A stretch of 64,000 nt of DNA from Waddliaceae bacterium. Lineage in GTDB: Bacteria > Chlamydiota > Chlamydiia > Chlamydiales > GCA-2709385. The DNA is taken from contig PAQS01000019.1 in assembly GCA_002709385.1 (NCBI GenBank), positions 186,001-250,000 on the forward strand, read 5' to 3'. The translations under genes and the position numbers were made by a program. This document shows, in pieces, positions 1-64,000 of this stretch. How positions within the stretch are numbered: position 1 is the first letter of the stretch; the number at the start of each line of letters is the position of its first letter. The notes beneath the pieces were generated by a model that ran no database searches, was not told the DNA's origin, and saw only the letters and a list, made by a program, of their open reading frames with translations.

Positions 1-2642
1 GCAATATCGATTAACTGTGTTGCAGAAAGTAATTCTCCACCTCGTGGATAAAGATTTGATTCTTCAAGATCTAATAGCAATCGTTTTCTATCATCAGAAG
101 ATATCCCTTCCATTACCTCAAAAATTTGTCGCAAATGCTTCATTAAATCGCGCCCACGAGTAACCGGTAAAGAACGATGTAAATAACCATCTATCATGTC
201 TGCACTAATTACAGAATAACCTTGAGAACTAAGCCCTCTGTCTTTTTGTACAGCACTTACCCAATACCGTCTTAAATCTTGTATTGTTGTCATATGCGGA
301 ATTCGATCAAAAACTTGCCGATATCTTGCTCGATAGTTTTCATCTATCTCTTCAGCAAAACACTTCACTAAAAAATAACAAATATCAGCGTCAAGACGTG
401 TTTCAAAAAGAAAACTGCGTGAAGGTTTAATCACATACTCTTTAATCCAAGTATAAGAATAAGCATCAGATAACCATCCTTCCATTAAGGTTTTAAAACC
501 AGGTTTTAAAAGAAATGCGTGAGTGGGCGAATGCATCAACATGGAACGTTTAGGATTATCAATGAATCTCTGCATGTCTTTTGCTGAGACCTTACGCAAT
601 TTATCGATGATAAAAGCTAGTAGTTCTTGAGGACTTTCTACCCAACGAGAGTCTGATGTTGGCTTATCTTCTCTTCGCCAATAAGTACTGACTAGACTAT
701 CCATAGACCCTCCCGAGGTATAAACCCAGGGTTTTTTCTCTACTTTATCTAAGTTTTGTAGAGGGTTTTTAATCAGAGGTGCTTTATGAACTTTTGCCAT
801 TCGATATAATGCCCCTTCTAGAAAATCATCCATTTTAATTTTTCTTGATAGGGAACTTACAATTTGACTAAGAATATCCCCCAACCCCTCCAATGCTGGA
901 TCATCTTTTAACACAGCTTCTGTAGAGATAAAAAAATTGCTCAAAGACTCAATAAAAGCCTCTGCTGTATGGATTAAAGTCCACTGAGAAGTGTTATCAC
1001 GACCATGCTTATAAAGTAAGCGGAAGCCAGCTGGACTATCATCATAAATACCAGCTTGAACTTCCTGTATATCGGCATCATATACTTCTTGAAAATACTC
1101 TTGGAATAAACCTGTATAACGATCTACCAACCAAGAAAAAAGCTCTGACATACGAGATGCTTTTTGGTGCGTTTCATTGCGCATCATAAGAACACTACGC
1201 ATTTCCCCAGATTTCGCATGATATTCATTTTTCAACCAACGAAGTTCTTGTTCAGATCCTGCACGTTCTAAACGAGCTTCTACTCCCTGGACCATCACAT
1301 GATACTGCTCATATTCCGCATGCAAATCGTTCACTTTTCGATTCAAACTTTCTAGCTGCTCTTGAACGATTTTATAAAGAGTTTCTCCTATTCCTCCAGG
1401 CTCTCTATGATCCAAACCTAGACTCGAGTAAAAATTCCATTTACTAAATGCAGGCTTTGTTTCAGCAAAAGATGCCACAGTAAATTCCCACGCTCGAAGC
1501 AGGGGATTTTCTGTAATCAATTTGAAGGTTTTTAAAGCATGCTCAATACTACTTAAACAAGCGGATGGTCCTTTTCGAATTTTCTGCTTCTCTGTTCTAT
1601 GAGAAACAGCATGATGTATCATCGCACCAGTAGGGCCTGTATGCAAAGGACGCTTACGCAGCTCTTCTAATTGATTTTTACTAACTTCATAGAAGCGACA
1701 AATCAACTCTTCTAATAAATCAACAATTGATATTGAAAACGCACTCTGCTTTTGCTCATCTACAAAAACTTGAATCAACTCTTTAACAGCCATTGCTCTT
1801 TCACGTAAAGATGTCGCTTCATCTAATACACCTGCAACGGCCAAAGCAAGTAAAACTCCTGGAGATTCCCAAATCGGAGGAGAAACAAGTTCCAAATTTT
1901 TATACAAATAAATCATTCGTTTACTATCAGCAACTCCCCACGTTCTGCTCAAAGGAGCAGCATATTCAATTCCCGAGAAAGTTCTTTTAATTCTTCCTGT
2001 ATTTAATAATTCATCTAAATCGCGAAGAAACTGAGGAAGTTGTTCGTGTTGCACTAAAATAGAAGGCGCCGTAGCAAAACAGGAGCCAACTGTCTGCCTT
2101 AAGTAGGTCAAACAGGCCGAAAGAACCGCTCTACGAGTATGAGTATCCGTAATATTGACTCGCTCATCCAATGTAAGTGTATCTCGAATCAATTGATCTG
2201 CAAAACGATTTGCATAAGGTTTGTTTATTTTTTGAAGATCTTGAGAAAAAGCATCATATTCTAAAAAACTTTTTAATCTTTGAAGAATATGCTCTTGCTT
2301 TACTCCATCATTTTCAAATCCTGGACCAAGAAAATAAAGGTTTTCTTCTAATTCATTAATACAAGATTTTAAGAAGTCTGTTTCCCACTTCCCTTGCTCG
2401 CCAATGACAATTTGACTGAGTTTTTTAGCTCGCAAAACATTTCTAGCCGAACTGCTAGATTGGATTTCTGTTTGATCCAAACGCCTAGACAAGCCATACG
2501 AAGGATTAAGAATAGCTTCAGACACAGCAGAATTTGGACGAATCCTATCACGCCATGTTTTTGCCACAGCCGCATAAACCCTTTCATAAAGACTTGAATC
2601 TGTAATTTCTATTTTAAGTTGAGATAAAAAATCAGCCAGCAT
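1..2642 (-). CDS. Large conserved hypothetical protein, C-terminus beyond window
   Basis: An open minus-strand frame starts at the ATG at 2640-2642, just inside the thrS divergent gap, and I checked it open at several points down to base 1. At least 880 residues are present and the end lies outside the window. The protein looks soluble and largely helical, with a charged coiled-coil-like stretch around residues 410-470. I do not recognise a family. Around residues 182-193 there is an RQTVGSCFATAP segment that resembles the active-site cysteine context of papain-like proteases, but I could not place a matching His or Asn. By position beside thrS it could correspond to chlamydial CT580, which is unverified. 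Function unknown. Confidence 0.85.
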   Translation of the reverse strand, partial: MLADFLSQLKIEITDSSLYERVYAAVAKTWRDRIRPNSAVSEAILNPSYGLSRRLDQTEIQSSSSARNVLRAKKLSQIVIGEQGKWETDFLKSCINELEENLYFLGPGFENDGVKQEHILQRLKSFLEYDAFSQDLQKINKPYANRFADQLIRDTLTLDERVNITDTHTRRAVLSACLTYLRQTVGSCFATAPSILVQHEQLPQFLRDLDELLNTGRIKRTFSGIEYAAPLSRTWGVADSKRMIYLYKNLELVSPPIWESPGVLLALAVAGVLDEATSLRERAMAVKELIQVFVDEQKQSAFSISIVDLLEELICRFYEVSKNQLEELRKRPLHTGPTGAMIHHAVSHRTEKQKIRKGPSACLSSIEHALKTFKLITENPLLRAWEFTVASFAETKPAFSKWNFYSSLGLDHREPGGIGETLYKIVQEQLESLNRKVNDLHAEYEQYHVMVQGVEARLERAGSEQELRWLKNEYHAKSGEMRSVLMMRNETHQKASRMSELFSWLVDRYTGLFQEYFQEVYDADIQEVQAGIYDDSPAGFRLLYKHGRDNTSQWTLIHTAEAFIESLSNFFISTEAVLKDDPALEGLGDILSQIVSSLSRKIKMDDFLEGALYRMAKVHKAPLIKNPLQNLDKVEKKPWVYTSGGSMDSLVSTYWRREDKPTSDSRWVESPQELLAFIIDKLRKVSAKDMQRFIDNPKRSMLMHSPTHAFLLKPGFKTLMEGWLSDAYSYTWIKEYVIKPSRSFLFETRLDADICYFLVKCFAEEIDENYRARYRQVFDRIPHMTTIQDLRRYWVSAVQKDRGLSSQGYSVISADMIDGYLHRSLPVTRGRDLMKHLRQIFEVMEGISSDDRKRLLLDLEESNLYPRGGELLSATQLIDI

Positions 2643-2768
2643 TTAAATACCACAGTTCACTCAATTTATAGACTATTTTACACTTTCATTTTGAAAAGTT
2701 CTCGTGTAAAATGAGTCCCTTAAGAATGTTTATAAACTATGTTTTAGATCTTTTGGATAGATTGAGTA

Positions 2769-4694
2769 ATGATTATAGTTATTGATGAAAAACAGAAAGT
2801 TGAGCTCGAAGAAGGAAGTAACGGATGGGACCTTGCAAAAGAGCTAGGATTGACGGGCCCTGATCAAGCACTTGCTGTGAGCGTAAACGGTACCACCTAT
2901 GATCTGACTCATATTCTTCAAGATGGCGACCAAGTAAAATTCTGGGATTTTGCTAGTAAAGAAGGAAAGGAAGTATTTTGGCATACTTCAGCTCATATTC
3001 TTGCTCAAGCAATTCTACGTATCTGGCCAGAAGCAAAACCTACAATTGGGCCTCCGATTGAAAACGGCTTTTACTATGATTTTGCAAATTTAAAAATTTC
3101 CGATGCTGATTTTCCTAAAATTGAAAAGGAAATGAAGAAAATTTGTAAAGAAAACCACCGCCCTCAAAGAGAAGTATTAGAAAACAAAGCGGCAGCTATT
3201 GAAGCCTTTAAGGGTAACCCATACAAATGCCACTTGATTGAAGGTTTTCCTGCTGAAGAAGAGGTATCAGCTTACCGACAAGGTGAATTTTATGATCTTT
3301 GTCGAGGTCCACACTTAAGCACTTTAAGCAAAGTAAAAGCCCTAAAGGTTCTTAAAACTTCTGGTGCTTACTGGTTAGGTGACTCTCAAAACGAAATGCT
3401 TACTCGTGTTTATGCTATTACCTTCCCCAATAAAGAAGAATTGCAAACTTACTTGCACCGTCTTGAGGAAGCAAAAAAACGTGACCATAAAATTATTGGT
3501 CCAAAACTCGATCTTTTTTCTCTTCGAGAAGAAGCACCAGGTATGCCTTTTATTCATCATAAAGGGATGCATGTTTGGAATACACTGATTGATTTTTGGC
3601 GTGAATTGCATAGTAAAAATCAGTATGAAGAAATCAAAACACCGATCATGATGACTCGTGATCTTTGGGAAACCTCAGGTCACTGGACAAATTATCGGGA
3701 AAATATGTTCACATCTACAATTGAAGAGCGTGAATTTGCAATCAAACCAATGAATTGTCCTGGTTGTATTCTCTATTATGCCCGTGATGTTCGCAGCTAT
3801 CGCGAACTTCCTCTTCGTATTGGTGAAATTGGACTTGTTCACCGCTATGAACCTTCAGGAGCTTTATCAGGACTTTTCAGAGTGCGCTCTTTTCATCAAG
3901 ATGATGCCCACATTTTCATGAAACCCGATGATATTGAAAATGAAATCGTTGGTGTTTTAAACCTTGTAGAAGAAATCTACGGTGCTTTTGGACTTGAGTA
4001 CTTTTTCGAGCTTTCAACCAGACCTGAATCAGGAACTATCGGAACCGATGAAGACTGGGAAACTGCAACACAAGGTCTTCAACGCGCTTTAGATAGAACA
4101 GAAAGAAAGTATACAATTAACGAAGGTGACGGCGCGTTTTATGGTCCAAAAATCGACTTACATATTCGCGACGCACTAGGTAGAACTTGGCAGTGTGGAA
4201 CCATACAGCTTGATATGGCACTACCCGAGCGTTTCGATATCCACTACACAGCAGCAGACGGAACTCGACCTCGCCCAATCATGATTCACCGTGCAATTTT
4301 CGGCTCCATGGAACGTTTCTTTGGTATCCTTATCGAGCATTTTTCTGGACGTTTTCCTCTATGGCTTAGCCCACTTCATGTACGTGTCGTAACCGTAGCA
4401 GATCGTCATGCTGACCATGCATACGAAGTGAAAAGAAAGCTCTCTGCAGCCGGTTTAATTTGCGATGTTGATGATAGCAGTGAATCTGTAGGTAAAAAAA
4501 TCCGCTCAGCACAATTAAGCCAAATCAATTACATGCTGACTGTTGGAGATACAGAGGCTGAAAACGGAACAGCCTCTCTTCGCACTCGAGACAATGTTGT
4601 ACACAGAGAAATCCAATTAGACCAATTCATCCAAGCACTAGTTAAGGAACGAAGCAGTCGAAGTCTCGAATCTCCCTACGCAAAAAATGCATAG
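2769..4694 (+). CDS. thrS: Threonyl-tRNA synthetase
   Basis: Class II aminoacyl-tRNA synthetase that charges tRNA-Thr in the cytoplasm. The 641-residue length is normal for the family. An N-terminal TGS domain (about residues 1-62) is followed by the editing domain with HTSAHIL near residue 75, where the two histidines mark the hydrolytic site. The catalytic core has MNCPGC (zinc cysteine), the RVRSFHQDDAH region of motif 2, and IHRAIFGSMERF of motif 3. The last ~100 residues form the anticodon-binding domain. The gene diverges from the large unknown at 1-2642. It precedes parA as thrS does in Chlamydia, where CT581 is followed by CT582. Confidence 0.98.
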   Translation: MIIVIDEKQKVELEEGSNGWDLAKELGLTGPDQALAVSVNGTTYDLTHILQDGDQVKFWDFASKEGKEVFWHTSAHILAQAILRIWPEAKPTIGPPIENGFYYDFANLKISDADFPKIEKEMKKICKENHRPQREVLENKAAAIEAFKGNPYKCHLIEGFPAEEEVSAYRQGEFYDLCRGPHLSTLSKVKALKVLKTSGAYWLGDSQNEMLTRVYAITFPNKEELQTYLHRLEEAKKRDHKIIGPKLDLFSLREEAPGMPFIHHKGMHVWNTLIDFWRELHSKNQYEEIKTPIMMTRDLWETSGHWTNYRENMFTSTIEEREFAIKPMNCPGCILYYARDVRSYRELPLRIGEIGLVHRYEPSGALSGLFRVRSFHQDDAHIFMKPDDIENEIVGVLNLVEEIYGAFGLEYFFELSTRPESGTIGTDEDWETATQGLQRALDRTERKYTINEGDGAFYGPKIDLHIRDALGRTWQCGTIQLDMALPERFDIHYTAADGTRPRPIMIHRAIFGSMERFFGILIEHFSGRFPLWLSPLHVRVVTVADRHADHAYEVKRKLSAAGLICDVDDSSESVGKKIRSAQLSQINYMLTVGDTEAENGTASLRTRDNVVHREIQLDQFIQALVKERSSRSLESPYAKNA

Positions 4695-4705
4695 ATAGAT
4701 AGAAT

Positions 4706-4748
4706 CCCAATACTGCCCCCCATCAACCAGGGGCATTATTGGGAGGAG
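4706..4748 (+). promoter_or_regulatory. Strong stem-loop overlapping the parA ribosome-binding site
   Basis: CCCAATA at 4706-4712 and TGCCCC at 4714-4719 pair with GGGGCA at 4730-4735 and TATTGGG at 4737-4743, giving a 13-bp stem with one mismatch and a 10-base loop. The 3' arm merges into the Shine-Dalgarno GGGAGGAG (4741-4748) that serves the ATG at 4751. No U-tract follows, so it is not a normal intrinsic terminator. It could mask the ribosome site or stabilise processed mRNA. Confidence 0.6.
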
Positions 4749-4750
4749 AT

Positions 4751-5503
4751 ATGAAAACTATCGCTATCAGTAGCTTCAAAGGAGGGACAGCGAAAACATC
4801 TGTCTCCCTCCACCTAGGAGCAGCGTTGGCAAAGTTCCATAAAGCTAAAGTTCTTCTAGTAGATTTTGATGCTCAAGCCAACCTCACTACTGGGCTTGGC
4901 TTTGATCCGGATGAATACGATAGTATGGCTCCTGTTCTCCAAGGAGAAAAAACCTTGGATGAAGTGATTCTAAATACAACAATCCCCAACTTAGATCTTG
5001 TGCCAGCAGATACTTGGCTAGAACGCGTAGAAGTAACTGGTAGCCTAGCATCAGATCGTTATTCTCACGAAAGACTTAAGCATATTCTCAGCGAACAAGA
5101 TTATGACTACGTTATTATAGACACTCCTCCCTCACTTTGCTGGTTAACTGAATCAGCTCTTATTGCAGCAGAACACTCTTTAATCTGTGCAACCCCTGAA
5201 TTTTATAGTATCAAAGGTCTTGAACGACTTGCTTCATTTATTGAAAGCATCGGCGATCGTCATCCGCTACAAGTCTTAGGGGTAGCTCTCTCTTTTTGGA
5301 ATACAAGAGGAAAAAGTAACGAAGCATTCCTAGAAGTTATAGACCAAACTTTTCCAGAAAAGCTCTTAGAATCTAGAATCCGTAGAGATATAAAAGTGTC
5401 TGAAGCAGCTATTTTCGGAAAACCAGTCTTTGAAACAGCAGGGAAAAGCCGTTCTGCAGAAGACTATCAAAAACTTACAGAAGAGCTATTGGTACGACTA
5501 TGA
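4751..5503 (+). CDS. parA: ParA/MinD-family ATPase (chlamydial CT582 / pGP5-D family)
   Basis: Cytoplasmic Walker-type ATPase of the ParA/Soj family, used for chromosome or plasmid partition. The 250-residue protein has the deviant Walker A motif KGGTAKTS at residues 10-17, Walker A' DFDAQANLTTG near residue 40 and Walker B-like VIIDTPPS near residue 120. I chose the ATG at 4751 because a strong GGGAGGAG precedes it; a TTG four codons upstream is open but has no better signal. Its stop overlaps the next start as ATGA, so the two proteins are translationally coupled. Chlamydia has the same pair on the chromosome (CT582-CT583) and on its plasmid (pGP5-D, pGP6-D). No parB-like gene is adjacent. 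Confidence 0.93.
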   Translation: MKTIAISSFKGGTAKTSVSLHLGAALAKFHKAKVLLVDFDAQANLTTGLGFDPDEYDSMAPVLQGEKTLDEVILNTTIPNLDLVPADTWLERVEVTGSLASDRYSHERLKHILSEQDYDYVIIDTPPSLCWLTESALIAAEHSLICATPEFYSIKGLERLASFIESIGDRHPLQVLGVALSFWNTRGKSNEAFLEVIDQTFPEKLLESRIRRDIKVSEAAIFGKPVFETAGKSRSAEDYQKLTEELLVRL

Positions 5504-6234
5504 GCAAAATTAACTCTCTTCTTAGTAAACGCCTAGAGAAATCCACTGAATCACCAAAAGCAAAAGCACTTGCACAACATACTGCAGGTGGAGAACGAAA
5601 TAGCTTTGCTGGACTTTTTGGAAGAGGATCTCTTAGTGAAAGCGAAAAAAGTACTCTTGAAGAAATTCTTCGCCAATACACAGAAAACGAAGAAAATATT
5701 CAAAAAGATTTAGAGTTATTAAGCGCTATTACTTCTGAAGTAAAAGCTATAACAAACCAAGCAGCAATCCTCCACGGAGAACGCATCAAACAAGCACAAA
5801 CCATTCTTAAAAAATATCAAGAAGGGGCTTTTACTTCTTGGTTGATAGCTACATATGGAAATCGCCAAACACCTTATAACTTCCTACAATACTATGAATT
5901 TTGGAACTCTCTTCCTAATCCATTACGTCCCAAACTAGATAAAATGCCAAGACAAGCTGTTTATGCTTTAGCAAGTAGGCAAGGATCTTCAGAAGATAAA
6001 CAAAGCATTGTAGAAAAATATAAAGGAGAAACCAAGAAAGAAGTTCTTGATCAAATTAGAGAAGTTTTTCCTCTACCAGATTCCGACCGAAGACGCGTTC
6101 ACTCTGGAGATATTGCAGTTCAAAAGCTTACTCAAGTAGTTGCTTTACTTGCAAAACCAAAATCGCGCTTAAACAAGACACATAAACGCCTCATTCGTAA
6201 TCTTATCTTCCAACTAAACGAGCTTGTATCATGA
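5500..6234 (+). CDS. pGP6-D-like protein (chlamydial CT583 family)
   Basis: A 244-residue charged, mostly helical protein with no signal peptide or membrane segment. It follows parA with an ATGA overlap and precedes purB with another, so three reading frames are coupled. Position and size match chlamydial CT583 and plasmid pGP6-D, whose molecular role is not settled; a partner function for the ParA ATPase is the natural inference. Residues about 55-100 look like a coiled coil. The basic C-terminal part (KSRLNKTHKRLIRN near the end) could contact DNA. No catalytic motif is visible. Family assignment rests mainly on neighbourhood and length. Confidence 0.8.
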   Translation: MSKINSLLSKRLEKSTESPKAKALAQHTAGGERNSFAGLFGRGSLSESEKSTLEEILRQYTENEENIQKDLELLSAITSEVKAITNQAAILHGERIKQAQTILKKYQEGAFTSWLIATYGNRQTPYNFLQYYEFWNSLPNPLRPKLDKMPRQAVYALASRQGSSEDKQSIVEKYKGETKKEVLDQIREVFPLPDSDRRRVHSGDIAVQKLTQVVALLAKPKSRLNKTHKRLIRNLIFQLNELVS

Positions 6235-7667
6235 ATGCCCACCTTGAGTTTGAAAGCCCTTTGAAAAGCCGCTATGCGAGTTCTGAAATACTTTACCTTT
6301 TTTCACCACAATACCGTCATAGTACGTGGCGACAACTATGGGTTGCTTTAGCACAGGCTCAAAAAGAGTTAGGCTTGAAGATTACAAATAAACAAATTGA
6401 AGAACTACAAACTCATATAAATGAAATTGATTTTGAAAAAGTTCATGATTACGAGAAAACATTTCGTCATGATGTGATGGCTCATATTCACGCCTACGGT
6501 GATTTATGTCCTTTAGCACGCCCTATTATTCACCTAGGAGCTACTTCTTGTTATGTGACAGATAATGGAGATCTTATACAGCAAAGAAAAGCTCTAGATG
6601 TTCTAGAAAGCAAACTTGCTCTACTCATTAAAACCCTCAGTAATTTCGCTCAAAAACAAAGCAAACAAGCCTGTCTTAGCTTTACTCACTATCAAGCTGC
6701 TCAACTCAGTACAGTGGGAAAAAGAACATGTTTATGGATTCAAGAGTTTCTTCTAGATCTGCAAGATTTACAGCATTTCTCTAAAAACATGCGCTTTTTA
6801 GGTGTAAAAGGGACAACAGGGACACAAGCCTCTTTTTTAGCTCTGTTCCACGGGGATCACGAAAAAGTAAAATTACTAGATAAACGTGTAACCGACTTAA
6901 TGGGATTCGAACGTCTATTTTCAATTTCGGGTCAAACCTACACAAGAAAACAAGACTGCCAACTTCTCAATGTACTTGCAGGAATAGCTACCAGTGCACA
7001 TAAATTTGCAACGGATCTTAGACTATTGGCGAACCTAAAAGAAATAGAAGAACCTTTTGAAAGCAATCAAATTGGCTCATCAGCCATGCCTTACAAACGC
7101 AATCCTATGAGATCTGAGCGTATTTGTGCTCTTTCTCGATTTGTCATTTCAATTGCACAAAACCCAGCCTATACAGCCGCAACACAATGGTTTGAACGCA
7201 CTTTAGATGACTCAGCAAACCGACGTATCGTTATTTCAGAAGCTTTTCTTGCCGTTGATGGAATATTAAATCTCCTAATGAACGTAAGTAACGGCCTTGT
7301 TGTCTATCCAAAAGTTATGCATAAACATGTGATGAATGAACTCCCTTTCATGGCTACAGAGAATATTCTTATGGCTTGTGTATCAAAAGGAGGAGACCGT
7401 CAAAAGCTTCACGAGCGTCTACGTATTCATAGCCAGGAAGCTGGTAGACGCATTAAAGAACTAGGCGCTGAGAATGATTTATTAAATCGAATCGCATCGG
7501 ATGAGATGTTTAACTTGAACTCTTCTGAGCTAGAAAATATTTTAAACGTAGAGCAGTTTATTGGTCGCTCACCAGAACAAGTTGAAGAATTTTTAAACGA
7601 TGAAGTTCAGCCCTACTTGGAAAATTGCACGATAAAAGAGGGAGTGATTCCTGATATTACAGTGTAA
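6231..7667 (+). CDS. purB: Adenylosuccinate lyase
   Basis: Fumarase/aspartase-superfamily enzyme that splits adenylosuccinate to AMP plus fumarate, and SAICAR in de novo purine synthesis. The 478-residue length fits PurB. The family signature SSAMPYKRNP sits near residues 283-292 on the flexible catalytic loop with its serines. LGATSCYVTDNGD near residue 100 is the substrate-contact region, and FTHYQAAQLSTVGKR near residue 145 is the conserved His region. It overlaps the upstream pGP6-like gene as ATGA. No other purine gene is near, so in this organism it may serve AMP/IMP interconversion rather than full synthesis; that is inference. Confidence 0.96.
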   Translation: MNAHLEFESPLKSRYASSEILYLFSPQYRHSTWRQLWVALAQAQKELGLKITNKQIEELQTHINEIDFEKVHDYEKTFRHDVMAHIHAYGDLCPLARPIIHLGATSCYVTDNGDLIQQRKALDVLESKLALLIKTLSNFAQKQSKQACLSFTHYQAAQLSTVGKRTCLWIQEFLLDLQDLQHFSKNMRFLGVKGTTGTQASFLALFHGDHEKVKLLDKRVTDLMGFERLFSISGQTYTRKQDCQLLNVLAGIATSAHKFATDLRLLANLKEIEEPFESNQIGSSAMPYKRNPMRSERICALSRFVISIAQNPAYTAATQWFERTLDDSANRRIVISEAFLAVDGILNLLMNVSNGLVVYPKVMHKHVMNELPFMATENILMACVSKGGDRQKLHERLRIHSQEAGRRIKELGAENDLLNRIASDEMFNLNSSELENILNVEQFIGRSPEQVEEFLNDEVQPYLENCTIKEGVIPDITV

Positions 7668-7785
7668 TTTTTTCTTCATATAACTTCTTAATCGATTCCT
7701 TAAACAGGTTCTCGCGCTCTTTTATTTGTTCCAATAGAAGAGTCGTGATTGAATATAAGTTTCTGGGTCATAAATAAATATAAAT

Positions 7786-7813
7786 TTGACTATAGTCTTT
7801 TTTTCTTTATAAT
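7786..7813 (+). promoter_or_regulatory. Predicted housekeeping promoter of the MFS gene
   Basis: TTGACT at 7786-7791 and a perfect TATAAT at 7808-7813 are separated by 16 bases, in AT-rich DNA about 75 bases upstream of the transporter start. This is the best sigma-66/70-type promoter match I saw in the window. Confidence 0.6.
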
Positions 7814-7887
7814 CACTCCGATTTTACAGAATTTTTAAAAGCTCACTTTATTTTTATAAATAAACAGAACCTGTTTCCTCCTATATA

Positions 7888-9102
7888 GTGAATGAAATGA
7901 AAAAAATATTTCAACTTCCTTATCTTCTTATTCTTGCTGTTATTGCAGCTTCTATTGAAATAGAACTATCTGTTCCTAGTTTTCCTGATATGGTGCGACA
8001 CTTTGGATCGACAGAAGAAACAATTCAAAGAACTTTAAGCTTAAATTTCTTCGGTTTTTGTGTATCGAGTCTTTTTTATGGTCCCATTTCAGAAAGTTTT
8101 GGCCGTCGACCTGTCTTTCTTTTTGGAAACATCTTATTTCTTTTTGGAAGTGTTGCCTGTATTTTTGCTGGAAGTATAGAGTTATTAATTGCCTTTCGTT
8201 TTTTTCAAGGCTTAGGAGCAAGTGCTATCTGGGTTGTGACCTTTGCTATTATTGCAGATAACTATCAAGGCTCAGAGTCAATGAAAGTAATAGGGCTCAT
8301 TAACTCAATTATTACAGGATTTATGGCAGGAGCTCCCATACTAGGCGGTATCATTAACGAGCACTTTGGATGGTGGGCAAACTATATTTTTATTGGATTT
8401 TTAAGTTTTACAGCTTTACTGCTTGTTTATTTTTTCCTTCCAGAAACTCTTAAAATAAAAAAACCTCTGGAAACTAAAACAATAAAAAAAGATTACTGGA
8501 CTTTGTGTACAAGTCCTCACTTTCTACTATTAAATACTCTCCCCAACGTAATGGCTGCTGTATATATGTCTTATGTTGCAATTTCCCCTTTTTACTATAT
8601 AGATCAACTTACTTATACATCTTCTGCTTTCGCTTTTCATCAAGGAACACTGGTAGCCTCATTTTCTTTAACAAGTTACTTAAGCGCCCGCATTGTTAAA
8701 AAGTTTGGAGAGCGCAGGAGTATTATTACTGGTGCAGCCCTTACACTATCAAGCACCTTTGGTTTTTTGTTTATTGTACACTTTTTACCAAACACAGCTT
8801 TTCTTATTTCTTTATCTATGATCACATGGGCAATCGGCTGTGCTCTATACTTCAGTATTATTTTTGCTAAATCACTAGAGATTCATCCCGAATTAAAAGG
8901 TCCCGCTTCAGCATTCGCAATGTCTTCACGCACTTTAATTTGTGCTATTTTTGTTACATTTTCTGGAATAATCTACGATGGTTCTCTACAACCTTTTTCT
9001 TACTTTATGATGACAGTGGTCTCTTTAGCAATTGCTCTTGTTCCAAAAATTCTTCCAAAATCAAAGCCTATTTACCCTCAAACAAATACTCAAGCAACTT
9101 GA
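7888..9102 (+). CDS. Bcr/CflA-type MFS exporter
   Basis: A 12-helix major facilitator protein of 404 residues in the inner membrane. It has the layout of the Bcr/CflA drug-resistance subfamily (DHA1). An N-terminal helix begins near residue 8. The loop between helices 2 and 3 carries GPISESFGRRPVFLFGN (the MFS motif A, GxLaDrxGrkp), and the helix 5 region carries AGAPILGGIINEHFGW, the motif C antiporter region. The start is a GTG at 7888; an ATG three codons later at 7897 is equally possible. It stands alone behind its own predicted promoter. The substrate cannot be read from sequence: candidates are antibiotics, host-derived toxic compounds or metabolites. Confidence 0.9.
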   Translation: MNEMKKIFQLPYLLILAVIAASIEIELSVPSFPDMVRHFGSTEETIQRTLSLNFFGFCVSSLFYGPISESFGRRPVFLFGNILFLFGSVACIFAGSIELLIAFRFFQGLGASAIWVVTFAIIADNYQGSESMKVIGLINSIITGFMAGAPILGGIINEHFGWWANYIFIGFLSFTALLLVYFFLPETLKIKKPLETKTIKKDYWTLCTSPHFLLLNTLPNVMAAVYMSYVAISPFYYIDQLTYTSSAFAFHQGTLVASFSLTSYLSARIVKKFGERRSIITGAALTLSSTFGFLFIVHFLPNTAFLISLSMITWAIGCALYFSIIFAKSLEIHPELKGPASAFAMSSRTLICAIFVTFSGIIYDGSLQPFSYFMMTVVSLAIALVPKILPKSKPIYPQTNTQAT

Positions 9103-9278
9103 TCATTTAAATAATTAAGACACAAAGACTCTTACTAAGATAATTAGTAAAAGAGAATAGGAAAAACAGAAAGAAATTTCTTCTATTTGGTTAAAAATAA
9201 AAATTTTCTTTGATATGATGAAGAATCATGCTATGCATGTTCATAGCAGAATTATTGGTAACCAATAGGAGAATAGTG

Positions 9279-9806
9279 ATGCTCGACGAAGAAACTCTCA
9301 CTAAAATTAGAAACGCTCTTAAGCGCACTTTAGCATTGAAAATGACTCGGTCTACATACTGGGAAATTCAGAATATTGTGCTAACAGCTTTAAATGCAGA
9401 CAAAGAAAAAGCAACACAGCTTCTTGATTCTTTGCTAATTGGTCAACCAAGAGGAAAGCTTGCTACAGGTCCTCAACTAGACCTATTAAACTCTATCATT
9501 AATGAGTTTTGCATTCCTCTACGTGTTGCAAAAGACGTATTTGAAAGAGCTGAGTTTCTTAACACAATCGCTTCTGATATCATGGCTCACCAAAATCGTC
9601 CAGTATTCGTAAATCGTGTACGTAGAATCGACGGTGAAGAATTCCAGTTTATGACAGACACAGAAAGCTGTCTACAGCTTCTTAAGCACATGGTTGGTCG
9701 TTTAACAGAATTGAAAAAGTCTGACAAAACGAAAGCAACTCTTGAAGCTAGCGCTGGAACAATTAAAGAATTCAAAGAACTCGTACAAGCACTTGCTGGA
9801 AAATAG
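9279..9806 (+). CDS. CT584-family protein (chlamydial type III secretion-associated)
   Basis: A 175-residue soluble protein. The start at 9279 was chosen because AGGAGA lies upstream with good spacing; a longer frame to 9228 has no such signal. The block PLRVAKDVFERAEFLNTI, followed by FVNRVRRIDGEEF and FMTD, matches what I remember of C. trachomatis CT584 (PIRVAKDIHERGEF, RVDGQEFLLMTD). The gene lies downstream of the CT581-CT583 homologues as in Chlamydia, separated here by purB and the transporter. CT584 has been proposed as a type III secretion needle-tip protein, an assignment that is debated. No signal peptide or transmembrane helix is present. Confidence 0.92.
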   Translation: MLDEETLTKIRNALKRTLALKMTRSTYWEIQNIVLTALNADKEKATQLLDSLLIGQPRGKLATGPQLDLLNSIINEFCIPLRVAKDVFERAEFLNTIASDIMAHQNRPVFVNRVRRIDGEEFQFMTDTESCLQLLKHMVGRLTELKKSDKTKATLEASAGTIKEFKELVQALAGK

Positions 9807-9835
9807 AAACTAGTTTGTTTCTATTTCAATCGCTC

Positions 9836-9866
9836 AGAGCCCTCTTTTAGAGGGCTCTTTTATTTT
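9836..9866 (+). terminator. Intrinsic terminator of the CT584 homologue
   Basis: AGAGCCCTCT (9836-9845) pairs perfectly with AGAGGGCTCT (9849-9858) around a 3-base loop and is followed by a T-rich tail. It lies between convergent genes and may also limit the minus-strand cyclase transcript. Confidence 0.9.
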
Positions 9867-10903
9867 ATTTTTGTAACAGTATAAATTTCGACGGGAGTCT
9901 TTCCTTTAAGAGGAACCGGACCAGATGATTTTCCTTCGCAAAAATTCTGAATTTTCTCCCAAGAATCATTTGTAACCGAAACCCCATTCGGAGTGGCTAT
10001 AGACTGAACTCTTTCTGCTGTATTAACTGTGTCGCCCCAAATATCAAATAGATACTGTCGATGACCCACAATTCCTCCAACAACAGAACCAATATGAATT
10101 CCAACTCGTAAACTCCATTCTGGATTTACTTGTTTTATGATATGAATCATATCCCAACCAGCACGAACGCAATTCAGTACAGGATTGGTAACTTGCGTAA
10201 ACAGCCCTGCGCAGCCCATAAACGCATCACCAATTGTTTTAATCTTCTGCACCTGATGCTTCAAAGATATCTCTTCAGAAGCCTCTACAAAAGCTTGTAA
10301 GTAGCTCCAAACCTCTTCTGGCCCATGTGACTCACAATATTCTGTAAAACCAACAATATCACAAAACATCACAGCTACATTTTGATAAAGCCTAGGTGGT
10401 ACATGTCGGCTTTTTTTTAATTCTTCAACAATAGACGACGGTAAAATAACCCTTAAAAGATCATCAGAACGTTTCTTTTCTAATTCTAAATCTTCCCTAT
10501 ATTGCCTTTCTTTATCTGCAAAATATTTTTTTTCTAAACAAGAACGTACACGAGCTCCAAGAAGTGCTGGTTTAAAAGGTTTAAATAAATAATCATCCGC
10601 TCCAGCTTCTATACACTTTGTTACCCCTTCCATATCAGAAAGAGCGCTAATCATAATTACAGGAATATGTTGAAGATTCGGATCAGACTTAATTTCTCTC
10701 AAAACCTGATAACCATTTATTTTCGGCATCATATAATCAAGCAGAACTAAATCAAAAGCCTCGGATTTTAAACTATCTAATGCTTGCTGACCATCTTCCG
10801 CCATACGTGTTTTATGACCTTTCGAGTGAAGTCTTCTTGAAAGAAGGTCTCTGTTCATTTCATTGTCATCTACAACCAAAATTAATGACTCATTTTCACT
10901 CAT
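9860..10903 (-). CDS. Response regulator with class III adenylate cyclase output
   Basis: A 347-residue cytoplasmic two-domain signalling protein. Residues 6-122 are a receiver domain with acidic pocket DD12-13, phospho-acceptor Asp56 (LLDYMMP) and Lys108 (FKPF). A short coiled linker leads to a class III cyclase domain (about 170-345). This has metal-binding Asp182 (FCDIVGF) and Asp226 (TIGDAF), adenine-specifying Lys222 and Asp287 (FDIWGDTVN), and transition-state Asn294 and Arg298. The Lys/Asp pair predicts ATP rather than GTP as substrate, so phosphorylation probably controls cAMP output. It overlaps the upstream hybrid kinase by four bases (ATGA), so that kinase is the likely partner. 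Confidence 0.95.
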   Translation of the reverse strand: MSENESLILVVDDNEMNRDLLSRRLHSKGHKTRMAEDGQQALDSLKSEAFDLVLLDYMMPKINGYQVLREIKSDPNLQHIPVIMISALSDMEGVTKCIEAGADDYLFKPFKPALLGARVRSCLEKKYFADKERQYREDLELEKKRSDDLLRVILPSSIVEELKKSRHVPPRLYQNVAVMFCDIVGFTEYCESHGPEEVWSYLQAFVEASEEISLKHQVQKIKTIGDAFMGCAGLFTQVTNPVLNCVRAGWDMIHIIKQVNPEWSLRVGIHIGSVVGGIVGHRQYLFDIWGDTVNTAERVQSIATPNGVSVTNDSWEKIQNFCEGKSSGPVPLKGKTPVEIYTVTKIK

Positions 10904-13221
10904 GAACTAAAGACTCCTTCTTTTATTTTTGCCGGCCAAAAACCCATTAATTCAGCTAAAGCTTTTGGGTTGTCAGGCAAAATTTTAGCTCCGCTTGTAA
11001 AAACGCTTTTTTGGTCTGCCACACCAATTACCCTAGAACTTTGTATATAAACTTCTTTATATCTCATTCTAGCGTGATACATTAGTTCTCTAGAGCTTTC
11101 AACATCATCATCCCAAGAAATAATCACTAACCCAGGACTTTCAAATACAAGAACCTCAAAAGCAAGATCAATATTATTTATCCAAAGTAATTCACATGAA
11201 AAACGACTAATTTCATTTGATAATTCTCTCCGATTCGCTTCAGAAAAACCAAAACACAAAACCTTTTTTTCTATTAGACGCTTACACTCTTTATCTAAAA
11301 TTCTATCTAATTGGCTCCAGTCTCCAATATAAACCTTGTAATCACAAACTGATTGAATATCTAAAACCCTCTGAGCCTCTCTTTTTTCCAAAGAAATAAA
11401 AGGTGTTTTCGCTTCCATGAGTTCATTCCAATCTTTTTCTTCAATGACCATTTTCCGATCAAGTAGAACAGCTAAAGGTCGAATCGTTGCAATAAACTCT
11501 CTCCCGCCCTTAACCTTTCTCATGCAATGCAAACGATAACCCTTTAAGGAAGCAAATTGCTCAAGATCCTCTAGAAGCTTTTTATCTTTAGAAAAAAGAA
11601 GAACATTCAACGTTTTCTGTACATCAGCTTCCAGTCGATACTTTTGTGTGAGCTGACTAAGCTCAGCTCTTTGCATCCAATTTCCACTAGACCCCACAAC
11701 CTTGCTTACTTTACTTATATCTTGATCACGAAGAATTAACGATAAATTCGTCGGCAAAGCAAGTGTGAAAATAGATCCTTTTCCTTGTTGACTAGTGACA
11801 GTTAGCGATCCCCCTAAAACTTGGCTATATTTTTGACAAATAGCCAAACCAAGACCCGTTCCTCCAAATTGACGTGTTGTACTCGCCTCTGCCTGATGAA
11901 ATGCCTGAAAAACTTTTTTTTGTTGTTCAGCACTCATTCCAATTCCGGTATCAGAGACTTCGATAAAAACCCAAGGTGTTCCCTGTATAAGCTTAGAGCT
12001 TGCAGATAAGGAAATCTTTCCTTTTTTTGTAAACTTACAAGCGTTGCTTAAAAGATTAAAAAGAGTTTGACGTAATTTCGTTGAGTCGGAGCTCATTTCC
12101 TCTATATCTGAATCACAGTTAACAAAGAGCTGGTTACCTCCATCAAGGGCTGCTCTTTCTACACTCATAGAAACTTCATCTAACAAGTCAGATAAAATAA
12201 ACTGCTCTAAATGCAATTCCATCTTACCAGCTTCCATTTTAGATAAATCAAGAATATCATTGATCACATGTAACAAATGTGTTCCAGCACGATGTATTTT
12301 ATCTACATCACCTCTCAAATTTCCATCCTGCTCAGATAAATCAAGTTCTTCTAAAAGCATTTCACTATAGCCCAAAATTGCATTAAGCGGGGTTCGCAAC
12401 TCATGGCTCATTGTAGCAAGAAACTCACTCTTCGTTTTACTTGCTGCTTCTGCTTTTTCTTTGGCTCGACGAAGAGCTTCATGATTCGCTTTGCGTTTTG
12501 TTACATCTTTACAAAATATACAAACACCAGAACAAACACTCTTTATCTGAAGAGGATTAACACTAAGCTCATAATCACAAACTCCACCACCCTCTTTAAT
12601 GTGTGTGTACTCACACACAAATGACTCACCTGCAAGCCCTCGATTATAAAGAGTCTGCCAAAATCTTTGTGAAGGACCTGGCAACCCCTCCACCATATGA
12701 AAACCACTTTCAAGATCTACATCAAAACACACAGAAAAAAAGCTATAACACGGTTGATTTCCTACTACCATCTTGTAGTTTGCGTCTATAGACCAAATGG
12801 GATCTGCACTGTTCTCAATTAAACTAAGTAAATCACTCCGAGCCCTGTCTATTTTAATAAAAAGGTTTTTCCACTCTTTAACCTGCCTACCCAAAGCAGT
12901 AATACGGGAATCAACATCACCTTTTTTAGCTTGTAATTTTTCAAGATTTTTATGAACGCTTGATACCAGATGATTTAGAGATTCTAAACGTTTAGAACGC
13001 GCTTTTTCTTTTTGCGAGTGTTCCACACGCTTCTGAAGAAGAACTCTAAGTTCTTTAGCCTGCTGAAGAGATGTTGATTCAAAACTCGCACTACGGCGTT
13101 CCAACTTCACATAAGTAGCACTAACAGAAGACATTAGACGCGAAAGTGTTCTAGAAAGGTTCCCTTCATTACCAAAAAATTCTTTAATTTGTTTTTCAGC
13201 AATACGATGAAAAGATTTCAC
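10900..13221 (-). CDS. Hybrid-type sensor histidine kinase
   Basis: A 773-residue protein starting at a GTG. Residues about 30-125 are coiled coil, and about 130-245 form a PAS-like sensor domain (NSADPIWSID at its start). The dimerisation/phosphotransfer domain has SHELRTPLN with His273. The HATPase domain follows, with the N box near NLLSNACKF and the G boxes DTGIGM and GGTGLGL. The C-terminal ~250 residues resemble degenerate receiver folds without a clear phospho-acceptor Asp. No transmembrane helix is visible, so it probably senses a cytoplasmic cue. It is translationally coupled to the cyclase response regulator downstream. Confidence 0.93.
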   Translation of the reverse strand: MKSFHRIAEKQIKEFFGNEGNLSRTLSRLMSSVSATYVKLERRSASFESTSLQQAKELRVLLQKRVEHSQKEKARSKRLESLNHLVSSVHKNLEKLQAKKGDVDSRITALGRQVKEWKNLFIKIDRARSDLLSLIENSADPIWSIDANYKMVVGNQPCYSFFSVCFDVDLESGFHMVEGLPGPSQRFWQTLYNRGLAGESFVCEYTHIKEGGGVCDYELSVNPLQIKSVCSGVCIFCKDVTKRKANHEALRRAKEKAEAASKTKSEFLATMSHELRTPLNAILGYSEMLLEELDLSEQDGNLRGDVDKIHRAGTHLLHVINDILDLSKMEAGKMELHLEQFILSDLLDEVSMSVERAALDGGNQLFVNCDSDIEEMSSDSTKLRQTLFNLLSNACKFTKKGKISLSASSKLIQGTPWVFIEVSDTGIGMSAEQQKKVFQAFHQAEASTTRQFGGTGLGLAICQKYSQVLGGSLTVTSQQGKGSIFTLALPTNLSLILRDQDISKVSKVVGSSGNWMQRAELSQLTQKYRLEADVQKTLNVLLFSKDKKLLEDLEQFASLKGYRLHCMRKVKGGREFIATIRPLAVLLDRKMVIEEKDWNELMEAKTPFISLEKREAQRVLDIQSVCDYKVYIGDWSQLDRILDKECKRLIEKKVLCFGFSEANRRELSNEISRFSCELLWINNIDLAFEVLVFESPGLVIISWDDDVESSRELMYHARMRYKEVYIQSSRVIGVADQKSVFTSGAKILPDNPKALAELMGFWPAKIKEGVFSS

Positions 13222-13458
13222 GAGCTACACCCACACATCTTACCCGTTTATAGAGACAATTACCGTCAATATCGCAGGTCTATTTCCTTCTGTCACTAAT
13301 AAAATTTTGTTGAAACTTTGGTTATAACTCTTTTTTTTCTGTTGATATCTATCAATAACTATGTTGATTAATCTAAGGGCTGTTTATAAACCAATCATTT
13401 GTAAACAAATACCAACAGGTTGCAAACAATCTCTGTTCACTATTTTTCTCAAGGAAAA

Positions 13459-13486
13459 ATGTTTATAAATTTTAACTTATAAACAT
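13459..13486. repeat. Perfect 10-bp inverted repeat
   Basis: ATGTTTATAA (13459-13468) and TTATAAACAT (13477-13486) are exact inverted copies separated by 8 bases. It could be an operator in the gap between two divergent genes. No protein can be assigned. Confidence 0.6.
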
Positions 13487-13526
13487 TTCCACCAAGACTG
13501 AAGAAGAAGAAAAATATATTTCTTCT
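13485..13526 (+). repeat. Intergenic repeat element, copy 1
   Basis: ATTTCCAC, 8 bases, then AAGAAGAAGAA and a near-palindromic half (ATATATTTCTTCTT). Copies 2 and 3 at 20577-20620 and 20842-20880 keep the same spacing between CCAC and AAGAAGAAG. Confidence 0.6.
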
Positions 13527-13628
13527 TACAAAAATCTTCAAAGAAACTGTGGTTTTGAAAATTCATTTGATAAAATACGCGCTCTTCGGTAATTGCTTAG
13601 AGTAAACAGCACTAAGTAAGGTTCTCCC

Positions 13629-14975
13629 GTGAAGTTTTGTGGAACACTCTTTTTCAGTTTTATTTTTGCTTTTTTTTCTCTATTTCTTGCGGCCAATACA
13701 GAAGAGATTAAGTCGTTAAATAATGCAAAAATGTACTACTTAAAAGGAAAAGAGCATTTCGAAAACAAGCAATATCAAGAAGCTTTAGATAGTTTCCGAA
13801 AATCTTTACACGAAGATCCCAGTCATTTAGAGCTAAATCACCTAATTGGACGAGCTGCTTATGAAACAGGAGATTTTGAAGAAGCTCTCTTTGCTTATGA
13901 GAGAGCGCTTGTTTTAGATCCAAAATTTACGCAAAGCAGATTAGAAAAAGCACGCACTTTAATTGCTCTTGGGTCACATGATGAAGCAAAAAACGAACTT
14001 CTTAAAGTATTAGCTGCTAATATTCCCCCTGAGGTCCGAGCAAATGTAGAGCTTCTTTTATCTGCAATGGTAGAGAAAAAAAATCATCATTTTAGTGGTG
14101 CCGTTGTACTTGCTTATACTTTTGATTCAAATGCTACACTTGGCACCGACACTGGTATTCCTTCTCCTTTTGGTCCAACTTTCCCTGAAGCAGATCCATC
14201 TGAAGAGAATGACCAAATTTTTGCAGTTACAGCTGTATTAAATCATAAATATCCGCTTCCTCAAAAAGGACTTACACTAAAAAACGGACTAATAACCTAC
14301 TTTTCAGACAATCACGAACTAAACAGTAATGATCTTCTTTTAGTCATGTTGAGTAGTGGAGTTAACTACTTGTGTGGAAGACACAGTTTAGATTTTTCTA
14401 TTGCATGGAACTACCTAGAACTCAACAATGCACGCTATCAGAATAACTGGAGATTCAATTTCAAACACGCCATTCCCATTACTCAAAGACAAATGATCAC
14501 AAGTACTTATAATTTTACCCAAAGACATCATTTTCCAACTCTAGGTGCAACGCTAGATAATAACAGCGGTTTTATACATGGAATTTCCTTAGCTTGGTTA
14601 ATGAACGAAACACCCAAACGAAGCTGGTCACTCAACTCCAGTTGGCGCTACGATAACTCTCCAAGAGATTCCAACCCCGACCTTGCTTACCACAGGTCAG
14701 ATATAAGCTTACGCTTCAATCAGATAATAACAAACTGTCTTTCTTTAAGCGCCAAAGCGGGCTATCGAATGGATTGGTATACAAGGACTCACCTTATTTA
14801 CACAGATAGAACCCGCCATGATAAAGCTTATTTCACTTCTTTGGGTTTAGCCTTTAACTTTCTCAAGCGTTGTACGATCAATACTGTGCTTGAGTACATA
14901 AATAATCACTCGAACATACCCACAAATGAGTATGACTCTGTTAAATGTATAAATTCTTGGGCAACGACATTTTAA
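13629..14975 (+). CDS. TPR-containing outer-membrane beta-barrel protein
   Basis: A 448-residue secreted protein starting at a GTG, with a signal peptide at residues 1-21 (hydrophobic core, then LAANTEE). Residues about 32-150 hold three or four TPR repeats (AKMYYLKGKEHFENKQYQEA and related units). From about residue 155 onward there are alternating aromatic/polar beta strands typical of a 12-16-strand outer-membrane barrel, ending in Phe (TTF) as is usual for BAM substrates. The TPR-plus-barrel layout resembles the DUF560/Slam and porin-like TPR families. Function is not certain: surface protein export or adhesion are options. It stands alone. Confidence 0.8.
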   Translation: MKFCGTLFFSFIFAFFSLFLAANTEEIKSLNNAKMYYLKGKEHFENKQYQEALDSFRKSLHEDPSHLELNHLIGRAAYETGDFEEALFAYERALVLDPKFTQSRLEKARTLIALGSHDEAKNELLKVLAANIPPEVRANVELLLSAMVEKKNHHFSGAVVLAYTFDSNATLGTDTGIPSPFGPTFPEADPSEENDQIFAVTAVLNHKYPLPQKGLTLKNGLITYFSDNHELNSNDLLLVMLSSGVNYLCGRHSLDFSIAWNYLELNNARYQNNWRFNFKHAIPITQRQMITSTYNFTQRHHFPTLGATLDNNSGFIHGISLAWLMNETPKRSWSLNSSWRYDNSPRDSNPDLAYHRSDISLRFNQIITNCLSLSAKAGYRMDWYTRTHLIYTDRTRHDKAYFTSLGLAFNFLKRCTINTVLEYINNHSNIPTNEYDSVKCINSWATTF

Positions 14976-15113
14976 TTTTTTTTATCCTGTGACTTAGTCG
15001 CGTCAAATGCGAGATTAGCTAGCCATTGGAGGTAAGAAAAAATAGAGGTGTCTCAGAACAAAAGCTTCCTGTTATAATGAAAGAAAGCATGTGGAACATC
15101 AGGAGCAAGTTGT

Positions 15114-15314
15114 ATGTTGGGATGGACCGAAATTCTTGTCGTTCTTCTTTTAGCTTTGTTGCTTTTTGGAGGAAAAAAACTTCCAGAGTTAGCTAGAAGC
15201 CTTGGAGAAGGAATTCGAGAATTCAAAAAAGCATCACAGGATTTCACCTCAGAAGTCGAACAAAAACCAGCCGAAAAGAAATCTGAAGTATCTACAGGAG
15301 AACAGGAAATCTAA
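15114..15314 (+). CDS. tatA: Sec-independent translocase subunit TatA
   Basis: A 66-residue protein with the TatA/E plan. One N-terminal membrane helix starts with [16 protein letters not shown], followed by the [14 protein letters not shown] hinge and an amphipathic helix with FKKA, then a charged tail. TatA oligomers form the passage for folded proteins through the inner membrane. tatC follows five bases downstream, and a single tatA/E here suggests a minimal TatA-TatC system. The Rieske protein at 33393-33902 carries a twin-arginine signal and is a likely substrate. Confidence 0.95.
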
Positions 15315-15319
15315 TTTTT

Positions 15320-16258
15320 ATGGCTTCTTCACGCAAAAATCCCAATCAAATGGGTTTTTGGGAACACCTAGAAGAGTTCCGAAAAACAATCGTTTACATG
15401 CTTGGTGTTGTTTTTGCTGCCTTTCTTTCTTCTCTTTACTTTTATCAAAGTATTTTTGCTTTTACGACAACTCCGTTAAGTGAAATACAGCCCACAAAAC
15501 ACTGTCTTACTCGGCAAACAAGCAAAAGCGAATGGATTACAAATACAACAAAAACGGATCTTTATTACGAAAAAAATTCTAATGAAGTTGTTGTGGAACA
15601 CTCTTCTGGTGTAAAAAAAACTCAGAATGAGCAATTTCTTATCCCCCCTGGAGAACACTTACTTCTAGCAAAACCAACTCCCGCGGTTTCTTTGTCTATT
15701 CTTGGACCTCTCGATGGAATGACCAGCACTTTAAAAATTTGTTTTTGGTTTTCTCTTGTTTCCTCTTCTCCAATTTGGCTGCTCTTTTTACTACGCTTCA
15801 TTAGTCCTGGTCTACGACTGGGTGAAAAACGCCTTATTATCCCCTTCTTTGTCTTATCGCTACTTATGCTTAGCTTGGGGTCACTTTTTGCCTTAAAGCT
15901 TACTATACCCGTTGCAAACGCGTTTTTGAGCAGTTTCAATGAGGGTTTAGCAAATAACTTTTGGTCATTCACAAACTACATCGACTACACAATCATTTTG
16001 ATTTTATCAAACGCCCTTGCTTTTGAATGTTTTTTATGTCTTTTCTTGCTTGTACATGTGGGAATCATTACATCTGAACAAATGAGAAAAAAAAGAAGGC
16101 TTGCCATTGTTCTTGTCTTCTTTTTATCTGGTATTTTAACTCCTCCAGAAGTCTTCACACAGTGCGCCCTTGCTTTGCCAATTTTGCTCATGTATGAGTT
16201 AACTATTATCTATGGAACGCTACGTCACCGCAAGATCAGCGACCCTCTAGCAGCCTAA
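15320..16258 (+). CDS. tatC: Sec-independent translocase subunit TatC
   Basis: Polytopic inner-membrane receptor for twin-arginine signal peptides. The N-terminus has the conserved FWEHLEEFRK element (about residues 11-20), and six membrane segments follow, including ISPGLRLGEKR between helices 2 and 3. The protein is 312 residues against about 250 usual. The extra length lies mainly in the first periplasmic loop (about residues 45-125), which is polar and lysine-rich. It is five bases downstream of tatA, without an obvious separate ribosome site. Confidence 0.93.
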   Translation: MASSRKNPNQMGFWEHLEEFRKTIVYMLGVVFAAFLSSLYFYQSIFAFTTTPLSEIQPTKHCLTRQTSKSEWITNTTKTDLYYEKNSNEVVVEHSSGVKKTQNEQFLIPPGEHLLLAKPTPAVSLSILGPLDGMTSTLKICFWFSLVSSSPIWLLFLLRFISPGLRLGEKRLIIPFFVLSLLMLSLGSLFALKLTIPVANAFLSSFNEGLANNFWSFTNYIDYTIILILSNALAFECFLCLFLLVHVGIITSEQMRKKRRLAIVLVFFLSGILTPPEVFTQCALALPILLMYELTIIYGTLRHRKISDPLAA

Positions 16259-16311
16259 TCACGAAGTCCGTATAGTCAAATTTCGACTAATTCAAGAATG
16301 CGGATTTTACC

Positions 16312-17790
16312 ATGTCTTCTCCATCAAAAATGAATCATTTTATCAACAACGAAGATCACGCTCCTGAATCTAATCAATGGATTCCCTCATACAATCCTTT
16401 CACTGGAGAAGTATGGAATGAAGTTCCTCGTGGAAATGAAAATGATGCCAAATCTGCAATTAGTGCTGCTTATAATGCATTTCAAGAGGGCTCTTGGAGG
16501 CAAATGACACCATCCGGCCGAGGTGCTTTATTAAGAAAGTTAGGAGATCTTATTGCAAGGGATGCTGAAAAACTCGCGCGCATTGAAGTTTTAGATAATG
16601 GAAAACTTTTTGCGGAAATGCACGGGCAGCTAAAATATATTCCGCAGTGGTTTTATTACTACGCTGGGCTTGCAGATAAAGTCGAAGGTTCTGTTATTTC
16701 CACTGACAAACCTGAAACCTTTGCATACACAAGCCACGAACCTCTTGGTGTTGTTGTAGGAATTACCCCATGGAACTCTCCACTTTTAATTACAGCCTGG
16801 AAACTTGCTCCCGCCCTTGCAGCAGGAAATACCGTCATTCTTAAACCTTCAGAACATACAACAGCAAGCTCTCTAGAATTTGTAAAACTTGTAAAAGAAG
16901 CTGGTTTTCCTCCTGGAGTTGTAAACGTTGTAAGCGGTTTTGGCCACGAAGTTGGAGAGGCCCTAATAAGAGATCCCCGGGTAGCAAAAGTAAGCTTTAC
17001 AGGAGGAGAAGAAGGTGGAAGAAAAGTCTATTCAGCAGCAGCCGATGGAATCAAAAGAGTTACTCTGGAATTAGGGGGAAAATCACCAAATATCGTATTT
17101 GAAGACGCAGAAATTGAAAACGCTGTCAAAGGTGTTGTTTCAGGAATTTTTGCCGCAAGTGGACAAACCTGTATTGCTGGTTCTCGTTTATTGGTACAAT
17201 CTTCTATTCACGACCAATTTGTGGAACAACTTCTGGAATTAGCGCGCACAGCAAAAATGGGAAATCCTCTGGATTCAGATACTCAGGTTGGACCAGTAGC
17301 TACCGTTCCACAATACGAAAAAATCCTTTCTTATATTGAAGTTGCGAAAAAAGAAGGGGCTTCTTGTGTATTAGGAGGAAAGAAAGCACGGTGTGGAAGC
17401 GGATGGTTTGTAGAACCGACTATTTTTACTGGGGTGAAAAATAATATGCGGATAGCACAAGAAGAAGTTTTTGGTCCTGTTTTAAGTATTATTCCTTTTG
17501 AAACGCCAGAAGAAGCAATTTCTATAGCCAATGACATTCCTTATGGTCTTGCTGCTGGCGTATGGACTCGTGATATGCGTAAAGCATCAAAATGTGCAAA
17601 AGAGCTTCAGGTTGGTACTGTTTGGGTAAACACCTATCGTTCCATATCATATATGAGCCCATTTGGCGGCTATAAACGCTCTGGAATTGGAAGAGAGGGT
17701 GGCAAAGAAGCTATTTATGATTATTTACAAACAAAAAGCGTAATGATCAACCACTCAACAGAAGTAGCCAATCCTTTTGTTATGCGTTAA
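16312..17790 (+). CDS. NAD(P)-dependent aldehyde dehydrogenase
   Basis: A 492-residue ALDH-superfamily enzyme that oxidises an aldehyde to its acid in the cytoplasm. The Rossmann region has ITPWNSPLLI and KPSEHT (coenzyme-binding Lys). The catalytic glutamate lies in LELGGKSPN near residue 257, and the catalytic cysteine in GQTCIAGSR near residue 291. EEVFGPV and PFGGYKRSG are further family signatures. The substrate cannot be read; betaine-aldehyde or general aldehyde dehydrogenases are closest in style. A second Met at residue 7 could be the true start. It is monocistronic, with its own terminator, and faces the convergent fliE gene. Confidence 0.95.
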   Translation: MSSPSKMNHFINNEDHAPESNQWIPSYNPFTGEVWNEVPRGNENDAKSAISAAYNAFQEGSWRQMTPSGRGALLRKLGDLIARDAEKLARIEVLDNGKLFAEMHGQLKYIPQWFYYYAGLADKVEGSVISTDKPETFAYTSHEPLGVVVGITPWNSPLLITAWKLAPALAAGNTVILKPSEHTTASSLEFVKLVKEAGFPPGVVNVVSGFGHEVGEALIRDPRVAKVSFTGGEEGGRKVYSAAADGIKRVTLELGGKSPNIVFEDAEIENAVKGVVSGIFAASGQTCIAGSRLLVQSSIHDQFVEQLLELARTAKMGNPLDSDTQVGPVATVPQYEKILSYIEVAKKEGASCVLGGKKARCGSGWFVEPTIFTGVKNNMRIAQEEVFGPVLSIIPFETPEEAISIANDIPYGLAAGVWTRDMRKASKCAKELQVGTVWVNTYRSISYMSPFGGYKRSGIGREGGKEAIYDYLQTKSVMINHSTEVANPFVMR

Positions 17791-17795
17791 GAGCA

Positions 17796-17822
17796 GGAGA
17801 GCTTGTGCTCTCCCTCTTTTTT
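17796..17822 (+). terminator. Intrinsic terminator of the aldehyde dehydrogenase gene
   Basis: GGAGAGC (17796-17802) pairs with GCTCTCC (17807-17813) around TTGT and is followed by CTCTTTTTT. It separates convergent transcription from the fliE operon, whose last codons begin at 17821. Confidence 0.85.
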
Positions 17823-18171
17823 ACTGCATGTGTTTAATTTCGCTCCAAGCATCTAAAAGCTTGTTCCGAATTTCCATCATCATTTTGAACGCGGTTTCAG
17901 CCTCATCCATTGCCATTGTAACTTCAGAAACATCTTCAACCTCTCCAGCTGCCAAACGCTGTATCTGCGCATCTGCCTCGTGCTGCAAAGTATTCACCTC
18001 GCTTAAATAGCCCCCCAGAATTTTTTGAAATGTGTACGTTTCTTCCAGTTGAGCTGGTGCTGGAGTTAAGTGAACATTGATTTCACCTAAACCCTTAGCC
18101 TGAGTCATTGGCTTAGGTCTCAACATTAATGGATTTAGCTTTGTAAGTGCCTCAGAACCAAAACCGCTCAT
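17821..18171 (-). CDS. fliE: Flagellar hook-basal body protein FliE
   Basis: A 116-residue protein with the FliE pattern: a variable N-terminus, then a C-terminal helical domain with AMDEAETAFKMMMEIRNKLLDAWSEI, close to the family's end (xxxAEtaFqxmxxvRNKLveAYqEi). FliE joins the MS ring to the proximal rod in the periplasm. It is the third gene of a flgB-flgC-fliE operon, the usual bacterial order, with three bases between flgC and fliE. Its presence argues for a real flagellum, because I know of no rod genes in pathogenic chlamydiae, which have only a few flagellar-like genes. Confidence 0.95.
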   Translation of the reverse strand: MSGFGSEALTKLNPLMLRPKPMTQAKGLGEINVHLTPAPAQLEETYTFQKILGGYLSEVNTLQHEADAQIQRLAAGEVEDVSEVTMAMDEAETAFKMMMEIRNKLLDAWSEIKHMQ

Positions 18172-18173
18172 GG

Positions 18174-18647
18174 CTAACCTCTCCTACTAATTCTCATTGC
18201 ATTTTCACTCATTCGTTGTGAAACTGAAATAATACTCAAATTTGCTTCATACGCAGCAGAAGCGATCTGCATATCAGCCATTTCTTGTGCAACGCTTATT
18301 TTTGGGTAATAGACATATCCTGCGTCAGGTGAACCAGCTTTTCTTGCTGCTGGGTGAGTGGGGTCAAAGACTTTTCTAATATGATCATTTAGCTCAGAAA
18401 CTTCTTTTACCGCAACCCCATCTGCTACATCACCATTTACCTTGTTGCGTCGGAAGTTTTCTGAAAGAATTCTCTCAAAAACAGGCACTTGTCGCGCATA
18501 AGGAACAAAATTTCCGTTTGCCGTGCGTTTACCGTTATCGACTGAATGCGCGTTTGCTATGTTATTGGAAATCACGTTCATCCAACCACGATTTGCTTTC
18601 AAACCAGTCGCTGCAATCTGTCCTGCTCGATTCAATTTAGATATCAT
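18174..18647 (-). CDS. flgC: Flagellar basal-body rod protein FlgC
   Basis: Proximal rod protein of 157 residues, exported by the flagellar type III apparatus. The N-terminal rod signature has SNNIANAHSV near residues 27-36. A central DPTHPAARKAGSPDAGYVYYP follows, as in FlgC, where the PDAG-like turn is conserved. The C-terminus has YEANLSIISVSQRM, matching the FlgC end YqANvxxixxxk. It lies 11 bases after flgB and three bases before fliE on the minus strand. Confidence 0.96.
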   Translation of the reverse strand: MISKLNRAGQIAATGLKANRGWMNVISNNIANAHSVDNGKRTANGNFVPYARQVPVFERILSENFRRNKVNGDVADGVAVKEVSELNDHIRKVFDPTHPAARKAGSPDAGYVYYPKISVAQEMADMQIASAAYEANLSIISVSQRMSENAMRISRRG

Positions 18648-18658
18648 AGCTTACCTTC

Positions 18659-19033
18659 CTATCGACCACCACGAATGGCTTCTTTCACCATTGCGGATTT
18701 CTGTTGATAAAATTGCGCATACATATTGTAAGAACCTGAGTTAGAGCGAAGTTTAAGCATCTCCATATCCATATCCACATCATTGCCGTTATTTCTTACA
18801 GGTGTGTTTCTTGGTCGTTCTGTGTAACCGCGAATATCTGAATAGTGTGCACTAGTTCCTCCGGAAAGAGCTTCACGGAGTGCTGTATCGAATTTAAATT
18901 CTTGACGTCGGTAATAAGGAGTGTTGGCGTTTGCAATGTTTCCAGCAATTACCTTGTGAGCTTTGCTATGCATCTGCATTAGCTGCCCCAACAATGTAAA
19001 ATTTTTATTTCCAATTTTATTGATGAAATACAT
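18659..19033 (-). CDS. flgB: Flagellar basal-body rod protein FlgB
   Basis: A 124-residue proximal rod protein. The N-terminal part has IAGNIANANTPYYRRQEFKF near residues 33-52, the rod/hook family motif. The conserved NDVDMDMEM lies near residue 84, and the C-terminal helix near YNMYAQFY contributes to rod packing. It is the first gene of the operon. A GGGG ribosome site lies immediately upstream, and a sigma-54-type promoter lies about 35-50 bases upstream of its start. Confidence 0.96.
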   Translation of the reverse strand: MYFINKIGNKNFTLLGQLMQMHSKAHKVIAGNIANANTPYYRRQEFKFDTALREALSGGTSAHYSDIRGYTERPRNTPVRNNGNDVDMDMEMLKLRSNSGSYNMYAQFYQQKSAMVKEAIRGGR

Positions 19034-19067
19034 CTTGGCCCCCTAATTCGGTCTTCAGGGGACCTAA

Positions 19068-19083
19068 AGCAGGTGCCGTGCCA
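19068..19083 (-). promoter_or_regulatory. Sigma-54 (RpoN) promoter of flgB-flgC-fliE
   Basis: On the minus strand the sequence is TGGCACG-N4-CTGCT, which matches TGGCACG-N4-TTGCW in all but one base, with the required 10-base distance between GG and GC. Transcription would start roughly 20 bases upstream of the flgB ATG. Confidence 0.75.
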
Positions 19084-19103
19084 AAACGAAACAGATTAGA
19101 AAT

Positions 19104-19119
19104 CAATTCATTAGAATTG
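19104..19119. promoter_or_regulatory. Inverted repeat upstream of the sigma-54 promoter
   Basis: CAATTC (19104-19109) and GAATTG (19114-19119) form a perfect dyad with a 4-base gap, about 20 bases upstream of the -24 box. This could be a binding site for the enhancer-binding protein that sigma-54 requires, although such sites are often farther away. Confidence 0.35.
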
Positions 19120-19156
19120 AACCCTTATAAAAAAGAAAAAAAAGAGCGAATTTTGC

Positions 19157-19903
19157 CTAGTCGACAGACCAATCTATTGGTGCCATTCCTTGTTTTTCTA
19201 AAAATTCATTTGTTTTAGAAAAATGGCGGCTTCCAAAAAAGCCATTATAAGCAGAGAAAGGAGATGGGTGTGGACAAGACAAAACAAGATGTGAGTGCTT
19301 AATACCGTTTAAGATACGGGAACATTTTTCTTTAGCAGAAGCTCCCCATAAAAGAAAAACAAGAGGTTTTTGCCTACTTGCTAAAACTTCCACTACTCGG
19401 TCGGTAAAAACTTCCCACCCTTTTCCATAGTGAGATTTTGGCTGACTACGTCTTACTGTTAGAGTCGCGTTTAACAACAAGACCCCTTGTTGAGCCCACT
19501 TAAGTAAATGACCATGGTTTGGAATAGGTAAACCAAGATCTGCTTGTAGTTCCTTATAGATATTTTGCAAAGAGGGAGGAATTTTTATCCCTTTTTGAAC
19601 ACTAAAACTTAAACCTTCAGCCTGCCCTTTTCCGTGGTAGGGATCCTGCCCCATGATCACAACTTTCACATCATCATAAGCAGTCTGCTTTAAAGCTTGA
19701 TATATAAGAGGTTCCGGAGGAAAAACTTCCACTCCCGCAGCCTTTTCCCCCTTTAAAAACTCTTGCAATTCAAGCATGTAAGGTTTTTTTAATTCCTCAG
19801 CAAGAAGTTCACGCCAAGTTGTTTTTTTAGTTGTTGCTTCAGGAAAAGAAGTACTCATAAAAATGATTAAGTGGTCGGTTGATTTAAGTTCCACAGAAAT
19901 CAT
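19157..19903 (-). CDS. ung: Uracil-DNA glycosylase
   Basis: Removes uracil from DNA to start base-excision repair. The 248-residue frame has the family 1 motifs: GQDPYHGKGQAEGLSFSV near residues 85-102 with the catalytic Asp, LLLNATLTV for the uracil pocket, and HPSPFSAYNGFFG near the C-terminus with the catalytic His. The first Met (19903) has only a weak ribosome site; a second Met 15 residues in (MSTSF) is an alternative, and family members start close to the later WRELL region. The gene diverges from the small CT606.1 homologue, as in Chlamydia (CT607/CT606.1). Confidence 0.97.
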   Translation of the reverse strand: MISVELKSTDHLIIFMSTSFPEATTKKTTWRELLAEELKKPYMLELQEFLKGEKAAGVEVFPPEPLIYQALKQTAYDDVKVVIMGQDPYHGKGQAEGLSFSVQKGIKIPPSLQNIYKELQADLGLPIPNHGHLLKWAQQGVLLLNATLTVRRSQPKSHYGKGWEVFTDRVVEVLASRQKPLVFLLWGASAKEKCSRILNGIKHSHLVLSCPHPSPFSAYNGFFGSRHFSKTNEFLEKQGMAPIDWSVD

Positions 19904-19960
19904 ACTCGCTTTATCAAGATCTGAAAAGGATTTTTTCTACTTACTGCGAGTAAACTGCCG

Positions 19961-19990
19961 TTGACAGCAAAAGAATTTCCTGCCTAGAAT
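19961..19990 (+). promoter_or_regulatory. Predicted promoter of the CT606.1 homologue and possibly tRNA-Pro
   Basis: TTGACA (19961-19966) and TAGAAT (19985-19990) with an 18-base spacer lie about 45 bases upstream of the ATG at 20035. No terminator separates the short gene from the tRNA, so the two may be co-transcribed. Confidence 0.5.
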
Positions 19991-20034
19991 GGTTGTTTAT
20001 TCATAATCTTAGATTAAAACAATTTTGTTTTCTT

Positions 20035-20289
20035 ATGACCAATTTAGCTGAAAACTTTGTTATTCGTTTCATTAACATCACAAAAAAGAAAGATGGTTTC
20101 TTTGCTAACTTTCGCGTAAAGGGAATCCGTGGTGGAGCTTCTTTTTCTGCCTCTGTCTCTGTGGATTTAGATGCAGCGAATGTTGACCCGACAGATACGA
20201 TTGAAGATATCGTTGAAGCTTGTTCTAAAATTGCTATTCGTGAATTAAGAAACTCAGAATTTCATCTAGAAGGCTTTACAGCCGCATAA
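20035..20289 (+). CDS. Conserved chlamydial small protein (CT606.1 position)
   Basis: An 84-residue soluble protein; the ATG at 20035 was preferred over an upstream ATG at 19993 because the extra N-terminus (FIHNLRLKQF) looks like leader DNA. The sequence alternates strands and helices (VIRFINITKKKDGFFANF, then RGGASFSASVSVDLD). It divergently neighbours ung, as CT606.1 does in C. trachomatis. The name rests on position and size. Function unknown. Confidence 0.75.
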   Translation: MTNLAENFVIRFINITKKKDGFFANFRVKGIRGGASFSASVSVDLDAANVDPTDTIEDIVEACSKIAIRELRNSEFHLEGFTAA

Positions 20290-20299
20290 ATCTTACTAT

Positions 20300-20374
20300 C
20301 TGGGTGTAGCGCAGCTTGGCCAGCGCACTTGCATGGGGTGCAAGGGGTCGGAGGTTCGAATCCTCTCACCCAGA
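20300..20374 (+). tRNA. tRNA-Pro (GGG anticodon)
   Basis: The acceptor arms CTGGGTG and CACCCAG pair fully, with discriminator A. The D arm contains the expected GCGCAGC..GCGC pattern. The anticodon stem CTTGC/GCAAG encloses ATGGGGT, giving anticodon GGG. The T arm GGAGG-TTCGAAT-CCTCT follows. CCA is not encoded. Confidence 0.95.
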
Positions 20375-20576
20375 TTTATTTCAAACAAACTCCATTCTAT
20401 AAATTTAATTATTCAACTTTGTGGGTAACACGTTCATAACTTTGTTTTTTCTTGTTTATAAAACAAATTATTTTGTGTGTACATGTGCCGCATTGTTCGT
20501 AAATATCAACTTATGATCTGTTCATAAGCAAAACATGAACAAGCAAAAGATCTCTTGAAAGTGGCGACTTATGCAC

Positions 20577-20620
20577 AAATCCACAGTTTCTGAAGAAGAA
20601 GAAAAAATATATTTCTTCTA
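20577..20620 (+). repeat. Intergenic repeat element, copy 2
   Basis: AAATCCAC, 8 bases, then AAGAAGAAGAAAA and ATATATTTCTTCT. It is the closest relative of copy 1 at 13485-13526. It abuts the exact TTATGCACA box at 20569-20577. Confidence 0.6.
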
Positions 20621-20841
20621 TATAAATCTTCATAAAGCTTGTGAAAAGGCAAGAATTTGGGAAATTTTCAGATTTTTATTTTTGTGGATACTTTGTTCAT
20701 TTCTCGAGAGAAAGACTTGTGTACATATTTTGATGAAAACTTGCAGAGAACGTTCATTTGTGTATAAGTTTGGAGTTTCCTTCAGGAAGCTTACAGATTA
20801 CAGACAGAAGTTTTATCAGGGAAAAAGGCTTATTTACTGAC

Positions 20842-20880
20842 ATTTCCACAGCATCTAAAGAAGAAGAATATTCTCATCAT
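20842..20880 (+). repeat. Intergenic repeat element, copy 3
   Basis: ATTTCCAC, 8 bases, then AAGAAGAAGAATATT; the second half diverges from copies 1 and 2. It lies just upstream of the glmU-like gene. Confidence 0.5.
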
Positions 20881-20933
20881 ATAGAATATATATTCTCTAT
20901 AGAATGTGGAACTTTTATGGAGACTTAAACAAT

Positions 20934-21623
20934 ATGAAATCACTTACCGCTCATTCATTTTTCCAACTAAAGGATTATATAGCTTCAAGTCTCTTCGATC
21001 AGATCACCTACGTATGGGAAGCCCTTGAAAACATTGAGTCTTTTCTACAAAAACAAAATCTAGGAAAAATCGAATGTGAAATTCCAGATGGAGTGTTCCT
21101 CAAAGATATTGAAAAAATTTCAATCGGCAAAGGAACTGTTGTGGAACCAGGTGCTTATATTCAAGGGCCTTGTTTTATTGGAGAAAATTGTCAGATTAGA
21201 CAAGGCGCTTACATAAGAGGGAATGTCGTCACAGGAAACAATTGTGTTATTGGTCATTGCTCAGAAATAAAAAATTCTATTTTTTTGAATAAAGCACAAG
21301 CTCCCCATTTTGCTGATGTAGGAGATTCTATTCTTGGTAACAATACAAATTTAGGAGCTGGAACAGTATGCTCGAATTTAAAGTTGACTAAGAGTGAGGT
21401 TATTGTGCATTTTCAGGGAGAAAAAATTTCAACTAAGCGCCGAAAATTTGGTGCTATTCTGGGTGATGGAGCACAAACAGGTTGTAATACTGTTTTAAAC
21501 CCAGGGACAATTTTATTTTGTGGGTCTTGTACCTATCCCAACACAACGGTTGGTGGTGTTGTTCCTGAAAATCATATTGTGAAAAGCGCTTCTAAGTCCC
21601 GAATCATCCCCATGAAGAGGTAA
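20934..21623 (+). CDS. GlmU-like left-handed beta-helix acyltransferase (CT629 position)
   Basis: A 229-residue hexapeptide-repeat protein. An N-terminal helical part (1-50) is followed by a left-handed beta-helix of hexapeptide turns (GKGTVVEPGAYI, GENCQIRQGAYIRGNV, GDSILGNNTNLGAG, GDGAQTGCNTVLNPG). The HFADVGDSILG region resembles the GlmU/acetyltransferase active-site loop. There is no nucleotidyltransferase domain, so it matches only the C-terminal half of GlmU, as I recall for chlamydial CT629. It probably acylates a sugar nucleotide; the substrate is unproven. I chose the ATG at 20934, with GGAG upstream, rather than 20904. ispA follows four bases downstream. Confidence 0.82.
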   Translation: MKSLTAHSFFQLKDYIASSLFDQITYVWEALENIESFLQKQNLGKIECEIPDGVFLKDIEKISIGKGTVVEPGAYIQGPCFIGENCQIRQGAYIRGNVVTGNNCVIGHCSEIKNSIFLNKAQAPHFADVGDSILGNNTNLGAGTVCSNLKLTKSEVIVHFQGEKISTKRRKFGAILGDGAQTGCNTVLNPGTILFCGSCTYPNTTVGGVVPENHIVKSASKSRIIPMKR

Positions 21624-21627
21624 AAAT

Positions 21628-22500
21628 TTGGACAATTTACTGTTCTACAAAGAGAAAACAGAACAAGCCATTCTAGATGTTCTTCAATCTTATGGGGAAC
21701 AAGGAACCCTTGGAAAGGCCTGTCATTATGCCCTTGTTCAAGGAGGGAAGCGTGTTCGCCCAAGCATAAGTATGATGGTTGCTGATGCGTTAAATAAAAA
21801 TTATTCTGCTAATCAAAGTGCTGTAACGATTGAATTTTTTCATACAGCGTCACTTATAGGTGATGATCTACCATGTATGGATGATGATGATTTGCGAAGA
21901 GAGCGTCCAGCTCTTCACAAGGCCTACAATGAAGGATTAGCGCTTTTGAGTACCTATGCACTAATCGCATCGGGTTATGAGCTTATAAGCCGTAATACAA
22001 GGGTTCTCATTGATTCAGGAATGGCTGTTGAAGAAGCAAACCACCGTTGCTTCCTTGCTTTAGAGAATGCAACGCATAATACAGGTTTTTTTGGAGCAAC
22101 TGGTGGGCAGTATCTAGATCTGTGTCCCCCCAACTATGAAGAAGCCACAATTCTAGAGATTATCAAACGGAAAACAAGTTCTCTTTTTGAGGTTTCTTTT
22201 GTTTTTGGTTGGCTTTTTGGGGGGGGAGATATCGCCCGTTTAGAGCAAGTTAAAGATTTAGGGCAGTGTTATGGAACAGCGTTTCAAATTGTCGATGATC
22301 TTCATGACTTCGAAGATGATGTGAAACTTGAACAAAACGTAAATTATGCTTGTTTATTTGGTGTAGAACAGGCGAGTAAAAAAATTGAAAAAGAATTAAA
22401 GCGGTTCGAATCTGGAATTAAAGAGTTAAATATTGCGAGTGCTTCTTTGATGAAACTAAAAACTGCGTTACTAGATTCTTTGCTACTTGCTACAACGTAA
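21628..22500 (+). CDS. ispA: Polyprenyl (farnesyl/geranylgeranyl) diphosphate synthase
   Basis: Condenses isopentenyl diphosphate with allylic diphosphates for undecaprenyl and quinone precursors in the cytoplasm. The 290-residue protein has the first aspartate-rich motif DDLPCMDDDD near residues 78-87, the second near QIVDDLHDFEDD (about residue 225), and GGKRVRP near residue 35 for substrate phosphate binding. It starts at TTG 21628 with GAGG upstream. It follows the glmU-like gene, the order I recall for Chlamydia CT629-CT628. Chain length cannot be settled by eye. Confidence 0.95.
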   Translation: MDNLLFYKEKTEQAILDVLQSYGEQGTLGKACHYALVQGGKRVRPSISMMVADALNKNYSANQSAVTIEFFHTASLIGDDLPCMDDDDLRRERPALHKAYNEGLALLSTYALIASGYELISRNTRVLIDSGMAVEEANHRCFLALENATHNTGFFGATGGQYLDLCPPNYEEATILEIIKRKTSSLFEVSFVFGWLFGGGDIARLEQVKDLGQCYGTAFQIVDDLHDFEDDVKLEQNVNYACLFGVEQASKKIEKELKRFESGIKELNIASASLMKLKTALLDSLLLATT

Positions 22501-22506
22501 TGACAG

Positions 22507-22540
22507 ACAAGGATTCGCTTTTTTTAAGCAAATCCTTGCG
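22507..22540. terminator. Stem-loop after ispA, possible weak terminator
   Basis: CAAGGATT (22508-22515) pairs with AATCCTTG (22531-22538), with an inner GCTT/AAGC extension. There is no clear U-run on the plus strand, so termination is uncertain. It lies between the convergent ispA and the unknown at 22554. Confidence 0.4.
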
Positions 22541-22553
22541 TTGGTTAGCTTTT

Positions 22554-23297
22554 TTATGAACTTAAATAGCAGCTTGCCATTACGCTTACTGCGAGGCCAG
22601 TAATAACTGCTGCAAGGGTGACACAAGCGCAGTTATCTTGCTTAGGAACAGAACGTTTTTTGGGAGAGTTTTCTTCCATAGATAGATCAGCGGTAGAAGC
22701 ATTTTCATCCACTATTGAAGCTGTGCTAATTGCTTGAACAATACGAGGTTTTGACATTTGTATTTCTTTAGAGATGTCAATGATATCATACGTCAAATCT
22801 TTAGCTGGGCAATTGTCGCTATCAAAAACTTTTTCCGTCATGGAAAAAAGTTTTTCTTTGCCTTCGCTATTTTTTAATTTGATTTCTTTACATGAACCAA
22901 ATTTGTCACTCTTGCCTTTAATCACTTGTTTTGTGTTCAAAAAAGGAAGAACACGAGATTTTAATTCGGCAGCGCTTTCACCTAAATTTCCTGTAAGCTT
23001 ATTTAAAAGGGCTTTATCGTAACCCAGAAAGCTGCGGAAAGCAATTTTTGAATTTTTAGCTTTAGCATCATAACACTCACGAACACTGTATTCTCCGAGG
23101 TTTGTTGTAATTGTAATATTTACAACCTGTTGGTATCTGTGTGTGTCTTTTATGTGGTAAAAAGAATAGTTGGTCGATTTGTTTTTATTTGGAATGCTTA
23201 TTGTAGCGTTTTTAATAATTTCTTGATCAGAAATGGCACCTAAACAATCGGATAGATTTGAAAAAGCGCCGGAGCTTAAAGTAATATTTGATCCCAT
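22554..23297 (-). CDS. Hypothetical protein with C-terminal membrane anchor
   Basis: A 247-residue protein I do not recognise. Most of it is polar, with alternating beta-like stretches and several cysteines. The last 25 residues (CVTLAAVITGLAVSVMASCYL region) form one hydrophobic helix at the extreme C-terminus, so it is a candidate tail-anchored protein. AGG precedes the ATG. It stands alone between the convergent ispA and the divergent recA. The similar build of the protein at 28801-29391 (soluble part plus a membrane segment) is noted without claiming homology. It could be a lineage-specific secreted or envelope protein. Confidence 0.7.
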   Translation of the reverse strand: MGSNITLSSGAFSNLSDCLGAISDQEIIKNATISIPNKNKSTNYSFYHIKDTHRYQQVVNITITTNLGEYSVRECYDAKAKNSKIAFRSFLGYDKALLNKLTGNLGESAAELKSRVLPFLNTKQVIKGKSDKFGSCKEIKLKNSEGKEKLFSMTEKVFDSDNCPAKDLTYDIIDISKEIQMSKPRIVQAISTASIVDENASTADLSMEENSPKKRSVPKQDNCACVTLAAVITGLAVSVMASCYLSS

Positions 23298-23548
23298 AAA
23301 AACCTATTTGTTATTGTGACTATAAAAAACAAGTTAAGAATTTTAATAAAAAAAAGTTTTCTCGCAAGTTTTTATTGGTTTTAAAAATTTATTTATTTTT
23401 TTGTGAAATTTTTGAATTTTGTGGTGTTGCTCCCAAGCTACTTCGGTTTTTTGCCTTGATCTGTTAGTTTTTTGGTATCCCTTATTTCCATAGAGAAATA
23501 AACTTATCTTCTCATCTTTTGTAACCAAGAACCATAAGGACTCAGTTG

Positions 23549-24625
23549 ATGTCTAATCCAAATGAGCTAGCTCAAAAAAAGCAAGTTTTAGATCAAGCGG
23601 TAGCGCAGATTCGCAAGCAATTTGGCGATGGTGCAATTATGTCATTGGGGCACGGAGCTTCAAATAAAGAAATTGATGTAATTAAAACTGGAGCTTTATC
23701 TTTGGATATTGCTTTGGGAATTCAAGGAGTTCCAAGGGGGCGTATTGTTGAGCTGTATGGACCTGAATCATCTGGTAAGTCAACTCTTGCTCAGCATATT
23801 GTTGCAAATGCTCAAAAGAACGGTGGGTTGGCTGCGTATATTGATGCAGAGCATGCGCTAGATCCTGTTTATGCAGCCAAGATAGGGGTGAACCTTGATG
23901 AGTTGATGATAGCCCAACCTGACTGCGGAGAAGAAGCTTTAAACATCGCTGAAACATTGGCTCGTTCCAATGCTTTAGACATTATTGTTGTAGATTCTGT
24001 TGCGGCTCTTGTGCCCAAGGCTGAGTTAGATGGAGAGATTGGAGACACATTTGTTGGCTTGCAAGCTCGCATGATGTCACAGGCAATGAGAAAGCTAACA
24101 GCAAGCTTAGCTCGTTCTAATACTTGTGCTATTTTTATTAACCAAATCCGTGAAAAAATTGGGGTTATGTTCGGAAATCCAGAGACAACCCCTGGTGGGC
24201 GAGCGCTTAAATTTTATTCTTCTGTTCGTTTGGATATTCGCCGGACTGGTTCTATTAAGGGAGCGGATAACCAAGACATTGGAAACCGTGTAAAAGTTAA
24301 AGTTGCTAAAAATAAATTAGCGCCTCCATTTAGAACAGCAGAGTTCGATATTCTTTTTGCCGAAGGAATTTCTCAGGCTGGTTCACTGATTGATATTGGT
24401 GTAGAACAGGGGATTATTGATAAAAAAGGTGCTTGGTTTAGCTACAAAGGGAACCGTTTAGGACAAGGAAGAGAAGCTGTTCGAAACTTACTTAAAGAAG
24501 ATGACGCTCTCTTTGTTGAAATTGAAACGAAGGTTTATGAAAAACTGAAAGGGATACCTGCTCAAGAGGGGAAAAAACCTCAGAAAGCAGAGACTCAGCA
24601 AGAGCTTCTTGCATCAGTTGAATAA
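23549..24625 (+). CDS. recA: Recombinase A
   Basis: DNA strand-exchange ATPase for homologous recombination. The 358-residue length is normal. Walker A is GPESSGKST near residues 68-76, Walker B lies in [11 protein letters not shown], and the MAW-type [22 protein letters not shown] forms the L2/DNA-binding region. I chose ATG 23549 rather than the TTG one codon upstream because AAGGA has better spacing to it. It converges with ygfA, the order I recall for CT650-CT649 in Chlamydia. Confidence 0.99.
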
Positions 24626-24636
24626 GTGATTTTAGT

Positions 24637-24664
24637 AAAAGACGCTTTTAATTAAGCGTCTTTT
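24637..24664. terminator. Bidirectional terminator between recA and ygfA
   Basis: AAAAGACGCTT (24637-24647) pairs exactly with AAGCGTCTTTT (24654-24664) around a 6-base loop, so each strand ends in a short U-run. It lies between convergent genes. Confidence 0.8.
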
Positions 24665-24669
24665 ACACG

Positions 24670-25212
24670 TTAAAACAAGAGGATTTGGTTTAAAGCCACA
24701 TCGTGATCTTGCTTAGGTAAACCTTCTGAAACAAATTGTTCTTTGAATCCGATTCCAATTGTTTCGCAATGAATTAATTTGGGAAGCAGGCGGTCAAAGT
24801 GCCCTTTTCCATAGCCAATACGATGTTTTTCGCTATCAAAACCAAGCCCAGGAATGAAGGCCAGAGAAACTTGCTCCTCAGGGATTTTGATACATTGCAA
24901 AGGGTCTGGCTCTAAAATTTTACTATGTCCGGGCGTTAAACACTGATAACTTGGTACAAGGTAGAGACAAAGCTCTCCCCCCTCTACTTTAGGAAGAACA
25001 AGGTTTTCTAGCACAATTAAATACTCGTTTAGCTGCTGTGTTGGAAACTCTGATCCAAAACTTACGTAGCTTAAGACTAGGCCTTTTACTTCTTGAGCCA
25101 GAGGTAAAAGAGTCTGAATAGAAAGTTCTTCAGCGTTGCTCTTGCGAGGAGGTAAGATACTTTTTCTTTTAGAGCGAAGTTCAGCGCGTAATTGGGTTTT
25201 AGCTTCGGTCAT
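24670..25212 (-). CDS. ygfA: 5-formyltetrahydrofolate cyclo-ligase
   Basis: A 180-residue ATP-dependent enzyme that turns 5-formyl-THF into 5,10-methenyl-THF in folate metabolism. RAELRSKRKSI near the N-terminus binds ATP phosphate. FIPGLGFDSEKHRIGYGKGHFDRLL near residues 113-137 is the family's Mg/ATP signature (PGvaFD..G.RlGyGgGyYDR). The start overlaps the stop of the upstream lipoprotein gene by four bases (ATGA). Gene order with recA and the next three genes matches Chlamydia CT649-CT646. Confidence 0.95.
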   Translation of the reverse strand: MTEAKTQLRAELRSKRKSILPPRKSNAEELSIQTLLPLAQEVKGLVLSYVSFGSEFPTQQLNEYLIVLENLVLPKVEGGELCLYLVPSYQCLTPGHSKILEPDPLQCIKIPEEQVSLAFIPGLGFDSEKHRIGYGKGHFDRLLPKLIHCETIGIGFKEQFVSEGLPKQDHDVALNQILLF

Positions 25213-26477
25213 GATTGTGGCGCTCCGTCTCGATAGGTGATTTTTCTTAGCAGATTTCCAGAGCGATCAAAAAGGGTTGCAACTCCTTTTCCGTGCTTTA
25301 TATGAGATACAGGGTAGCTTTGCCCACTTCTGTAATACTCTCCACGGATGAGTTGATCTTGCTCGTATTCTTCAACAAGCATGAGATCGCCATTTTCATA
25401 CCAAGATGTAAGTAATCCGTGTTTTTTATTTTCTGCCATTTCTTTCTGGCTTTCTTGTTGTCCGTTTTCATACCAGGTTTTCATTGTACCTTGTAGATTG
25501 CCGTGGTTCCACATAAGAGAAAGTTTTACCTTGTCTGACGTGGGAAAGAAGTTGAGTTCTTCTCCGTGCTTTTCTCCGTTCTCTGCGTGATAAGATTGAA
25601 CGACATGAGAATTTTCATCAAAAACCTGTACTTGTCCGGACGCTTTGCCTTTTTTGAACTGTTGAAGCTCAAGAACGCGTTCTTTTCCTAGACTCGCACG
25701 GAATCCATTACCATCAACGATTTCAGAAACAAGTTTTCCGCTAATATCGTAATACTGACCCTGAGTTAAAAAATTTTTTTTATATACCTCTTTAACAAGA
25801 GCCGTACCTTCGCTAGAGTATCGCACAAAAACACCATCTTTCTCGCCGCGTTCATAGTGAGATTCTGTGAATTTTTTTTGATCGGATGTGAAAACGAGAA
25901 AATCTCCATGTATGAGACCTTTGGAATAAGGGATGCGTTTCCATATCGCATGATTTGGGTGATAGTAAGTTGCTGTACCTTCTAAAAGACCATTTTCGTA
26001 GTTCATTTCAGCTTGTAGATTACCATCTTCATCCCAAACTTGAGCTAGCCCGTGAAACAACCAGTCTTGCTTGGCACTTGGGGTTAAATCAGCTATTCCA
26101 CCTTGGACGTTTGCTTTAATTTTAATCTGTCCATTAGGAAACCACTCTTTGTATACTCCGAGAGCTCTGGAATCAACTGTTTCTAAGAGCTCTTTGATTT
26201 GTCCTGTCTCATGGTAACTTGTAATGATTGCGAGTTGTTTGCCTTTTGAGTCCTTGCCATAAGTTCTCAAGACTTTTTGGTATGGCTGTTGAGATAGGAA
26301 GTCTGTTTTTTGATATTGAGACAGTCTTTCGGGGTTGCTTACTGTTTGGGAGTGTCCATTTTGGTCGATAATATGAACCGACTGTAATTTGTCAGGGGCG
26401 CTTATCGCGATTGAGGAACTAGCGCACCCACTAAGCAGTAGGAAGGTAAAAATTAAGGGGAAGGTACGAGTAATCAT
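25209..26477 (-). CDS. MORN/YwqK-repeat lipoprotein (CT648 position)
   Basis: A 422-residue lipoprotein. The signal peptide ends in the lipobox LLSGC (Cys18), so the mature protein is lipidated. The rest holds many ~23-residue repeats of the MORN/YwqK style (for example WFPNGQIKIKANV, WDEDGNLQAEMNYENGLLEG and WYENGQQESQKEMAENKKHG), expected to form a long beta-sheet solenoid. It is coupled to ygfA downstream (ATGA) and to the CT647-like gene upstream. In Chlamydia the CT648-CT646 cluster is conserved, but I know no firm function; a periplasm- or surface-facing scaffold next to the PilM/N/O-like pair is plausible. Confidence 0.85.
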   Translation of the reverse strand: MITRTFPLIFTFLLLSGCASSSIAISAPDKLQSVHIIDQNGHSQTVSNPERLSQYQKTDFLSQQPYQKVLRTYGKDSKGKQLAIITSYHETGQIKELLETVDSRALGVYKEWFPNGQIKIKANVQGGIADLTPSAKQDWLFHGLAQVWDEDGNLQAEMNYENGLLEGTATYYHPNHAIWKRIPYSKGLIHGDFLVFTSDQKKFTESHYERGEKDGVFVRYSSEGTALVKEVYKKNFLTQGQYYDISGKLVSEIVDGNGFRASLGKERVLELQQFKKGKASGQVQVFDENSHVVQSYHAENGEKHGEELNFFPTSDKVKLSLMWNHGNLQGTMKTWYENGQQESQKEMAENKKHGLLTSWYENGDLMLVEEYEQDQLIRGEYYRSGQSYPVSHIKHGKGVATLFDRSGNLLRKITYRDGAPQS

Positions 26478-27091
26478 GAAAATTCTCTTTTTATTAATTT
26501 AAGTTGTAAGGAGAACGTTTCGTTGTTTCGGTCTATCTCTAATCGATCCAAACGGAAATTGGTGATTATAAGTTGTGGACGATTAATGGGAGAGTTCAGC
26601 TCGCTAGTTTCTTGTCCTTCAATGAGGTTTAGAATCTTTTTGAGGTCGTTCTGGTTTATTTTTATTGGTGAAGCAAGAGAGAGCTGAGCTTCTTGATAAG
26701 AATCGTGCTTCTCTAAAGATTCATCGGTAAATTGGATTTTATTCTGTTTTAATACTGAAAGTCTTTCGTTTACACCAGAATAATTAGCAAGAAAAGAACC
26801 TTCACCTAGAGACTTTAGTTGTGCCTTTTCTTCTTGTAAAAGTTCATAGTTGCTTAGTTGGTTTTCGAGATAATCTGTATCACAATGAGAATAGTGTTCT
26901 TTTACTGCTTCGTTGAGTCGTTTTTTACTTTTTTGAACAAGAAGTTCTCGTTGGACTTGTGCGCACATGTTTTTTATAGAGCGAATTTCTTCTGTAGATG
27001 ATCGAATTGCTAAAAAAATAAACACCGATGGAATTAGTGCTAAAATAAGCGTGTAAATAATGAGCCTAGATTGGGGAATTTTATCTAACAT
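26474..27091 (-). CDS. PilO/GspM-like inner-membrane protein (CT647 position)
   Basis: A 205-residue bitopic protein. One membrane helix near residues 10-30 (LIIYTLILALIPSVFIFLAI) is followed by a coiled coil (about 30-105) and a small alpha/beta periplasmic domain. This is the build of PilO/GspM, which dimerises with PilN/GspL in type IV pilus and type II secretion platforms. Sequence similarity cannot be shown by eye, so the call rests on architecture and on the PilM/PilN-like gene just upstream. It overlaps the lipoprotein gene by four bases. Confidence 0.6.
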   Translation of the reverse strand: MLDKIPQSRLIIYTLILALIPSVFIFLAIRSSTEEIRSIKNMCAQVQRELLVQKSKKRLNEAVKEHYSHCDTDYLENQLSNYELLQEEKAQLKSLGEGSFLANYSGVNERLSVLKQNKIQFTDESLEKHDSYQEAQLSLASPIKINQNDLKKILNLIEGQETSELNSPINRPQLIITNFRLDRLEIDRNNETFSLQLKLIKREFS

Positions 27092-27103
27092 TCTTCAGGC
27101 TCC

Positions 27104-28639
27104 TTATGACGTTGGGTACCAAGTACGGTCTTGTAGATAAAATGAGCTTTGATATTTTCCACGATTTGAGCTCCATTTGATCTCTTGTTTATTATCGATG
27201 AATGGATTGCTTTGTAAAAGAAACTCGTGGAACTCTCGAGCGTTTTTAGTGGAATCTGCCTGAAACTCTAAGTCTATTCGAATTTGATAATGGTCTTTTG
27301 GGCGTTGTTTTGATGGGCTACGGACGATTTGATAATTGAAGTGACAAATATTTATCAAAGGCGAGCTTGGGCTACTACCTTGCTCTGCAGATGCAAGCCA
27401 AGCCAAAACATCAGAAACAAGAGGGAACTGAGGAAGCAGGGGGATTTCGGTACCTGTTGAGGTTGTTTCTTTCTTTATTTTCTCAACACGTAAATGAATT
27501 TCTTCCGGCGAAAGATTTTCAATCGGCAGAGGATCTTCTTTGGGGAATAACTTTTGCTCTAGCTCTTTGTGATTGAGTTGAGCTGCGCTAAGAAGATTTG
27601 CATACTCAAATTGCAGATCTCGAGTGGATGACTGTTGTTGCTGTGTATAATAAAGCAAAGAGGCGATCAATAAAGCTGCGCATGAGAATAAAACGGGAAT
27701 AAGCCCTCTTCCTGTTCGGCGGTAAGGAGAGGTGAATGCTTGCTCTTCCTGGCGAAGATTTAACTTGGGCTGTTCCAGCGGGAGGCTGCATAGTGCAACT
27801 CCAATAGAAGGGGCAAACTGTGCAGCGTTATCTGGTATTTGTTCAAACTTAGGAATTAAAATTTCTGTGTTTAGTATTGTTTTTAAGTTTTGAGACACCG
27901 CACTTGTTTGTTTTTCTGCGCCAAATAAATAAATGGAGAGTTTGTTTTTTGCGAAGGCGTGGTTGCGTAGTGAGTAGTAAGCTTGTAAAACCTCACTAGA
28001 CCAAGCTTTGTGCTCTTTACTGCTGTTGTTTTCGGGGTTTATTTGTGAAAAACCAAGAGGAATTTCATGGTGAGCCAGGGCTTGCTTGTTTACACAAAGA
28101 ACAAGGTGTGTGCTGCTTTGTCCTAAATGAAGGATAATTGCTGCTTCTGTTGGATTGTCTAAAAACGTCCCTGCAAAAGATGCAATTCCTTGGGGAACGG
28201 TGCTTAAAACTTCTGGATCTAAAGACAGTTCAGTTAAAGTGTCTAAAAATTTTTTGGCGCTTTCTTTTTTTGTGCTGTGTATAGCAAGTGTACTATTTTC
28301 TTCTGTTTGCGAGACAATACTCCAGTCCATAAGAGCGTCTTCCAGTGGATAGGGTAGAAAGGGTTCTACTTGGAAGCGGTAAGCAGCCTCTATGGCTTGT
28401 TTTTTCGAGAGTTTTACTGTCAGTTGTCGAATAAGACAAGAAGATCCTGGCATTGCGCACGAAATAAGGCAGTCGGAAGGGAGCTTTTTTAATGAACTTG
28501 ATAGAGAGCTTAAATCAACTTGAACGAGTTGCTCAATGTAGGGGGTTGATTTTAAGTAATTAACACGGGCAATAAATGCTTGAGACCCGTCTAAATAAAC
28601 CCCGGCACATGATTCAGCGATAGGATGAAAGTCGTTCAT
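27104..28639 (-). CDS. PilM-PilN/GspL-like platform protein (CT646 position)
   Basis: An about 511-residue protein. Residues 1-300 look like an actin-like PilM/GspL cytoplasmic domain: YLDGSQAFIARV at the start, ISCAMPGSSCLIRQLTVKLSKKQ as in the PilM core, and AIILHLGQSSTHLVL as the phosphate-binding loop. A membrane helix near residues 315-335 (LIPVLFSCAALLIASLLYY) is followed by a coiled coil and a ferredoxin-like periplasmic part like PilN or GspL. Start ATG 28639 is taken over the TTG two codons upstream. It heads the CT646-CT647-CT648-ygfA run. Role in a type II secretion or pilus-like machine is inferred. Confidence 0.65.
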   Translation of the reverse strand: MNDFHPIAESCAGVYLDGSQAFIARVNYLKSTPYIEQLVQVDLSSLSSSLKKLPSDCLISCAMPGSSCLIRQLTVKLSKKQAIEAAYRFQVEPFLPYPLEDALMDWSIVSQTEENSTLAIHSTKKESAKKFLDTLTELSLDPEVLSTVPQGIASFAGTFLDNPTEAAIILHLGQSSTHLVLCVNKQALAHHEIPLGFSQINPENNSSKEHKAWSSEVLQAYYSLRNHAFAKNKLSIYLFGAEKQTSAVSQNLKTILNTEILIPKFEQIPDNAAQFAPSIGVALCSLPLEQPKLNLRQEEQAFTSPYRRTGRGLIPVLFSCAALLIASLLYYTQQQQSSTRDLQFEYANLLSAAQLNHKELEQKLFPKEDPLPIENLSPEEIHLRVEKIKKETTSTGTEIPLLPQFPLVSDVLAWLASAEQGSSPSSPLINICHFNYQIVRSPSKQRPKDHYQIRIDLEFQADSTKNAREFHEFLLQSNPFIDNKQEIKWSSNRGKYQSSFYLQDRTWYPTS

Positions 28640-28800
28640 GAACAATTAACCGCTAAAGAAAATTAAAGTATATGAACATAAAGTATTTGGGATATAATAT
28701 CAATGTTTTTATATTAAACAAAAATTGTGAGATTATTGATAAAAAACCCAAGCAAAAGAGTATGATTTTTTTGATTGGGTTTTAGATAAGAGCTGATTGA

Positions 28801-29391
28801 TCAAGCTTTTTGTCGCCAGCTGGCTCCTAGTAACCAAGATTCATCCATAATATCTTTGAAATCTTCGGCTGAACACTCTACATCAAAAATTGCAGCGGAC
28901 TGAGTGCAACTTGTGCTTTGTCGGTAAGCCTGGCGACTTCCTACAGCGAATGCGGATTCTTCACGGCTTGGGTCTACCCAAAGGCGAATAGGGAGGTTTG
29001 GGTTGTCGTTTAACTTAGCTTGAGTTTCGTTGCCTCGATAAACAAGAAGTTTGTAAATACCTTGTATTTGCTTACTGTTTCTTGTTAGTGGAGTAGTGTT
29101 TGTTGTTTCTATGTTTTTTGGACTAAGAATTTTTGGTAGTGTAAGAAGGGGTTCTTCTTCATTCCAGTATTTGCGAATTCCTGCAAAAGCGAGGGCGGCA
29201 ACCCCTAAGACAGAGCCTGCTAATAATAGGAGTTGGCTTCCGCTGTAGCCTGAATTTTCTTCATCATCACCGTCTATTGTTTGTGCTGCAACCGAGTGTG
29301 AGAGCCACGAAGCTGTTAATGTGCTAGCTATGATAGCCCCGTTTAAACAATTTGTGACAAAATCTGAGTTTGTTGTTCCGCCAATGTTCAT
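28801..29391 (-). CDS. Hypothetical membrane protein
   Basis: A 196-residue protein of unknown family. One or two hydrophobic segments lie at residues about 17-33 and 50-67 (SQLLLLAGSVLGVAALAFAGI), giving an N-terminal hairpin or anchor. The C-terminal ~100 residues are polar with ADTE-like acidic patches and cysteines. AAGGGG lies eight bases before the ATG, so translation is likely. It is isolated between the platform gene cluster and the yggT-dus operon. Start-adjacent poly-polar residues (MNIGGTTNSDF) do not form a normal signal peptide. Confidence 0.65.
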   Translation of the reverse strand: MNIGGTTNSDFVTNCLNGAIIASTLTASWLSHSVAAQTIDGDDEENSGYSGSQLLLLAGSVLGVAALAFAGIRKYWNEEEPLLTLPKILSPKNIETTNTTPLTRNSKQIQGIYKLLVYRGNETQAKLNDNPNLPIRLWVDPSREESAFAVGSRQAYRQSTSCTQSAAIFDVECSAEDFKDIMDESWLLGASWRQKA

Positions 29392-29581
29392 TGAAATCCC
29401 CTTAGAATATTAACTAGAAAAAATAAAAAAAACATTAGCCACTATCTAATAACGCTTTAACTACTGATAATCAAGAAAAATCTTGCTTTTGTTGCGTTAG
29501 GTTATTTTTTTTATTATGATGCATATTAGAGAGGATGGAAGGGTCTAATAATAAAAATCTCTTCCTCTGGGGAGTGTATAA

Positions 29582-29686
29582 ATGAAATCAGACGGAGATC
29601 ATGGGCTTGGAGACAAAAATACTATATTTTTGTATAGTCTTGTGTTTGTTTTATTTATAATAGTGATTATTACCCTTTTTACATAA
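29582..29686 (+). CDS. Small single-helix membrane protein (34 residues)
   Basis: ATG at 29582 to TAA at 29684-29686. A polar, Asp/Gly-rich N-terminus (MKSDGDHGLGDKN) leads to one hydrophobic helix (FLYSLVFVLFIIVIITLF) and a very short tail. A good GGGGAG ribosome site stands upstream, and yggT starts five bases after the stop, so it is probably the first gene of the yggT-dus-acyP operon. Function unknown. Confidence 0.55.
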   Translation: MKSDGDHGLGDKNTIFLYSLVFVLFIIVIITLFT

Positions 29687-29691
29687 GGTAG

Positions 29692-29949
29692 TTGAGCTTG
29701 GGTCTAGTAGAAATCGTTCAGTTATTTTTTCTGATTTATACTTTGATGCTTTTTGTTCGTATTTTAAGTTCGTGGATCCCAGAGCTTCACGAACTAGAGT
29801 TAATGGCATGGGTTTGTGGGGCGACGGATCCTTATTTGGATTTATTTCGCCGCATTATTCCCCCTATTGGGATGATGGACATTAGCCCGTTGTTTGCTTT
29901 TATCGCGCTCCATTTTGTAGAAAAAATTATATTAATGTTGATCATATGA
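29692..29949 (+). CDS. yggT: YggT-family membrane protein
   Basis: An 85-residue two-helix inner-membrane protein of the YGGT family. Residues 5-22 are the first helix (VEIVQLFFLIYTLMLFVRIL), SSWIP near residue 26 is the conserved family turn, and DPYLDLFRRIIPPIG near residue 46 is the second signature. Starts at TTG 29692 with AAGGT upstream. Overlaps dus by four bases (ATGA). YggT proteins are implicated in envelope or osmotic functions; the exact role is unknown. Confidence 0.9.
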   Translation: MSLGLVEIVQLFFLIYTLMLFVRILSSWIPELHELELMAWVCGATDPYLDLFRRIIPPIGMMDISPLFAFIALHFVEKIILMLII

Positions 29950-30944
29950 CTTCTTCTCTTGCAGATCCTATTCGCCTTGGATCGTTGCTTTTACCTAATC
30001 GGGTTTTTTACTCTCCTTTGGCTGGTTGTTCAGACTTTCCTTTTCGTCAGATGTCGGCTCGGTTTTCTCCGGGTTTGATTTATTGTGAAATGGTGAAGAT
30101 GGATGCTCTTGTTCGTAACGACCCTACAACCCTGCATATATTAGATTATAATAGTGATATGCATCCCATTGGCGGGCAGATTGTTGGAGCTAAAAGGCAT
30201 TTAGCTGGGCAAGCTGCTAAAATTATTGAAGATCTTGGCTTTGATGTCTTAGATCTAAATTGTGGATGTCCTGTTGATAAAGTCACTAAAGACGGTGGTG
30301 GTTCGGGTTTGTTGAAAAACCCTGAGCAAATTGGCGATATTATTGCCGAGATGGTTGCTGCTGTGAAAATTCCTGTTACGGTCAAAATTCGTGCCGGTTG
30401 GGATGAAAAAAATATTTGCGCAGGAGAAATCACGCGAATTGCAGAAGAGGCTGGTGCTAAAGCAATTGCTATCCATGGAAGAACGCGGGTACAGGCTTAT
30501 CGGGGTCCAGCTAACTGGGACTATATTCGCGAGGCAAAAGAAGCTGCGCGGAATATTTTAGTGATTGGAAATGGAGATGTTTTTTCGGCAGAAGCGGCTC
30601 ACGCAATGAAAGAACAAACTGGCTGTGATATCGTGTTGGCGTCTAGAGGAACTCTTGGTCACCCATATCTTGCTGAAGATGTTTGCCGTTACGCAAAAGG
30701 CTTGCCTGTTTTAGAAAGAACAATTGATGAATCGATTGAGTTACTTAAGCAGCATTTCGCTTTGTCTAGAATGTATTATCGTCCTAAAAAAGCGGTAACA
30801 GACATGCGAAGGATTGCTTGTTGGTATTTAAAAAAATCAGCGGCAAATAAGGACTTCCGAAAAGCGTTTAGTAAAGCATCGAGCTTGTCTGAAGTTGAAG
30901 AGTTGCTTGGTGATTTATCTCAATTATGTGCATGCGCAGCGTAA
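29946..30944 (+). CDS. dus: tRNA-dihydrouridine synthase
   Basis: FMN-dependent enzyme that reduces uridine to dihydrouridine in tRNA D-loops. The 332-residue protein has the TIM-barrel start RVFYSPLAGCSDFPFRQM, the catalytic-cysteine motif DLNCGCPVDKV (about residue 103), VKIRAGWD and HGRTR (flavin and tRNA contacts), and IGNGDV. Matches chlamydial CT644 (yohI). Coupled to yggT upstream; an acylphosphatase gene follows almost directly. Confidence 0.97.
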   Translation: MTSSLADPIRLGSLLLPNRVFYSPLAGCSDFPFRQMSARFSPGLIYCEMVKMDALVRNDPTTLHILDYNSDMHPIGGQIVGAKRHLAGQAAKIIEDLGFDVLDLNCGCPVDKVTKDGGGSGLLKNPEQIGDIIAEMVAAVKIPVTVKIRAGWDEKNICAGEITRIAEEAGAKAIAIHGRTRVQAYRGPANWDYIREAKEAARNILVIGNGDVFSAEAAHAMKEQTGCDIVLASRGTLGHPYLAEDVCRYAKGLPVLERTIDESIELLKQHFALSRMYYRPKKAVTDMRRIACWYLKKSAANKDFRKAFSKASSLSEVEELLGDLSQLCACAA

Positions 30945-30967
30945 AATTAGTGGAGCAAGAGAGTTTT

Positions 30968-31267
30968 ATGAAAAGCGGAGGTTTGTCAGAACTTTATTGT
31001 GAGATGCATTCAATTGTTCGTGGGCAAGTTCAAGGGGTGTGTTTTCGCGCAACAACACAACATCATGCTCAAAAGCTTGGGCTTGTGGGGACGGTGAAAA
31101 ACCTTGCTGATGGAACGGTTGAAATCTATGCACAGGGAGAGAGAGAGCTTTTAGAAAAACTCTTAAGTGCCTTAAAGTCTGATGCTGGCTTTGCTCGAGT
31201 TGATGGAATTTCAAGTGATTATTTCCCCTTAAAACACAGCTTTAGGTCTTTTGAGGTCATCTTTTAG
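30968..31267 (+). CDS. acyP: Acylphosphatase
   Basis: A small enzyme of 99 residues that hydrolyses acyl phosphates. The active-site loop is VRGQVQGVCFRATTQ with the phosphate-binding Arg near residue 27, and VKNLADGTVE supplies the catalytic Asn. I took the ATG at 30968; an earlier ATG at 30926 overlaps the dus stop, and a later one at 31003 is closer to the usual ~90-residue length. Last gene of the yggT-dus run. Confidence 0.9.
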   Translation: MKSGGLSELYCEMHSIVRGQVQGVCFRATTQHHAQKLGLVGTVKNLADGTVEIYAQGERELLEKLLSALKSDAGFARVDGISSDYFPLKHSFRSFEVIF

Positions 31268-31378
31268 GTAGTTCCATAACCCTAAACAACTTCTATCTTT
31301 TCAAAAACACTTTCCAAAGATGTCTCTTCTCTGTTAGAGTGCGGAGTGATAAGTCTGCACGACCAGCAGGGGCCGAAC

Positions 31379-33214
31379 ATGACCAAAGATGAGCTTGAGG
31401 GCAATAGTAAGCCCGTTTACGACGTTGAAATTCCTGATTTAGAGTACTTTATTAAACAAATTGATTGTCGAGATGGTTGCCCGGTCAATACCGATGGTCG
31501 GGGCTATATGATGGCCTTGCATCAAGGAGATGTTCTCGAGGCTTATAAAATTGCTCGTGGACCAAATCCGTTTGCATCAATTTGTGGTTTAATATGCGGT
31601 GCTCCTTGTGAAGTTGCTTGTCGACGCGATAGAGTAGATAAAACCCTAACAATTCGTGCTCAAAAACGTTACATTGATGAATGGTTTGGTTTAGATAAAG
31701 AAGCGCATATCAAATCTCTAGAATATAGTTATGCTAGAGGAAGCACTAAGCCCAAGCCTCTTGGAATAAAAGTAGCCTGTATTGGTGCAGGAGTGGCCTC
31801 TTTGACTTGTGCCCATGATTTACTTCGATTGGGATATGAAGTAGACGTATATGAGCAAATGGCTTTGCCGGGTGGGATGCTTACTTATGGGGTTCCGAAT
31901 TATCGCCTAAAGAATGACATTGTTGTTGCAGAGTGCGCGGCAATCGAGCATCTGGGGGCGAAAATCTATTATAACACAAAAGTTGGTCGAGACATCACTT
32001 TAGGTGACCTTGAAGAGAAATACGATGCTGTGTTTATCGGGAATGGTTTATGGAAATCTCGAGAACTTCCTGTAAAAGGTGCCGATGCTCCAGATATTAT
32101 TCGCGGTGTAGAATATTTAAAAGTTCTTGATAGCAAACGTCGCTGGAAGGTTGGTGAACGTGTTGTTGTTATTGGAGGGGGTAACGTTGCGTTTGACGTG
32201 GCCCGTTCTTCTGTTCGAAATGGGGCAAAGCAAGTAACGATGACTTGTTTAGAGTCTAGAGACGAGCAGACGGCTGACGAGTTTGAGATTGAAGATGGTG
32301 TTGAAGAAGGTATTAAAATCATCAATCGAGTTGGTCCGATTTCTGTAGAACGCGATGCTTCTGGAAAAATTAGTGGTTTAAGGGTTCAGGAAATCTACTC
32401 CTTGTTTGATCACCAAGGTCGTTTTTCTCCAAAATTTGTTCCTAATGCTCAATATGTCATTCCTTGTGACACAATTGCTTTGGCTATTGGTCAAAGTATG
32501 GACATGAGTCTTTTTGAGGGTTGGGGTCGGGTGAATGAGCTTGAGATGGAGCGCGGTGTTATCAAAGTTGAAGCGGGAACTGGTCGAACATCTGTCTCAG
32601 GTATTTATGCAGGAGGAGATGGGGCGTATGGTCCAGCATTATTCATTACTGCGATACGTCATGGGCAAGAATCAGCTCGCGCTATAGATGCAGATTTAAG
32701 GGGAACAAAGCCTTATAAAGAGTTTGTTGGTGAGTTTCAAACAATCCCCCCGATGCGAGATAAAGAGTATTTAAGAACCCAGTGGAGCTTGCCAACAATG
32801 CAAGATCCAGAAACTCGCCGCCACAACTTAAACGTAGTTGAAAATACTTACACAGAAGCAGAGGCTAGAGAGCAGGCAAGTCGCTGTTTGCAGTGTCATA
32901 CATCTCCCGTTTTTGATGGAAACCTCTGTATTAAATGTAATGGTTGTGTTGATGTGTGCCCTACAAGGTGTTTAAAGCTTATTCCTTTGTCGCAGTTAAA
33001 CATGGAAATGCAAAACGGGGCAATGAAGGTGGCTGTAGATAACTATTATGGGATCGAGTCTGGTGAAATTGAATCTGATGAGCTGGATGTAATAGGGTCA
33101 GCTATGTTAAAAGATGAAGATTTATGTATACGTTGTGGTTTGTGCGCGGAAAAGTGCCCTACACAAGCTGTGACAATGGATGTAATGAACTATTCGTTTA
33201 GGTGGATAGGTTAA
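31379..33214 (+). CDS. FAD/NAD(P) and 4Fe-4S oxidoreductase (GltD-like)
   Basis: A 611-residue cytoplasmic flavoprotein. The N-terminal Fe-S domain (about 20-120) has CRDGC and CGLICGAPCEVACRR, as in GltD and dihydropyrimidine dehydrogenase. Two Rossmann folds follow, for FAD (GAGVASLTCAHDLL) and NAD(P)H (GGGNVAFDVARS). The C-terminus carries two [4Fe-4S] sites, CIKCNGCVDVCP and CIRCGLCAEKCP, with an extra CLQCH before them. There is no GltB partner gene, and the gene heads the Rieske/cytochrome b/cbb3 operon, so it probably feeds electrons to, or draws them from, the quinone pool or a ferredoxin. I chose ATG 31379 with AGGGG upstream. Confidence 0.88.
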   Translation: MTKDELEGNSKPVYDVEIPDLEYFIKQIDCRDGCPVNTDGRGYMMALHQGDVLEAYKIARGPNPFASICGLICGAPCEVACRRDRVDKTLTIRAQKRYIDEWFGLDKEAHIKSLEYSYARGSTKPKPLGIKVACIGAGVASLTCAHDLLRLGYEVDVYEQMALPGGMLTYGVPNYRLKNDIVVAECAAIEHLGAKIYYNTKVGRDITLGDLEEKYDAVFIGNGLWKSRELPVKGADAPDIIRGVEYLKVLDSKRRWKVGERVVVIGGGNVAFDVARSSVRNGAKQVTMTCLESRDEQTADEFEIEDGVEEGIKIINRVGPISVERDASGKISGLRVQEIYSLFDHQGRFSPKFVPNAQYVIPCDTIALAIGQSMDMSLFEGWGRVNELEMERGVIKVEAGTGRTSVSGIYAGGDGAYGPALFITAIRHGQESARAIDADLRGTKPYKEFVGEFQTIPPMRDKEYLRTQWSLPTMQDPETRRHNLNVVENTYTEAEAREQASRCLQCHTSPVFDGNLCIKCNGCVDVCPTRCLKLIPLSQLNMEMQNGAMKVAVDNYYGIESGEIESDELDVIGSAMLKDEDLCIRCGLCAEKCPTQAVTMDVMNYSFRWIG

Positions 33215-33218
33215 CTTA

Positions 33219-33353
33219 GTGGGTTACTTGATAGCTTTTTCTGTAGTTGGAGCTTTGGTTGCGTTTTTAATATTTACTTATTTTCATAGAAGCGGCCATT
33301 TTGAGGATTTGGAAGATATAAAATTTCAAATGTTCAGAGAAAAAGATCAGTAG
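33219..33353 (+). CDS. ccoS: CcoS-like cbb3 oxidase maturation protein
   Basis: A 44-residue single-helix protein starting at GTG 33219, four bases after the previous stop; an in-frame TAG just upstream rules out a longer start. The helix is LIAFSVVGALVAFLIFTYF, followed by SGHFEDLEDIKFQMF, which fits the CcoS signature (SGQFDDLExPAxRiL). CcoS is needed to put haem and copper into cbb3 oxidase. The oxidase subunits lie downstream in this operon, which supports the assignment. Confidence 0.75.
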   Translation: MGYLIAFSVVGALVAFLIFTYFHRSGHFEDLEDIKFQMFREKDQ

Positions 33354-33392
33354 TAGCCTGTTAGGGCGGAGTTGGGATAAGGAGAAAGAGTT

Positions 33393-33902
33393 GTGCCTAG
33401 ATACAGGAATTCGCTCAATATAGACAGCAAAAGCAATGATAATCAAGTTTCTCGGAGATCGTTTTTGGCGTTGCTTGGTGTCGCTGCCGGGCTGGGAGTT
33501 GCTCAGTTAGCTGGGGGTGCTTTATTAGGGTTTTTGTATCCTAACGCTCTTAAAACTCCACCTAGTGTATTTAGTTTAGGAAGACCGGAAGAGGTTTTGG
33601 CTAAAGAAGGAAAGCTCTTTATCCAAAAATATAAAGTATTTGTTGAAGTTAAGTCGGGAAAATTGCGCTGCCAAACAGCAGTTTGTACACATTTAGGTTG
33701 TACAGTTAATGCTGTTGAAACGGGTTATGCGTGTCCTTGTCATGGTTCAACTTATGATCTTGTGGGAGATAACGTAAGTGGTCCAGCTCCAAGGCCTCTT
33801 GTTTTTTTCCAGGCCTACAAAGGTGCATCTGGTGAGATTTTGGTAGATAAATCTAGACAAATTCATGAAGCATCAGAAGCTTGGTATGTTCCAGTTGCCT
33901 AA
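33393..33902 (+). CDS. Rieske iron-sulfur protein with twin-arginine signal
   Basis: A 169-residue subunit of a quinol:cytochrome c oxidoreductase, starting at GTG. The N-terminus carries a Tat signal [11 protein letters not shown] at residues 21-31 and a helix that would stay as a membrane anchor. The [2Fe-2S] ligands are in CTHLGC and CPCHGS (Cys/His pairs) near residues 107-127, with GPAPRPL after them. Cytochrome b follows 40 bases downstream. Tat export would be by the TatA/TatC pair at 15114-16258. Confidence 0.96.
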
Positions 33903-33942
33903 GGAGAAAGTGTGAAGTATTTATTTGGGAGAAGAACGACTC

Positions 33943-35268
33943 ATGGCTGATTTCAAAGGACGCCCCCGGGAGAGCTGGCTTAGCCACTTTCAGAATATGC
34001 CGAAGGCATTTGTTCGCTCGATTTTTCGCCACAACTATCCGAATAACGATGTTGATCGATCTGAAATTGTTTTTAAAAACTTCTTCTTACACTTTCATCC
34101 GGTTAAGTGTCATAAAAATTCGATAGACCCGTTTTACACACTGGGATTGGGAACAATTGCATTTTGCTTGTTTCTTCTTTTGGTGATAACTGGTGTGGTT
34201 TTGATGTTCTATTACATACCAGCTGAAGATAGAGCTTATGAAATTATGAAGGATTGGCAAGACACAACACCATTTGCCATGATGTTTCGTAATATGCACC
34301 GCTGGGGCGCCCATATGATGGTGCTTTTTGTGTTTTTGCACATGTCGCGTGTTTTCTACACGGGTTCTTATAAAGGAGAAAGAAAGTTTAATTGGGTCAT
34401 AGGTGTAATACTTATGGTCTGTACTTTATTGCTTTCTTTTACTGGTTATCTACTTCCTTGGGATCAGTTAGCTTTTTGGGCGATTACTGTTGGGTCTGAA
34501 ATTGCAGGGTATGCACCGGGTATTCCTGGAATGGAGCACAACATTAACCGATTAATGTTAATTGCTTCGACAAGTGTGGGACAAGACGCTCTCATTCGTT
34601 TCTATGTTCTTCATGTTGCTGTTTTACCTATCGCAGCGGGTACTTTAATTGGTGTTCACTTTTGGCGCGTGAGAAAAGATGGTGGGTTATCCAGGCCTGC
34701 TGATCGATATCGCCCCGACCCAATACGCGTTGTGCAGAGATCGGATACTAAAGAAGTTTATGCTCCAGGAGCAAAAAGAACATACGGCTTGATGGAGCTT
34801 GTTCGTGGAACATGTCCAACAGTTGATAAAGGACCATATAACTTTGTTTTTACTTGGCCGAATTTGCTAAGGGCTGAACTTGTTGTGTTCATGTTCACGG
34901 TTGTTCTTTTGTTTGGTTTGGCTTTCATTGATGCGCCTTTAGAAGAGCCTGCAAACCCTTTTAAGCCGCCTAACCCTTCTAAAGCACCTTGGTACTTTCT
35001 TGGTTTACAAGAAATGGTTGCTTACGATGCTTTTTGGGGAGGGGTTGGAATTCCAGGATTAATCGTTTTAGGTTTAGCTGTTATTCCTTATTTAGATCGC
35101 AATCCACATGGAGATGGGGTTTGGTTCCACCGTAGTCGTTTTCAGGCTATTTTTTGGTACACCTTTTTTATGACCTCTCAGGCGATTTTAGTAATTGTAG
35201 GAACTTTTTTCCGTGGTGCGAATTGGGGATGGATTATCCCTTGGACCGAAAACTATGCTCGACATTGA
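33943..35268 (+). CDS. Cytochrome b (b6/b type, N- and C-terminal parts fused)
   Basis: A 441-residue inner-membrane subunit that carries two b-haems and the quinone sites of the bc-type complex. The haem ligands are paired in MHRWGAHMMVLFVFLHMSRVF and LHVAVLPIAAGTLIGVHF, with the usual 13-15 residue spacing. FTGYLLPWDQLAFWA and PSKAPWYFLGLQEM (the PEWY-like region, here PWYF) mark the Qo side. The C-terminal IV-subunit part continues in the same frame. I chose ATG 33943 over TTG 33925 for the GGGAG site. No cytochrome c1 gene is seen; the next gene supplies the c haems. Confidence 0.95.
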   Translation: MADFKGRPRESWLSHFQNMPKAFVRSIFRHNYPNNDVDRSEIVFKNFFLHFHPVKCHKNSIDPFYTLGLGTIAFCLFLLLVITGVVLMFYYIPAEDRAYEIMKDWQDTTPFAMMFRNMHRWGAHMMVLFVFLHMSRVFYTGSYKGERKFNWVIGVILMVCTLLLSFTGYLLPWDQLAFWAITVGSEIAGYAPGIPGMEHNINRLMLIASTSVGQDALIRFYVLHVAVLPIAAGTLIGVHFWRVRKDGGLSRPADRYRPDPIRVVQRSDTKEVYAPGAKRTYGLMELVRGTCPTVDKGPYNFVFTWPNLLRAELVVFMFTVVLLFGLAFIDAPLEEPANPFKPPNPSKAPWYFLGLQEMVAYDAFWGGVGIPGLIVLGLAVIPYLDRNPHGDGVWFHRSRFQAIFWYTFFMTSQAILVIVGTFFRGANWGWIIPWTENYARH

Positions 35269-35285
35269 TTTAAGGAGATTGAGGG

Positions 35286-38200
35286 ATGCGTTCTGATTTA
35301 TACCAATGGGCACTCATTCTGCTTACTTTGGTTGCAACAGCATTGTTTGGTAGCTTTTTTATTAGAGAGCTATTTCCAGAATATAAGGTATATCAAAATG
35401 CCTATCTAGAGATGGAGGAGTTCCGCTCTACATATACTGGAGATCCTGTGCCGGTTTTTAAGGGTGGAATTCAGCAAATTGTTTTACCTAGAAATGATAC
35501 TCACCCAGAAAAAATTGATCGTTGTGTTTCTTGCCACGTTGCATTAAAGCTTGAGCATTTTTCACCAACGAAGGTTGCAAAAGATTTAAACGGCTCTGTT
35601 TTAAGAGATGAGTCTGGTAAGCCTGTTCTTGTTCCGAATGAAAACTATGTTTGGGGACGTCTTGATGCTAAAGTAAGTGAGTTGCGAGATGAAGCTGTAA
35701 ATGAACAATTGAAACAAAATGGGAAAACGGGTGAGGTTCGCTCTCGCTTAAAAGAAGCTGATCGCCTAGAGGCAATGAAGTCTCATGATTTAGGTCATGA
35801 ACAAGTTGTCGACATGACTAAAGTTCTTGCAATGCATCCATTGATGGGAAATGAGGAACGTCCTTTTGAGTTACACTCCATGGAAGAGTATGGTTGTGTA
35901 TCTTGTCACTCGGGTAATGGAAGAGGTTTAGTTACTGATAGAGCTCATGGTCCTGTTTTTGACGGAACTTATCATGAAGCACATATGGGGCCTCATCCAG
36001 ATTTTACAGAGCCTGATCATGAAAATGACCCAAGTTTTGCTCGAGCGTTTAATCATAAACCAGGTCACAGACTTCTCTTCCAAACAACACCTCTGTTAGT
36101 TGGTCCACTCATGCAAGCAAAGTGTGTTCAGTGTCACCAAGGAGCTAAAGAGGAGTTAGAGTCTGTAGGTCAGTCTGTAGAGCTTATTACGCAAAGAAAA
36201 GAGCGTCATCTTGATTTGATTAAAGAAGGGATAGAGTCAGACTATCTTCTTTTGAGTTCAACTTTGAATTTAGTTCAATCTCTTCAAGATAAGGGTTTTG
36301 ATGCCACTGTAGAACTAATGCGAAAGCAGTTACAGGATTATACGATTCTTCCAGAAGAAAGAGATCAAATTTCTACTCGTCTTTCGTTCTTGCGAAATGC
36401 TCAACAGGATTATAAGAAAAATGAGATTGAGCAGGCTGTTTCTGAAAACTTACTAGATAAAGCGCTTTTTGTTGTTGGTAACAAGCAAGTATTAGATGCT
36501 TTGTTGGCAGAGGCAAGAAAAGAAGAGCTAACACCTTTAAAAACAAAAGCTATTCTTAATGAAATAAGTAATGATTTGCTTTCTAGTGGCTCTCTTGCAG
36601 CTAAATTAAATAGTTTAGATCAAAACCAAGAGTCTTTATCTAGAATTCAGCAGGCACACCGTCCTTTTACAGAGATAAGTCAAGATTATAATGTTATGAA
36701 GCCTCTTAAGTCAGATGCTGAATACATTTCAAGCTTTGAGCGCGGGAAAAGCCTTTTCTTCTCTAACGCTTGTTACGCTTGTCATAGAATCAATAACTTA
36801 TCTAAGGGTGGGGTTGGTCCTGAGTTAACAGAAATCGGCTTGTATTATCCTTGGTACATTAAAGAGTCTATTGTTTGGCCTCAATCAAACTTGAAATCTT
36901 CTACTATGCCAAATTTCCGTTTGGATCATGAAGAGATAGAAGATTTGATGACTTTCCTTATGGCACAAAGAAATGATGGAAAGTCTTCTGCAGAGTTTAT
37001 TCAAACCGTAGCCCTTCGTGATTGGGAAGCGGGTAAGAAGCTTGAGTACGAACGAGAAATACACCCTACAAAAGTAAATGACCTAGAAACAGGTATGGTT
37101 GTTTTTGCAACAGAAGGTTGCGCAAGCTGTCATAAATTACGGGGTTATGAGTCGAATGTAGGTTTTACTGCTGAAATGGAAGGAGCTTCGGAAGAGGCAC
37201 TTTATTCAGAGAAAAAGTGGTTTACTCGTCTATTTCCTGAAGGTTTATTGGGGTCTGAAATTGCACGTATTGTAGAGGAAAATCGCGATGAAATTCTTGA
37301 GAGAATTTCTGTTGATGTTCGTAAGGATACACTTCTTGAAAAGATAGAAGAGCAATACCCTAAGACAATAGAGTCTATGTATTCTAACTTTAAGTTTGCT
37401 GCGAGAGCAAAAAATAAATACTACAACGATAAAGCAAAAGAGGCTTCTTCTTCTTCAGAAAAAGAGAATGCGCTTGTTTCTTTAGAGCAATATAAGGAAG
37501 CTTTGAATCGAGTATTTATGACTTATATTCAAGAATATGGTCTTGGACGAGATATAGCACCTAGGTTGCATTGGTCTGGTGTTTATCGCGATAGTGAGTG
37601 GTTAATTGGGCACTTTAGAAACCCAGCGTCACATACAGCGAAGTCAATCATGCCTGTAATGCCTTTTGATGATAGTAAGTTCTATGCTTTGACACATATG
37701 CTTACTGTTCTTGGAAAGAAAAACAGAGATGAGACTCGTAAAGTCTGGGATCGTTTAGGTTTTTATCCTGAAGAGGCTTATATCGAGCTTTGTGCTTCTT
37801 GTCATGGTCAGCATTTTCATGGAAATGGACCAATTGCTGAATGGATTTATCCTGTTCCAAAGAACTTAAGAAACGCGACATTTTTACGCAATCTAACTCG
37901 TGAAAAAGCAATTGAATCTATTGTTCATGGTGTTAGAGGTGGGCCAATGCCTCCTTGGGGAGAAACTCATGTTGGTGGTTCGCCAGTATTAACACAGAAT
38001 GAGATAGAGCAGTTAGTAGACTGGTTATATACTTCACTTCCTGGTGGGCGTGTGATTGAGGACGAAAGCGTAGACAAGTGGCGTTATGAACCTGAAGATG
38101 TTCTAGAGGACCTTAAAAAAGAGCGTTCAACAAGCCCATTTTCTCAAAAAGAAAACAGACAATCGCTTAACTCATCTTGTGAAGATGAAGAGGTCATGAA

Positions 38201-39353
38201 GGAACTTTTGAGTGGAATTAATACATGTAAAGATTTCTATGTAGATACAAAACCAAAAGTTTATATTGACTCATCAGAAAAAACGCTTTCTGTAGAAGAT
38301 ATTTTTGATGTTCAAGTCGGTGAATCAGGCGATAAGTCATACTTTGTAAAAGAAAGCTTTCATACAGCTGAAAATATAGAAGCTGGAAAAGGCTTGTTCC
38401 TTGTTAATTGTGCTCATTGTCACGGTAAAGAAGGTGCTGGAAACGGTGAAAGAGCGGTTGTCATGAATGATGCAAAACCACGGATGTTGTCGAATATGCC
38501 GTGGTTACGTACTAGAGATGACTTACGTTTACTTAGATCAATTAAGTATGGTGTTCCTGGAACTTCAATGACGCCTTGGGGTGATAAAACAAGCGCTTTG
38601 CAGAGAATGCAAATTGTAGTTTTTATTCGTTCTCTTACTGAAGAGAAGAAAATTAGAGATGAGTTAACAAGTAGTCTTTATGAAATTTTTGAAACGTCGG
38701 TCATTAAAATAGAGCTTGCTCGTGCAGAGTTGATGAAGCAGGCTAAGGAATTAGAGTCTGAATATAAAAAGACAAAAGATGTTCGACAGTCACTAGAGCT
38801 TGCTGCTAGTTTAGATGAAAATAAGTCAAAAAAAGCTGTTCAAGCTTATTACAAAGAGCTTGAGCAAAGCGCAAAACTTAATCGATTTCGTAGAGTTGAT
38901 CAATTGCTTAAGCAGTTGATCGAAGAAGTGAAGGTTGAGCAACAGGTTTATGAAATTTTGGGCCAGTCTTTAATTTTGAAAACTTTGAAAGCAGAGCCTG
39001 TTGGAAAGTTTTTTGATTTATTAGAGGTAAACAAGGGTAGGTTTACTTCTAAAAAAGATCAAATTGAGTTTATTCTTCGTTCTGATTTTGACTCAGAAAT
39101 TTCTAGCCGAGTAGAGCACTTGCTTTCGTGGATTCGAAATAAGAAACAGCTTGCAGAGAAGCAGCAGGTTTTAGCCTCTGGGAAACTAAATTCACCGCAG
39201 AAGCGCGAAGAATTAGAAAATATAAATAACGAAGTGTTGTCCATGCAAAGTATGGAAGAAAAACTTTTGGTGAGTATGAGCCAAGCTAAAGCTAGCCGAG
39301 CCCGCCAGCGAGATTTGTTTCAAGCTTTTGAAGAGAATGCTGAAGACCTGTAG
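35286..39353 (+). CDS. Giant seven-haem c-type cytochrome, bc-cbb3 linking protein
   Basis: A 1355-residue protein with an N-terminal membrane helix (LILLTLVATALFGSFF, about 10-27), so it is anchored and faces the periplasm. Seven CxxCH haem sites are at residues 80-84, 204-208, 280-284, 496-500, 612-616, 836-840 and 1042-1046. Likely axial Met ligands lie in TMPNF, IMPVMPF, PMPPWG and MTPWG. Between and after them are long helical/coiled stretches, and the last ~190 residues are coiled coil. Position between cytochrome b and CcoN suggests it replaces both cytochrome c1 and the CcoP haem domains. I know no family of exactly this build. Confidence 0.85.
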   Translation: MRSDLYQWALILLTLVATALFGSFFIRELFPEYKVYQNAYLEMEEFRSTYTGDPVPVFKGGIQQIVLPRNDTHPEKIDRCVSCHVALKLEHFSPTKVAKDLNGSVLRDESGKPVLVPNENYVWGRLDAKVSELRDEAVNEQLKQNGKTGEVRSRLKEADRLEAMKSHDLGHEQVVDMTKVLAMHPLMGNEERPFELHSMEEYGCVSCHSGNGRGLVTDRAHGPVFDGTYHEAHMGPHPDFTEPDHENDPSFARAFNHKPGHRLLFQTTPLLVGPLMQAKCVQCHQGAKEELESVGQSVELITQRKERHLDLIKEGIESDYLLLSSTLNLVQSLQDKGFDATVELMRKQLQDYTILPEERDQISTRLSFLRNAQQDYKKNEIEQAVSENLLDKALFVVGNKQVLDALLAEARKEELTPLKTKAILNEISNDLLSSGSLAAKLNSLDQNQESLSRIQQAHRPFTEISQDYNVMKPLKSDAEYISSFERGKSLFFSNACYACHRINNLSKGGVGPELTEIGLYYPWYIKESIVWPQSNLKSSTMPNFRLDHEEIEDLMTFLMAQRNDGKSSAEFIQTVALRDWEAGKKLEYEREIHPTKVNDLETGMVVFATEGCASCHKLRGYESNVGFTAEMEGASEEALYSEKKWFTRLFPEGLLGSEIARIVEENRDEILERISVDVRKDTLLEKIEEQYPKTIESMYSNFKFAARAKNKYYNDKAKEASSSSEKENALVSLEQYKEALNRVFMTYIQEYGLGRDIAPRLHWSGVYRDSEWLIGHFRNPASHTAKSIMPVMPFDDSKFYALTHMLTVLGKKNRDETRKVWDRLGFYPEEAYIELCASCHGQHFHGNGPIAEWIYPVPKNLRNATFLRNLTREKAIESIVHGVRGGPMPPWGETHVGGSPVLTQNEIEQLVDWLYTSLPGGRVIEDESVDKWRYEPEDVLEDLKKERSTSPFSQKENRQSLNSSCEDEEVMKELLSGINTCKDFYVDTKPKVYIDSSEKTLSVEDIFDVQVGESGDKSYFVKESFHTAENIEAGKGLFLVNCAHCHGKEGAGNGERAVVMNDAKPRMLSNMPWLRTRDDLRLLRSIKYGVPGTSMTPWGDKTSALQRMQIVVFIRSLTEEKKIRDELTSSLYEIFETSVIKIELARAELMKQAKELESEYKKTKDVRQSLELAASLDENKSKKAVQAYYKELEQSAKLNRFRRVDQLLKQLIEEVKVEQQVYEILGQSLILKTLKAEPVGKFFDLLEVNKGRFTSKKDQIEFILRSDFDSEISSRVEHLLSWIRNKKQLAEKQQVLASGKLNSPQKREELENINNEVLSMQSMEEKLLVSMSQAKASRARQRDLFQAFEENAEDL

Positions 39354-39386
39354 GTAAAAGGGTTTACTATTTAGGGAATGATTTCT

Positions 39387-40808
39387 ATGACGGAATATAA
39401 CGATAAGCCAGTCAAGTGGATGCTATACCCTTCCATAATATTTATGGTTATAGGGATGCTTGTGGGGGTGTTTGCCTCTGTGAACGGGTTTATTTTGCCT
39501 GACTATTTTGCTGGAGAGTACATACACTTTGGCCGAATTCGTCCTGTACACGTAAGCCATGTGACACTTTTATGGTTGCTTGCTGCTGATATGGGATTGA
39601 TCTATTACATTGTACAAAGACTAACAGGTGTCCCATTGTGGAGCCATAAGCTCGCAATTGTTACTACTATTGGGTATTGGGGCTCTGTAACTTTAGGAAC
39701 TTATTCACTTCCTTTTGGTACAAATGCTGGTTGGGAATATGCTGAACTCCCTATGTTACTCGGTTTTTTGCCTATTAAATGGCTTGTAGAGGCTTCTTGG
39801 GGTTTGTTTGCTGTAAATATTTTTATGACAATAGCAAATAGAAAGTACAAAAAAATGTATGTTTCTCTTTGGTATACGATGGGAACGCTTCTTTGGACAA
39901 CTTTCGTTTATGCAATTGGTAATTTAATAATGGATCTTGTTCCTTATGGAATATCCAGGGTAAACGTGAACTTCTTTTATGTTCATAATTTGGTGGGTTT
40001 AACATTTACGCCTTTAGGGGTTGCGATCGCTTATTATTTTATTCCTAAAACAGCGAACACACCTTTATATAGCCACAAATTGTCTATGATTGGTTTTTGG
40101 TCGATTGCTTTTGTGTATGCTTGGATTGGTGCTCACCATATGATGCATGGACCGATTTCTCAGTGGCTTCAAACGGTAGCTGTTGTGTTTTCTGTTTGGC
40201 TTTGGATTCCTGTTTGGACTGTTGTGACAAATTTCTTTGCTACTATGAAAGGTCAATGGGGACAGTACGCAACAAGTGCTCCCGTTCGATTTTTGATGAT
40301 GGGGACTGTTTTTTATTTACTTGTTTGTCTTCAGGGTCCGTTGCAAGCTTTAAGAAACGTAAACGAAATTACTTCGAAAACAGACTGGATCATTGGGCAC
40401 GCCCATATGGCACTTTATGGAACATTTACTTTCTTTGCTATTGGTGGAATTTATCATGCTATTCCTCAAATGGTAAGAAAACCTCTTTGGTCACAGGCCC
40501 TTGCTGATTGGCATTTTACCTTAAGTTTAGTTGGGGGAATGGTCTTTTTTGTTTCTTTGTGGGTTGGTGGATTTTTACAAGGTCTAACTTGGGCAAACTG
40601 GGTCAATGGATCAAGTTATGCTGAATTCCATAATAACCTTAGTCAAATGTCTTTCTTGCAAACAGTAAGTGATATGTGGGTTTGGTGGGCTTTAAGAAGC
40701 TTTGGAGGGGCCTTGATTGCTGCTGGAGGTGTTTTGTTTGCAATTAATATGTTCAATACAGTTGTCCTTAAAGGAAACGAAGAGATGCAAAAAGGGGCTG
40801 AGGCATGA
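39387..40808 (+). CDS. ccoN: cbb3-type cytochrome c oxidase subunit I (CcoN)
   Basis: The 473-residue catalytic haem-copper subunit with about 12 membrane helices. Ligand histidines are in RIRPVHVSHV, HHMMHGPISQ (copper-B pair) and HAHMALYGTF, all as in CcoN, together with a downstream GGIYHAIPQM. Reduces O2 at low tension and pumps protons. I took ATG 39387, nine bases after AGGGA; the ATG at 39378 is too close to that site. It is fused in order with ccoO by an ATGA-type overlap. Confidence 0.96.
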   Translation: MTEYNDKPVKWMLYPSIIFMVIGMLVGVFASVNGFILPDYFAGEYIHFGRIRPVHVSHVTLLWLLAADMGLIYYIVQRLTGVPLWSHKLAIVTTIGYWGSVTLGTYSLPFGTNAGWEYAELPMLLGFLPIKWLVEASWGLFAVNIFMTIANRKYKKMYVSLWYTMGTLLWTTFVYAIGNLIMDLVPYGISRVNVNFFYVHNLVGLTFTPLGVAIAYYFIPKTANTPLYSHKLSMIGFWSIAFVYAWIGAHHMMHGPISQWLQTVAVVFSVWLWIPVWTVVTNFFATMKGQWGQYATSAPVRFLMMGTVFYLLVCLQGPLQALRNVNEITSKTDWIIGHAHMALYGTFTFFAIGGIYHAIPQMVRKPLWSQALADWHFTLSLVGGMVFFVSLWVGGFLQGLTWANWVNGSSYAEFHNNLSQMSFLQTVSDMWVWWALRSFGGALIAAGGVLFAINMFNTVVLKGNEEMQKGAEA

Positions 40809-42076
40809 AAGAGTCACACGAAGGGTTCATGCATAAATTAGATAAATCGGCTGTGTTGACAGTGATTGGAATTCTACTTCTTTTTTCTTCTGCTGTTGGA
40901 GTAACACTGATTGCTCCTAGTTATGTTGATCCAAGTTGGACCGAGGTTGCTAGTCCTTATCAAAGGCAGATGTATGAAGTAGCGGATCCTAATTTATATG
41001 TAAGTACTGCTGCGACTGGTGGTGATGAATTACAGTTAGCTTATCATATTAAAGATGGTTATACGCTTCTAGCGTTTGCTGAAAGTGAAACTGTTCGAAT
41101 TATTGCTCCACCCGAGTTAGAAAAGTATGTAACTCGACATGGAGAATCTCGTTTAAAACTCTCTTCTAAATTGATGCTTTTACGTGAAGCTAACGCTGAG
41201 GGAGATAGAGGGAGACAGGCTACAGCTCTTCAAGAAAAACTACAATCACAGTGGCGTTCTAGTCATTCTCAAAGCGCTGCAAAAGAACTGCGCATGCCTC
41301 GTTTTGATATTTTAGAGTTGTATGAGCCTGAAGCTAAAGAGGCTTTTGCCCTAGCTGAAACAGACGGAATTCTTGAAAATTGGGTTGATAGCGAATTTGT
41401 TATTCTAGATGAAGAGGTAAAACAGCGTTATCACGAAGATCCCGGTGTTCTTTATGTGAGCAATCCTAAAGAGTATCGAATTGCACCATTTCGTTTCGGC
41501 AAATCTTCTGGGTTTCAGTATGATCCAAACGGTCGTTCAATTGCCAGTTTAGATGAGTTAAAAAGCCCTGAGCTGGGATTTATGAGCCGAGAGGAGTTAA
41601 TACAGCTTGGAGAAGATATTTACCGCATAGAGGGTTGTTGGTATTGTCACACAGATCAAACAAGAACTCTTGTTCAGGATACTATTCTTAATGGTTCTGA
41701 GACAAATGCAGCTCCACCATCTTCTGCGAATGAATATGTTTATCAACGCGTAACGTTTCCTGGAACGAGACGGATTGGTCCTGATATTTCTCGAGTGGGA
41801 ATTAAGCGCCCAAACCGCGATTGGCATAAAAGTCACTTTTGGTCACCAAAGACAGCTAGCGCTGGTACAATTATGCCTTCGTTTCGACACTTTTTTGATG
41901 ACGATCCTCGAGGAACAAGTAAAAGCCCTGTTGGCATTCCAAACTATAAGTTTGAGGCTATTTTCCAGTATCTTATGACAAAAGGAACAAGAATCACAGC
42001 ACCAACTCAAGCTTGGTGGCAAGGTCGCGATCCTGTACAGACTACAAAAATTATTGAAGGGCAGAAGAAGGTATGA
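40805..42076 (+). CDS. ccoO: cbb3-type oxidase monohaem subunit CcoO, extended
   Basis: An inner-membrane anchored cytochrome c. An N-terminal helix (about residues 18-35, VLTVIGILLLFSSAVGVTLIA) is followed by the haem site CWYCH at residues 278-282 and the distal Met in TIMPSFRHFF, typical of CcoO. At 423 residues it is about twice the usual length. The extra ~180 residues lie between the helix and the haem domain (about 60-240), polar and Glu/Arg-rich, without further CxxCH. It overlaps ccoN upstream and ccoQ-like downstream by four bases each. Confidence 0.9.
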   Translation: MKESHEGFMHKLDKSAVLTVIGILLLFSSAVGVTLIAPSYVDPSWTEVASPYQRQMYEVADPNLYVSTAATGGDELQLAYHIKDGYTLLAFAESETVRIIAPPELEKYVTRHGESRLKLSSKLMLLREANAEGDRGRQATALQEKLQSQWRSSHSQSAAKELRMPRFDILELYEPEAKEAFALAETDGILENWVDSEFVILDEEVKQRYHEDPGVLYVSNPKEYRIAPFRFGKSSGFQYDPNGRSIASLDELKSPELGFMSREELIQLGEDIYRIEGCWYCHTDQTRTLVQDTILNGSETNAAPPSSANEYVYQRVTFPGTRRIGPDISRVGIKRPNRDWHKSHFWSPKTASAGTIMPSFRHFFDDDPRGTSKSPVGIPNYKFEAIFQYLMTKGTRITAPTQAWWQGRDPVQTTKIIEGQKKV

Positions 42077-42303
42077 AGCAAATAGATACGCTAATAGACC
42101 CTATTTTATCTGTTATCGATGTTAGTGATGTAACAGGTTTTTCTGGAGCTATTTTGCATTTCAGCCTTTTATTAGCCCTTGTGGGAAGTACTTTGCTGGT
42201 GTTTCTGTATTTGTGGAAGAATAAGCGGTTGGATATGGATGAAGATCCAAAATATCAAATGCTACGTGGCGATGCAGATGATTTATCGAGAAAAGGAGAA
42301 TAG
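42073..42303 (+). CDS. CcoQ/CcoS-like small oxidase subunit
   Basis: A 76-residue one-helix protein: FSGAILHFSLLLALVGSTLLVFLYLW (about 23-48) then a tail DMDEDPKYQMLRGD. The tail resembles CcoS/CcoQ ends (DPKYRML). Its start overlaps ccoO. Its position between ccoO and the CcoP-like gene fits CcoQ, which stabilises the CcoNOP core. It is distinct from the CcoS-like gene at 33219. Confidence 0.65.
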   Translation: MKQIDTLIDPILSVIDVSDVTGFSGAILHFSLLLALVGSTLLVFLYLWKNKRLDMDEDPKYQMLRGDADDLSRKGE

Positions 42304-42305
42304 GT

Positions 42306-42593
42306 ATGGAAGATGATGATGCTGCAATTTTAGATGATTATGCAGGTGGCGAAATTAAAGAGTTTGCCAACACCAAGCTTCCGTCTTTTCTGAAAATTTC
42401 TTATTTCTTCATTGCTCTTTGGGGTTTTGTTTGGTTGTATATGTTCTGGGATGGAAGTTTTGGTTGGGTAGATCGTGGTTATTGGAAAGAACTAGAGCAA
42501 GTTGCAAACACAACGAAGTCTTATAGAGAAGAGTTTTCCAATAAAAAACAGACTCCAGAAGCGCCTCACCACGAATTTAATCAGAATAACTAA
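42306..42593 (+). CDS. CcoP-like subunit lacking the cytochrome c domains
   Basis: A 95-residue protein. DDYAGGEIKEFANTKLPSFLK at residues about 10-30 resembles the CcoP N-terminus (YDGIeEydNplPrWW), followed by one helix (ISYFFIALWGFVWLYMFW) and a short tail. Normal CcoP has ~300 residues and two CxxCH domains; none is here, although the frame ends naturally. It is the last gene of the operon. The missing haems could be supplied by the seven-haem cytochrome at 35286. Confidence 0.7.
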   Translation: MEDDDAAILDDYAGGEIKEFANTKLPSFLKISYFFIALWGFVWLYMFWDGSFGWVDRGYWKELEQVANTTKSYREEFSNKKQTPEAPHHEFNQNN

Positions 42594-42601
42594 ACTTGCT
42601 T

Positions 42602-42631
42602 AACACCCGCTTTCAAAAGAGGGTGGGTGTT
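42602..42631 (+). terminator. Possible terminator of the respiratory operon
   Basis: AACACCC (42602-42608) pairs with GGGTGTT (42625-42631). The U-tail is weak. It overlaps the end of the convergent gene at 42630. Confidence 0.4.
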
Positions 42632-42992
42632 ACACTGTCGTTTCAAGTTCATCATTAGAGCAGCTTGCAAAGCAAAATCCTGAGGCTCCAAGAAGTGATA
42701 ATCCAACAACAGCACAAGATGCAAATTTTGTATTAAAAGTAAGCAAAGCTAAAGATGTTGTTGTTAAAGAGGTGATTACAACGCAGTTTTTGGAAAGTTT
42801 TGTAGGATTAACTCTTTCTGCACAGCAAGAGTCTAAAATCATCTTTGTTGTAGAAATTGTTGTTGTTAAGCATGCAAATGGCAAAACTTGTTCTTGTGGA
42901 GATGCGAGCAGAACAGTCCCAAGAAATAGCGCAGAAGTGGCGCAAGAAACGTTTTCAGCTGTAAATAATGAAGGGGAAGGCTGAAGATCCAT
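42630..42992 (-). CDS. Small hydrophobic Cys-rich membrane protein, paralogue A
   Basis: A 120-residue protein with about four hydrophobic segments (LFLGTVLLASP, LTTTISTTKMILD, TTTSLALLTF, CAVVGLSLLGASGFCFASC). Residues 85-105 (NTKFASCAVVGLSLLGASG) align with paralogue B (DTKLASCALITFTILSAAG). AGAGG precedes the ATG. One of three consecutive minus-strand genes of similar size and build. I do not recognise the family. Confidence 0.65.
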   Translation of the reverse strand: MDLQPSPSLFTAENVSCATSALFLGTVLLASPQEQVLPFACLTTTISTTKMILDSCCAERVNPTKLSKNCVVITSLTTTSLALLTFNTKFASCAVVGLSLLGASGFCFASCSNDELETTV

Positions 42993-43019
42993 AAATAACC
43001 TCTTATGTTTTCAAATTAA

Positions 43020-43361
43020 TTAGACGTAATGAATAAATTCATCATCCATCTCTGGATTTGTGCAAGCTCCAGCGGCGCTAAGAATTGTAAAAGTGATTAG
43101 AGCGCAGGATGCAAGTTTTGTGTCTATAGCAGATAAGGCAAGGGTTGCTGTTGCTCTTAAAGCTAAAATGCTAGAGTTTTTCGCAATAAATTCCGGGCTT
43201 GTTTTATCTGAAGTAAGACAATCTAAAATAAAAGTTCCTGTACTAACAAAAACTGTAGCACTAGCTAATGGAAATAACGTTTCTTTATTGTATGTAGAGA
43301 GAATTGTTAAAGGGATGATGCTTGCTGTTAGTGCGCTTGAGCGTAGTGTTGTATTTGGCAT
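43020..43361 (-). CDS. Small hydrophobic membrane protein, paralogue B
   Basis: A 113-residue protein with repeated hydrophobic segments and the DTKLASCALITFTILSAAGAC stretch shared with paralogue A. Both also share a central ILDCLTSDKTSPEFIAKNSS / ILDSCCAERVNPTKLSKNC region with a KNS/KNC signature. This suggests tandem duplication. Its ATG has a GGA upstream. Function unknown. Confidence 0.65.
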   Translation of the reverse strand: MPNTTLRSSALTASIIPLTILSTYNKETLFPLASATVFVSTGTFILDCLTSDKTSPEFIAKNSSILALRATATLALSAIDTKLASCALITFTILSAAGACTNPEMDDEFIHYV

Positions 43362-43459
43362 TTGTATTTTTCCGTTTTAGGATAAAGAGCTCAAAAAACA
43401 AAAAGATTTTCACCCTGCCTCAAATTTAAAAGATAAAGCAGGGGTAAATAATGTTTAGC

Positions 43460-43843
43460 TTAAACGGAGCCACTGTTCGGGCTTGGATTGTTGCCAAGTA
43501 AGACACATGTAGATGTAAGCAAAGCAGCAAAGGTTGCAACACCTGTAAATGCAGCTGCTGTAACGTTTGGAGCAAGGTAAGCTGCAGATACAATAGCTAC
43601 TGAACAAGGGACAACTACAGCAGCTGCTTTAGAAAACTCTTTTGGAGCTTCATTGTCGAAAGAACATAGAACTCCTATTGCCACTGTACATAAAGCTAAG
43701 GACGATATAGCTAATGCTGTCTCTACGATTTTTTCTTGAGGACAAATAGCAAGGGTTAATCCCGCAGCACTTATACCACCCAAAATAGTACTACAGCACG
43801 AAAGAGTTTCTAAAGATTCTCTGTTATTTTTAATCAATTCCAT
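43460..43843 (-). CDS. Small hydrophobic membrane protein, paralogue C
   Basis: A 127-residue protein with four predicted membrane segments (GGISAAGLTLAICP, TALAISSLALCTVAIGVL, AAVVVPCSVAIVSAAYL, AAAFTGVATFAALLTSTCVLL). Same length class, hydrophobicity and strand as A and B, with weaker sequence likeness (CPQEKIVETAL versus SPQEQVLPFA of A). AGGT lies upstream of the ATG. Function unknown. Confidence 0.62.
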   Translation of the reverse strand: MELIKNNRESLETLSCCSTILGGISAAGLTLAICPQEKIVETALAISSLALCTVAIGVLCSFDNEAPKEFSKAAAVVVPCSVAIVSAAYLAPNVTAAAFTGVATFAALLTSTCVLLGNNPSPNSGSV

Positions 43844-44037
43844 AATTAATTTACCTATTCAGAGTTTGAGCGGTAATTATCTTATATGTAGAAGATGTTT
43901 TTATCAACTGTAATAAAAACAAGAAAAGTTTTAATTTTGTTTAATCTTGTTTTAATTTTCATTTAAGTTTTCCTGGATAAAAAATAGATATGGGTATAGG
44001 GTTCATGCCTTTAGAAGGCTATATGCAAGGAGATGTT

Positions 44038-44562
44038 ATGGTTAATATAAATGCAGCTAGTACATTTACGACGACAGAGTTAAATCAAAAAAGCTCTTCT
44101 GATTATATCCATAAAGAGATTTCAGCTACAGAAATACCAGAACTTGTTTGGCATTTACATGGTCATTACAACGATCAATTAGATGAGTCTATTCGTGAAG
44201 AGAGTAGGCTTGTTTTTGATCATTTATCAGCATATTTAAGTGGTCAGGGACATAAATTAAAATCGAAACATTGGGAAAAGAAAAATGGCCCTCACCCAGC
44301 CGGTTCTTGGGATATTTATGTAAAAAATTCAGCGATTGGTGATGCTACTATATGGATGAGCTTAAACAGGCCTCTTAACGTACCTGCATTTTTTCATCCA
44401 GTTCTCGCTTTACATAGCGAAGAGCCGAGTGCAGCGCAAGAAGCTGATGCTCATACAAGAGGAGCTATTGTGTTTGGTATGCCAGTGAAAGATGGTGGGG
44501 AGCATGTAGATTGGAAGACACAAATAGATTGGAATTGGGTTAAAAAAGTCTGGTTATTTTAA
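44038..44562 (+). CDS. Hypothetical protein, tandem paralogue 1
   Basis: A 174-residue soluble protein. I chose ATG 44038 because a strong AAGGAG lies 7 bases upstream; an ATG at 43990 is open but has no such site. Shared with the next gene are LDESIREESR / LDESIRELS, WDIYVK / WEIYVK, VPAFFHPV / VPSFFHPV and the closing DWKTQIDWNW / DWQNQVNPIDW. Contains no signal peptide. No family recognised. Confidence 0.65.
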   Translation: MVNINAASTFTTTELNQKSSSDYIHKEISATEIPELVWHLHGHYNDQLDESIREESRLVFDHLSAYLSGQGHKLKSKHWEKKNGPHPAGSWDIYVKNSAIGDATIWMSLNRPLNVPAFFHPVLALHSEEPSAAQEADAHTRGAIVFGMPVKDGGEHVDWKTQIDWNWVKKVWLF

Positions 44563-44630
44563 TTGTTTCGTGAGGTATCAAATTTTTAACCTCATTTTTT
44601 CTTTAATAAAAAGTAAAGCAAGGATAGCGA

Positions 44631-45092
44631 ATGCTTGATCATATAACACCAGCTAAAGATAGCTTAGAGCCTGTTTGGCGAATATATGGGCGTAATAATG
44701 AAGGGTTGGATGAGTCAATCCGAGAGCTGAGTTTAAAGGTTTTTGAAAAGTTAAAAGATAAACTAGAGGAAAAGGGGCATAAATTTTTTGCTCGTTTAGA
44801 AGAAGAGGGGGCCGGTTCTTCTTTTGGTTTATGGGAAATTTATGTGAAGGCTTCTTCTGTTGCTGATGTTACAGGTTTGATGGTTGATTTTAAGGTTCCT
44901 TCTTTTTTTCATCCAGTACCAACACTAAAGAACGCTCAGTTTAGTGTTTTGTCTGAAGGAAACTCTTCTTATTACGTTGGAGGAGGAGTCGTTTTTGGGG
45001 CATCTGTTGAAATAGATGGGAATAAGCCTGATTGGCAAAATCAAGTAAATCCAATAGATTGGGAATTTGCTCAAAAATTGTCCTTAAATTAA
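44631..45092 (+). CDS. Hypothetical protein, tandem paralogue 2
   Basis: A 153-residue soluble protein, clearly a relative of the gene before it (shared LDESIRE, EIYVKASSVADVT versus DIYVKNSAIGDAT, FFHPVPTL, VVFGASVEIDGNKPDW). AAGGA precedes the ATG. The pair looks like a recent tandem duplication that then diverged. Function unknown. Confidence 0.65.
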   Translation: MLDHITPAKDSLEPVWRIYGRNNEGLDESIRELSLKVFEKLKDKLEEKGHKFFARLEEEGAGSSFGLWEIYVKASSVADVTGLMVDFKVPSFFHPVPTLKNAQFSVLSEGNSSYYVGGGVVFGASVEIDGNKPDWQNQVNPIDWEFAQKLSLN

Positions 45093-45100
45093 AGGTAGAT

Positions 45101-45763
45101 TTAATCTTCTTCTCTGGGAGGGTTTGAAAACGCCTCAAGCCATCGCTCGTGGTCGCTGAGGTGTTTTTTTTGTTCCTTTTTTTTCTCTTTTTCTTTTCCT
45201 TCAAGAAGAGGATCTATTTCTTCTTTAGGTTTGATTATGATAGATGTTCCAGAGCTTTTATGTTTTTCCATAAGGTCATAACGCTGTTGAAAAATTTTTT
45301 CATAACCATCTTCAATTGTTTTCGGCTTATTTTTAATTAAGGGTCGGTTGGGTAGTTTGTTTGTTTTTTCTTTTTGAGGTTTTTTATACTGCCGATTAAC
45401 TGTAGAAATAAACTGATCAAGGTTTTGAGTTTGAGCTCCTTCAATTCTGCAGCGACTACAGAGTTTCTTATCAGAACTTACAATAAGAAGCCTTTGGGGG
45501 GTTGTGGAGTGGTGTGCGAAGCGAATAATGTACTGATCTGCAAGCTCTCCTTGTGCTGTGTAGATAAGTTCAAGAGCTTTAAAGTGAGAGCGAACAAGGT
45601 CTCCAGCACGGCAGTGGGCGTCGAAAACAACTGTGACGTTTAAATGAAGTTTTTCTGCGCGTTTGTTAAGGGCTGCAATCAGCTCTTCTCTTTGTTCTGC
45701 AAAATCTTTTCCTGCGCGTAATTTACTAAATAGTAAATTGTATCCATCAATTATGTAGTGCAT
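45101..45763 (-). CDS. NYN-domain (YacP-like) predicted ribonuclease
   Basis: A 220-residue protein. The N-terminal ~130 residues form a NYN/PIN-like domain: YIIDGYNLL at the start with the first acidic residue, VVFDAH, and ADQYIIRFAH and VSSDKKLCSR supplying further acidic or polar active-site positions. This fits the YacP/Rae1 family, which cleaves mRNA at the ribosome. The C-terminal 90 residues are very basic and glutamate-rich, lysine-repeat-like (KEKEKKKEQKK), likely disordered. It overlaps rdgB by 13 bases. Confidence 0.85.
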   Translation of the reverse strand: MHYIIDGYNLLFSKLRAGKDFAEQREELIAALNKRAEKLHLNVTVVFDAHCRAGDLVRSHFKALELIYTAQGELADQYIIRFAHHSTTPQRLLIVSSDKKLCSRCRIEGAQTQNLDQFISTVNRQYKKPQKEKTNKLPNRPLIKNKPKTIEDGYEKIFQQRYDLMEKHKSSGTSIIIKPKEEIDPLLEGKEKEKKKEQKKHLSDHERWLEAFSNPPREED

Positions 45764-46380
45764 TGTTCTCTGTATGTGTTGAGTTGGGGAAGTGGAGATT
45801 GTTTAAGAAAATTAGATAAGAGTGCGCAGGCTTGGGAGCGATGAGAAATTTGAGCTTTTTTTTCGAGAGAAAGTTCTGCAAATGATTTTTCATAGCCTTG
45901 AGGTATAAAAAGACAGTCGTAGCAAAGTTTATTTGGTTTTGTTTTGAGTTCTGGGGTGATATGGCCCCAGGAAACCCCATGAAAGGCAAATGCATCGTTC
46001 TTAGGACTAAGTAACAAGAGAGAACAATGGAAGTATGCTATTCGGTTTGGACCTTTAGCTCCTTCAAGTTTTTGCATAAGTTTTTTGCGGTTTGCTTCAG
46101 GATTTTTGTTTCCAGAGTAGCGTGCTGTGTGTATTCCAGGTGCCCCGTTAAGGTAGGGAACGAATAGCCCGGTGTCGTCGGCTAAAATCCATTTTGAAGG
46201 AAAGGCGAGATGGGCTGCTTTTGCTTTAATGAGAGCGTTTTCAAGTAGAGTGCTTCCATTTTCTTCTGGTGAATTGTAATCTTCCGGAAGGCACGTAATT
46301 GTGCTCTCCGGAAGATTTTTTAGAAGCTTTTGAAACTCCTCACGTTTACCTTCGTTTGAGGTAGCTAAAAGCAGATCCAT
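45751..46380 (-). CDS. rdgB: XTP/dITP diphosphatase (non-canonical purine NTP pyrophosphatase)
   Basis: A 209-residue Ham1/RdgB enzyme that removes deaminated purine triphosphates. Motifs are LLATSNEGKREEFQKLL (substrate loop), ADDTGLFVPYLNGAPGIHTARYSG (catalytic Asp and purine pocket) and KSFAELSLEKKAQISHRSQA near the C-terminus. In Chlamydia the ham1-like gene (CT606) sits near ung, so its place here beside greA is a rearrangement. greA lies 10 bases upstream on the same strand. Confidence 0.96.
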   Translation of the reverse strand: MDLLLATSNEGKREEFQKLLKNLPESTITCLPEDYNSPEENGSTLLENALIKAKAAHLAFPSKWILADDTGLFVPYLNGAPGIHTARYSGNKNPEANRKKLMQKLEGAKGPNRIAYFHCSLLLLSPKNDAFAFHGVSWGHITPELKTKPNKLCYDCLFIPQGYEKSFAELSLEKKAQISHRSQACALLSNFLKQSPLPQLNTYREQCTT

Positions 46381-46389
46381 TTTAACTCC

Positions 46390-48555
46390 TTAAGCAACCT
46401 CAGCATAGGCTTGAATATCTACGACTGTGTGTGAAGAGTCTTGGAAAGTAAATGTCTCACCTCGTTTGATTCCTAACATAGCTTTTGCTAGTTTGGAGTG
46501 GATAGACAAAATGTTGTTTTCTGGGTCTGCATCCCAAGGACCAAGAAGAGTATATGAAGACTCTGTACCTAATTCATCGCGTACAACTACTCTAGAACCA
46601 ACACTTACTTCATCTTCTGCTATATCAGCACGGGTAATGATACGAGCTTTGTTTAGCTGTTCTGTTAGTGTCTTTAGTTCAGACTGTAAGCGTCCACGTT
46701 TCTCTAATGCAAATTTATATTCAGAGTTTTCTCTAAGGTCCCCGTGGGCTCGTGCAGTTTCGATCTCTTTTGCGTTTTCAACGGTCTCTACTGTACCAAT
46801 GTGCTCAATACGGGCTTGTATCTTGTTAAAGCCTTCTTGAGTGGTCCAGATAAATTCGTCTTCTTCAGAAGATTCGCTTGCAGCATCTTTTGTTTTTAGC
46901 TCTGGGTGAACGACTTCTGCAAGAGAATGTAGAATCTTCATGTCATGGTCGCTAAGTGTTGAACACTTACTGGAAAGAAGAAGGAACTCTTGAACATAAT
47001 CAATAGAGGTTCCTTGAATAACTTCTCGGATTACCTCGTAGCGCTTACCAGAAATAATGGTGTGAATTTTCTTATGAAGATCTCTGTAGCTTTGTTGCTG
47101 TTCGAGCTGGTGTAATAGAACAAGTAAACCTTCTAACCAAAGACACTGTCCTTCTTTGTCTTTCATTGGGACAGGAGTTGCTCCCATGATCTTTTGAAAA
47201 TACCAAACAAAGAGCTCTGGGTGTTGTGCAGGGTGATTAAGTATAGCGTGCAGAGCTTGCATTAAGCGATCTTCAGCTTCCGGACGTGTTAGCTGTTTCA
47301 GTAAATACTCTTGTAAAGGGCCTTGTTGCGGCTCTAGGAATAAATCTAAGAAATGATCAACCCATTTATCAACGTGATTATGTACTGCAATCAAAGCACG
47401 TTTTTTAAACGCTGCAATGCTAATTGAGTTGATAAGTAAGGGAATATCCTCAATTCCTCGAATAAAGGAAGCAATTGCTTTTTCGCTGTTAGGGTCAATA
47501 CCTAAAATATCAATAAATAACAAAAGTTGAAAGTGCTGTGCAGTTTGCAGTGAACTGTCTCTTAAAGCATCGTGAATTTTTTCGCTTAGTGTGCTCAAGA
47601 TTTCTGCATCTTTTAAGATTTCAGGAAAATCGCGAGTAAAATTGTAAATTGTTTGAATACTAGCATCTAAAGATTTACAACCGTCTAACTGTTCTAAAAA
47701 TCTCTTACCGTGAGAGACTTCCGAATCACGTAAACGGAATGGATCTTTTACTGTCTTTGGGGTTTCAACCAGTGTATCTTTTTTTAACTTGGAGCGTGTT
47801 GATTGCCACCACTTTGTCCACTCATCTTCCAAAATAACAAGCTCGCAAAGCTCATCTTTAATTTCAGCAGCTGTTTTGGGTCCTAAGTCTTTTAATAATA
47901 AATGAATAACGAATAAAGGATCTTTTTTCGCTTGGGCTTCAAGCCTATCTGCATCTCCAAAACGACGAGCTAAAAAGCTGCTTGAATCAAGGGCTTCTAG
48001 GTTTTTAAAGGCGTTTATGAAAGACATGTCTTTTCGACCAATCACGTATTCAAACTCTAAAACAAGTTCTTCTCGGACCAAAGAAATATCTACAATCTCA
48101 CCAGTTCCCCAACCACCAGTATGGAAAACAAACTTGCCTTTATCCATGTGGCTCAGCAAGTTATAGTTGGTGATCGCACCCTGAAACTGATCGCGGTTAC
48201 GAAGGCCTACTAGTCGAATTTTTTCATTAAAATATTTTTCAGTAGAATGGCGCTCTTTTAGCCAGTTGTATGTCAATTCAGCAAGCTCGCTGCTATTACG
48301 AGTTTGAAGATCAAGTATCAAGCGTAAAACGTCGTCTGATTCTAGAGAATCTCCCAATTGCTTCCATAAACTCAAAGCTGTTTCAGCATATTGACCAAAA
48401 GGCTCTTTGAAAGAAGAATCCTTGACTAGTTGCAAAACAGCAACCAATTCATCACCCGCTACGGAGTCACCAGCACAATACTCGTCCCATAACTGTAAAA
48501 ACGCTGCGTAATCTTGGTTTTGAACCTGAGTGCGAAACTCTTGCAAATAACCCAT
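46390..48555 (-). CDS. greA: Transcription elongation factor GreA with long N-terminal extension
   Basis: A 721-residue protein. Only the last ~160 residues are the usual GreA: an antiparallel coiled coil (ETARAHGDLRENSEYKFALEKRGRL, with the acidic tip region) and the globular C-terminal domain (GSRVVVRDELGTESSYTLLGP). It rescues backtracked RNA polymerase. The ~560-residue N-terminal part is helical and of unknown role. Chlamydia has the same oversized build (CT636, about 715 residues), so this is a phylum trait rather than a fusion error. Transcribed with rdgB and the NYN gene. Confidence 0.93.
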   Translation of the reverse strand: MGYLQEFRTQVQNQDYAAFLQLWDEYCAGDSVAGDELVAVLQLVKDSSFKEPFGQYAETALSLWKQLGDSLESDDVLRLILDLQTRNSSELAELTYNWLKERHSTEKYFNEKIRLVGLRNRDQFQGAITNYNLLSHMDKGKFVFHTGGWGTGEIVDISLVREELVLEFEYVIGRKDMSFINAFKNLEALDSSSFLARRFGDADRLEAQAKKDPLFVIHLLLKDLGPKTAAEIKDELCELVILEDEWTKWWQSTRSKLKKDTLVETPKTVKDPFRLRDSEVSHGKRFLEQLDGCKSLDASIQTIYNFTRDFPEILKDAEILSTLSEKIHDALRDSSLQTAQHFQLLLFIDILGIDPNSEKAIASFIRGIEDIPLLINSISIAAFKKRALIAVHNHVDKWVDHFLDLFLEPQQGPLQEYLLKQLTRPEAEDRLMQALHAILNHPAQHPELFVWYFQKIMGATPVPMKDKEGQCLWLEGLLVLLHQLEQQQSYRDLHKKIHTIISGKRYEVIREVIQGTSIDYVQEFLLLSSKCSTLSDHDMKILHSLAEVVHPELKTKDAASESSEEDEFIWTTQEGFNKIQARIEHIGTVETVENAKEIETARAHGDLRENSEYKFALEKRGRLQSELKTLTEQLNKARIITRADIAEDEVSVGSRVVVRDELGTESSYTLLGPWDADPENNILSIHSKLAKAMLGIKRGETFTFQDSSHTVVDIQAYAEVA

Positions 48556-48974
48556 TGCCTTCCTAGCCTTTGCTTAATTTTTTGACGGTCGCAACTCTCA
48601 ACCATAAGCCTTTAATACAAAGACTGAACACCTCTTATAATCGGGGAAAACCAAAAAAAGAGATCAATGTAAACGGACCAATATGATTGAACAGTAAAAG
48701 CGCACCTAAACTTAATAACCTCTAGAGAGTTGAGTGTAGCACCCGCGCCTAATTAACTCAATTAATAAGGTATAGGTTGAGATTGGATAGAGAAATTTAG
48801 TGAAGAAGAAAAACATATAAAATAAAAAAGAATTAATAAAATAATAAACAAAAACGAGATATGGAATTATTTACTTTTTAATAATAAAAAATTTGATTTT
48901 CTTGTTATTTTGTTAAATTTTTGTTATAATTTATCTATAAATAACATGCCTGTGGTCTTTAATGTGGGGGATAT
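48556..48974. other. AT-rich divergent gap without a gene
   Basis: About 420 bases between greA and the small protein at 48975. The right half is extremely A/T-rich. I see no reading frame, tRNA or DnaA-box cluster. It must hold divergent promoters, but none is clear. An intergenic AGTGAAGAAGAAAAA at 48809-48823 is reminiscent of the repeat element without the CCAC box. Confidence 0.5.
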
Positions 48975-49292
48975 ATGAGCGAGCGGTCTTTTAATGCTGA
49001 AGAAGCTAAGTCTAAAAAGAAAGAAAAGAAAGAACACGCTGAGTTATCGGATAGAGATTTAGAGCGGCTTATGGAAAAGAGCAAAGAGTTGGAGAAGTGG
49101 GGAAGGGAGACTTTGGAGAAGTTATCAGGTATGATTGATAGTATCGAGTTGGATGATGAGTATAAGCCTCTTTTAAAAGAAACGTTTGAAAAATTAAAAA
49201 GTATGAGTATGAGTTTAGACGGGAGTGCTCAGGAAAATTCAGATAATATACAAAAATCCGCAAAAGACCAAAAAAATAACTCGAGTTCATAA
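48975..49292 (+). CDS. Hypothetical charged coiled-coil protein
   Basis: A 105-residue, highly charged protein (KSKKKEKKEHAE near the N-terminus) with a central helical coiled coil (LEKWGRETLEKLSGMIDSI) and a polar Ser/Asn-rich tail. GGGGG lies upstream of the ATG. It precedes the CT635-position gene by 15 bases. No homology can be assigned. Confidence 0.65.
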   Translation: MSERSFNAEEAKSKKKEKKEHAELSDRDLERLMEKSKELEKWGRETLEKLSGMIDSIELDDEYKPLLKETFEKLKSMSMSLDGSAQENSDNIQKSAKDQKNNSSS

Positions 49293-49307
49293 AAAGAGGT
49301 TCTCTGC

Positions 49308-49739
49308 GTGGTTCAAGAAGATGAAAATTCAAAAAGTCGCTCATTTAATAAAAAATCGGAAGATTCTTCACCTAAGAAGCGTCGTCGAGTTCGTGAGGCC
49401 TCCTCTAATAGAGATTTTAAAAGGCTGTTGAAGCAAGGGGCTAAGATGGCTGCTATTGGATCGAAAATTCGAGCTCGTATTGAAGATAGTTTAAAAAAAG
49501 CCGGAGTAGATCGTACAGAAATTCAACGTAACATGAATGATCCTTCTTTACATACAGCTGAGACATGGAAGATGATTCAAGGAACAAAGGGTTATTGGGA
49601 AGAGCGCTTAGCGCAGAGTCGAAAAACTACAGTAAAGAATAAAGAAAAAGTAGACGAGCGTAGAGAAACCAAAAAAAAGAATAAGCGTTTAAAAGGAAAA
49701 GGTATTGGTGGGCGGCGTGGCTGGCTTCGTATGGATTAA
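49308..49739 (+). CDS. Basic hypothetical protein (CT635 position)
   Basis: A 143-residue, strongly basic protein starting at GTG. The C-terminal third is Lys/Arg-rich with a KNKRLKGKGIGGRRGW end, which suggests nucleic-acid or ribosome binding. It lies between greA and nqrA, the place of CT635 in Chlamydia. Family identity is positional only. Confidence 0.65.
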   Translation: MVQEDENSKSRSFNKKSEDSSPKKRRRVREASSNRDFKRLLKQGAKMAAIGSKIRARIEDSLKKAGVDRTEIQRNMNDPSLHTAETWKMIQGTKGYWEERLAQSRKTTVKNKEKVDERRETKKKNKRLKGKGIGGRRGWLRMD

Positions 49740-49850
49740 AACTTCCTTGTAAAACATTCTGTTGCTTTTATTGTTTTACAAACAGACCTTGGTGTTTATG
49801 TCCTTGGTTTTCTAAAGCAAAAAGACTCATTGAATATAGTGGCACCTAGC

Positions 49851-49877
49851 TTGATTAAAACTCGAAATTTTTATAAT
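49851..49877 (+). promoter_or_regulatory. Possible nqrA promoter
   Basis: TTGATT (49851-49856) and a perfect TATAAT (49872-49877) with a short 15-base spacer, about 40 bases upstream of the nqrA ATG. The -10 is good; the spacing is not ideal. Confidence 0.35.
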
Positions 49878-49918
49878 TTGGCGATCGGTATGACATAGAG
49901 TTAAGGCAGAGGGCCATT

Positions 49919-51283
49919 ATGGTGCACATCAAGATTACGAAGGGTTTAGATATCCCGATTGAAGGAAAACCTAGCGGCGAGATAAAAACGCTAGAAAGTC
50001 CTGATCAAGTCTCCTTGAACCTCAATGTATTCGTGAATACAAAGTTTAAGTTACTTGCAAAACCCGGCGAGGCTGTAAAAATAGGGCAGCCTTTATGTGA
50101 TGATAAATCATCACCAGGGCGTTATTTTGTAGCGCCTGCTTCGGGGGTTATTCAAGATGTTCGGCGAGGTTTAAAACGTCGCTTAATTGATATTGTAATT
50201 AAAAGAGATGAGAAAGAAGAGTTTCACAAGCTAAATCCTGTAGATATAAATACAGCGAGTCGTCAGCAAATTGTTGACTTACTCAAAGAAGGTGGGTGTT
50301 TTGCTCATATTCGTCAAAGACCGTTCAATTTATTAGCTGATCCAACACACACACCTCGTGCAATTTTTGTGAAGGCTATAGAATCTGAGCCTTTTGCTTG
50401 TCCTGCTGAAATGCAAGTATCTGGTTGTGAAAAAGAATTTCAAGTTGGACTTTCTGCTTTAGCAAAACTCACAGATGGAAATGTGAACTTGGTCCACCGT
50501 GCGGGTAGCAGTTGTGAGGCTTTTACTAAAGCAAAAGATGTTGTTATTCATACAGCTGAAGGTCCTCATCCTGTGGGAAATTTGTCCACACACATCCATT
50601 TTATTGACCCTGTAAAGAGTGCAGAAGATGTGATTTGGACAGTGCGTGTGATTGATGTGATTACAATCGGTAAAATGGTTTCGACTGGTCATTATCACAC
50701 TGATAGAATCATTAGTTTAGCTGGAACAGGAATACATGAAGAACGAAGAGGTTTCTTTAAGGTGCGTGCAGGGCATCCTATAGGGGCTCTTGTGGCAAAC
50801 CGAACCACAAAAGGGTTGCTTCGTTTGGTTTCAGGAGATGTGTTAACAGGAACAAAAGTTGATATTGATGACTACCTAGGTTTTAAACACACAATATTTT
50901 GCGTGCTTAAAGAAAACACAGAGAGAGAGCTTCTTCACTTCTTTCGTTTAGGCGGGCATAAATTCACCAATAGTGGGACTTATTTATCGGGTAAGTTAAA
51001 AGGGGGAGCTCGTACGTGGGACTTCACAACAAGTACTCATGGTGAAGAAAGAGCTTTTGTTGATGCGGCAGTTTACCAAGACGTTATGCCGATGCAAATT
51101 CCTGTACAACACCTTGTTAAAGCTGTAATTTCTGGAGACTTTGAATCTGCTGAAGAATTGGGTCTTTTTGAGGTAGATGCTGAAGATTTTGCTTTACCAA
51201 CATTTGTATGCCCTTCCAAGATAGAAATGACAGAATTAATGGGTAAGGGAATCGCTCAATACGCTAAAGAAGTTCTTGAATAA
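49919..51283 (+). CDS. nqrA: Na+-translocating NADH:quinone reductase subunit A
   Basis: A 454-residue cytoplasmic subunit of the NQR pump (NADH to ubiquinone with Na+ export). N-terminal IKITKGLDIPIEGKP and FVAPASGVIQDVRRG match NqrA. GTGIHEERRGFFKVRAGHP and CPSKIEMTELMGKGI near the C-terminus are further family blocks. The other nqr genes are not in the window; Chlamydia also keeps nqrA apart from nqrB-F. It is preceded by the CT635-position gene. In Chlamydia hemB is the next conserved neighbour, but here a flagellin operon lies between. Confidence 0.96.
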   Translation: MVHIKITKGLDIPIEGKPSGEIKTLESPDQVSLNLNVFVNTKFKLLAKPGEAVKIGQPLCDDKSSPGRYFVAPASGVIQDVRRGLKRRLIDIVIKRDEKEEFHKLNPVDINTASRQQIVDLLKEGGCFAHIRQRPFNLLADPTHTPRAIFVKAIESEPFACPAEMQVSGCEKEFQVGLSALAKLTDGNVNLVHRAGSSCEAFTKAKDVVIHTAEGPHPVGNLSTHIHFIDPVKSAEDVIWTVRVIDVITIGKMVSTGHYHTDRIISLAGTGIHEERRGFFKVRAGHPIGALVANRTTKGLLRLVSGDVLTGTKVDIDDYLGFKHTIFCVLKENTERELLHFFRLGGHKFTNSGTYLSGKLKGGARTWDFTTSTHGEERAFVDAAVYQDVMPMQIPVQHLVKAVISGDFESAEELGLFEVDAEDFALPTFVCPSKIEMTELMGKGIAQYAKEVLE

Positions 51284-51319
51284 GAGATTCTTTAGTCACT
51301 GTGTTTAATTGTTCGTTTT

Positions 51320-51350
51320 AAAACGCTAAGTCTAGGCTTAGCGTTTTTTT
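51320..51350 (+). terminator. Intrinsic terminator of nqrA
   Basis: AAAACGCTAAG (51320-51330) pairs with CTTAGCGTTTT (51337-51347), with a 6-base loop and a T-run continuing to 51350. Confidence 0.92.
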
Positions 51351-51467
51351 GCATTATTATCTTTGTATCTCAGTTCGTAATAAAATAAAATTTTGTTATA
51401 AGAAGGGTAAAAAGAAAAGGTTTGATTTTTCTTTTTATTTGTTCTGATTATTAGTAGAGAGATACTT

Positions 51468-53123
51468 ATGCTTGTTCGAGGCATATCCTATGCGCTAAAC
51501 AGCAATTACCAGACATCGCGGACGAATTTAGAAGTGTCTATGCGTAGGCTGTCATCTGGTGATAAGTTTGCAAAAACAGGGGTTGAGTTAGGTGGAGAAC
51601 TTTCTGTTTCAGAAAGGTTCAGGCATCGTATTCGTTCAGCTGAAGCTTCTATCAATAGCGTTCAAGCTGGTATGTCTTTTTTGCAAAATGCTAGTGAAAA
51701 CATTGATACAGTCTATCAGATTTTAAATCGTATGCAGGAAATTGCGGCGGCAACAACTGATCCGATGATTACTGCTGATGATCGTGATGTTTTTAATGAA
51801 GAGTTTCAGTTGCTCAAAGCTGAAATCCCAGAGATTTCACGACAGGCTCAATTTTTTGGGAAACAAACGGTAGGAAGAGATACGATTGTTTCCTATGATG
51901 CGAATACAAAAAAATTACGTTTTTGGCAGCCAACAGGTGATGATCCTCAAGAGATTAGTAGAAAATTCGATTCGGATGCTACAGATGTAGAGCAGTCTAC
52001 GATTGGTTTTGATCCATCCGAAGATTTTAGTATGAGTCGAGATGGGAAAAGTTTGTTCTTTCTTGGGAATGAACCTGGAGATGGAGCCGGGGTTCTCCGT
52101 TTGAAGCGTTATGATATTGATACGCAAATGGTGACAACAAGTTCCGACTTGTACGCAACAGGTGATAAGTTATTTGTTCAGGAAGATGGACAATTATATG
52201 TGAACGGCAGTGGGACTCTTTATGATATTGATGAAGGGGGGTTAAGTCGAACTGCAACAGCTATTACTGACATGACAGCAGATACTGAGTTTACCATCTA
52301 TAACGATGCAGTTAAATACTATCGTAGTAGTGACAACCGAATTGTCAGTTATGATTTGAATACAGCAACAACGACGCAACTTACAGCTCCAATTACTTTT
52401 GCATCAGGAGGTGTCGATCATTCTTTTTCAGGATCGGGACGGTTTATTGCTGACGAAAGTGTTGCGGGTACTATTCGTGTGATTGATACCAGCACAGGTA
52501 ATACAGCTACTTATAATGTAGGTGCAGGAACAGCTCTTAACAATTTAAAATTCAATGAAGATGGTGATCGCATTTACTTTATTGATCAGGATGGAGCTTC
52601 TGTTCATTACATTAATGTTGGCGTTGATAGAGATGATAATATTTCTCTTACTGCAGGAGCTAAAGTTATTCAGGGAACAAATTCAAGTTCCTTTAATGGT
52701 TTAGATCTTGGAGGAAGCAATTATGGATCATCTGTAAGTTTTGTACTAAGTCAGGATAGTGTATCCGTTCTTAGTTATGAAGCGGCTGATTTGAGTTTGT
52801 ATGCTTTGGGGCTTTCTGATACGAGAGTCGATACAATTGCTAATGCAGAGACAGCTCTCAGTGATTTAAAAGAGGCTTTAAATAGAACGAATGCTGAAAG
52901 AGCAAAAATTTCAGCAATGGCAAGTCGTTTTGAGCATGTCATGAATAGTCACCGAAACTATATTGCCGATTTAACAAACGCTGAGTCTCAGATACGCGAT
53001 GTCGATTTAGCTAAAGAGACAGGATATTTTAGTGCAATGCAGGTGCAGAACCAGAGTGCAACAGCAATGTTAGCTCAGTTTAACAATTTATCAAAAAATG
53101 TAATGGTTCTATTGAATAGTTAG
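51468..53123 (+). CDS. Divergent flagellin with propeller-like insert
   Basis: A 551-residue flagellin-family protein. Residues 1-135 are the D0/D1 helices (NSNYQTSRTNLEVSMRRLSSG, then FLQNASENIDTVYQILNRMQEIA), and about 455-551 are the matching C-terminal helices (AESQIRDVDLAKETGYFSAMQVQNQ). The middle ~300 residues repeat short strands with SRDGKSLFFLG, NEDGDRIYFIDQ and GSGRFIADE turns, as in TolB/WD-like beta-propellers. N- and C-termini are more divergent than in the two flagellins at 59591-63482. The next gene follows nine bases later, so the two form an operon. No classical sigma-28 promoter was found upstream. Confidence 0.85.
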   Translation: MLVRGISYALNSNYQTSRTNLEVSMRRLSSGDKFAKTGVELGGELSVSERFRHRIRSAEASINSVQAGMSFLQNASENIDTVYQILNRMQEIAAATTDPMITADDRDVFNEEFQLLKAEIPEISRQAQFFGKQTVGRDTIVSYDANTKKLRFWQPTGDDPQEISRKFDSDATDVEQSTIGFDPSEDFSMSRDGKSLFFLGNEPGDGAGVLRLKRYDIDTQMVTTSSDLYATGDKLFVQEDGQLYVNGSGTLYDIDEGGLSRTATAITDMTADTEFTIYNDAVKYYRSSDNRIVSYDLNTATTTQLTAPITFASGGVDHSFSGSGRFIADESVAGTIRVIDTSTGNTATYNVGAGTALNNLKFNEDGDRIYFIDQDGASVHYINVGVDRDDNISLTAGAKVIQGTNSSSFNGLDLGGSNYGSSVSFVLSQDSVSVLSYEAADLSLYALGLSDTRVDTIANAETALSDLKEALNRTNAERAKISAMASRFEHVMNSHRNYIADLTNAESQIRDVDLAKETGYFSAMQVQNQSATAMLAQFNNLSKNVMVLLNS

Positions 53124-53132
53124 GAGCATCAA

Positions 53133-53690
53133 ATGGTACAGCCAGAAGAGAAAAAGCAAGAACAATCAGATATCCATTACAATCAAGCATTAAGACAAGC
53201 TTTAGGTAAACTCAGTTCTCATTCTCAAGATACACTGAAGAAAAAATATGGTTTAAGTGAAGAATTCAAAATGGAAGCTCCAAGTGAAGAGAGTGCTCTT
53301 TCTATGTGTGAAAAAGCTATGGATTCTCTTTCTACTCAGTATGTTTCCTATTTAGATGCGTTTTTAAACACTGAAGATCCTCAGGCATCTTTAACAGCCC
53401 TCAATGATGCAGAAGGGGTTTGGAAGGAAGAATCATCAATTATTTCAGCTTTTGATCAAGAGGGTGGAGAGAAAGAGTTTCTCTTGAGAATGCGTGGGCA
53501 ATTTTATCAAGTAATGGAAAATAAACTTGAAGAAGCATCGCGTCGTTGTCACAAACGAGCGACCGATGAAAATATTGCTCTCTGTATTGGTATACTGGCT
53601 ATGATGGATCAGGTTTTACATGAATTTGGCCATGGATTAAGCGATCCAGAGCGTAAGCGTGTAAGAGATTTAGCTGCAAAATTTAAATAA
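53133..53690 (+). CDS. Hypothetical helical protein co-transcribed with flagellin
   Basis: A 185-residue, mostly helical, acidic-to-neutral protein with no signal peptide. EEASRRCHKRATDENIALCIGILAMMDQVLHEFG near residues 135-168 is its most ordered segment. It starts nine bases after the flagellin stop and ends at a terminator. Its placement suggests a flagellin-specific chaperone or regulator, but it does not look like FliS, FlaF or FliW. Function unknown. Confidence 0.7.
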   Translation: MVQPEEKKQEQSDIHYNQALRQALGKLSSHSQDTLKKKYGLSEEFKMEAPSEESALSMCEKAMDSLSTQYVSYLDAFLNTEDPQASLTALNDAEGVWKEESSIISAFDQEGGEKEFLLRMRGQFYQVMENKLEEASRRCHKRATDENIALCIGILAMMDQVLHEFGHGLSDPERKRVRDLAAKFK

Positions 53691-53695
53691 AAAAG

Positions 53696-53717
53696 CACAC
53701 CCTTTATAGAGGGTGTG
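53696..53717. terminator. Bidirectional terminator between flagellin operon and hemB
   Basis: CACACCCT (53696-53703) pairs with AGGGTGTG (53710-53717). The minus-strand side runs into CTTTTTTATTT, so it should end hemB transcripts well; the plus side is weaker. Confidence 0.85.
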
Positions 53718-53728
53718 TTCAATACTTT

Positions 53729-54757
53729 TTATTGGTTTTTTAAGTACTCACAAGCTTCAATAGCACTGTATGTAAAAATAAAGTCTGCCCCTGCTCGCTT
53801 AAAAGACATAAGGCTTTCCATCATGACTTCTTCTCCATTGATCCAGCCTTTTTCGGCAGCAGCTTTAATCATGGCATATTCACCGCTTACTTGATAAACA
53901 CCTAAAGGAAGCGCTGTTTGTGCGCGAATTTTTGCAAGGATATCGAGATATGCAATTCCTGGTTTTACTAGAAGGAGATCGGCACCTTCTGCTTCATCTA
54001 GCTCTGCTTCAATAAGAGCTTCTCGGCTATTTGCAGGATTTGCTTGGTAAGTTTTTTTATCTCCAAATTTTGGTGCTGAGTTCAATGCATCTCGGAATGG
54101 TCCATAAAAAGCAGAAGCATACTTCATTGTGTAGGATAGAATACTAACGTCGAAAAAGCCGTTAAGATCTAGAGCTTGTCGAATTGCTTCAATTCTTCCA
54201 TCCATCATATCACTTGGAGCAACAACGTCTACACCAGCTTCAGCAAGGCTAACACTAAAATCTGCAAGTATAGATACTGATTCATCGTTAAGAATGATTC
54301 CTTTTTCATTTACTACGCCATCGTGTCCTGTACTTGTAAATGGATCTAGGGCTACATCAGCCATTACGCATAAATGAGGGAATTCTTTTTTTATTTCCCT
54401 TACAGCTCGTTGTTGTAATCCGTTAGGGTTTAAAGATTCAGAACCTGAAATGTCTTTTAGTTCTTCTGGAACAAGAGAAAAAAGCTCGATTGCAGGAATA
54501 CCATAGTAACAAGCTCTTTCTATCGTTTTTAACATTTTGTCTAGTGATTGCCTAAAAACTCCGGGCATACTCAAGACTGGCTCTTCTATGCCGTTTCCTT
54601 CCATAGCAAAAAGAGGAAGAACGAAGTCGCTGGGGTGTAGACGGTTTTCTTGAACGAGAGAGCGTATTGCCGCACTTTTTCTGTTTCTTCGTGGTCTTGT
54701 TAGTAAATTGAGAGATTTTGTTGTAGTTTTAGGAGAAAGAATGGTGTTGCTGGTCAT
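53729..54757 (-). CDS. hemB: Delta-aminolevulinic acid dehydratase (porphobilinogen synthase)
   Basis: A 342-residue cytoplasmic enzyme that joins two aminolevulinates to porphobilinogen in haem synthesis. Motifs are RRNRKSAAIRSLVQE and MPGVFRQS near the N-terminus, MADVALDPFTSTGHDG (metal/active-site region), APSDMMDGR, and the Schiff-base lysine motifs YTMKYAS and LLVKPG with VSGEYAMIKAA. I took ATG 54757 with CCAAGG upstream; an in-frame start at 54808 adds an unusual 17 residues. Haem supply fits the many cytochromes encoded nearby. Confidence 0.97.
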   Translation of the reverse strand: MTSNTILSPKTTTKSLNLLTRPRRNRKSAAIRSLVQENRLHPSDFVLPLFAMEGNGIEEPVLSMPGVFRQSLDKMLKTIERACYYGIPAIELFSLVPEELKDISGSESLNPNGLQQRAVREIKKEFPHLCVMADVALDPFTSTGHDGVVNEKGIILNDESVSILADFSVSLAEAGVDVVAPSDMMDGRIEAIRQALDLNGFFDVSILSYTMKYASAFYGPFRDALNSAPKFGDKKTYQANPANSREALIEAELDEAEGADLLLVKPGIAYLDILAKIRAQTALPLGVYQVSGEYAMIKAAAEKGWINGEEVMMESLMSFKRAGADFIFTYSAIEACEYLKNQ

Positions 54758-54910
54758 AGGAAAACCTTGGGTAATATATAGAGACAATTGTCGCTTTGTC
54801 TGCACCAAATTGTCAACAATCAGCCTTCAGCTTTTTTATCTATTTATTCCTTGAAAGAGTAGAGGCTGCTACAATTACATATCTGTATTCAATAAGAACA
54901 AGGTAAGTTT

Positions 54911-55915
54911 TTGAAGACGATTGGGGATTTGGGTGAATTTGCATTTATTCGCTCCTATTTAAAAAAACAATTTTTTCCAAGAAAACCTAATGTACTCCAT
55001 GGAATAGGAGACGACTGTGCTGTTGTTCGAATGAGCGACCAGTGTTATTCGCTATGGTCAGCTGATATTCTTTGTGAAGGGATTCATTTTGATTTAAAGA
55101 CAACATCTGCAGAGGATTTGGGGTATAAGTGCATTGCAGTGAATGTGAGTGATATTGCTTCCATGGGAGGGAAAGCTGAGGGGGTTCTTATTTCAGCATC
55201 CATCCCTCCAAAAACAGAACTTGAATGGTTAAAGAATTTTACTCGAGGTGTTCAAGAGGCTCTTTTAGACTACGATATTTGTGTACTTGGTGGAGATACA
55301 AGTAAATCCCGAAAAGATTTGTTGTTCTCTATTTCTATACAAGGACAGGTGTCTCCAGAGATGCTTAAATTACGTAGTACAGCAAAAGAGGGAGATGTTA
55401 TCTGTGTGACAGGTCTTTTAGGAGCAAGTTCTTTAGGAATGGAGTTACTGCAAAAAAAACTTTTGGAAAGAACGGAAGGTGAAAACGAGTGTATACAGGC
55501 TCATGTTCGACCAAGAGCACATTTAAGAGAAGGGCAATTTTTGGCCTCTTATTCGGCTCTTACAGCAATGATTGATCTTTCAGATGGGATAGGTGGAGAT
55601 CTGTATAAAATAGCAGATGAGTCCGATGTAGGGTTTGTTGTAGATGTAAATAAACTCCCACTCCCTTCTTATTTAGAAAATCTTCGTACTCTCGGTAAAA
55701 AAGATTATTTATCTTATGCATTATCTGGAGGAGAAGATTACTGCCTTTTATGTACTATTGGGAGTGATCAATATGAAGAGATAAACAAATCTTTTAAGAG
55801 AGAGTTTTCACGAGACCTTACTTGCGTGGGAGTGGTGACAGGGAAAGAAGATAAGGTATTTTTACATAATGGTGAACCCATTGAGTGGCTCAATGGGTAT
55901 GACCATTTTAACTAA
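54911..55915 (+). CDS. thiL: Thiamine-monophosphate kinase
   Basis: A 334-residue ATP-dependent enzyme that converts thiamine monophosphate to the diphosphate cofactor. GIGDDCAVVR near residue 37 is the nucleotide/Mg region, followed by SDIASMGG, VLGGDTSKS, VTGLLGAS and DLSDGIGGDLYKI, the typical AIRS/PurM-like order. It begins at TTG 54911 with AAGGT upstream. No other thiamine gene is near, which suggests uptake or salvage of thiamine monophosphate. Confidence 0.95.
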   Translation: MKTIGDLGEFAFIRSYLKKQFFPRKPNVLHGIGDDCAVVRMSDQCYSLWSADILCEGIHFDLKTTSAEDLGYKCIAVNVSDIASMGGKAEGVLISASIPPKTELEWLKNFTRGVQEALLDYDICVLGGDTSKSRKDLLFSISIQGQVSPEMLKLRSTAKEGDVICVTGLLGASSLGMELLQKKLLERTEGENECIQAHVRPRAHLREGQFLASYSALTAMIDLSDGIGGDLYKIADESDVGFVVDVNKLPLPSYLENLRTLGKKDYLSYALSGGEDYCLLCTIGSDQYEEINKSFKREFSRDLTCVGVVTGKEDKVFLHNGEPIEWLNGYDHFN

Positions 55916-55921
55916 GGTATT

Positions 55922-57043
55922 TTATTGAATACTTGAGAGTTTTTTGAAGTTTTCTAAAGCGATAAAACCTCGTTCACGTTCTTTTTCTTCCATAAATCCA
56001 TTACAAATAAATTCAAAAAAGCAGTCACAAAATATAGAAGGTAAAACACTAAAACCTGAGAGGTTGATTTGAATAGGCTTGTCTTGTTTGATTAAAAATT
56101 GATGAGGTCCCAAATCAAGCTGTGCATTTGTTGTTCCTAAACCAGCTTTTGTGACCATGGTGTTACGAAAATGAAGTAAAAATTTCCATACTTCTCCTGT
56201 GTCTTTGCTTATTTGTTCGTTTCTACTCAGTTGTGCCAAGAGCATTGGGTAAGTTACTTTCTCTTCTTTTATAGTCTCTGATTGTGCTCTTTTGCTAAGT
56301 AAAGCGTGGAATTCTACGAATTGTTTAGGAAGAGGAGTATACATTTCCATGATGGGATTGAATTTCTTGAGCAATGTCTTAAAGGGCCCTGGTTTTTTAG
56401 GAGGAGAAGGGTGTAAATGTTCGAAACATGCACGGGTATATAGCTCTATCCAGGCGCCAAGATCAGCTAAAAGCTCTTTAGAAAAATTACAAATAAATAA
56501 CTCACTTTGACGAGCTTCTTTTTCTGTTATTGTTTTTCCAATGTAAACCTGGTTTACAATGTGTTCACAGTGGAGAATAAAGTGCGTTAGCATGCTTGTT
56601 GCTTGAGCACCAGTTTTGATAAATGGACTAGAACCTTGTAAGGAACTGGGAAGAAATGAGGCTTGTCTAAGAGATGAATAGCTTTCGTATACTAAGCAAC
56701 GTACGATTAAGAGGTTAATTTGGCAGGCCGAATAAAGGATATTGAGAGAAATTTTTGTTCGATAACCCCTGCTTAGATCAATATTTTTGAGTTGTTTGTG
56801 ACATCTTTGGTTGATCTCTTTTGCAAGTGTCATATTTGTTTGTGTTGATGCATTATGTATGGTGTGGTCTAGTTGAGAGATAAAAAGTTCGATTTCTTCT
56901 TTATATTGAAGAGCTTCGGAGGCGAGGTGCTTGTCTTCATTTTCATCTAGATTTTTTTGTTTTTCTATAGACCTGCTGCTTACTATTTTGCGGTCTTTAG
57001 AAACAGAAACGTTTGTATTTTCAGGAGAATTTTTAGGCACCAT
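55922..57043 (-). CDS. Hypothetical protein
   Basis: A 373-residue soluble protein I do not recognise. The N-terminal ~65 residues are polar and Asn/Lys/Glu-rich, the rest mainly helical with repeated HC and aromatic positions; no signal peptide or clear membrane helix. ATG 57043 is chosen because GAGG lies upstream; an earlier ATG at 57055 is weaker. It converges with thiL and diverges from the gene at 57157. A lineage-specific effector or regulator is possible but unsupported. Confidence 0.7.
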   Translation of the reverse strand: MVPKNSPENTNVSVSKDRKIVSSRSIEKQKNLDENEDKHLASEALQYKEEIELFISQLDHTIHNASTQTNMTLAKEINQRCHKQLKNIDLSRGYRTKISLNILYSACQINLLIVRCLVYESYSSLRQASFLPSSLQGSSPFIKTGAQATSMLTHFILHCEHIVNQVYIGKTITEKEARQSELFICNFSKELLADLGAWIELYTRACFEHLHPSPPKKPGPFKTLLKKFNPIMEMYTPLPKQFVEFHALLSKRAQSETIKEEKVTYPMLLAQLSRNEQISKDTGEVWKFLLHFRNTMVTKAGLGTTNAQLDLGPHQFLIKQDKPIQINLSGFSVLPSIFCDCFFEFICNGFMEEKERERGFIALENFKKLSSIQ

Positions 57044-57156
57044 ATATATCCTCATCTATAGCTAGTATTTTTTTTATTTATACAATAGTTTGCTAAAACG
57101 AAGAACACAACTTAAGCAATAAAATTTTTGTGCTTAATTAGAAACAGGGGTTGCTA

Positions 57157-58479
57157 GTGAAATACTTAAAAAAGGCATGGTCAAATCTTTGGGAAAAACG
57201 CTTTTTACTTCGCACAGGCTTAGCCTTTTTTGTGATTTCTGTGAGTATATTGGCTCTTCGTGTGGGAATAAGTGGTCCTTTTCAGCGAGGTCTTCCTCAA
57301 CATCTAGTATCTAATGAAAAAAAATATCTGCGTGCCATAGATCTACTGAATTTTGAGAGAATGGATGTTTTGGCTATGTGTGTGTATTTAGATCATGAAT
57401 CTAGAGGCATCGCAGATATATGGGCACGTGAGCTTTTAGAAGAAGTCAGTCATTGTGTGTGTAATGGTGATCGTTTATCTCTGTATCAAGAGCTTGCTAA
57501 AATGAAAAAGGTTAAAGAGGGGCGAGGAGAAGTAGAAATTGTTGAGAATATGGTTCATTTGGCGTTGATTTTAGATAGAAATCCTAATACTGAAGTAAAG
57601 CTCCAAAAGGATTTAATGGTTTCAGAAGCGAGTTTAGTACAATTGGAAAAGTTGGGTTTATCTGAAAAATATATAGATTATCTAACTTTGGAATATAGTC
57701 GTCGAAAAGAAGAAGCTTCGATTATTTGTTTTTTTCCATGTATTAAGAATAAGGCAAAAGATGTTTTACTTAACTTAGATCAACGCTCTATGATTGTAAG
57801 AGTTAAGGATTTTACATTAGAAAACAGAGGTTCTAAGCAACTTTTGGAGCATCTTTATAGTGTTTTGCCTACAGAGCAAGCTGATCAGAAATTTATAAAA
57901 AAAACTGAAGATAAGCTAAAAAACCATCATGAGCCTTATTATGTTGCGTTAGTTGAATGGAAGTCTTCTAAGCAAAAGAAAAAATTTTTGAGTTATTTAA
58001 AGCGGCAGGGAATATCTACTGGAGATTATTTTATTAATAAAGATGTAGATTCTGTTATCGATCTAGCGCATCTTTTTTTTAATGAAAATAGTCTTCGTCA
58101 CTTGAATTATGCTCCAGAAACTTTACCTTCTCAGCTTTTAACATCCTTTGATTTGTTGCGATATCGTATGAATAATGGTCGGGTAAGTTATGAGGAATTT
58201 TGTCTTGATGGAGGCTTTATTTATGCTAGTTTTGGGTATGGTGATGAAATGCATGACCAGCGCATCCTTTATCCTCGACCTCTTCAAGAAATGCAAATTG
58301 GTGAGTTTAAACAATTATCTGACCAGAGAGGTTTAGAGATTCTTCATCATCCTACTAAACATTATTATTACCATGGGTTCAAGTTTGCAACATTGTCTAC
58401 TTTATTGGAAAGAAGCCGGCTTGGAGACACAAAAAAAGTTGCTGAATTAAGTCTTGAAGATCTTTTTCAGGTTTTGTAG
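57157..58479 (+). CDS. Hypothetical membrane-anchored protein
   Basis: A 440-residue protein starting at GTG 57157 with AGGGG upstream. One membrane helix near residues 19-37 (LLRTGLAFFVISVSILALRV) follows a basic Lys-rich start, and the remaining ~400 residues are a helical, charged soluble part on the far side of the membrane. No family recognised. Its 3' end overlaps convergent mutY by 33 bases. Confidence 0.72.
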   Translation: MKYLKKAWSNLWEKRFLLRTGLAFFVISVSILALRVGISGPFQRGLPQHLVSNEKKYLRAIDLLNFERMDVLAMCVYLDHESRGIADIWARELLEEVSHCVCNGDRLSLYQELAKMKKVKEGRGEVEIVENMVHLALILDRNPNTEVKLQKDLMVSEASLVQLEKLGLSEKYIDYLTLEYSRRKEEASIICFFPCIKNKAKDVLLNLDQRSMIVRVKDFTLENRGSKQLLEHLYSVLPTEQADQKFIKKTEDKLKNHHEPYYVALVEWKSSKQKKKFLSYLKRQGISTGDYFINKDVDSVIDLAHLFFNENSLRHLNYAPETLPSQLLTSFDLLRYRMNNGRVSYEEFCLDGGFIYASFGYGDEMHDQRILYPRPLQEMQIGEFKQLSDQRGLEILHHPTKHYYYHGFKFATLSTLLERSRLGDTKKVAELSLEDLFQVL

Positions 58480-59487
58480 GACTTTTTTGTGTCCAGATGA
58501 AAAAGGTAAGAGGTCTAGTTCTTCTAATGTTTTCCATTGGTAGGAAGGGACTTCTTTTTGTTCCTTTGTTTGAAGGAGAAAAGGAAGTATTTGGACTCGA
58601 AAGCGGGTAAAAGTATGATTTACTTTAGGAAGTTTTTTTCTATATATGAGGGGGAGAGCAGATTTTTTTTCTAAATGAGTTAATATTTTATTTATTTCTT
58701 CTTCTGGACTGTTAAGATCTATGTAAAAAAATTCGTAGAGACCTGACATGATTTCACCTTCATTTACCTTTCTAACAAGAAAATGTTGGTTATTTTCAAT
58801 AAGAGCTACAGCTCTAAATCGTTTTTCGTACTGAATTTTTTTTTCTTTAATTGGGAGTATTTTTTGTTGTCCGTTTAAGTTTGTGTAGCAATCTCTTTTT
58901 AACGGACAAGATGAACATAGAGCTTTTTTTCCACAAACTTGCGCTCCTAGTTCAATAAAAGCTTCCATGATTTCCCAAGGGGCATTTTCTGGTAAAATCT
59001 TAAAAACTTCGTTTTCGATTAGTTTGCGGGTTTTTGTTTTCCCTATATCTTCTTTAATCCCCTTATAGCGAGAGATAACTCGTAATACATTTCCATCTAC
59101 AGCAGCAGCTTTTTGTTTGAAGGCAAAGCTACGGATGGCACCAATTGTGTAGGGACCAATTCCTTTTATTTTGTTCAATTCATCACTAGAAGAAGGGATT
59201 TGTCCAGAAAATTGTTGAATAATTGTTTGGGCGCCGGCATGCAGGTTTCTTGCACGAGAGTAATATCCAAGCCCTTCCCATGTTTTTATAACAGACTCGA
59301 TAGGTGCTTCAGCTAAAGATTGAATGTTAGGAAATTTTTTCATCCATTCGTGGAAATAAGGGATGACTACTTCAGCTCTTGTTTGCTGTAGCATAATTTC
59401 TGATACCCAAACAGAATAGGGAGTGGGGTTATCACGCCAAGGGAGGGAGCGTTTATTTGTTTGAAACCAAGAGCGAAGTCTTTCCAT
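58447..59487 (-). CDS. mutY: A/G-specific adenine DNA glycosylase
   Basis: A 346-residue base-excision-repair enzyme that removes A from A:8-oxoG pairs. The helix-hairpin-helix lies in LNKIKGIGPYTIGAIRSFAF with VDGNVLRVISR (catalytic Asp). The [4Fe-4S] ligands are in CGKKALCSSCPLKRDC. A NUDIX-like C-terminal domain (from about 230) recognises 8-oxoG. The true start is the ATG at 59487 (MERLRSWF); the open frame upstream to 59715 is a shadow over the flagellin end and its terminator. Confidence 0.95.
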   Translation of the reverse strand: MERLRSWFQTNKRSLPWRDNPTPYSVWVSEIMLQQTRAEVVIPYFHEWMKKFPNIQSLAEAPIESVIKTWEGLGYYSRARNLHAGAQTIIQQFSGQIPSSSDELNKIKGIGPYTIGAIRSFAFKQKAAAVDGNVLRVISRYKGIKEDIGKTKTRKLIENEVFKILPENAPWEIMEAFIELGAQVCGKKALCSSCPLKRDCYTNLNGQQKILPIKEKKIQYEKRFRAVALIENNQHFLVRKVNEGEIMSGLYEFFYIDLNSPEEEINKILTHLEKKSALPLIYRKKLPKVNHTFTRFRVQILPFLLQTKEQKEVPSYQWKTLEELDLLPFSSGHKKVLQNLKKIFKT

Positions 59488-59536
59488 AATCAATAAAAAG
59501 TCATAATAAATAGGAACTATTATTATGATGATAAAA

Positions 59537-59570
59537 CAAAAAGGCCAGCAAATTTTGCTGGCCTTTTGTG
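59537..59570 (-). terminator. Terminator of flagellin 2
   Basis: AAAAGGCCAGCA (59539-59550) pairs with TGCTGGCCTTTT (59556-59567). On the minus strand the stem is followed by a run of T, directly after the flagellin stop at 59591 and before mutY. Confidence 0.88.
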
Positions 59571-59590
59571 TATAATATTTTCTAACTCTT

Positions 59591-61420
59591 TTATGGAAGA
59601 AGTCGTAAAATATTTTGAGCGTTTGTGTTGTTTTGCCCAAGCATAGAGATACTTGTTTGAGAAAGTATTTGTGCTCTTGTGAGCTCTGTTGTTTCCTTAG
59701 CAATATCAACATCACGTAGTCGGCTTTCAGCTTGAGCTAGGTTATCTCTGAACCCAGTGTTTGCTGAGTGAGTAAAGCTTAGACGGCTCACTTGAGATCC
59801 TATGATAGCGCGTTGATTTGCAACCATATCAATAGCTCCAGAAATGGACTTGATTGCTGCTTGAGCGTTATCTTCATTTAATACATCAAGAGAGCTAATC
59901 CCTAACTTTACAACACGTACATCTGCTAATTCGAAATCAACATCCATACCTGCATCAGCACCAACTTGGAATTCATAGCGACTTGCTGGGGTTCCACCAC
60001 CAACAGAAAGCCCCATGTTTCTAGCAGCCATACCAGAATTATACGCACCTAGGTGACCTGCATTATCATTGCGAATCACTTCTGTATCGTACAGTTCAGG
60101 TTTACCGTCTGAAGCCAAACGAATGCTTGCTCGTTTGATTGCGTTTTCATCGCTTGTATTACCTGTATCGGTCCAAAATAAATTATTGTTTCCGTCAAAA
60201 CCTAGAGCTGCAACCGAGTTGGTTCGGCTTCCCATAGACTGTGTGATATATTCACCAGAAGGTATGTGAATAATTTTAACATTACCCACAGTGCCATTTT
60301 CATCTTCAAAAGCCATGTACTGACCATCTTGAGAAATGGCATAGGTTTCGCCTTTATTAAGACCAAAAGTGGTGCTAATATCGTTTAAAAGAATTTCTTT
60401 GCTTGTTGTGTCGTAAATACTCTGCTTTACTAAGCGGTGTGGAGCAGTACCTGTACTACGCTCTATGTAATAGATGTAGTCATCATGTACAGCAAAGTTA
60501 GAGAAGCTAGATGCTAAAGTAACACCACCGGCCCATTTATTTGAAGCGCCAGTACCACCATCATCTAATGTGAAGGCATCTACATCTAATAAACGAACTC
60601 TAAACTGTTTATCATCTGTAGTAGCTGCTGTAGAAGGTTCAGAAACCCACACGCGACCTTGGTTATCCATAACTAAACGAGCTTGGTTGGTAGCGGAAGT
60701 ACCTCCAGCTGAATCCATAGCTAGTGTTGTAAGTTGATTACTTTCTATATCCAGTTTCATCAGAGTTTTCTGTGCAGAAAGACTGTCTACACTTTTTTGA
60801 GCTACGTAGATCAGATTTTTTCCATCGTCAGTGAACATGAAGTCACCAACAGACCCATTTGCTGCCGAGCTCTCAAAAGCGTATTTAATGCCGTTTGCTG
60901 CAGCATTTCCATCGCGGAAATTGATGCCTACATCATGGATTTCACTACCATCAGCTTGTGAATAGGTAATTTTGTGATTTAGGTTATCGTATACAGCAAC
61001 AGCTGTTCTTCCATTCACTGATAGTTTGTTGTATTTACCAGCTTCAGATATACGAGCTACTTCATTTTTTAATTGTTGGAATTCCAAGTCGAGGTTTTTA
61101 CGATCCCCAGTGCTTTTTGAACCATCTGCTGAAGATACAGCAAGTTCACTCATTCTATCTAGAATGTTATGTACTTCTTGTAACCAACGGTCTGTTGATT
61201 GCATTAAGTTGATTGCGTTTTGAATGACACCGCTAGCAGCTTCTGAATTGCGGATTTGAGCTCTGAATCGCTCAGAAATACCTAGATCAGCAGGAGCATC
61301 TCCTGGGCTTGTCATTTTTTGTCCTGAAGAAAGACGACTCATAGCGTTTTGTAGGCGACTATTTTGATCACCATAGTTGCTAATGAACGTTTTATATGTT
61401 GCATTATTGGCAATGATCAT
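59591..61420 (-). CDS. Flagellin 2 with propeller-like insert
   Basis: A 609-residue flagellin. D0/D1 helices at residues 1-140 (NATYKTFISNYGDQNSRLQNAMSRLSSGQ, then INLMQSTDRWLQEVHNILDRMSELAVSSADGS) and at about 515-609 (MVANQRAIIGSQVSRL, AESRLRDVDIAKETTELTRAQILSQ) match classical flagellin. The middle ~360 residues carry repeated TDDGKNLIYVAQK, SQDGQYMAFED and GNNNLFWTDT strands like beta-propeller blades. It is a close tandem paralogue of flagellin 3. A TCCGATAC element lies about 90 bases upstream. Confidence 0.93.
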   Translation of the reverse strand: MIIANNATYKTFISNYGDQNSRLQNAMSRLSSGQKMTSPGDAPADLGISERFRAQIRNSEAASGVIQNAINLMQSTDRWLQEVHNILDRMSELAVSSADGSKSTGDRKNLDLEFQQLKNEVARISEAGKYNKLSVNGRTAVAVYDNLNHKITYSQADGSEIHDVGINFRDGNAAANGIKYAFESSAANGSVGDFMFTDDGKNLIYVAQKSVDSLSAQKTLMKLDIESNQLTTLAMDSAGGTSATNQARLVMDNQGRVWVSEPSTAATTDDKQFRVRLLDVDAFTLDDGGTGASNKWAGGVTLASSFSNFAVHDDYIYYIERSTGTAPHRLVKQSIYDTTSKEILLNDISTTFGLNKGETYAISQDGQYMAFEDENGTVGNVKIIHIPSGEYITQSMGSRTNSVAALGFDGNNNLFWTDTGNTSDENAIKRASIRLASDGKPELYDTEVIRNDNAGHLGAYNSGMAARNMGLSVGGGTPASRYEFQVGADAGMDVDFELADVRVVKLGISSLDVLNEDNAQAAIKSISGAIDMVANQRAIIGSQVSRLSFTHSANTGFRDNLAQAESRLRDVDIAKETTELTRAQILSQTSISMLGQNNTNAQNILRLLP

Positions 61421-61508
61421 GGCTTTTTTACCACTTGGTTAAAGTTAATCGATGTTTTGAAACTCTCACTTCTGCTGTCCGAACAGAATTGTGATCCTTT
61501 CAAAAGAG

Positions 61509-61516
61509 GTATCGGA
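61509..61516 (-). promoter_or_regulatory. Sigma-28-like -10 element upstream of flagellin 2
   Basis: The minus strand reads TCCGATAC, which matches 6 of 8 bases of GCCGATAA. The -35 side is poor. The same CCGATA core lies upstream of flagellin 3. Confidence 0.3.
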
Positions 61517-61565
61517 AAGAAAGAGTGAGTGGATTAGAAAAAAAATGAAAAAAAATAATAAAAAA

Positions 61566-61622
61566 AGCCCTCAAAAGTATCTGTGAGGGCTAAAATAAAA
61601 AGGACCAATACATTTGTATTGG
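61566..61622 (-). terminator. Tandem hairpins, terminator of flagellin 3
   Basis: In minus order the first hairpin is CCAATAC/GTATTGG (61605-61622), the second AGCCCTCA/TGAGGGCT (61566-61591). The second is followed by a long T-rich tract, so it is the likely terminator after the flagellin 3 stop at 61656. Confidence 0.85.
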
Positions 61623-61655
61623 CCCAGTGGTTTCGTGTTATTGTTATTGATAATT

Positions 61656-63482
61656 TTATTGCAAGAGTCTGAGAACGTTTTGCGCGCTACTATTTGCTTG
61701 TGTGAGCATAGATATGCTTACTTGTGATAGAACTTGCGCTTTCGTTAATTCGCTTGTTTCTTTTGCGATATCAACGTCTCGAATCCTGCTTTCAGCTTGT
61801 GATAGATTGTCTTTAAATCCTGTGTTTGCAGAGTGTGTAAATCCAAGTCTACTTACTTGTGAACCGATAACAGCTCTTTGGTTAGCTACCATGTCGATTG
61901 CACCGGCAATTTTTGTGATAGCGGCTTGTGCTGAGTCAATACTTAATACATCTTGATCACTGATTCCAAGACGAGTTAATCGTACATCTGCAAGCACAAA
62001 ATCTACGCTCATATCTTGGTCTGGACCTACTTGAAATTCATATCTTCCAGCAGGACTTCCACCGCCTACAGACAGACCCATATTTTTTGCTGCTTGGGTA
62101 CTATTATATGCTCCAAGATGACCAGCGTTTTCACTGCGCAATGTTTTGATATCAAAAACTTCAGGAACGTCTCCGTTTAGACGGATTTGAGCACGTTTTA
62201 ATGCATTTTCATCCGTTGTCCCTCCCGTATCAGTCCAATAAATACGGTTATTTGCATCAAAATCAAGGGCTGCGATAGAGTTTGCTGCTGTACCTAAAGG
62301 AACAGAAGTAACCTGTCCAGAAGAAATATGAACAACTTTTAATGTTCCTGCAGTTCCGTTTTCATCTTCAAAAGCTAAGTATTGACCATCTGAACTAATG
62401 GCGTAAGTTTCACCTTTATTTAGACCAAAGTTTACACTTAAGTCATCCATCAAGGTTTGCTTATTTGTTGTGTCGTTGATGTGTTGTTTTACCAAACGAT
62501 GTGGGCTTGTACCTGTACTGCGTTCGATGTAATAAATATAGTCATCATGAACAGCAAATTCAGAGAAGCTTGAAGCTGTGGTTACGCCACCGGACCAGTT
62601 GTTTGTTGCTCCAGTACCACCATCGTCTAAAGTGAATGAATCCATATCAATCATACGAACTCTAAACTGATTATTAGCTCCTCCTCCCGCTGTAGATGGC
62701 TCGGAAACCCAAATTCTTCCTTTGTTATCCATGACTAATCGAGGTTGTGATGTCGCAGATGTTCCACCAGCGGATTCCATAGCAAGTGTGGTGAGAGTAT
62801 CGCTTTCAATATCTAGTTTCATTAAGGTTTTTTGTGCAGATAAAGAACCGATACTTTTTTGTGCTACATAGATGAGGCTTTTTCCATCTTCACTGAATAG
62901 ATAGTCTCCAACAAATCCGTTGCTTGCAGAGCTTTCAAAAGCGTATTGGATACCATTTTTAGAAGCATTTCCATCCATGAAATTCTGATCGAGCATTGCT
63001 TTCTCAGAGCCATCTGCTTGGCTATAGACAATTCTATGCTTTAGATTGTCATAGACAGCGACTGCAGTTTGTGAATTCACGGATAAGCCGTTGTATTTTC
63101 CTGCTTCTGAAATTCGAGCAACTTCTGTTTTTAATTGTTGAAACTCAAGATCTAAGTTCTTTCGGTCACCAGAGCTTTTAGAACCATCTGCTGCAGATAC
63201 AGCAAGTTCACTCATTCTATTCAATATACTATGAGTTTCTTGTAGCCATCGGTCAGTAGACTGCATCAAGTTGATAGCGTTCTGAATAACGCCGCTAGCG
63301 GCTTCAGAGTTACGAATTTGAGCACGAAATCTTTCTGAGATACCTAAATCAGCTGGAGCTTCTCCAGGTGTAAGTAGACGCTGTCCTGATGAAAGACGAC
63401 TCATAGATGTTTGGAGTCGGCTGTTCTGTCCTGCATAGTTACTAACAAAAGTTTTATAAGTGGCGTTATTGGCGATCAACAT
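61656..63482 (-). CDS. Flagellin 3 with propeller-like insert
   Basis: A 608-residue flagellin, close to flagellin 2 over its whole length (same INLMQSTDRWLQE, SAQKTLMKLDIES, YIYYIERSTGT and SRIRDVDIAKETSEL landmarks). N- and C-terminal helices are best conserved, the middle strands less so. GGAGGAAAG precedes the ATG. Its promoter region, with a C tract, is described separately. Tandem order suggests duplication; the two may form one filament or alternate. Confidence 0.94.
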   Translation of the reverse strand: MLIANNATYKTFVSNYAGQNSRLQTSMSRLSSGQRLLTPGEAPADLGISERFRAQIRNSEAASGVIQNAINLMQSTDRWLQETHSILNRMSELAVSAADGSKSSGDRKNLDLEFQQLKTEVARISEAGKYNGLSVNSQTAVAVYDNLKHRIVYSQADGSEKAMLDQNFMDGNASKNGIQYAFESSASNGFVGDYLFSEDGKSLIYVAQKSIGSLSAQKTLMKLDIESDTLTTLAMESAGGTSATSQPRLVMDNKGRIWVSEPSTAGGGANNQFRVRMIDMDSFTLDDGGTGATNNWSGGVTTASSFSEFAVHDDYIYYIERSTGTSPHRLVKQHINDTTNKQTLMDDLSVNFGLNKGETYAISSDGQYLAFEDENGTAGTLKVVHISSGQVTSVPLGTAANSIAALDFDANNRIYWTDTGGTTDENALKRAQIRLNGDVPEVFDIKTLRSENAGHLGAYNSTQAAKNMGLSVGGGSPAGRYEFQVGPDQDMSVDFVLADVRLTRLGISDQDVLSIDSAQAAITKIAGAIDMVANQRAVIGSQVSRLGFTHSANTGFKDNLSQAESRIRDVDIAKETSELTKAQVLSQVSISMLTQANSSAQNVLRLLQ

Positions 63483-63628
63483 TTTCTTTCCTCCGTGAAT
63501 GTTGAATTATTTAGAAGCGATACGCTCTAGCACTGCGTTCTTACTTCTTTTCCATCTCCGATCCTTGGATGATGGTTGTTGGCCACTGTGAGGTTCTTGT
63601 CCGTAAGTCCTCAATCGAGCCAACATGG

Positions 63629-63656
63629 ATATCGGAATGGGGGGGGGGGAACTTAA
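63629..63656 (-). promoter_or_regulatory. Sigma-28-like promoter with C tract in the spacer (flagellin 3)
   Basis: The minus strand reads TTAAGTTC at 63656-63649 and TCCGATAT at 63636-63629, 12 bases apart; consensus is TAAAGTTT-N11-GCCGATAA. Six of eight bases match in each box. The 12-base spacer is ten C, then A and T. Confidence 0.5.
63639..63649. repeat. Homopolymeric G11/C11 tract
   Basis: Eleven consecutive G on the plus strand in otherwise AT-rich DNA. Such tracts in promoter spacers are known phase-variation switches through slipped-strand mispairing. Confidence 0.9.
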
Positions 63657-63767
63657 TGATTTTTTTTAAAAAGATAAAAAAATGAAAATTTTTATACTTA
63701 AGCTATTAATATTAAGTAATAAATAGTTTTAAAAACTTAAATTTGTTTTTTTTAGATTAAAATAAAG

Positions 63768-63801
63768 AATAAGCCGTAGTAGAAAACTACTACGGCTTAT
63801 T
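63768..63801 (-). terminator. Perfect 15-bp hairpin, terminator of the right-edge gene
   Basis: AATAAGCCGTAGTAG (63768-63782) and its exact inverse (63787-63801) around AAAA. On the minus strand it follows the stop at 63827-63829 and is succeeded by a T-rich tail. Confidence 0.85.
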
Positions 63802-63826
63802 ACCTAGAGATTTATGAAAAATCTCT

Positions 63827-64000
63827 TTAGGGAGCGAGAACAGGAATAAGTATTTCAGGTGTATTTAGGGAGATTTGTTTAAATACTTTGTCTCTGATGA
63901 TGTATTCGGTTTTGGATTGAACTGTATTATCAGTATAGAAGTATTGAGTATGTCTGCCTTTATCACCTATAAACTCTGTTTCAGCTAATGTTCTTCCATA
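63827..64000 (-). CDS. C-terminal fragment of a hypothetical protein, start beyond window
   Basis: An open minus-strand frame from the right edge to TAA at 63827-63829 gives the last 57 residues of a protein. It is polar, with strands such as FIGDKGRHTQYFYTD and a short hydrophobic ending EILIPVLAP. No flagellin C-terminal signature is present, so it is not a fourth flagellin end. A terminator follows. Too little is visible to assign a family. Confidence 0.6.
   Translation of the reverse strand, partial: YGRTLAETEFIGDKGRHTQYFYTDNTVQSKTEYIIRDKVFKQISLNTPEILIPVLAP

Follow-up and report, generated by a model that had tools for sequence, protein, structure and literature searches.

Chlamydial origins of replication have so far been placed mostly by skew and by adjacency to hemB; in C. 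pecorum and other Chlamydia, oriC was assigned upstream of hemB by skew and Ori-Finder (PMC3932018). The dnaA genes of Waddlia are unlinked to the skew minimum, and neither marks the origin (PMC2878342). The basal unwinding system (BUS) of Bacillus subtilis and other bacteria comprises tandem DnaA boxes, a spacer of at most 16 nt and at least three trios with a central A (NAN), in AT-rich DNA (PMC8287927). In the bipartite origins of Helicobacter and other Epsilonproteobacteria two DnaA-box clusters, split by coding DNA, flank dnaA, and unwinding takes place in oriC2 (PMC5043019).

How does an origin candidate beside a glmU-like gene compare with these systems? We analysed 64,000 nucleotides, hereafter the window, which are bases 186001–250000 of a 254-kb contig (C19) from a 3.15-Mb Chlamydiota genome in 49 contigs. 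An earlier note on this DNA had called a candidate origin in the gap at 20376–20933. The call is supported by the skew, by a significant cluster of DnaA boxes, by a module found with a model from which this genome was held out, and by the occurrence of that module at skew switches elsewhere, in complete genomes of other families. We conclude from the sequence that the gap is very probably the chromosomal oriC, an origin of known type with new phylum-specific features. The gap and its borders are:

20376–20933, no strand: predicted oriC gap, gene-free and AT-rich, between tRNA-Pro(ggg) and the glmU-like gene, with the skew switch, the box density and the conserved modules
20299–20375, plus strand: tRNA-Pro(ggg), left border of the predicted origin (ARAGORN and Rfam)
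20934–21623, plus strand: glmU-like acetyltransferase gene, right border (NCBIfam; a longer start at 20904 is possible)

The Rfam search returned nothing but tRNA.

The strand switch expected of a bacterial oriC is present, for the contig rather than for a closed chromosome: the cumulative G–C minimum of the window lies at 19,815, next to the 558-bp gap, which has 29.9% GC against 38.5% in the window. Raw skew is −0.112 at 1–13,221, −0.044 at 13,222–20,375 and +0.137 at 20,376–64,000. Sampled from its first base, the ~206 kb of the contig left of the gap has mostly negative GC skew, clearly so in 15 of 20 five-kb bins and within ±0.025 in the other five. The right arm occupies only 48 kb of the contig, the final 4 kb of which has a skew of +0.106. 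At third codon positions the plus-strand skew flips at the gap from −0.27 to +0.31 overall. Left of the gap it is −0.226 in plus-strand and −0.344 in minus-strand genes; right of it, +0.308 and +0.314, respectively. Since the flip is present in genes of both orientations, it is not an artefact of the coding strand. The switch from C>G to G>C, and its coincidence with a gene-free AT-rich gap, were thus correctly described in the earlier note, which had named equal skew on counting whole genes as the refuting outcome; counted in this way, the two sides have opposite third-position skew. At 60000–64000, within the otherwise positive right arm, skew drops to about zero over 4 kb, possibly through a local inversion or a recent insertion.

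The cluster of DnaA boxes in the gap exceeds chance. Exact TTATNCACA occurs at 20569(+) and 20759(−), the two boxes already claimed, against 0.04 expected; none of 1000 dinucleotide shuffles of the gap reaches two. The near matches claimed with them amount to 16 copies of TTATNNACA at no more than one mismatch, against 4.5 expected, a number likewise attained in 0 of 1000 dinucleotide shuffles. Among the 500-bp bins of the window, near-boxes are densest in one that lies in the gap (15 against a mean of 3.0). Outside the modules described below, the boxes form two groups:

20420–20527, minus strand: left box array, with TTACCCACA at 20420, TTATGAACG at 20431, TTATAAACA at 20453, TTACGAACA at 20494 and TTATGAACA at 20519
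20683–20767, minus strand: boxes between modules A and B, GTATCCACA at 20683–20691 and TTATACACA at 20759–20767

The first three boxes of the left array are spaced by 11 and 22 bp. Throughout the phylum, same-strand boxes upstream of glmU show spacing peaks at 11, 22 and 36–37 bp, which would fit DnaA protomers stacking on one face of the helix. The canonical TTATNCACA, the only form considered earlier, is a minority form; TTATNAACA predominates across the phylum. We rejected canonical TTATNCACA as the defining box: its genome-wide frequency is no higher than that of a reversed control. The same is true of TTATNAACA, so that only local clusters and the module are informative. The third-densest cluster of near-boxes in the window, at 48801–49300, lies in AT-rich DNA near greA and is without a module.

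The gap carries two tandem copies, A and B, of a module of ~85 bp that did not figure in the earlier note. Its parts are, in order, a box TTATNNACA, a second half-box TCCACA(G), AAG trios, an AT-rich core and a mirrored trio/box arm. Aligned across the phylum, the unit reads TTATNNACA – TCCACA(G) – spacer – (AAG)3–5 – AT-rich – TTCTT – TGTGGAA.

20569–20649, plus strand: module A, with box TTATGCACA at 20569–20577, half-box TCCACA at 20580–20585, (AAG)x3 at 20593–20601, AT-rich core at 20602–20629 and mirrored half-box TGTGAAA at 20640–20646
20834–20917, plus strand: module B, with box TTACTGACA at 20834–20842, half-box TCCACA at 20845–20850, (AAG)x3 at 20858–20866, AT-rich core at 20867–20903 and mirrored half-box TGTGGAA at 20905–20911

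The AT cores lie at the 98th–99th percentile of instability in the window, though they are not its least stable DNA; together with the low GC content of the gap they correspond to the AT-rich unwinding element of a bacterial oriC. In modules A and B, and in a third copy, C, exactly 15 nt separate the 9-mer box from the first AAG, with the half-box TCCAC(A) inside, and all three modules have the layout of a BUS. They differ from the described BUS (PMC8287927) in several respects: TTATNAACA is the usual first box in chlamydiae, AAG trios stand in place of the common TAG, the core is closed by an inverted arm, there are three modules, and dnaA is not adjacent. We rejected the idea that the mirrored arms form a hairpin or another RNA structure. 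RNAalifold gave no conserved pairs, and we therefore read the mirror symmetry as protein-binding or trio arms. Pairwise identities among the module copies are all similar, at 0.7–0.9, in a gap-tolerant alignment that equalises them, and so we draw no inference from them on recent duplication.

Is the module peculiar to this genome? We found glmU orthologues in 111 of 116 chlamydial genomes and read forty 20-kb regions around them. Words enriched upstream of glmU were TTATGAACA, TTATCAACA, TTCCACAGC, AAGAAGAAGA and ATATAT. R1, a model of sequence alone, was trained on 29 of these units from other genomes, with the genome of the window and all Chlamydiaceae left out. In the entire 3.15 Mb of this genome R1 finds only three modules, at 41–46 bits and all within 7.5 kb of one another: A with 45.7 bits (E 1.8e-11, whole genome; genome absent from training), B with 40.8 bits on the plus strand, and C. 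The next-best match is the mirror strand of module B (18.2), followed by noise at or below 15.9 bits. The mirrored arm thus appears as a minus-strand match, of 18.2–18.3 bits in module B and of up to 43.6 bits in Chlamydiaceae.

R1 matches 115 of the 116 Chlamydiota genomes (E≤0.05). At least 78 of the 89 non-Chlamydiaceae genomes having a glmU match carry the module no more than 1.3 kb upstream of glmU, and at least 49 of these lie outside the training set. In glmU homologues from records labelled as other phyla, R1 found nothing above noise. Some records carry the titles Verrucomicrobia, Acidobacteria or Gemmatimonadetes although their contigs match genomes of the Chlamydiota set; they are evidently chlamydial. 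Eight public MAG records (L227, L230, L231, L233, L237, L245, L248, L257) look chlamydial despite being titled Acidobacteria or Verrucomicrobia; seven of them have the module, and several have matches among the contigs of the Chlamydiota set. Downstream of the gap, recA (23546–24625) is on the plus strand here and on the minus strand in nearly all relatives with the order glmU–ispA–recA, a small local inversion.

Does the module mark skew switches in other chromosomes? Several relatives show weak local skew, or have the minimum of the 20-kb locus kilobases off the module. Such minima are too noisy for a phylum-wide test, and we therefore took 20-kb samples across chromosomes, up to ~490 kb on each side of the module. 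In Waddlia chondrophila (G026) the sampled skew has opposite signs on the two sides of the module. The same sign change is seen in a second genome (G109), except that the sample taken 90 kb to the left is close to zero, and at the module in a Chlamydia (G013), with samples at ~180 kb. A fourth genome (G027) is mixed, with positive skew 50 kb left of the module and one sample masked (all N).

The Chlamydiaceae place the same module elsewhere. Among the matches listed, none of 22 Chlamydiaceae has it upstream of glmU; wherever the flank was read, it stands directly upstream of hemB. R1, which was never shown a Chlamydiaceae sequence, thus recovers the published oriC (PMC3932018), with the same skew behaviour; the neighbouring gene is hemB, whereas here it is glmU. 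The Chlamydiaceae module is near-palindromic, scoring on both strands, with no second separate copy among the matches listed. Several genomes of another family (f2) also have the module upstream of hemB, and some of them carry a glmU copy as well. An origin near hemB in the present genome would agree with the assignment in Chlamydia by skew and Ori-Finder (PMC3932018) and with the module found there in some other chlamydiae. However, hemB of the window (53729–54808, minus strand) lies 33 kb from the gap, the distance already noted. Skew is positive to the left and to the right of hemB, and R1 detects no module near it in this genome; we regard such an origin as refuted. The earlier note had seen a shift relative to hemB. 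Gene order does differ, but the polarity is the reverse: given the frequency of the glmU module outside the Chlamydiaceae and its absence from those 22, glmU is the common site and hemB the exception.

The third module, also absent from the earlier note, lies 7.1 kb left of the main gap:

13222–13628, no strand: another gap resembling an origin (31% GC), bordered by a hybrid histidine kinase gene and a TPR–tatC pair
13477–13552, plus strand: module C, with box TTATAAACA at 13477–13485, TTTCCAC at 13486–13492, (AAG)x3 at 13501–13509, AT core, TTCTTCTT at 13520–13527 and CTGTGG at 13548–13553
15320–16258, plus strand: tatC (Pfam TatC), following the TPR gene of module C

Boxes TTATAAACA stand at 13381(−), 13460(−) and 13477(+) of this gap, and its 12 near-boxes, against 3.2 expected, were equalled in 0 of 1000 shuffles. 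Might initiation occur mainly or equally here, leaving the glmU gap secondary? Module C equals A and B in the quality of its boxes, trios, AT core and mirror arm (41.0 bits; E 5.2e-10, whole genome), a tatC-site copy 0.3–0.45 kb upstream of tatC recurs in four Parachlamydiaceae-type genomes (G052, G053, G104, G109), and raw skew is somewhat less negative between the two sites than to the left of both. Yet third-position skew between module C and the glmU gap is still that of the left arm (−0.21 and −0.19), and C is therefore not the main switch point; the skew minimum is at 19.8 kb, and most Chlamydiota, among the matches listed, have the module only at glmU. Initiation at module C on these terms is improbable. 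Module C is an extra copy with all the structural parts, whose role we infer to be more likely that of a regulatory or DnaA-titrating site or of an occasional second opening site. As in the Epsilonproteobacteria (PMC5043019), coding DNA divides two box clusters; here, in contrast, each cluster has a complete module, 7 kb lie between them, and dnaA is on other contigs.

Could all the modules be DnaA-titrating or -switching sites resembling datA and DARS, the skew switch having arisen in some other way, for instance through an inversion or a wrongly joined contig? Such sites are known from the literature as box clusters outside oriC, and module C may well be one. We give the proposal very little credence as a whole: skew switches fall at the module in independent complete genomes, the module matches the published position of oriC in Chlamydiaceae (PMC3932018), and it includes trios and an AT core, neither of which a titration site requires.

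If the glmU gap is the origin, how might it open? DnaA binding, unwinding and helicase loading, as we infer them, would run as follows. DnaA protomers would occupy the 9-mer box arrays, which consist mostly of the chlamydial variant TTAT[C/G]AACA along with canonical TTATNCACA, same-strand boxes lying about one helical turn apart in the bound array. DnaA would then be guided onto the strand with the (AAG)3 trios, which start 15 nt past the box, and the AT-rich core would melt. In modules A and B an inverted trio/half-box arm closes the far side of each AT core; DnaA assembly from both sides is therefore possible, and could load two helicases for bidirectional replication.

Which DnaA might do so? 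An adjacent dnaA or dnaN is typical of oriC, not required. The two dnaA genes of this genome are on other contigs (C31 and C22; L001, L002), neither near the predicted origin. In 30 of 30 genomes DnaA1 has K[T/A]HST in place of the RDHTT of E. coli and B. subtilis, the Asp of the recognition helix being absent; DnaA2 keeps DHST, again in 30 of 30. In E. coli DnaA it is the TnCACA portion of the box that the recognition helix reads (PMC5742627); the literature searched yielded no paper on which base E. coli Asp433 contacts. We hypothesize that box position 6 is A instead of C because DnaA1 lost this Asp. For DnaA ChIP in Waddlia, the authors report the DnaA1/DnaA3 data to be unusable. A broader and tentative reading, which we hold to be possible but rather doubtful, is an ancestral mirror-symmetric, multi-copy chlamydial origin in which the paralogues would read two different box types lying side by side, DnaA1 (Thr for Asp) acting on TTATNAACA and DnaA2 (Asp kept) on TCCACA-type boxes. 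Modules would have been duplicated among the nearby glmU, tatC and hemB sites, the Chlamydiaceae keeping or gaining the hemB copy and losing that at glmU. If there are two such readers, DnaA1 and DnaA2 should have distinct preferences among TTATCAACA, TTATCCACA and TTTCCACAG boxes.

Relative to the papers searched, the phylum-wide module, the variant box TTATNAACA alongside an altered DnaA1 recognition helix, and the extra copies at tatC or hemB appear new. The Chlamydia oriC upstream of hemB (PMC3932018), the BUS (PMC8287927) and the unlinked dnaA of Waddlia (PMC2878342) were already known. No paper treating DnaA-trios together with Chlamydia was found in the literature searched; single DoriC/Ori-Finder predictions near glmU may already exist. 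Because the module is so widely recognisable, the origin can be located in draft genomes. With it, assays of DnaA binding and of opening have a precisely defined DNA target in organisms that resist manipulation, and what each of the two chlamydial DnaA paralogues does becomes testable. Among living relatives the origin copies occupy different gene sites, a rare case that allows origin relocation to be followed.

Several other genes near the gap deserve mention. A flagellin gene (51468–53123; NCBIfam, weak-to-moderate matches) and genes like flgB/flgC/fliE (17821–19033; by sequence resemblance only) are unusual for chlamydiae. A cbb3-type oxidase gene, ccoN, together with a 1355-aa multi-domain cytochrome c protein that has a SoxX-like match (35286–42076), suggests respiratory capacity beyond that of Chlamydia. 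At 4739–6234, 14 kb from the predicted origin, a parA-like gene and a UPF0137 gene adjoin thrS; UPF0137 we take to be the family of the chlamydial plasmid protein pGP6-D. The thrS–parA–gp6D group is near the origin in other families too, perhaps with a role in chromosome partition.

Follow-up and report, generated by a model that had tools for sequence, protein, structure and literature searches.

The closest described systems are the Rieske/cytochrome b complexes of Kuenenia stuttgartiensis, Kustd1480-1485 and Kuste4569-4574 (PMC12954380), in which a b6-like cytochrome b and a subunit IV are combined with a hexa- or octahaem cytochrome c that replaces cytochrome f and with an adjacent NAD(P) oxidoreductase. 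The idea that a bound cytochrome c joins complexes III and IV is also known from the engineered bc1-cbb3 of R. capsulatus (PMC7876108) and from the actinobacterial bcc-aa3 (PMC8361435). With regard to Chlamydiae, published reconstructions list PetBD and CcoNO (PMC9816063), and the sections of that paper considered here contain no mention of a linker, a flavoprotein or a reduction of CcoP.

Here, we analyzed a window (the whole stretch of DNA examined, 64,000 nucleotides) from a Chlamydiota assembly that was 97% complete and belonged to an amoeba-type chlamydia. The operon, whose genes follow each other in the order of Table 1, appeared to encode two modules. Module 1 would be a Rieske/cytochrome b complex of the Kuenenia and acidobacterial kind, composed of a flavoprotein, a Rieske protein, a b6-type cytochrome b fused to subunit IV and a giant multihaem cytochrome c in the place of c1 or f, whereas module 2 would be a C-type oxygen reductase cut down to CcoN, a monohaem CcoO, CcoQ and a haemless CcoP stub. 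The operon was conserved across relatives: the giant was present in 49 of 234 Chlamydiota genomes and occurred together with CcoN in 47 of them, usually in this gene order, with ccoN lying 2.4 kb downstream in locus L094 and on a separate contig in the genome of L061. The open reading frames, coordinates and CxxCH motifs given in the earlier note were all as described there. It should be noted that two members of the operon, the CcoQ-like ORF and the conserved FeS-flavoprotein gene, had been overlooked.

Table 1. Features of the operon (positions within the window; residue numbers in brackets refer to the giant)
Feature	Position	Strand	Remarks
FeS-flavoprotein, GltD/PRK12771-like, FAD/NAD(P)-binding, four predicted [4Fe-4S] sites	31346..33214	+	Pfam Pyr_redox_2, Fer4_20, Fer4; NCBIfam PRK12771 E 2e-120
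Rieske [2Fe-2S] protein	33393..33902	+	Pfam Rieske 3e-10
b6-type cytochrome b fused to subunit-IV-like part	33925..35268	+	Pfam Cytochrome_B, Cytochrom_B_C; NCBIfam ExtP 1e-73, ExtQ; homologues suggest start at ATG 33943
Giant heptahaem cytochrome c, 1355 aa, N-terminal anchor	35286..39353	+	seven CxxCH (residues 80, 204, 280, 496, 612, 836, 1042); one N-terminal hydrophobic segment
Haem motif I, CVSCH (80)	35523..35537	+	invariant in Chlamydiota plus Acidobacteria
Haem motif II, CVSCH (204)	35895..35909	+	
Haem motif III, CVQCH (280)	36123..36137	+	
Haem motif IV, CYACH (496)	36771..36785	+	SoxX-like domain; candidate distal Met541 (STMPN)
Haem motif V, CASCH (612)	37119..37133	+	FixO-like domain with long helical insertion; candidate distal Met789
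Haem motif VI, CASCH (836)	37791..37805	+	Cytochrome_CBB3 domain; candidate Met888
Haem motif VII, CAHCH (1042)	38409..38423	+	Cytochrome_CBB3 domain; candidate Met1095; beyond stretch aligned to acidobacterial cytochrome
CcoN, C-type haem-copper oxidase subunit I	39378..40808	+	COX1 2e-79
CcoO, 423 aa	40805..42076	+	FixO 1e-21; one CxxCH at 41636
CcoQ-like membrane ORF, 76 aa	42073..42303	+	ATGA overlap with CcoO; homologues in most operons
CcoP N-terminal stub, 95 aa	42306..42593	+	no CxxCH

To judge from its proteins, the bc part is related to the Rieske-b complexes with NAD(P) oxidoreductase and multihaem subunits that anammox bacteria possess. Among 177,635 PDB sequences, the two best matches of the Rieske protein, and hence its closest solved relatives, were Kustd1480 (9rk3, 3e-18) and Kuste4569 (9rk4, 1.5e-14). 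Its motif CPCHGSTY was found in 38 of 38 sequences, and the protein carries the Ser/Tyr pair that has been linked to high potential (PMC12954380). The best PDB match of cytochrome b was a cytochrome b6; its haem ligands (H125/H139 and H230/H245) were invariant and showed the b6 spacing, and His56, which does not vary among 43 Chlamydiota and two Acidobacteria, could correspond to the proposed extra inter-dimer haem b ligand (Kuenenia His43/His62). A cytochrome b match in genome G069, a 133-aa frame with four TGA, was rejected as probably derived from a host mitochondrial contig. No operon protein matched Cytochrom_C1 in Pfam, and the c1 subunit of a canonical bc1 was thus not found there; a multihaem cytochrome c is encoded beside cytochrome b instead. 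The flavoprotein, which may serve the Rieske/b complex as its NAD(P) oxidoreductase subunit, has its gene in the operon in both Chlamydiota and Acidobacteria. In contrast with Kuenenia, cytochrome b and subunit IV are fused here, the c subunit carries seven haems and cbb3 genes follow in the same operon, which provides a clear oxidase partner of a kind absent from Kustd1480-1485.

The giant has seven CxxCH in 20 of 21 aligned homologues (L045 lacks the His of motif IV), and both the motifs and the candidate distal ligands were invariant or nearly so, which argues against a chance occurrence of the seven motifs. Haems I-III, near the membrane anchor, are presumed to be His/His, and three invariant histidines (H184, H197 and H221) may supply their distal ligands. 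The motifs of haems I-V, the three histidines and Met541/Met789 were invariant across Chlamydiota and Acidobacteria. In the latter (L097-L103, with L096 partial), an operon for flavoprotein, Rieske protein, b6, IV and octahaem cytochrome has the same upstream gene order, and its c subunit (about 680-695 aa, eight CxxCH) shares homology with the giant in the N-terminal part and in the region of haems IV-VI (tblastn from residue 9 onward at about 1e-12; 99.7% in a profile comparison, with E 2.8e-25). Unlike in Chlamydiota, subunit IV is separate and no ccoN or ccoO was matched within the flanks examined. The last acidobacterial haem has its aligned counterpart in haem VI of the giant, which leaves only haem VII and the C-terminal helices as the apparent chlamydial addition. 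A structure search with the giant gave no confident match (best 6h5l_B), and an AlphaFold2 model of residues 1-1130 without haems was weak (pLDDT 71, pTM 0.55). Kustd1485 is likewise very large with long helices.

The oxidase shares with the canonical cbb3 of P. stutzeri (3mk7) the active-site residues of CcoN and the haem domain of a monohaem CcoO. The CuB histidines, cross-link tyrosine and haem histidines of CcoN were invariant in 49 of 49 sequences. On the other hand, the dihaem CcoP is missing, CcoO contains an insert and Gln319 of CcoN stands where P. stutzeri has E323 (Gln in 49 of 49); nothing useful on this Glu was found in the literature. The earlier note had put the enlargement of CcoO at about 180 residues, which agrees with the roughly 180-200 aa that we aligned between the membrane helix and the haem domain; a structure search left CcoO and the fold of its insert without a match. 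The 95-aa stub is, by profile comparison, the N-terminal domain of CcoP, as had been proposed: its family profile gave only three matches (E<=10) among 177,635 PDB sequences, all of them CcoP, though each was weak by itself (best E 0.056); in Pfam, FixP_N matched 3 of 24 family members (best E 4e-4).

The genome was surveyed by family searches; most CxxCH pattern matches are due to chance, and their count alone was uninformative. Searches with PF13442 and PF00034 detected only the giant outside contig C43, whose cytochrome c matches were rejected as contamination on account of its GC (0.595 versus 0.385) and of gene types known from Planctomycetes/Verrucomicrobia. A further match, on C24, was in fact a thymidine-kinase-like ORF. 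These cytochrome c searches found no CcoP beyond the haemless stub, and PF00115 (COX1) detected this CcoN alone. Thus, no carrier to CcoO other than the giant is visible, although a small cytochrome c may have been missed in a genome 97% complete. A CcsA-type synthase was present, and MqnA/MqnD-family genes indicate that the quinone would be menaquinone.

Loss of the giant in relatives was informative. At least five times, flavoprotein, bc genes and giant have disappeared jointly, with CcoNO, the enlarged CcoO and the haemless stub retained; the flavoprotein was absent or decayed in all seven giant-less genomes. Six of these, one being a single 2.44-Mb contig, keep the stub and a CcoO of 400-436 aa, and the seventh (61% complete) has a CcoO of 397 aa. 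Because stub and enlarged CcoO outlast the giant, the giant is not the cause of either the CcoP reduction or the CcoO enlargement. In a comparison designed after the data had been seen and with tips that are only partly independent, near-invariant columns of CcoO showed more change in giant-less tips (0.041 versus 0.016 per column, p 1.7e-4); no such excess was observed at near-invariant sites of CcoN (p 0.33). This CcoO-specific relaxation is what the loss of a docking partner would leave behind; it lends support to docking, though not to a permanent assembly.

On the basis of these results, we consider it likely that the operon encodes two modules in which the giant replaces both c1 and the carrier and docks, transiently or stably, on CcoO. 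Electrons would pass from menaquinol to the Rieske cluster, then through the His/Met haems of the giant to haem c of CcoO and, by way of CcoN, finally to O2, and the giant most likely hands them straight to the oxidase without a haem-bearing entry subunit. The earlier note had assigned to this one protein the work of c1, soluble carrier and CcoP. The first role agrees with the Kuenenia-like plan of the bc part and the homologous c subunit in acidobacterial operons, and the second with its being the sole carrier visible to PF13442 and PF00034; the CcoP haems, by contrast, are missing also in genomes without the giant. A permanently fixed supercomplex, with the CcoP haems replaced by those of the giant and with CcoO grown to accommodate this protein, could account for the tight operon with its ATGA overlap at CcoO/CcoQ, for the haemless stub and for the change in CcoO once the giant is lost. 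However, the enlarged CcoO and the stub persist without the giant, module 1 has repeatedly been lost with CcoNO kept, so that such an assembly is not required, and ccoN may lie 2.4 kb away or on another contig; we therefore regard it as somewhat unlikely. The supercomplexes described above carry c1 or a dihaem c, whereas here a single heptahaem subunit stands between two evolutionarily separable modules.

Multihaem proteins are often reductases, and the giant might be a terminal reductase or an exporter of electrons to another acceptor, with the cbb3 oxidase fed otherwise, for example by the TsdA-type thiosulfate dehydrogenase of relatives. TsdA was indeed found in 34 of the 55 genomes with CcoN, among them six of the eight without a detected giant, but it is absent from this genome, and no anticorrelation with the giant was observed among CcoN genomes (p 0.70). 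A known reductase was also the identity against which the earlier note had set its own reading; the giant matched no known reductase family, its matches being confined to class I cytochrome c and some weak multihaem models, and the specific change of CcoO upon its loss also argues against this role, which appears very unlikely. A further scheme, by analogy with Kuenenia, is an O2-driven bifurcation, in which one electron of menaquinol would reach O2 through the Rieske protein, the giant and the CcoP-less cbb3 oxidase and the other would pass through the b haems to the cytoplasmic flavoprotein, making NAD(P)H. It would fit a flavoprotein with four predicted FeS sites whose gene accompanies those of the bc part in both phyla and disappears along with them, the menaquinone genes beside a Rieske protein with the Ser/Tyr pair, and the invariant His56. 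Yet the flavoprotein could run in the opposite direction or act alone, and we infer the physiology throughout, bifurcation being a proposal for Kuenenia as well (PMC12954380); at present the scheme seems rather doubtful.

Our results tie chlamydial respiration to NAD(P)-associated Rieske/b complexes, which have so far been studied in anammox bacteria. Lineages that lost the bc module but kept a one-c-haem oxidase, which arose repeatedly, offer natural before/after pairs on the feeding of a minimal cbb3 oxidase. Since the operon supplies an oxidase as a high-potential sink, the proposed bifurcation is testable in amoeba-grown bacteria and, if true, would represent an oxygen-linked version, in intracellular bacteria, of the mechanism proposed for anammox.

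The assembly holding the window is a chlamydiotal genome of 3.15 Mb (97% complete), and all genes named in the earlier note were found where it had placed them and were conserved. The same conserved operon block also includes, upstream, an FAD/NAD(P)-binding protein of 622 aa that carries iron-sulphur motifs, and a CcoQ-like ORF sits between CcoO and the 95-aa N-terminal remainder of CcoP (the stub). Three flagellin genes with full N- and C-terminal domains, unusual in a chlamydia, were also observed. Coordinates are listed in the table.

Coordinates of features at the locus and in related genomes
Feature	Position	Remark
Giant seven-haem cytochrome	window 35286-39353	plus strand
CcoN	window 39378-40808	Q319
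Flagellin genes	window 51468-53123, 59591-61420, 61656-63482	full N- and C-terminal flagellin domains
TsdA-type thiosulfate dehydrogenase	L166 8199-9541 and relatives	adjoins DoxX/HvfX-like membrane protein
Second CcoN and CcoO-like protein	L150 736-3259	G059 contig 42
Giant with cytochrome b fragment	L061 1-5693	ccoN on different contig (L148)

The giant cytochrome was identified in 49 of 234 Chlamydiota genomes (43-51% identity in long matches) and CcoN in 55, the two occurring together in 47. Beyond Chlamydiota, one genome-contig scan reached Acidobacteria, in which the genes run flavoprotein, Rieske, b6, subunit IV, octahaem cytochrome. Haems IV-VI of the giant align with this octahaem protein in profile comparison, the tblastn match begins at residue 9, and motifs I-V, His184, His197, His221, Met541 and Met789 are invariant in the two-phylum alignment. 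On this basis, the giant presumably comprises three His/His haems near the anchor, then class I domains of the His/Met type, and contains long helical insertions. An in-frame TGA shortens the first ORF to 966 aa in L020 / L064 (single-contig genome G097), reflecting early decay or sequencing error. At L061 the giant is intact, but of the cytochrome b upstream of it just 65 aa are left; decay is possibly in progress there.

In the genome under study, matches to PF13442, PF00034 and PF00115 were confined to the giant and CcoN, contig C43 aside; CcoO is the other c-type protein. The cytochrome-domain genes of C43 (L053) were set aside as probable contamination given its much higher GC content (0.595 against 0.385). 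Thus, the giant is the only visible donor to CcoO in this genome. The earlier proposal that one heptahaem protein stands in for c1 and the carrier was right.

Eight CcoN-bearing genomes lacked a detected giant; one (G033) was left out because it was fragmentary and retained the flavoprotein. No giant was present upstream of ccoN in the remaining seven (sequence at L141 extends only ~2 kb upstream), and two (L140 and L144) kept decayed flavoprotein and Rieske remnants there. Cytochrome b was not found in these seven save on one contig (L172, G069 contig 115), whose fragment has TGA codons and is probably host mitochondrial DNA in the chlamydial bin. The CcoN tree indicated seven separate losses, at least five of them forced by supported branches. 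The CcoN, CcoO and stub frames are still open in all seven genomes; therefore, CcoP reduction and CcoO enlargement are independent of the giant. The claims that the giant took over CcoP, that CcoO was enlarged to hold it and that a fixed supercomplex results are not supported as stated.

Docking on CcoO, as in the earlier proposal, is plausible. CcoO columns near-invariant elsewhere showed 0.041 changes per column in giant-less lineages versus 0.016 (Mann-Whitney p 1.7e-4, in a test devised after the fact with tips only partly independent), and CcoN columns showed no excess in these lineages (p 0.33); a random-draw control and a paired comparison with sisters accompanied the test. The recurrently changed sites D365, D367 and G370 come after the distal Met357 of CcoO. 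These changes fit a partner lost from the haem face; reduced electron flux could also have relaxed CcoO. In CcoN, every ligand of CuB and of the haems is kept, as is the cross-link Tyr, but Gln stands in place of P. stutzeri E323 in 49/49 Chlamydiota; this Glu is strongly conserved among C-type oxidases. The second CcoN at L150 is distant (35%), is accompanied by a CcoO-like protein with three CxxCH and, at GC 0.472, is of uncertain origin.

TsdA-type dihaem thiosulfate dehydrogenase, a possible alternative donor, occurs in six of the seven giant-less genomes (4wqc, E 1e-42), in five of them adjoining a DoxX/HvfX-like membrane protein. Across Chlamydiota, 35 genomes encode it, all but one of which (34) also have CcoN, and a replacement arising upon giant loss was ruled out because 28 giant-bearing genomes have it.

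Among solved structures, Kustd1480 and Kuste4569 are nearest to the Rieske protein; the Kuenenia complexes they come from comprise b6-like cytochrome b, subunit IV, multihaem c and NAD(P) oxidoreductase (PMC12954380); the chlamydial operon contains every one of these four parts. In Kuenenia, the mismatch between high-potential Rieske and low-potential quinone argued for the NAD(P)H proposal (PMC12954380). The chlamydial Rieske motif CPCHGSTY carries the Ser and Tyr tied to high potential (38/38), and two VitK2_biosynth (MqnA/MqnD family) genes suggest that the quinone is menaquinone; we infer that the same mismatch would exist here. The less expected result is the placement of the bc part among the NAD(P)-linked complexes of anammox type, here with an oxygen reductase as neighbour.

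Follow-up and report, generated by a model that had tools for sequence, protein, structure and literature searches.

Three flagellins encoded in the window, a stretch of 64,000 nt of contig PAQS01000019.1 within which all the coordinates given below are positions (protein positions are residues), carry in their variable region a large insert whose fold is very probably a beta-propeller. The explanation that we favour as a whole, at a probability of about 0.7, is that these are the filament flagellins of a flagellated chlamydia, and that each of them bears a six-bladed surface propeller employed in contact or binding rather than as an enzyme.

Flagellin genes and their chlamydial setting

The three genes had been recognised in a sequence-only reading as flagellins with conserved ends, and the open reading frames were indeed found at the places indicated: flagellin A (551 aa; 51468..53123, + strand; Flagellin_N 1.2e-14, Flagellin_C 1e-15), flagellin B1 (609 aa; 59591..61420, − strand; Flagellin_N 1.2e-23, Flagellin_C 3.3e-17) and flagellin B2 (608 aa; 61656..63482, − strand; Flagellin_N 2.9e-22, Flagellin_C 4.8e-19), with both matches exceeding the curated Pfam cut-offs in every case. 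B1 and B2 form a tandem pair with 75% identity, and unrelated genes (HemB, ThiL, MutY and others) lie between A and B1. A fourth propeller flagellin, C, is encoded outside the window, elsewhere in the genome, and C is found near FlhB, FlhA, FlhF and FliA. Directly 3′ of A there is a 185-aa companion gene (53133..53690, + strand) of no recognised family, with zero Pfam matches above cut-off and zero NCBIfam matches, which each of the three flagellated chlamydiae carries beside A (~31% identity; E-values from 1e-13 to 1e-23). The idea that this companion replaces FliS was weakened because a normal FliS is encoded.

The source genome is that of a flagellated chlamydia, as FlgB and FlgC are encoded in the window and FlgF-L, FliW, FlhA, FlhB, FlhF, FliA, FliS, FliD and MotA in the genome. 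Flagella of marine chlamydiae, and flagellar genes in Chlamydiae, were reportedly described by Collingro et al. in 2017. Flagellins were detected in three of the 234 Chlamydiota genomes searched, all three with the A, B and C paralogues, and this orthologous trio spans three chlamydial families. FliS and MotA are present in the three genomes and FliD is clear in two of them, while in one genome FlgI, FlgJ-like and FlgN-like genes, FlgK, FlgL and FliW are followed directly by B. Sigma-28-like promoters, missed by a search with the exact consensus, were revealed by a graded score at seven of ten flagellin genes, against a control in which 2% of random 250-nt stretches score at least 12; the score did not exceed background for A and B1 of the window and for B of genome G061. 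The promoter of B2 (63629..63656, − strand; 12/16 match) holds in its spacer a run of 11 C (63639-63649, G11 on the + strand).

Position and predicted fold of the inserts

The insert comprises residues 138-425 of A (288 aa; 51879..52742, + strand; supported by alignment to the B and C inserts and a low-confidence model), 139-484 of B1 (346 aa; 59969..61006, − strand; by alignment) and 139-483 of B2 (345 aa; 62034..63068, − strand; by AlphaFold2 and Foldseek), in keeping with the middle region of about 300-360 residues that had been anticipated. The turns singled out at that stage are also present, TDDGKNLIYV and SQDGQYMAF in B1 and NEDGDRIYF in A. The insertion site follows the N-terminal D1 helices and precedes the D1 beta-hairpin, which in B2 (QVGPDQDMSVDF...; 61965..62033, − strand) comes directly after the propeller and aligns with the hairpin of solved flagellins. 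A large insert occupies the same site in the 793-aa flagellin of the solved filament 9au6, but in sequence it does not match the propeller inserts. Homology connects the A, B and C inserts with each other (for example, A vs C 4e-19 and B2 vs C 1e-13), their branches are longer than those of D0/D1, and their invariant columns in the alignment are Gly, Phe, Tyr, Ser and Asp of turn type. The homologous insert was not found in the other bacteria sampled; the search of genome contigs used a B-only alignment and detects B-like genes only. Viral contigs gave zero matches, 85 genomes of another WD40-rich phylum gave zero at 1e-7, and the 72 plasmid records matched, none covering 80% of the query, correspond to ordinary flagellin ends. 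In genome G043, an M10 protease domain is part of a flagellin.

The propeller reading is supported by profile matches, by the blades of an AlphaFold2 model and by propeller matches in Foldseek. Of the 157 distinct PDB sequences that a profile of ten inserts matched at E≤1, the best 60 were almost all propellers, with LRP6 at the top (3e-7) and Tako8 (1.5e-6), PkwA (2e-6) and RACK1 (2e-5) among them. The AlphaFold2 model of the B2 insert (pLDDT 69.5, pTM 0.70) reached only moderate confidence because its alignment was shallow, with five sequences. In this model we find five four-strand blades, assigned from the model strands: blade 1 (residues 194-238; 62769..62903), blade 2 (249-286; 62625..62738), blade 3 (309-345; 62448..62558), blade 4 (360-395; 62298..62405) and blade 5 (403-451; 62130..62276), the last with a YWTD-like IYWTDT motif, all on the − strand. 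A composite sixth blade is built from both ends of the insert, with three N-terminal strands by strand assignment (residues 140-163; 62994..63065, − strand) that would pair with C-terminal closing strand(s) (456-473; 62064..62117, − strand), as deduced from strand order and count. Confidence in the model is lowest at the closing strands (pLDDT mostly <50). The four-strand-blade ring that had been foreseen stands for five blades and a composite sixth, with its closure at low confidence; a velcro-closed ring of six blades may be proposed with moderate confidence. The blade count thus comes to six in B2, five complete and one composite, and we consider it probable that the number is exactly six.

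In a structural search with the B2 model, Foldseek placed TolB first (2e-10), followed by other propellers, with 654 matches at E≤0.001, among them the nidogen propeller 1npe (TM 0.62 by target length). These matches cover propellers end to end, but the closing strands are of low confidence. The prediction and the structural search therefore agreed with the propeller proposed from the letters, down to TolB, the family that had been named. The full-length model of A (pLDDT 45.7) shows the same four-strand grouping as B2, and its listed Foldseek matches are propellers, which would lend weak support to a propeller fold in A too. Repetition between blades was only partly confirmed: the blade 3 profile scored 23.9 bits against blade 1 of C (top 1% of shuffled blades, 4.6 bits) and some blade pairs beat shuffled blades in profile comparisons, but plain pairwise similarity was weak (mean z 0.9).

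Known propellers and rival readings

It is known that foreign domains can be accommodated in the variable region of flagellins, and the sialidase fold is a six-bladed propeller. In this regard, the census of Eckhard et al. (2017) had already listed 10 flagellins whose variable region holds a sialidase domain (PMC5595980, Table 1), together with protease domains (PMC5595980), so the original claim that no flagellin of this kind had been described was too strong, and the novelty has to be softened. In these proteins, as in those studied here, the variable region contains a domain of the propeller class; known as a count of 10, they are set apart by description, the sialidase Arg and Asp-box features being absent from our inserts. 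Judged by the Arg triad and the Asp boxes (S-x-D-x-G-x-T-W), membership of the sialidases (GH33) was rejected, with no invariant Arg and no Pfam sialidase match. Flagellinolysin is likewise a filament flagellin whose variable region has taken in a foreign folded domain (PMC5595980), but that domain is a gluzincin protease with HExxH, whereas the insert here is an apparently non-catalytic propeller; moreover, the NF033876 matches in B1 and B2 are far below cut-off and confined to the C-terminal flagellin part. The six blades and xxDGxxLxF turns of the inserts are those of the C-terminal propeller of TolB (PD40 repeats; 2hqs, 1c5k), which on the other hand shares only ~13% identity with them and belongs to the periplasmic Tol-Pal system rather than to a flagellin. 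TolB family membership was discarded, as PD40 matched weakly and below cut-off (3 of the 10 inserts) and TolB_N is absent. YWTD propellers such as those of LRP6 and nidogen (1npe) are resembled both by profile and in Foldseek, and B holds the IYWTDT motif; these, however, belong to animal extracellular receptors and matrix, and the inserts have a single YWTD-like motif without EGF modules.

It could be argued that the domain adopts some other all-beta fold, solenoid or Ig-like, and that generic SxDGxxL turns attracted the propeller matches. The PDB matches indeed fall mainly on one stretch (profile 180-260), a profile built from just the four B inserts had zero PDB matches at E≤0.1, and the AlphaFold2 model stays below high confidence. 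Nevertheless, the strands group consecutively in fours and the Foldseek matches listed for B2 and, separately, for A are propellers, leaving such a fold very improbable. A propeller with catalytic activity of the sialidase, lactonase or SGL kind, comparable to flagellinolysin, appears just as remote: the sialidase and protease domains of the 2017 census (PMC5595980), the M10-protease flagellin of G043 and a weak SGL match in one member (7.6e-4, below cut-off) speak for it, but the alignment has zero invariant Arg or Glu and zero Arg triad, its invariant columns being of turn type only, and no Pfam sialidase family is matched, which disfavours an enzyme role.

More weight is due to a purely structural reading, in which adjacent propellers pack into a sheath-like layer and stiffen the filament without any ligand. 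The maintenance of three propeller paralogues in all three flagellated chlamydiae is expected of a mixed filament, and the longer branches of the insert fit a surface with few fixed contacts; packing alone, however, leaves unexplained why the propeller is retained in all three paralogues, and we hold this reading as plausible but short of even odds. Rather less probable is a recognition filament, whose propellers would bind a eukaryotic or particle ligand and aid in host finding or attachment. The YWTD domains of LRP6 and nidogen, matched here, are protein-binding modules, chlamydiae are host-associated, and surface switching could be permitted by three diverged paralogues together with the C11 run that interrupts the B2 promoter, but this run is known from a single assembly.

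Proposed role and significance

In the filament that we favour, A, B1 and B2 would be exported and polymerised into a working structure, each with a variable domain forming a six-bladed propeller of the general TolB/YWTD type. Insertion between the D1 helices and the D1 hairpin would bring both ends of the insert together in the closing blade. Display of the propeller on the filament surface is highly likely, presumably as a repeated outer domain at ~11 per turn, and the propellers would most likely form the outer wall of the filament and its lateral contacts. Their divergent surface may be offered to a ligand or to a host or protist surface, as in the glycan or host-partner binding that had been suggested from the letters; binding or contact is the likely function rather than catalysis, although a specific host ligand is doubtful. 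A coat of three diverged propeller types arrayed for host or surface recognition, at least one of them switched by C-run slippage in its sigma-28 promoter, is a speculative extension of low probability.

Few flagellins have been reported to contain a propeller, a fold of the binding type. What seems new is a probably six-bladed, apparently non-enzymatic propeller in three paralogues and three chlamydial families, for which an earlier description was not found in the literature consulted. Altogether, modules for binding or packing may be arrayed in order along such a filament by the thousands, which bears on the way in which motile chlamydiae, a rare group, deal with their environment. A natural filament showing ~11 closed ring-shaped modules per turn would also help in studying how outer domains evolve and in designing filament display.

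Long flagellins and the position of their inserts

Three flagellin genes occupy the window, A (51468-53123, plus strand, 551 aa), B1 (59591-61420, minus strand, 609 aa) and B2 (61656-63482, minus strand, 608 aa), all of them above the Pfam cut-offs for Flagellin_N and Flagellin_C. Between the flagellin ends there are 288 (A), 346 (B1) and 345 (B2) residues, and the repeated turns that the sequence-only reading quoted are present in these inserts. A fourth long flagellin of the same draft genome (G000, 3.15 Mb, in which the window corresponds to C19:186001-250000), C, is encoded on contig C23 (locus L002). The window also encodes a GreA of 721 aa, a long form typical of chlamydiae. Among 234 Chlamydiota genomes, Flagellin_N was above cut-off in three (G000, G043 and G061), which represent three families within a single order. 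That marine chlamydiae possess flagella was reported by Collingro et al. 2017, according to the citing passages in PMC5826181 and PMC8242063.

A, B and C each occur once in both G043 and G061, and insert-less short flagellins of ~270 aa are present alongside. Sequence relatedness is common to all ten inserts, whose tree separates A, B and C into clades with full or near-full support, each with one gene per genome except for B, found twice in G000. Since every clade holds all three genomes, the three paralogues are older than the split of these chlamydial families. The median end branch is longer for the insert (0.87) than for the D0/D1 helical ends (0.48). The insert is placed after the N-terminal D1 helices and before the D1 beta-hairpin (QVGPDQDMSVDF), which can be aligned to solved flagellins, whereas the best-known enterobacterial outer domains are located after this hairpin. 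The insertion site is not unique, since the solved flagellin 9au6 (793 aa) carries its insert at the same place.

The fold of the insert

The beta-propeller advanced for this middle region by the sequence-only reading is supported by an AlphaFold2 model, of moderate confidence, for B2 residues 136-506 (alignment of five sequences; pLDDT 69.5, pTM 0.70), which shows five groups of four strands at residues 194-238, 249-286, 309-345, 360-395 and 403-451. Strands left over at the start (140-145, 150-155 and 161-163) and at the end (456-460/471-473) suggest a sixth, composite blade, to which the N-terminal end would contribute three strands and the C-terminal end one, a pairing that we infer from the model. 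Such a blade built from both chain ends is the usual velcro closure, and the C-terminal strands are its least confident part here. A Foldseek search of the PDB with this model placed TolB on top (2e-10, TM 0.51/0.46); those listed among 654 matches at E≤0.001 are propellers, and the YWTD propeller of nidogen was covered with a TM of 0.62 by nidogen's own length. The full-length model of A (pLDDT 45.7), in which the same strand grouping recurs and for which the matches listed are propellers, weakly supports this fold.

Sequence profiles pointed in the same direction. With the ten-insert profile, 157 distinct sequences of the PDB gave matches at E≤1. Almost all of the 60 best are propellers, headed by LRP6 (3e-7) and followed by Tako8, a designed propeller (1.5e-6), the WD40 of PkwA (2e-6), WDR61 (1e-5) and then RACK1, with matches concentrated around profile positions 180-260. 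When the profile was built from only the four B inserts, it gave no PDB match (E≤0.1), so that the propeller signal comes from pooling the three insert types. Weak, sub-cut-off matches to individual inserts were obtained with the Pfam models PD40, WD40, SGL and THOC3. Profile similarity between blades exceeded that of shuffled blades for some pairs; pairwise blade-to-blade similarity is weak, as also seen in old propellers. We regard the insert as a probable six-bladed propeller, TolB/YWTD-like, in an inserted-domain flagellin.

Flagellar gene setting and neighbouring genes

In G043, the B gene is preceded by genes named from their sequence as FlgI, FlgJ-like, FlgN-like, FlgK, FlgL and FliW, and in G000 C lies ~3 kb from FliA, after FlhB, FlhA and FlhF. 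FliS and MotA occur in all three flagellated genomes; FliD passes the cut-off in two of them. A and B1 are separated by unrelated genes assigned from their sequence to housekeeping functions (HemB, ThiL, MutY and others). Seven of the ten long flagellin genes have a sigma-28-like promoter 60-174 nt upstream, with 12 or more of 16 positions matched, a score reached by 2% of random 250-nt stretches; no score stood out upstream of A and B1 in the window or of B in G061. The spacer of the sigma-28-like promoter of B2 contains a G11 run (63639-63649), which reads C11 in the direction of the gene. No G/C run in the window, whose GC content is 38%, is longer, and this one may possibly act as a slippage switch.

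In each of the three genomes (three chlamydial families), A is immediately followed by a 185-aa gene without known family (53133-53690 in the window), whose product is a possible dedicated chaperone. Beside C, a divergently oriented gene of ~340 aa (L055:8557-9594, contig C23) is conserved in all three genomes, and the HxK repeats of its product look like those of the phospholipase D superfamily. FlgC-like and FlgB-like genes (18174-19033) adjoin a uracil-DNA glycosylase-like gene, away from the main flagellar clusters. Elsewhere in the window, the genes of a histidine kinase and of a response regulator that bears an adenylate/guanylate cyclase-like domain form an overlapping pair (9860-13221). 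A respiratory cluster (33393-42076), unusual for a chlamydia, encodes Rieske and cytochrome b proteins, subunits of a cbb3-type oxidase and a multi-haem-motif protein of 1355 aa.

Distribution and proposed role of the propeller

Sialidase domains are propellers. In a survey of 26,587 flagellins, 61 types of domain were counted within the variable region, among them proteases and, in ten cases, a sialidase domain (PMC5595980). A domain of the propeller class has therefore already been counted in flagellin, without being described as such in the parts of the survey text considered here. The earlier claim that no flagellin of this kind is described is too strong in view of these counted sialidase-domain proteins; no description of a flagellin with a beta-propeller was found in the literature searched. 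A catalytic role of the chlamydial insert appears unlikely from its residues, since the invariant ones are turn-type Gly, Asp and Ser plus aromatics, with no Arg triad among them, and no insert has a Pfam sialidase match. Another flagellin of G043 (L018; C103, 508-aa frame) carries a protease domain of the M10 matrixin type (HEIGHALGLGH; Peptidase_M10 in Pfam, 1e-20). This domain is a metzincin, whereas that of flagellinolysin is a gluzincin.

A pattern search from the four B inserts (B1, B2 and the B of G043 and G061) recovered relatives with the insert under the titles 'Simkania negevensis isolate AH-315-G07' and 'Chlamydiales bacterium isolate bin.18'. Together with the long GreA, these relatives identify the genome of the window as that of a chlamydia. 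Full-length insert matches outside Chlamydiota were absent from 84,980 species with this pattern, which found none in viral contigs or plasmids either, from about 100 other genomes, and from 85 genomes of one other phylum; these searches were sampled or pattern-limited, so absence elsewhere is not proven.

Judging from flagellin architecture, A, B and C would most likely be exported and then polymerise through D0/D1, each subunit most likely putting one propeller on the outside of the filament. The propeller would provide the outer wall and lateral contacts of the filament, together with a divergent surface.

Follow-up and report, generated by a model that had tools for sequence, protein, structure and literature searches.

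A C11 tract in the spacer of a putative sigma-28 flagellin promoter in Chlamydiota and its possible role as a slippage switch

Upstream of flagellin 3 in this Chlamydiota genome, a run of eleven C's fills most of the spacer of what is, on strong sequence evidence, the sigma-28 (FliA) promoter of the gene. We cautiously favor the reading that flagellin 3 is under a homopolymer-slippage switch or rheostat akin to that of Neisseria porA, with the assembled C11 as the putative ON state. The site is real and well placed; the principle is ordinary, and the setting is new. Flagella are very rare in Chlamydiota, as Flagellin_N is found above its cut-off in 3 of 232 genomes, and relatives of flagellin 3 occur in these same three. 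If true, the proposed switch would therefore mean flagellar phase variation in a phylum that is otherwise almost flagella-free, and would add a case of spacer-tract switching from the sigma-28 class, a promoter type for which our literature search (judged from listings, and covering few subscription papers) found no homopolymer in a flagellin promoter spacer. Individual cells would also hedge the composition of their filaments, even though the lineage has relatives that live inside cells.

Architecture of the flagellin 3 promoter

The features of the site and of its surroundings are collected in Table 1, where the window is the whole 64-kb stretch of DNA that was analyzed. Read directly on the minus strand from 63656 to 63629, TTAAGTTC and TCCGATAT lie 12 bases apart upstream of flagellin 3, and ten of the twelve spacer bases are C (63648-63637, C10 followed by AT), exactly as the initial annotation had described them; the plus strand over 63629-63656 is ATATCGGA AT GGGGGGGGGGG AACTTAA. 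The predicted transcription start, which had been placed about 140 nt 5' of the ATG, also agrees with the distance of 147 nt between the end of the -10 box and the ATG (63482) of flagellin 3. In several flagellins of the group, 95-176 nt separate the -10 box from the ATG, a distance that offers space for post-transcriptional control.

Table 1. Features of the flagellin 3 promoter region and of the neighboring flagellin genes (positions in the window).
Feature	Position	Strand	Basis or remark
Flagellin 3, 608 aa	61656..63482	-	Flagellin_N (2.9e-22) and Flagellin_C (4.8e-19)
Flagellin 2, 609 aa (ORF as listed, running to the stop at 59591)	59591..61420	-	75% identical to flagellin 3; own -10 box TCCGATAC, without TNAAG box and without C tract
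Terminator-like hairpin that insulates the promoter on its upstream side	63768..63801	-	15-pair stem and T-rich tail
Terminator-like hairpin between flagellin 3 and flagellin 2	61602..61625	-	10-pair stem and T tail
C11 homopolymer	63639..63649	- (G11 on plus)	Read directly; 10 C's in the promoter spacer and one, the first, at the end of the -35 box
-35 box TTAAGTTC, sigma-28-type promoter	63649..63656	-	TNAAG at N15 from NYCGA, a pair present 8 times in the 22 upstream regions of flagellin-family genes; count not reached in any of 500 shuffles
Spacer, 12 nt (C10 and AT)	63637..63648	-	12 is the commonest spacing of the lineage
-10 box TCCGATAT	63629..63636	-	Same box-pair tests
Predicted leader, about 140 nt, with a GGAGG ribosome-binding site at its end	63483..63622	-	From the distance between the -10 box and the ATG; start site inferred

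The pair of boxes recurs among related genes at a nearly constant distance. In 22 flagellin-family upstream regions from three genomes, TNAAG/NYCGA pairs are found eight times at N15 (which corresponds to a 12-base spacer in the box definition of the initial annotation) and once at N14, and there are none at the 13 other spacings (N8-13 and N16-22) in the same regions. Shuffled upstream regions gave a mean of 0.23 and a maximum of 3 pairs at N15, with none of 500 reaching 8, although the TNAAG/NYCGA rule was fixed after inspection of the upstream regions and the window's own promoter is one of the eight matches. This count covers 22 of the 24 Flagellin_N genes of the three genomes, the two found only in the Flagellin_N search of 232 genomes being left out; L020 and L023 are one gene and were counted once, as L023, for which the start codon taken is uncertain.

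Flagellin 3 has its two closest relatives in the other flagellin-bearing Chlamydiota genomes (G013 and G014, the window's genome being G000), and both keep TTAAG-N15-TCCGA with quite different spacer bases. In addition, a FliA/WhiG-type sigma factor is present above the cut-off in all three flagellin-bearing genomes (250.8 bits vs 189.6 for the window's genome). Flagellin 3 forms an isolated transcription unit. A sigma-70 promoter for it was rejected, because a scan of 61400-64000 found no sigma-70-like site (shuffles give 7.5), and read-through from upstream is unlikely, because the terminator-like hairpin in front of the promoter intervenes.

Two side observations concern other genes with boxes of this type. 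Five flagellin-family genes in the three genomes (L015, L024, L025, L028, and L030) have a clear CCGATA and no TNAAG at the expected distance, and such genes are perhaps an activator-dependent subclass. Furthermore, the proteins encoded at L061 (G014; 203 aa) and L072 (G013; 214 aa) resemble each other, and both have hydrophobic stretches at the N-terminus. Each gene is preceded by a strict sigma-28-like site whose boxes are 12 nt apart, and these proteins are candidates for uncharacterized members of the sigma-28 regulon; Pfam gave no match for five proteins beside strict sigma-28-like sites, the L061 protein included.

Spacing of the boxes and the ON length

Loose counting of AAGT...CCGATA matches genome-wide is useless by itself, as AAGTN{12,17}CCGATA is not enriched in G000, G013, and G014 (30, 20, and 16 matches, vs 43, 32, and 19 in the reversed control), and the next T and the gene context are needed to separate signal from noise. 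Site contexts were read for 43 of these 66 sites, including all 24 with AAGTT. Of the 24 strict AAGTT...CCGATA sites in the three genomes, nine are intergenic and have an ORF downstream. Seven of these nine have a spacing of 12 and two a spacing of 11, and none has a spacing of 9, 10, 13, or 14. The flagellin-family box pairs are divided in a similar manner, with eight of nine at spacing 12 and one at 11. For Chlamydia pneumoniae, the available part of PMC3333780 gives TNAAG-N15-GCC for the hctB promoter and N14 for tsp, which are spacings of 12 and 11, respectively. As judged from these sequences, a spacing of 12 is normal for such promoters in this lineage, and 11 appears to be tolerated. 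Because 12 is the majority spacing both here and in Chlamydia hctB, the assembled C11 is probably the ON length.

The initial annotation had the opposite polarity, in which C11 would be a low state, below the optimum, the promoter would reach an optimal spacing of 11 by losing one C, and flagellins 2 and 3 would alternate. An optimum of 11 does match the gamma-proteobacterial sigma-28 consensus as given in the available part of PMC3333780 (TNAAG-N14-GCCGATA), and a spacing of 11 occurs in both of the above tallies. However, 12 is the majority in both tallies as well as in Chlamydia hctB, so that the proposed direction is probably backwards, and the gamma-proteobacterial optimum probably does not carry over to this lineage. 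The alternation of the two flagellins has further points against it, which are considered below, and we regard this reading as a whole as improbable.

The C tract, slippage, and drift

The length of the promoter C11 is far beyond chance. It is the only C/G run of at least 9 in the window, and a first-order Markov model derived from the window predicts 0.0013 runs of at least 11 per 64 kb. For the 3.15-Mb genome, the model predicts 1.7, 0.33, and 0.065 C/G runs of at least 9, 10, and 11, respectively, vs 11, 5, and 3 seen.

Other long runs of the same genome are also of interest. At a C13 run (L007 3000-3012; G000:C34:24699-24711), a 254-aa frame ends and another frame is open for at least 688 aa further, as would be expected from slippage or from a miscounted tract; the locus is a candidate for either a coding contingency locus or a tract miscount, and Pfam matched neither of the two pieces around the run. 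A C9 run (L002 3050-3058; G000:C19:86249-86257) marks the start of another gene of surface type: the ORF has RHS repeats and is longer than 1013 aa, and the run ends 3 bases short of its first possible start codon. The second C11 run (L010 3021-3031; G000:C47:50120-50130) is crossed by no ORF of at least 80 aa and lies between ORFs of 597 and 180 aa. Pfam, run on eight genes that either neighbor a long C run or lie upstream of the promoter, gave matches for three, one of which is the RHS-repeat protein. C runs of at least 11 occur in 83 of the 173 genomes of the order searched, and in neither of the flagellated relatives.

The proposed switch would operate by slipped-strand mispairing, which would add C's to the spacer or remove them from it, and the tract is positioned such that each C step changes the promoter spacing. 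The sigma-28 spacings seen span only 11-12, so the gain or loss of a single C should affect the promoter strongly. One C fewer (11 nt) would probably still work, as this spacing occurs at sigma-28-like sites here, and tracts of other lengths, shorter or longer, should weaken the promoter. The outcome would be either reversible ON/OFF switching or a graded contribution of flagellin 3 to the filament, while flagellin 2 and the other flagellins, with their tract-less promoters, would form a constant background. From the sequence, we infer that the promoter is used and that the tract may vary in length, with consequent effects on expression and on the filament. Somewhat more tentatively, the tract may be a poly-C rheostat in the sigma-28 spacer, fully ON at C11, weaker at C10, and OFF at other lengths, which would have arisen in one copy after duplication and would tune the filament cell by cell. 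Slippage of this type is plausible because it is documented for poly-C/G tracts in Chlamydia pmpG and because another tract of this genome breaks a frame. MutS and MutL are present in the window's genome, and slippage rates would therefore be lower.

A serious rival to the switch is drift within a tolerant spacer, in which the sigma-28 promoter works and the C run is incidental, a pyrimidine-rich spacer having drifted to a homopolymer while selection holds the length at 12 and the rare slipped variants are removed instead of being used. The spacers of the 12 other promoters are indeed pyrimidine at 102 of 144 positions (71%, vs a background of 0.48 for the upstream regions as a whole), the length equals the norm of the lineage, mismatch repair is present, and the spacers of the flagellin 3 relatives in G013 and G014 have no C tract. 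The tract is thus not kept in the gene's relatives, and its absence from both flagellated relatives means that it is not a conserved switch. However, chance falls far short of explaining a C11 in intergenic DNA that is AT-rich, and if constant spacing were all that is selected, other bases should interrupt the run, as they do in every other flagellin-family promoter here, where the longest C run in the 21 other upstream regions is 4. Drift is possible on these grounds, although we find it somewhat doubtful as the explanation of the run. A wider family of tract-bearing sigma-28 spacers was also considered and put down to chance: a gapped AAGT-C7-CGATA pattern occurs in 4 of 232 genomes, the other three having C7 with imperfect -10 boxes, and in 5 genomes in the reversed control. 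With C8 or longer and CCGATA, this search retrieved the window's site alone.

Homopolymer runs of such length are error-prone, and a polymerase or assembly error of one base or more in the assembled tract would make the ON/OFF state unreadable from it. The break of an ORF at the C13 run of the same genome is in keeping with such an error. However, the assembled length of the promoter tract yields exactly the conserved spacing, and a fraction of 0.90 of the window lies in ORFs of 100 aa or longer, so that indel noise is low, and a wrong length is very unlikely.

The principle of the proposed switch has considerable similarities to known systems, but there are also differences. The porA and opc promoters of Neisseria meningitidis are of the sigma-70 type and belong to outer-membrane proteins, unlike the sigma-28 flagellin promoter described here. 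According to the titles cited in PMC5084427, the homopolymer of porA lies between -35 and -10 (van der Ende 1995), and opc has a promoter poly-C (Sarkari 1994). Like these, as far as the titles tell, flagellin 3 codes for a surface protein and has a G/C homopolymer in its promoter, and in porA the -35/-10 spacing sets expression; variation has been demonstrated there, whereas at flagellin 3 it is proposed from the sequence. The unusually long G/C homopolymer between -35 and -10 that is a feature of the porA-type class is found at flagellin 3, which may be likened by its architecture to this phase-variable class, the class itself being defined by length variation and length-dependent expression. 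In the available part of PMC1891110, the Bordetella fim2, fim3, and fimX genes likewise have a promoter poly-C in front of a filament subunit gene, the length of which affects transcription, and their subunits can replace each other; the run there, however, sets the distance from an activator site to the -10 box, whereas here it lies between two sigma-28 boxes. Chlamydia pmpG, of the same phylum, illustrates G/C homopolymers on surface protein genes with slippage inferred or shown by strain comparison, but these are coding-sequence tracts acting by frameshift (PMC6740158 and PMC4488443, in the parts available). Chlamydia hctB shares the 12-nt spacing and is a late histone-like gene, with no homopolymer reported in the available part of PMC3333780.

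Flagellins 2 and 3 and their relatives

The statement of the initial annotation that flagellin 2 lacks the tract is borne out, as its spacer is TCACTCTTTCTT; it has TAATCCAC at the expected TNAAG position and keeps the -10 box. Flagellin 3 is 47% and 39-40% identical to its relatives in G013/G014, and flagellins 2 and 3 appear to have arisen by tandem duplication within this lineage. After duplication, flagellin 3 would have kept both boxes and gained the tract with unchanged spacing, and flagellin 2 would have kept the -10 box, with the TNAAG box missing and no tract. The two proteins share 86% identity in the N-terminal 140 residues, 71% in the middle, and 76% in the C-terminal part; because the middle region is the least alike, exchanging one subunit for the other would change the variable part more than the rest.

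The idea that flagellins 2 and 3 are alternating filament types would require a link from gene to gene, and no coupling was found. A terminator-like hairpin stands between the two genes, their -10 boxes are separate, and the window's ORF listing has no other sizeable same-strand ORF between or beside them that could serve as a coupling gene. Because of the hairpin and of flagellin 2's own -10 box, one variable flagellin against a constant background is the better picture, and the two-filament alternation is unsupported. What stands of the earlier interpretation is a sigma-28-type promoter with a C-filled spacer and a plausible slippage switch; the off-optimum spacing and the alternation do not. 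In Salmonella, H1/H2 flagellar phase variation is a stochastic flagellin change brought about by DNA inversion and a coupled repressor. The proposed behavior of flagellin 3 would be alike in being stochastic, but no inversion or coupled repressor of that kind is seen at flagellins 2 and 3.

The window's genome is the sole member of its family among the 232 Chlamydiota genomes, so that the family offers no closer relatives for a comparison of tract length; among named genomes, a single-protein query gave none, and an alignment query gave two distant ones only. Flagellar genes of environmental chlamydiae are already in print (PMC8242063 and PMC9816063, in the parts available). The window's genome has nine flagellin-family genes above the Flagellin_N cut-off and one just below it.

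Finally, the flagellins at 51468-53123, 59591-61420, and 61656-63482 are unusual in the length of their middle region, about 360 aa. The structure prediction for flagellin 3 has a mean pLDDT of 44, too poor for a fold search, and this poor model has only strands in the long middle region. Flagellin 1 has a weak beta-propeller match in Pfam (4e-5, below the family's cut-off), and the flagellins with the long middle region are possibly propeller-bearing.
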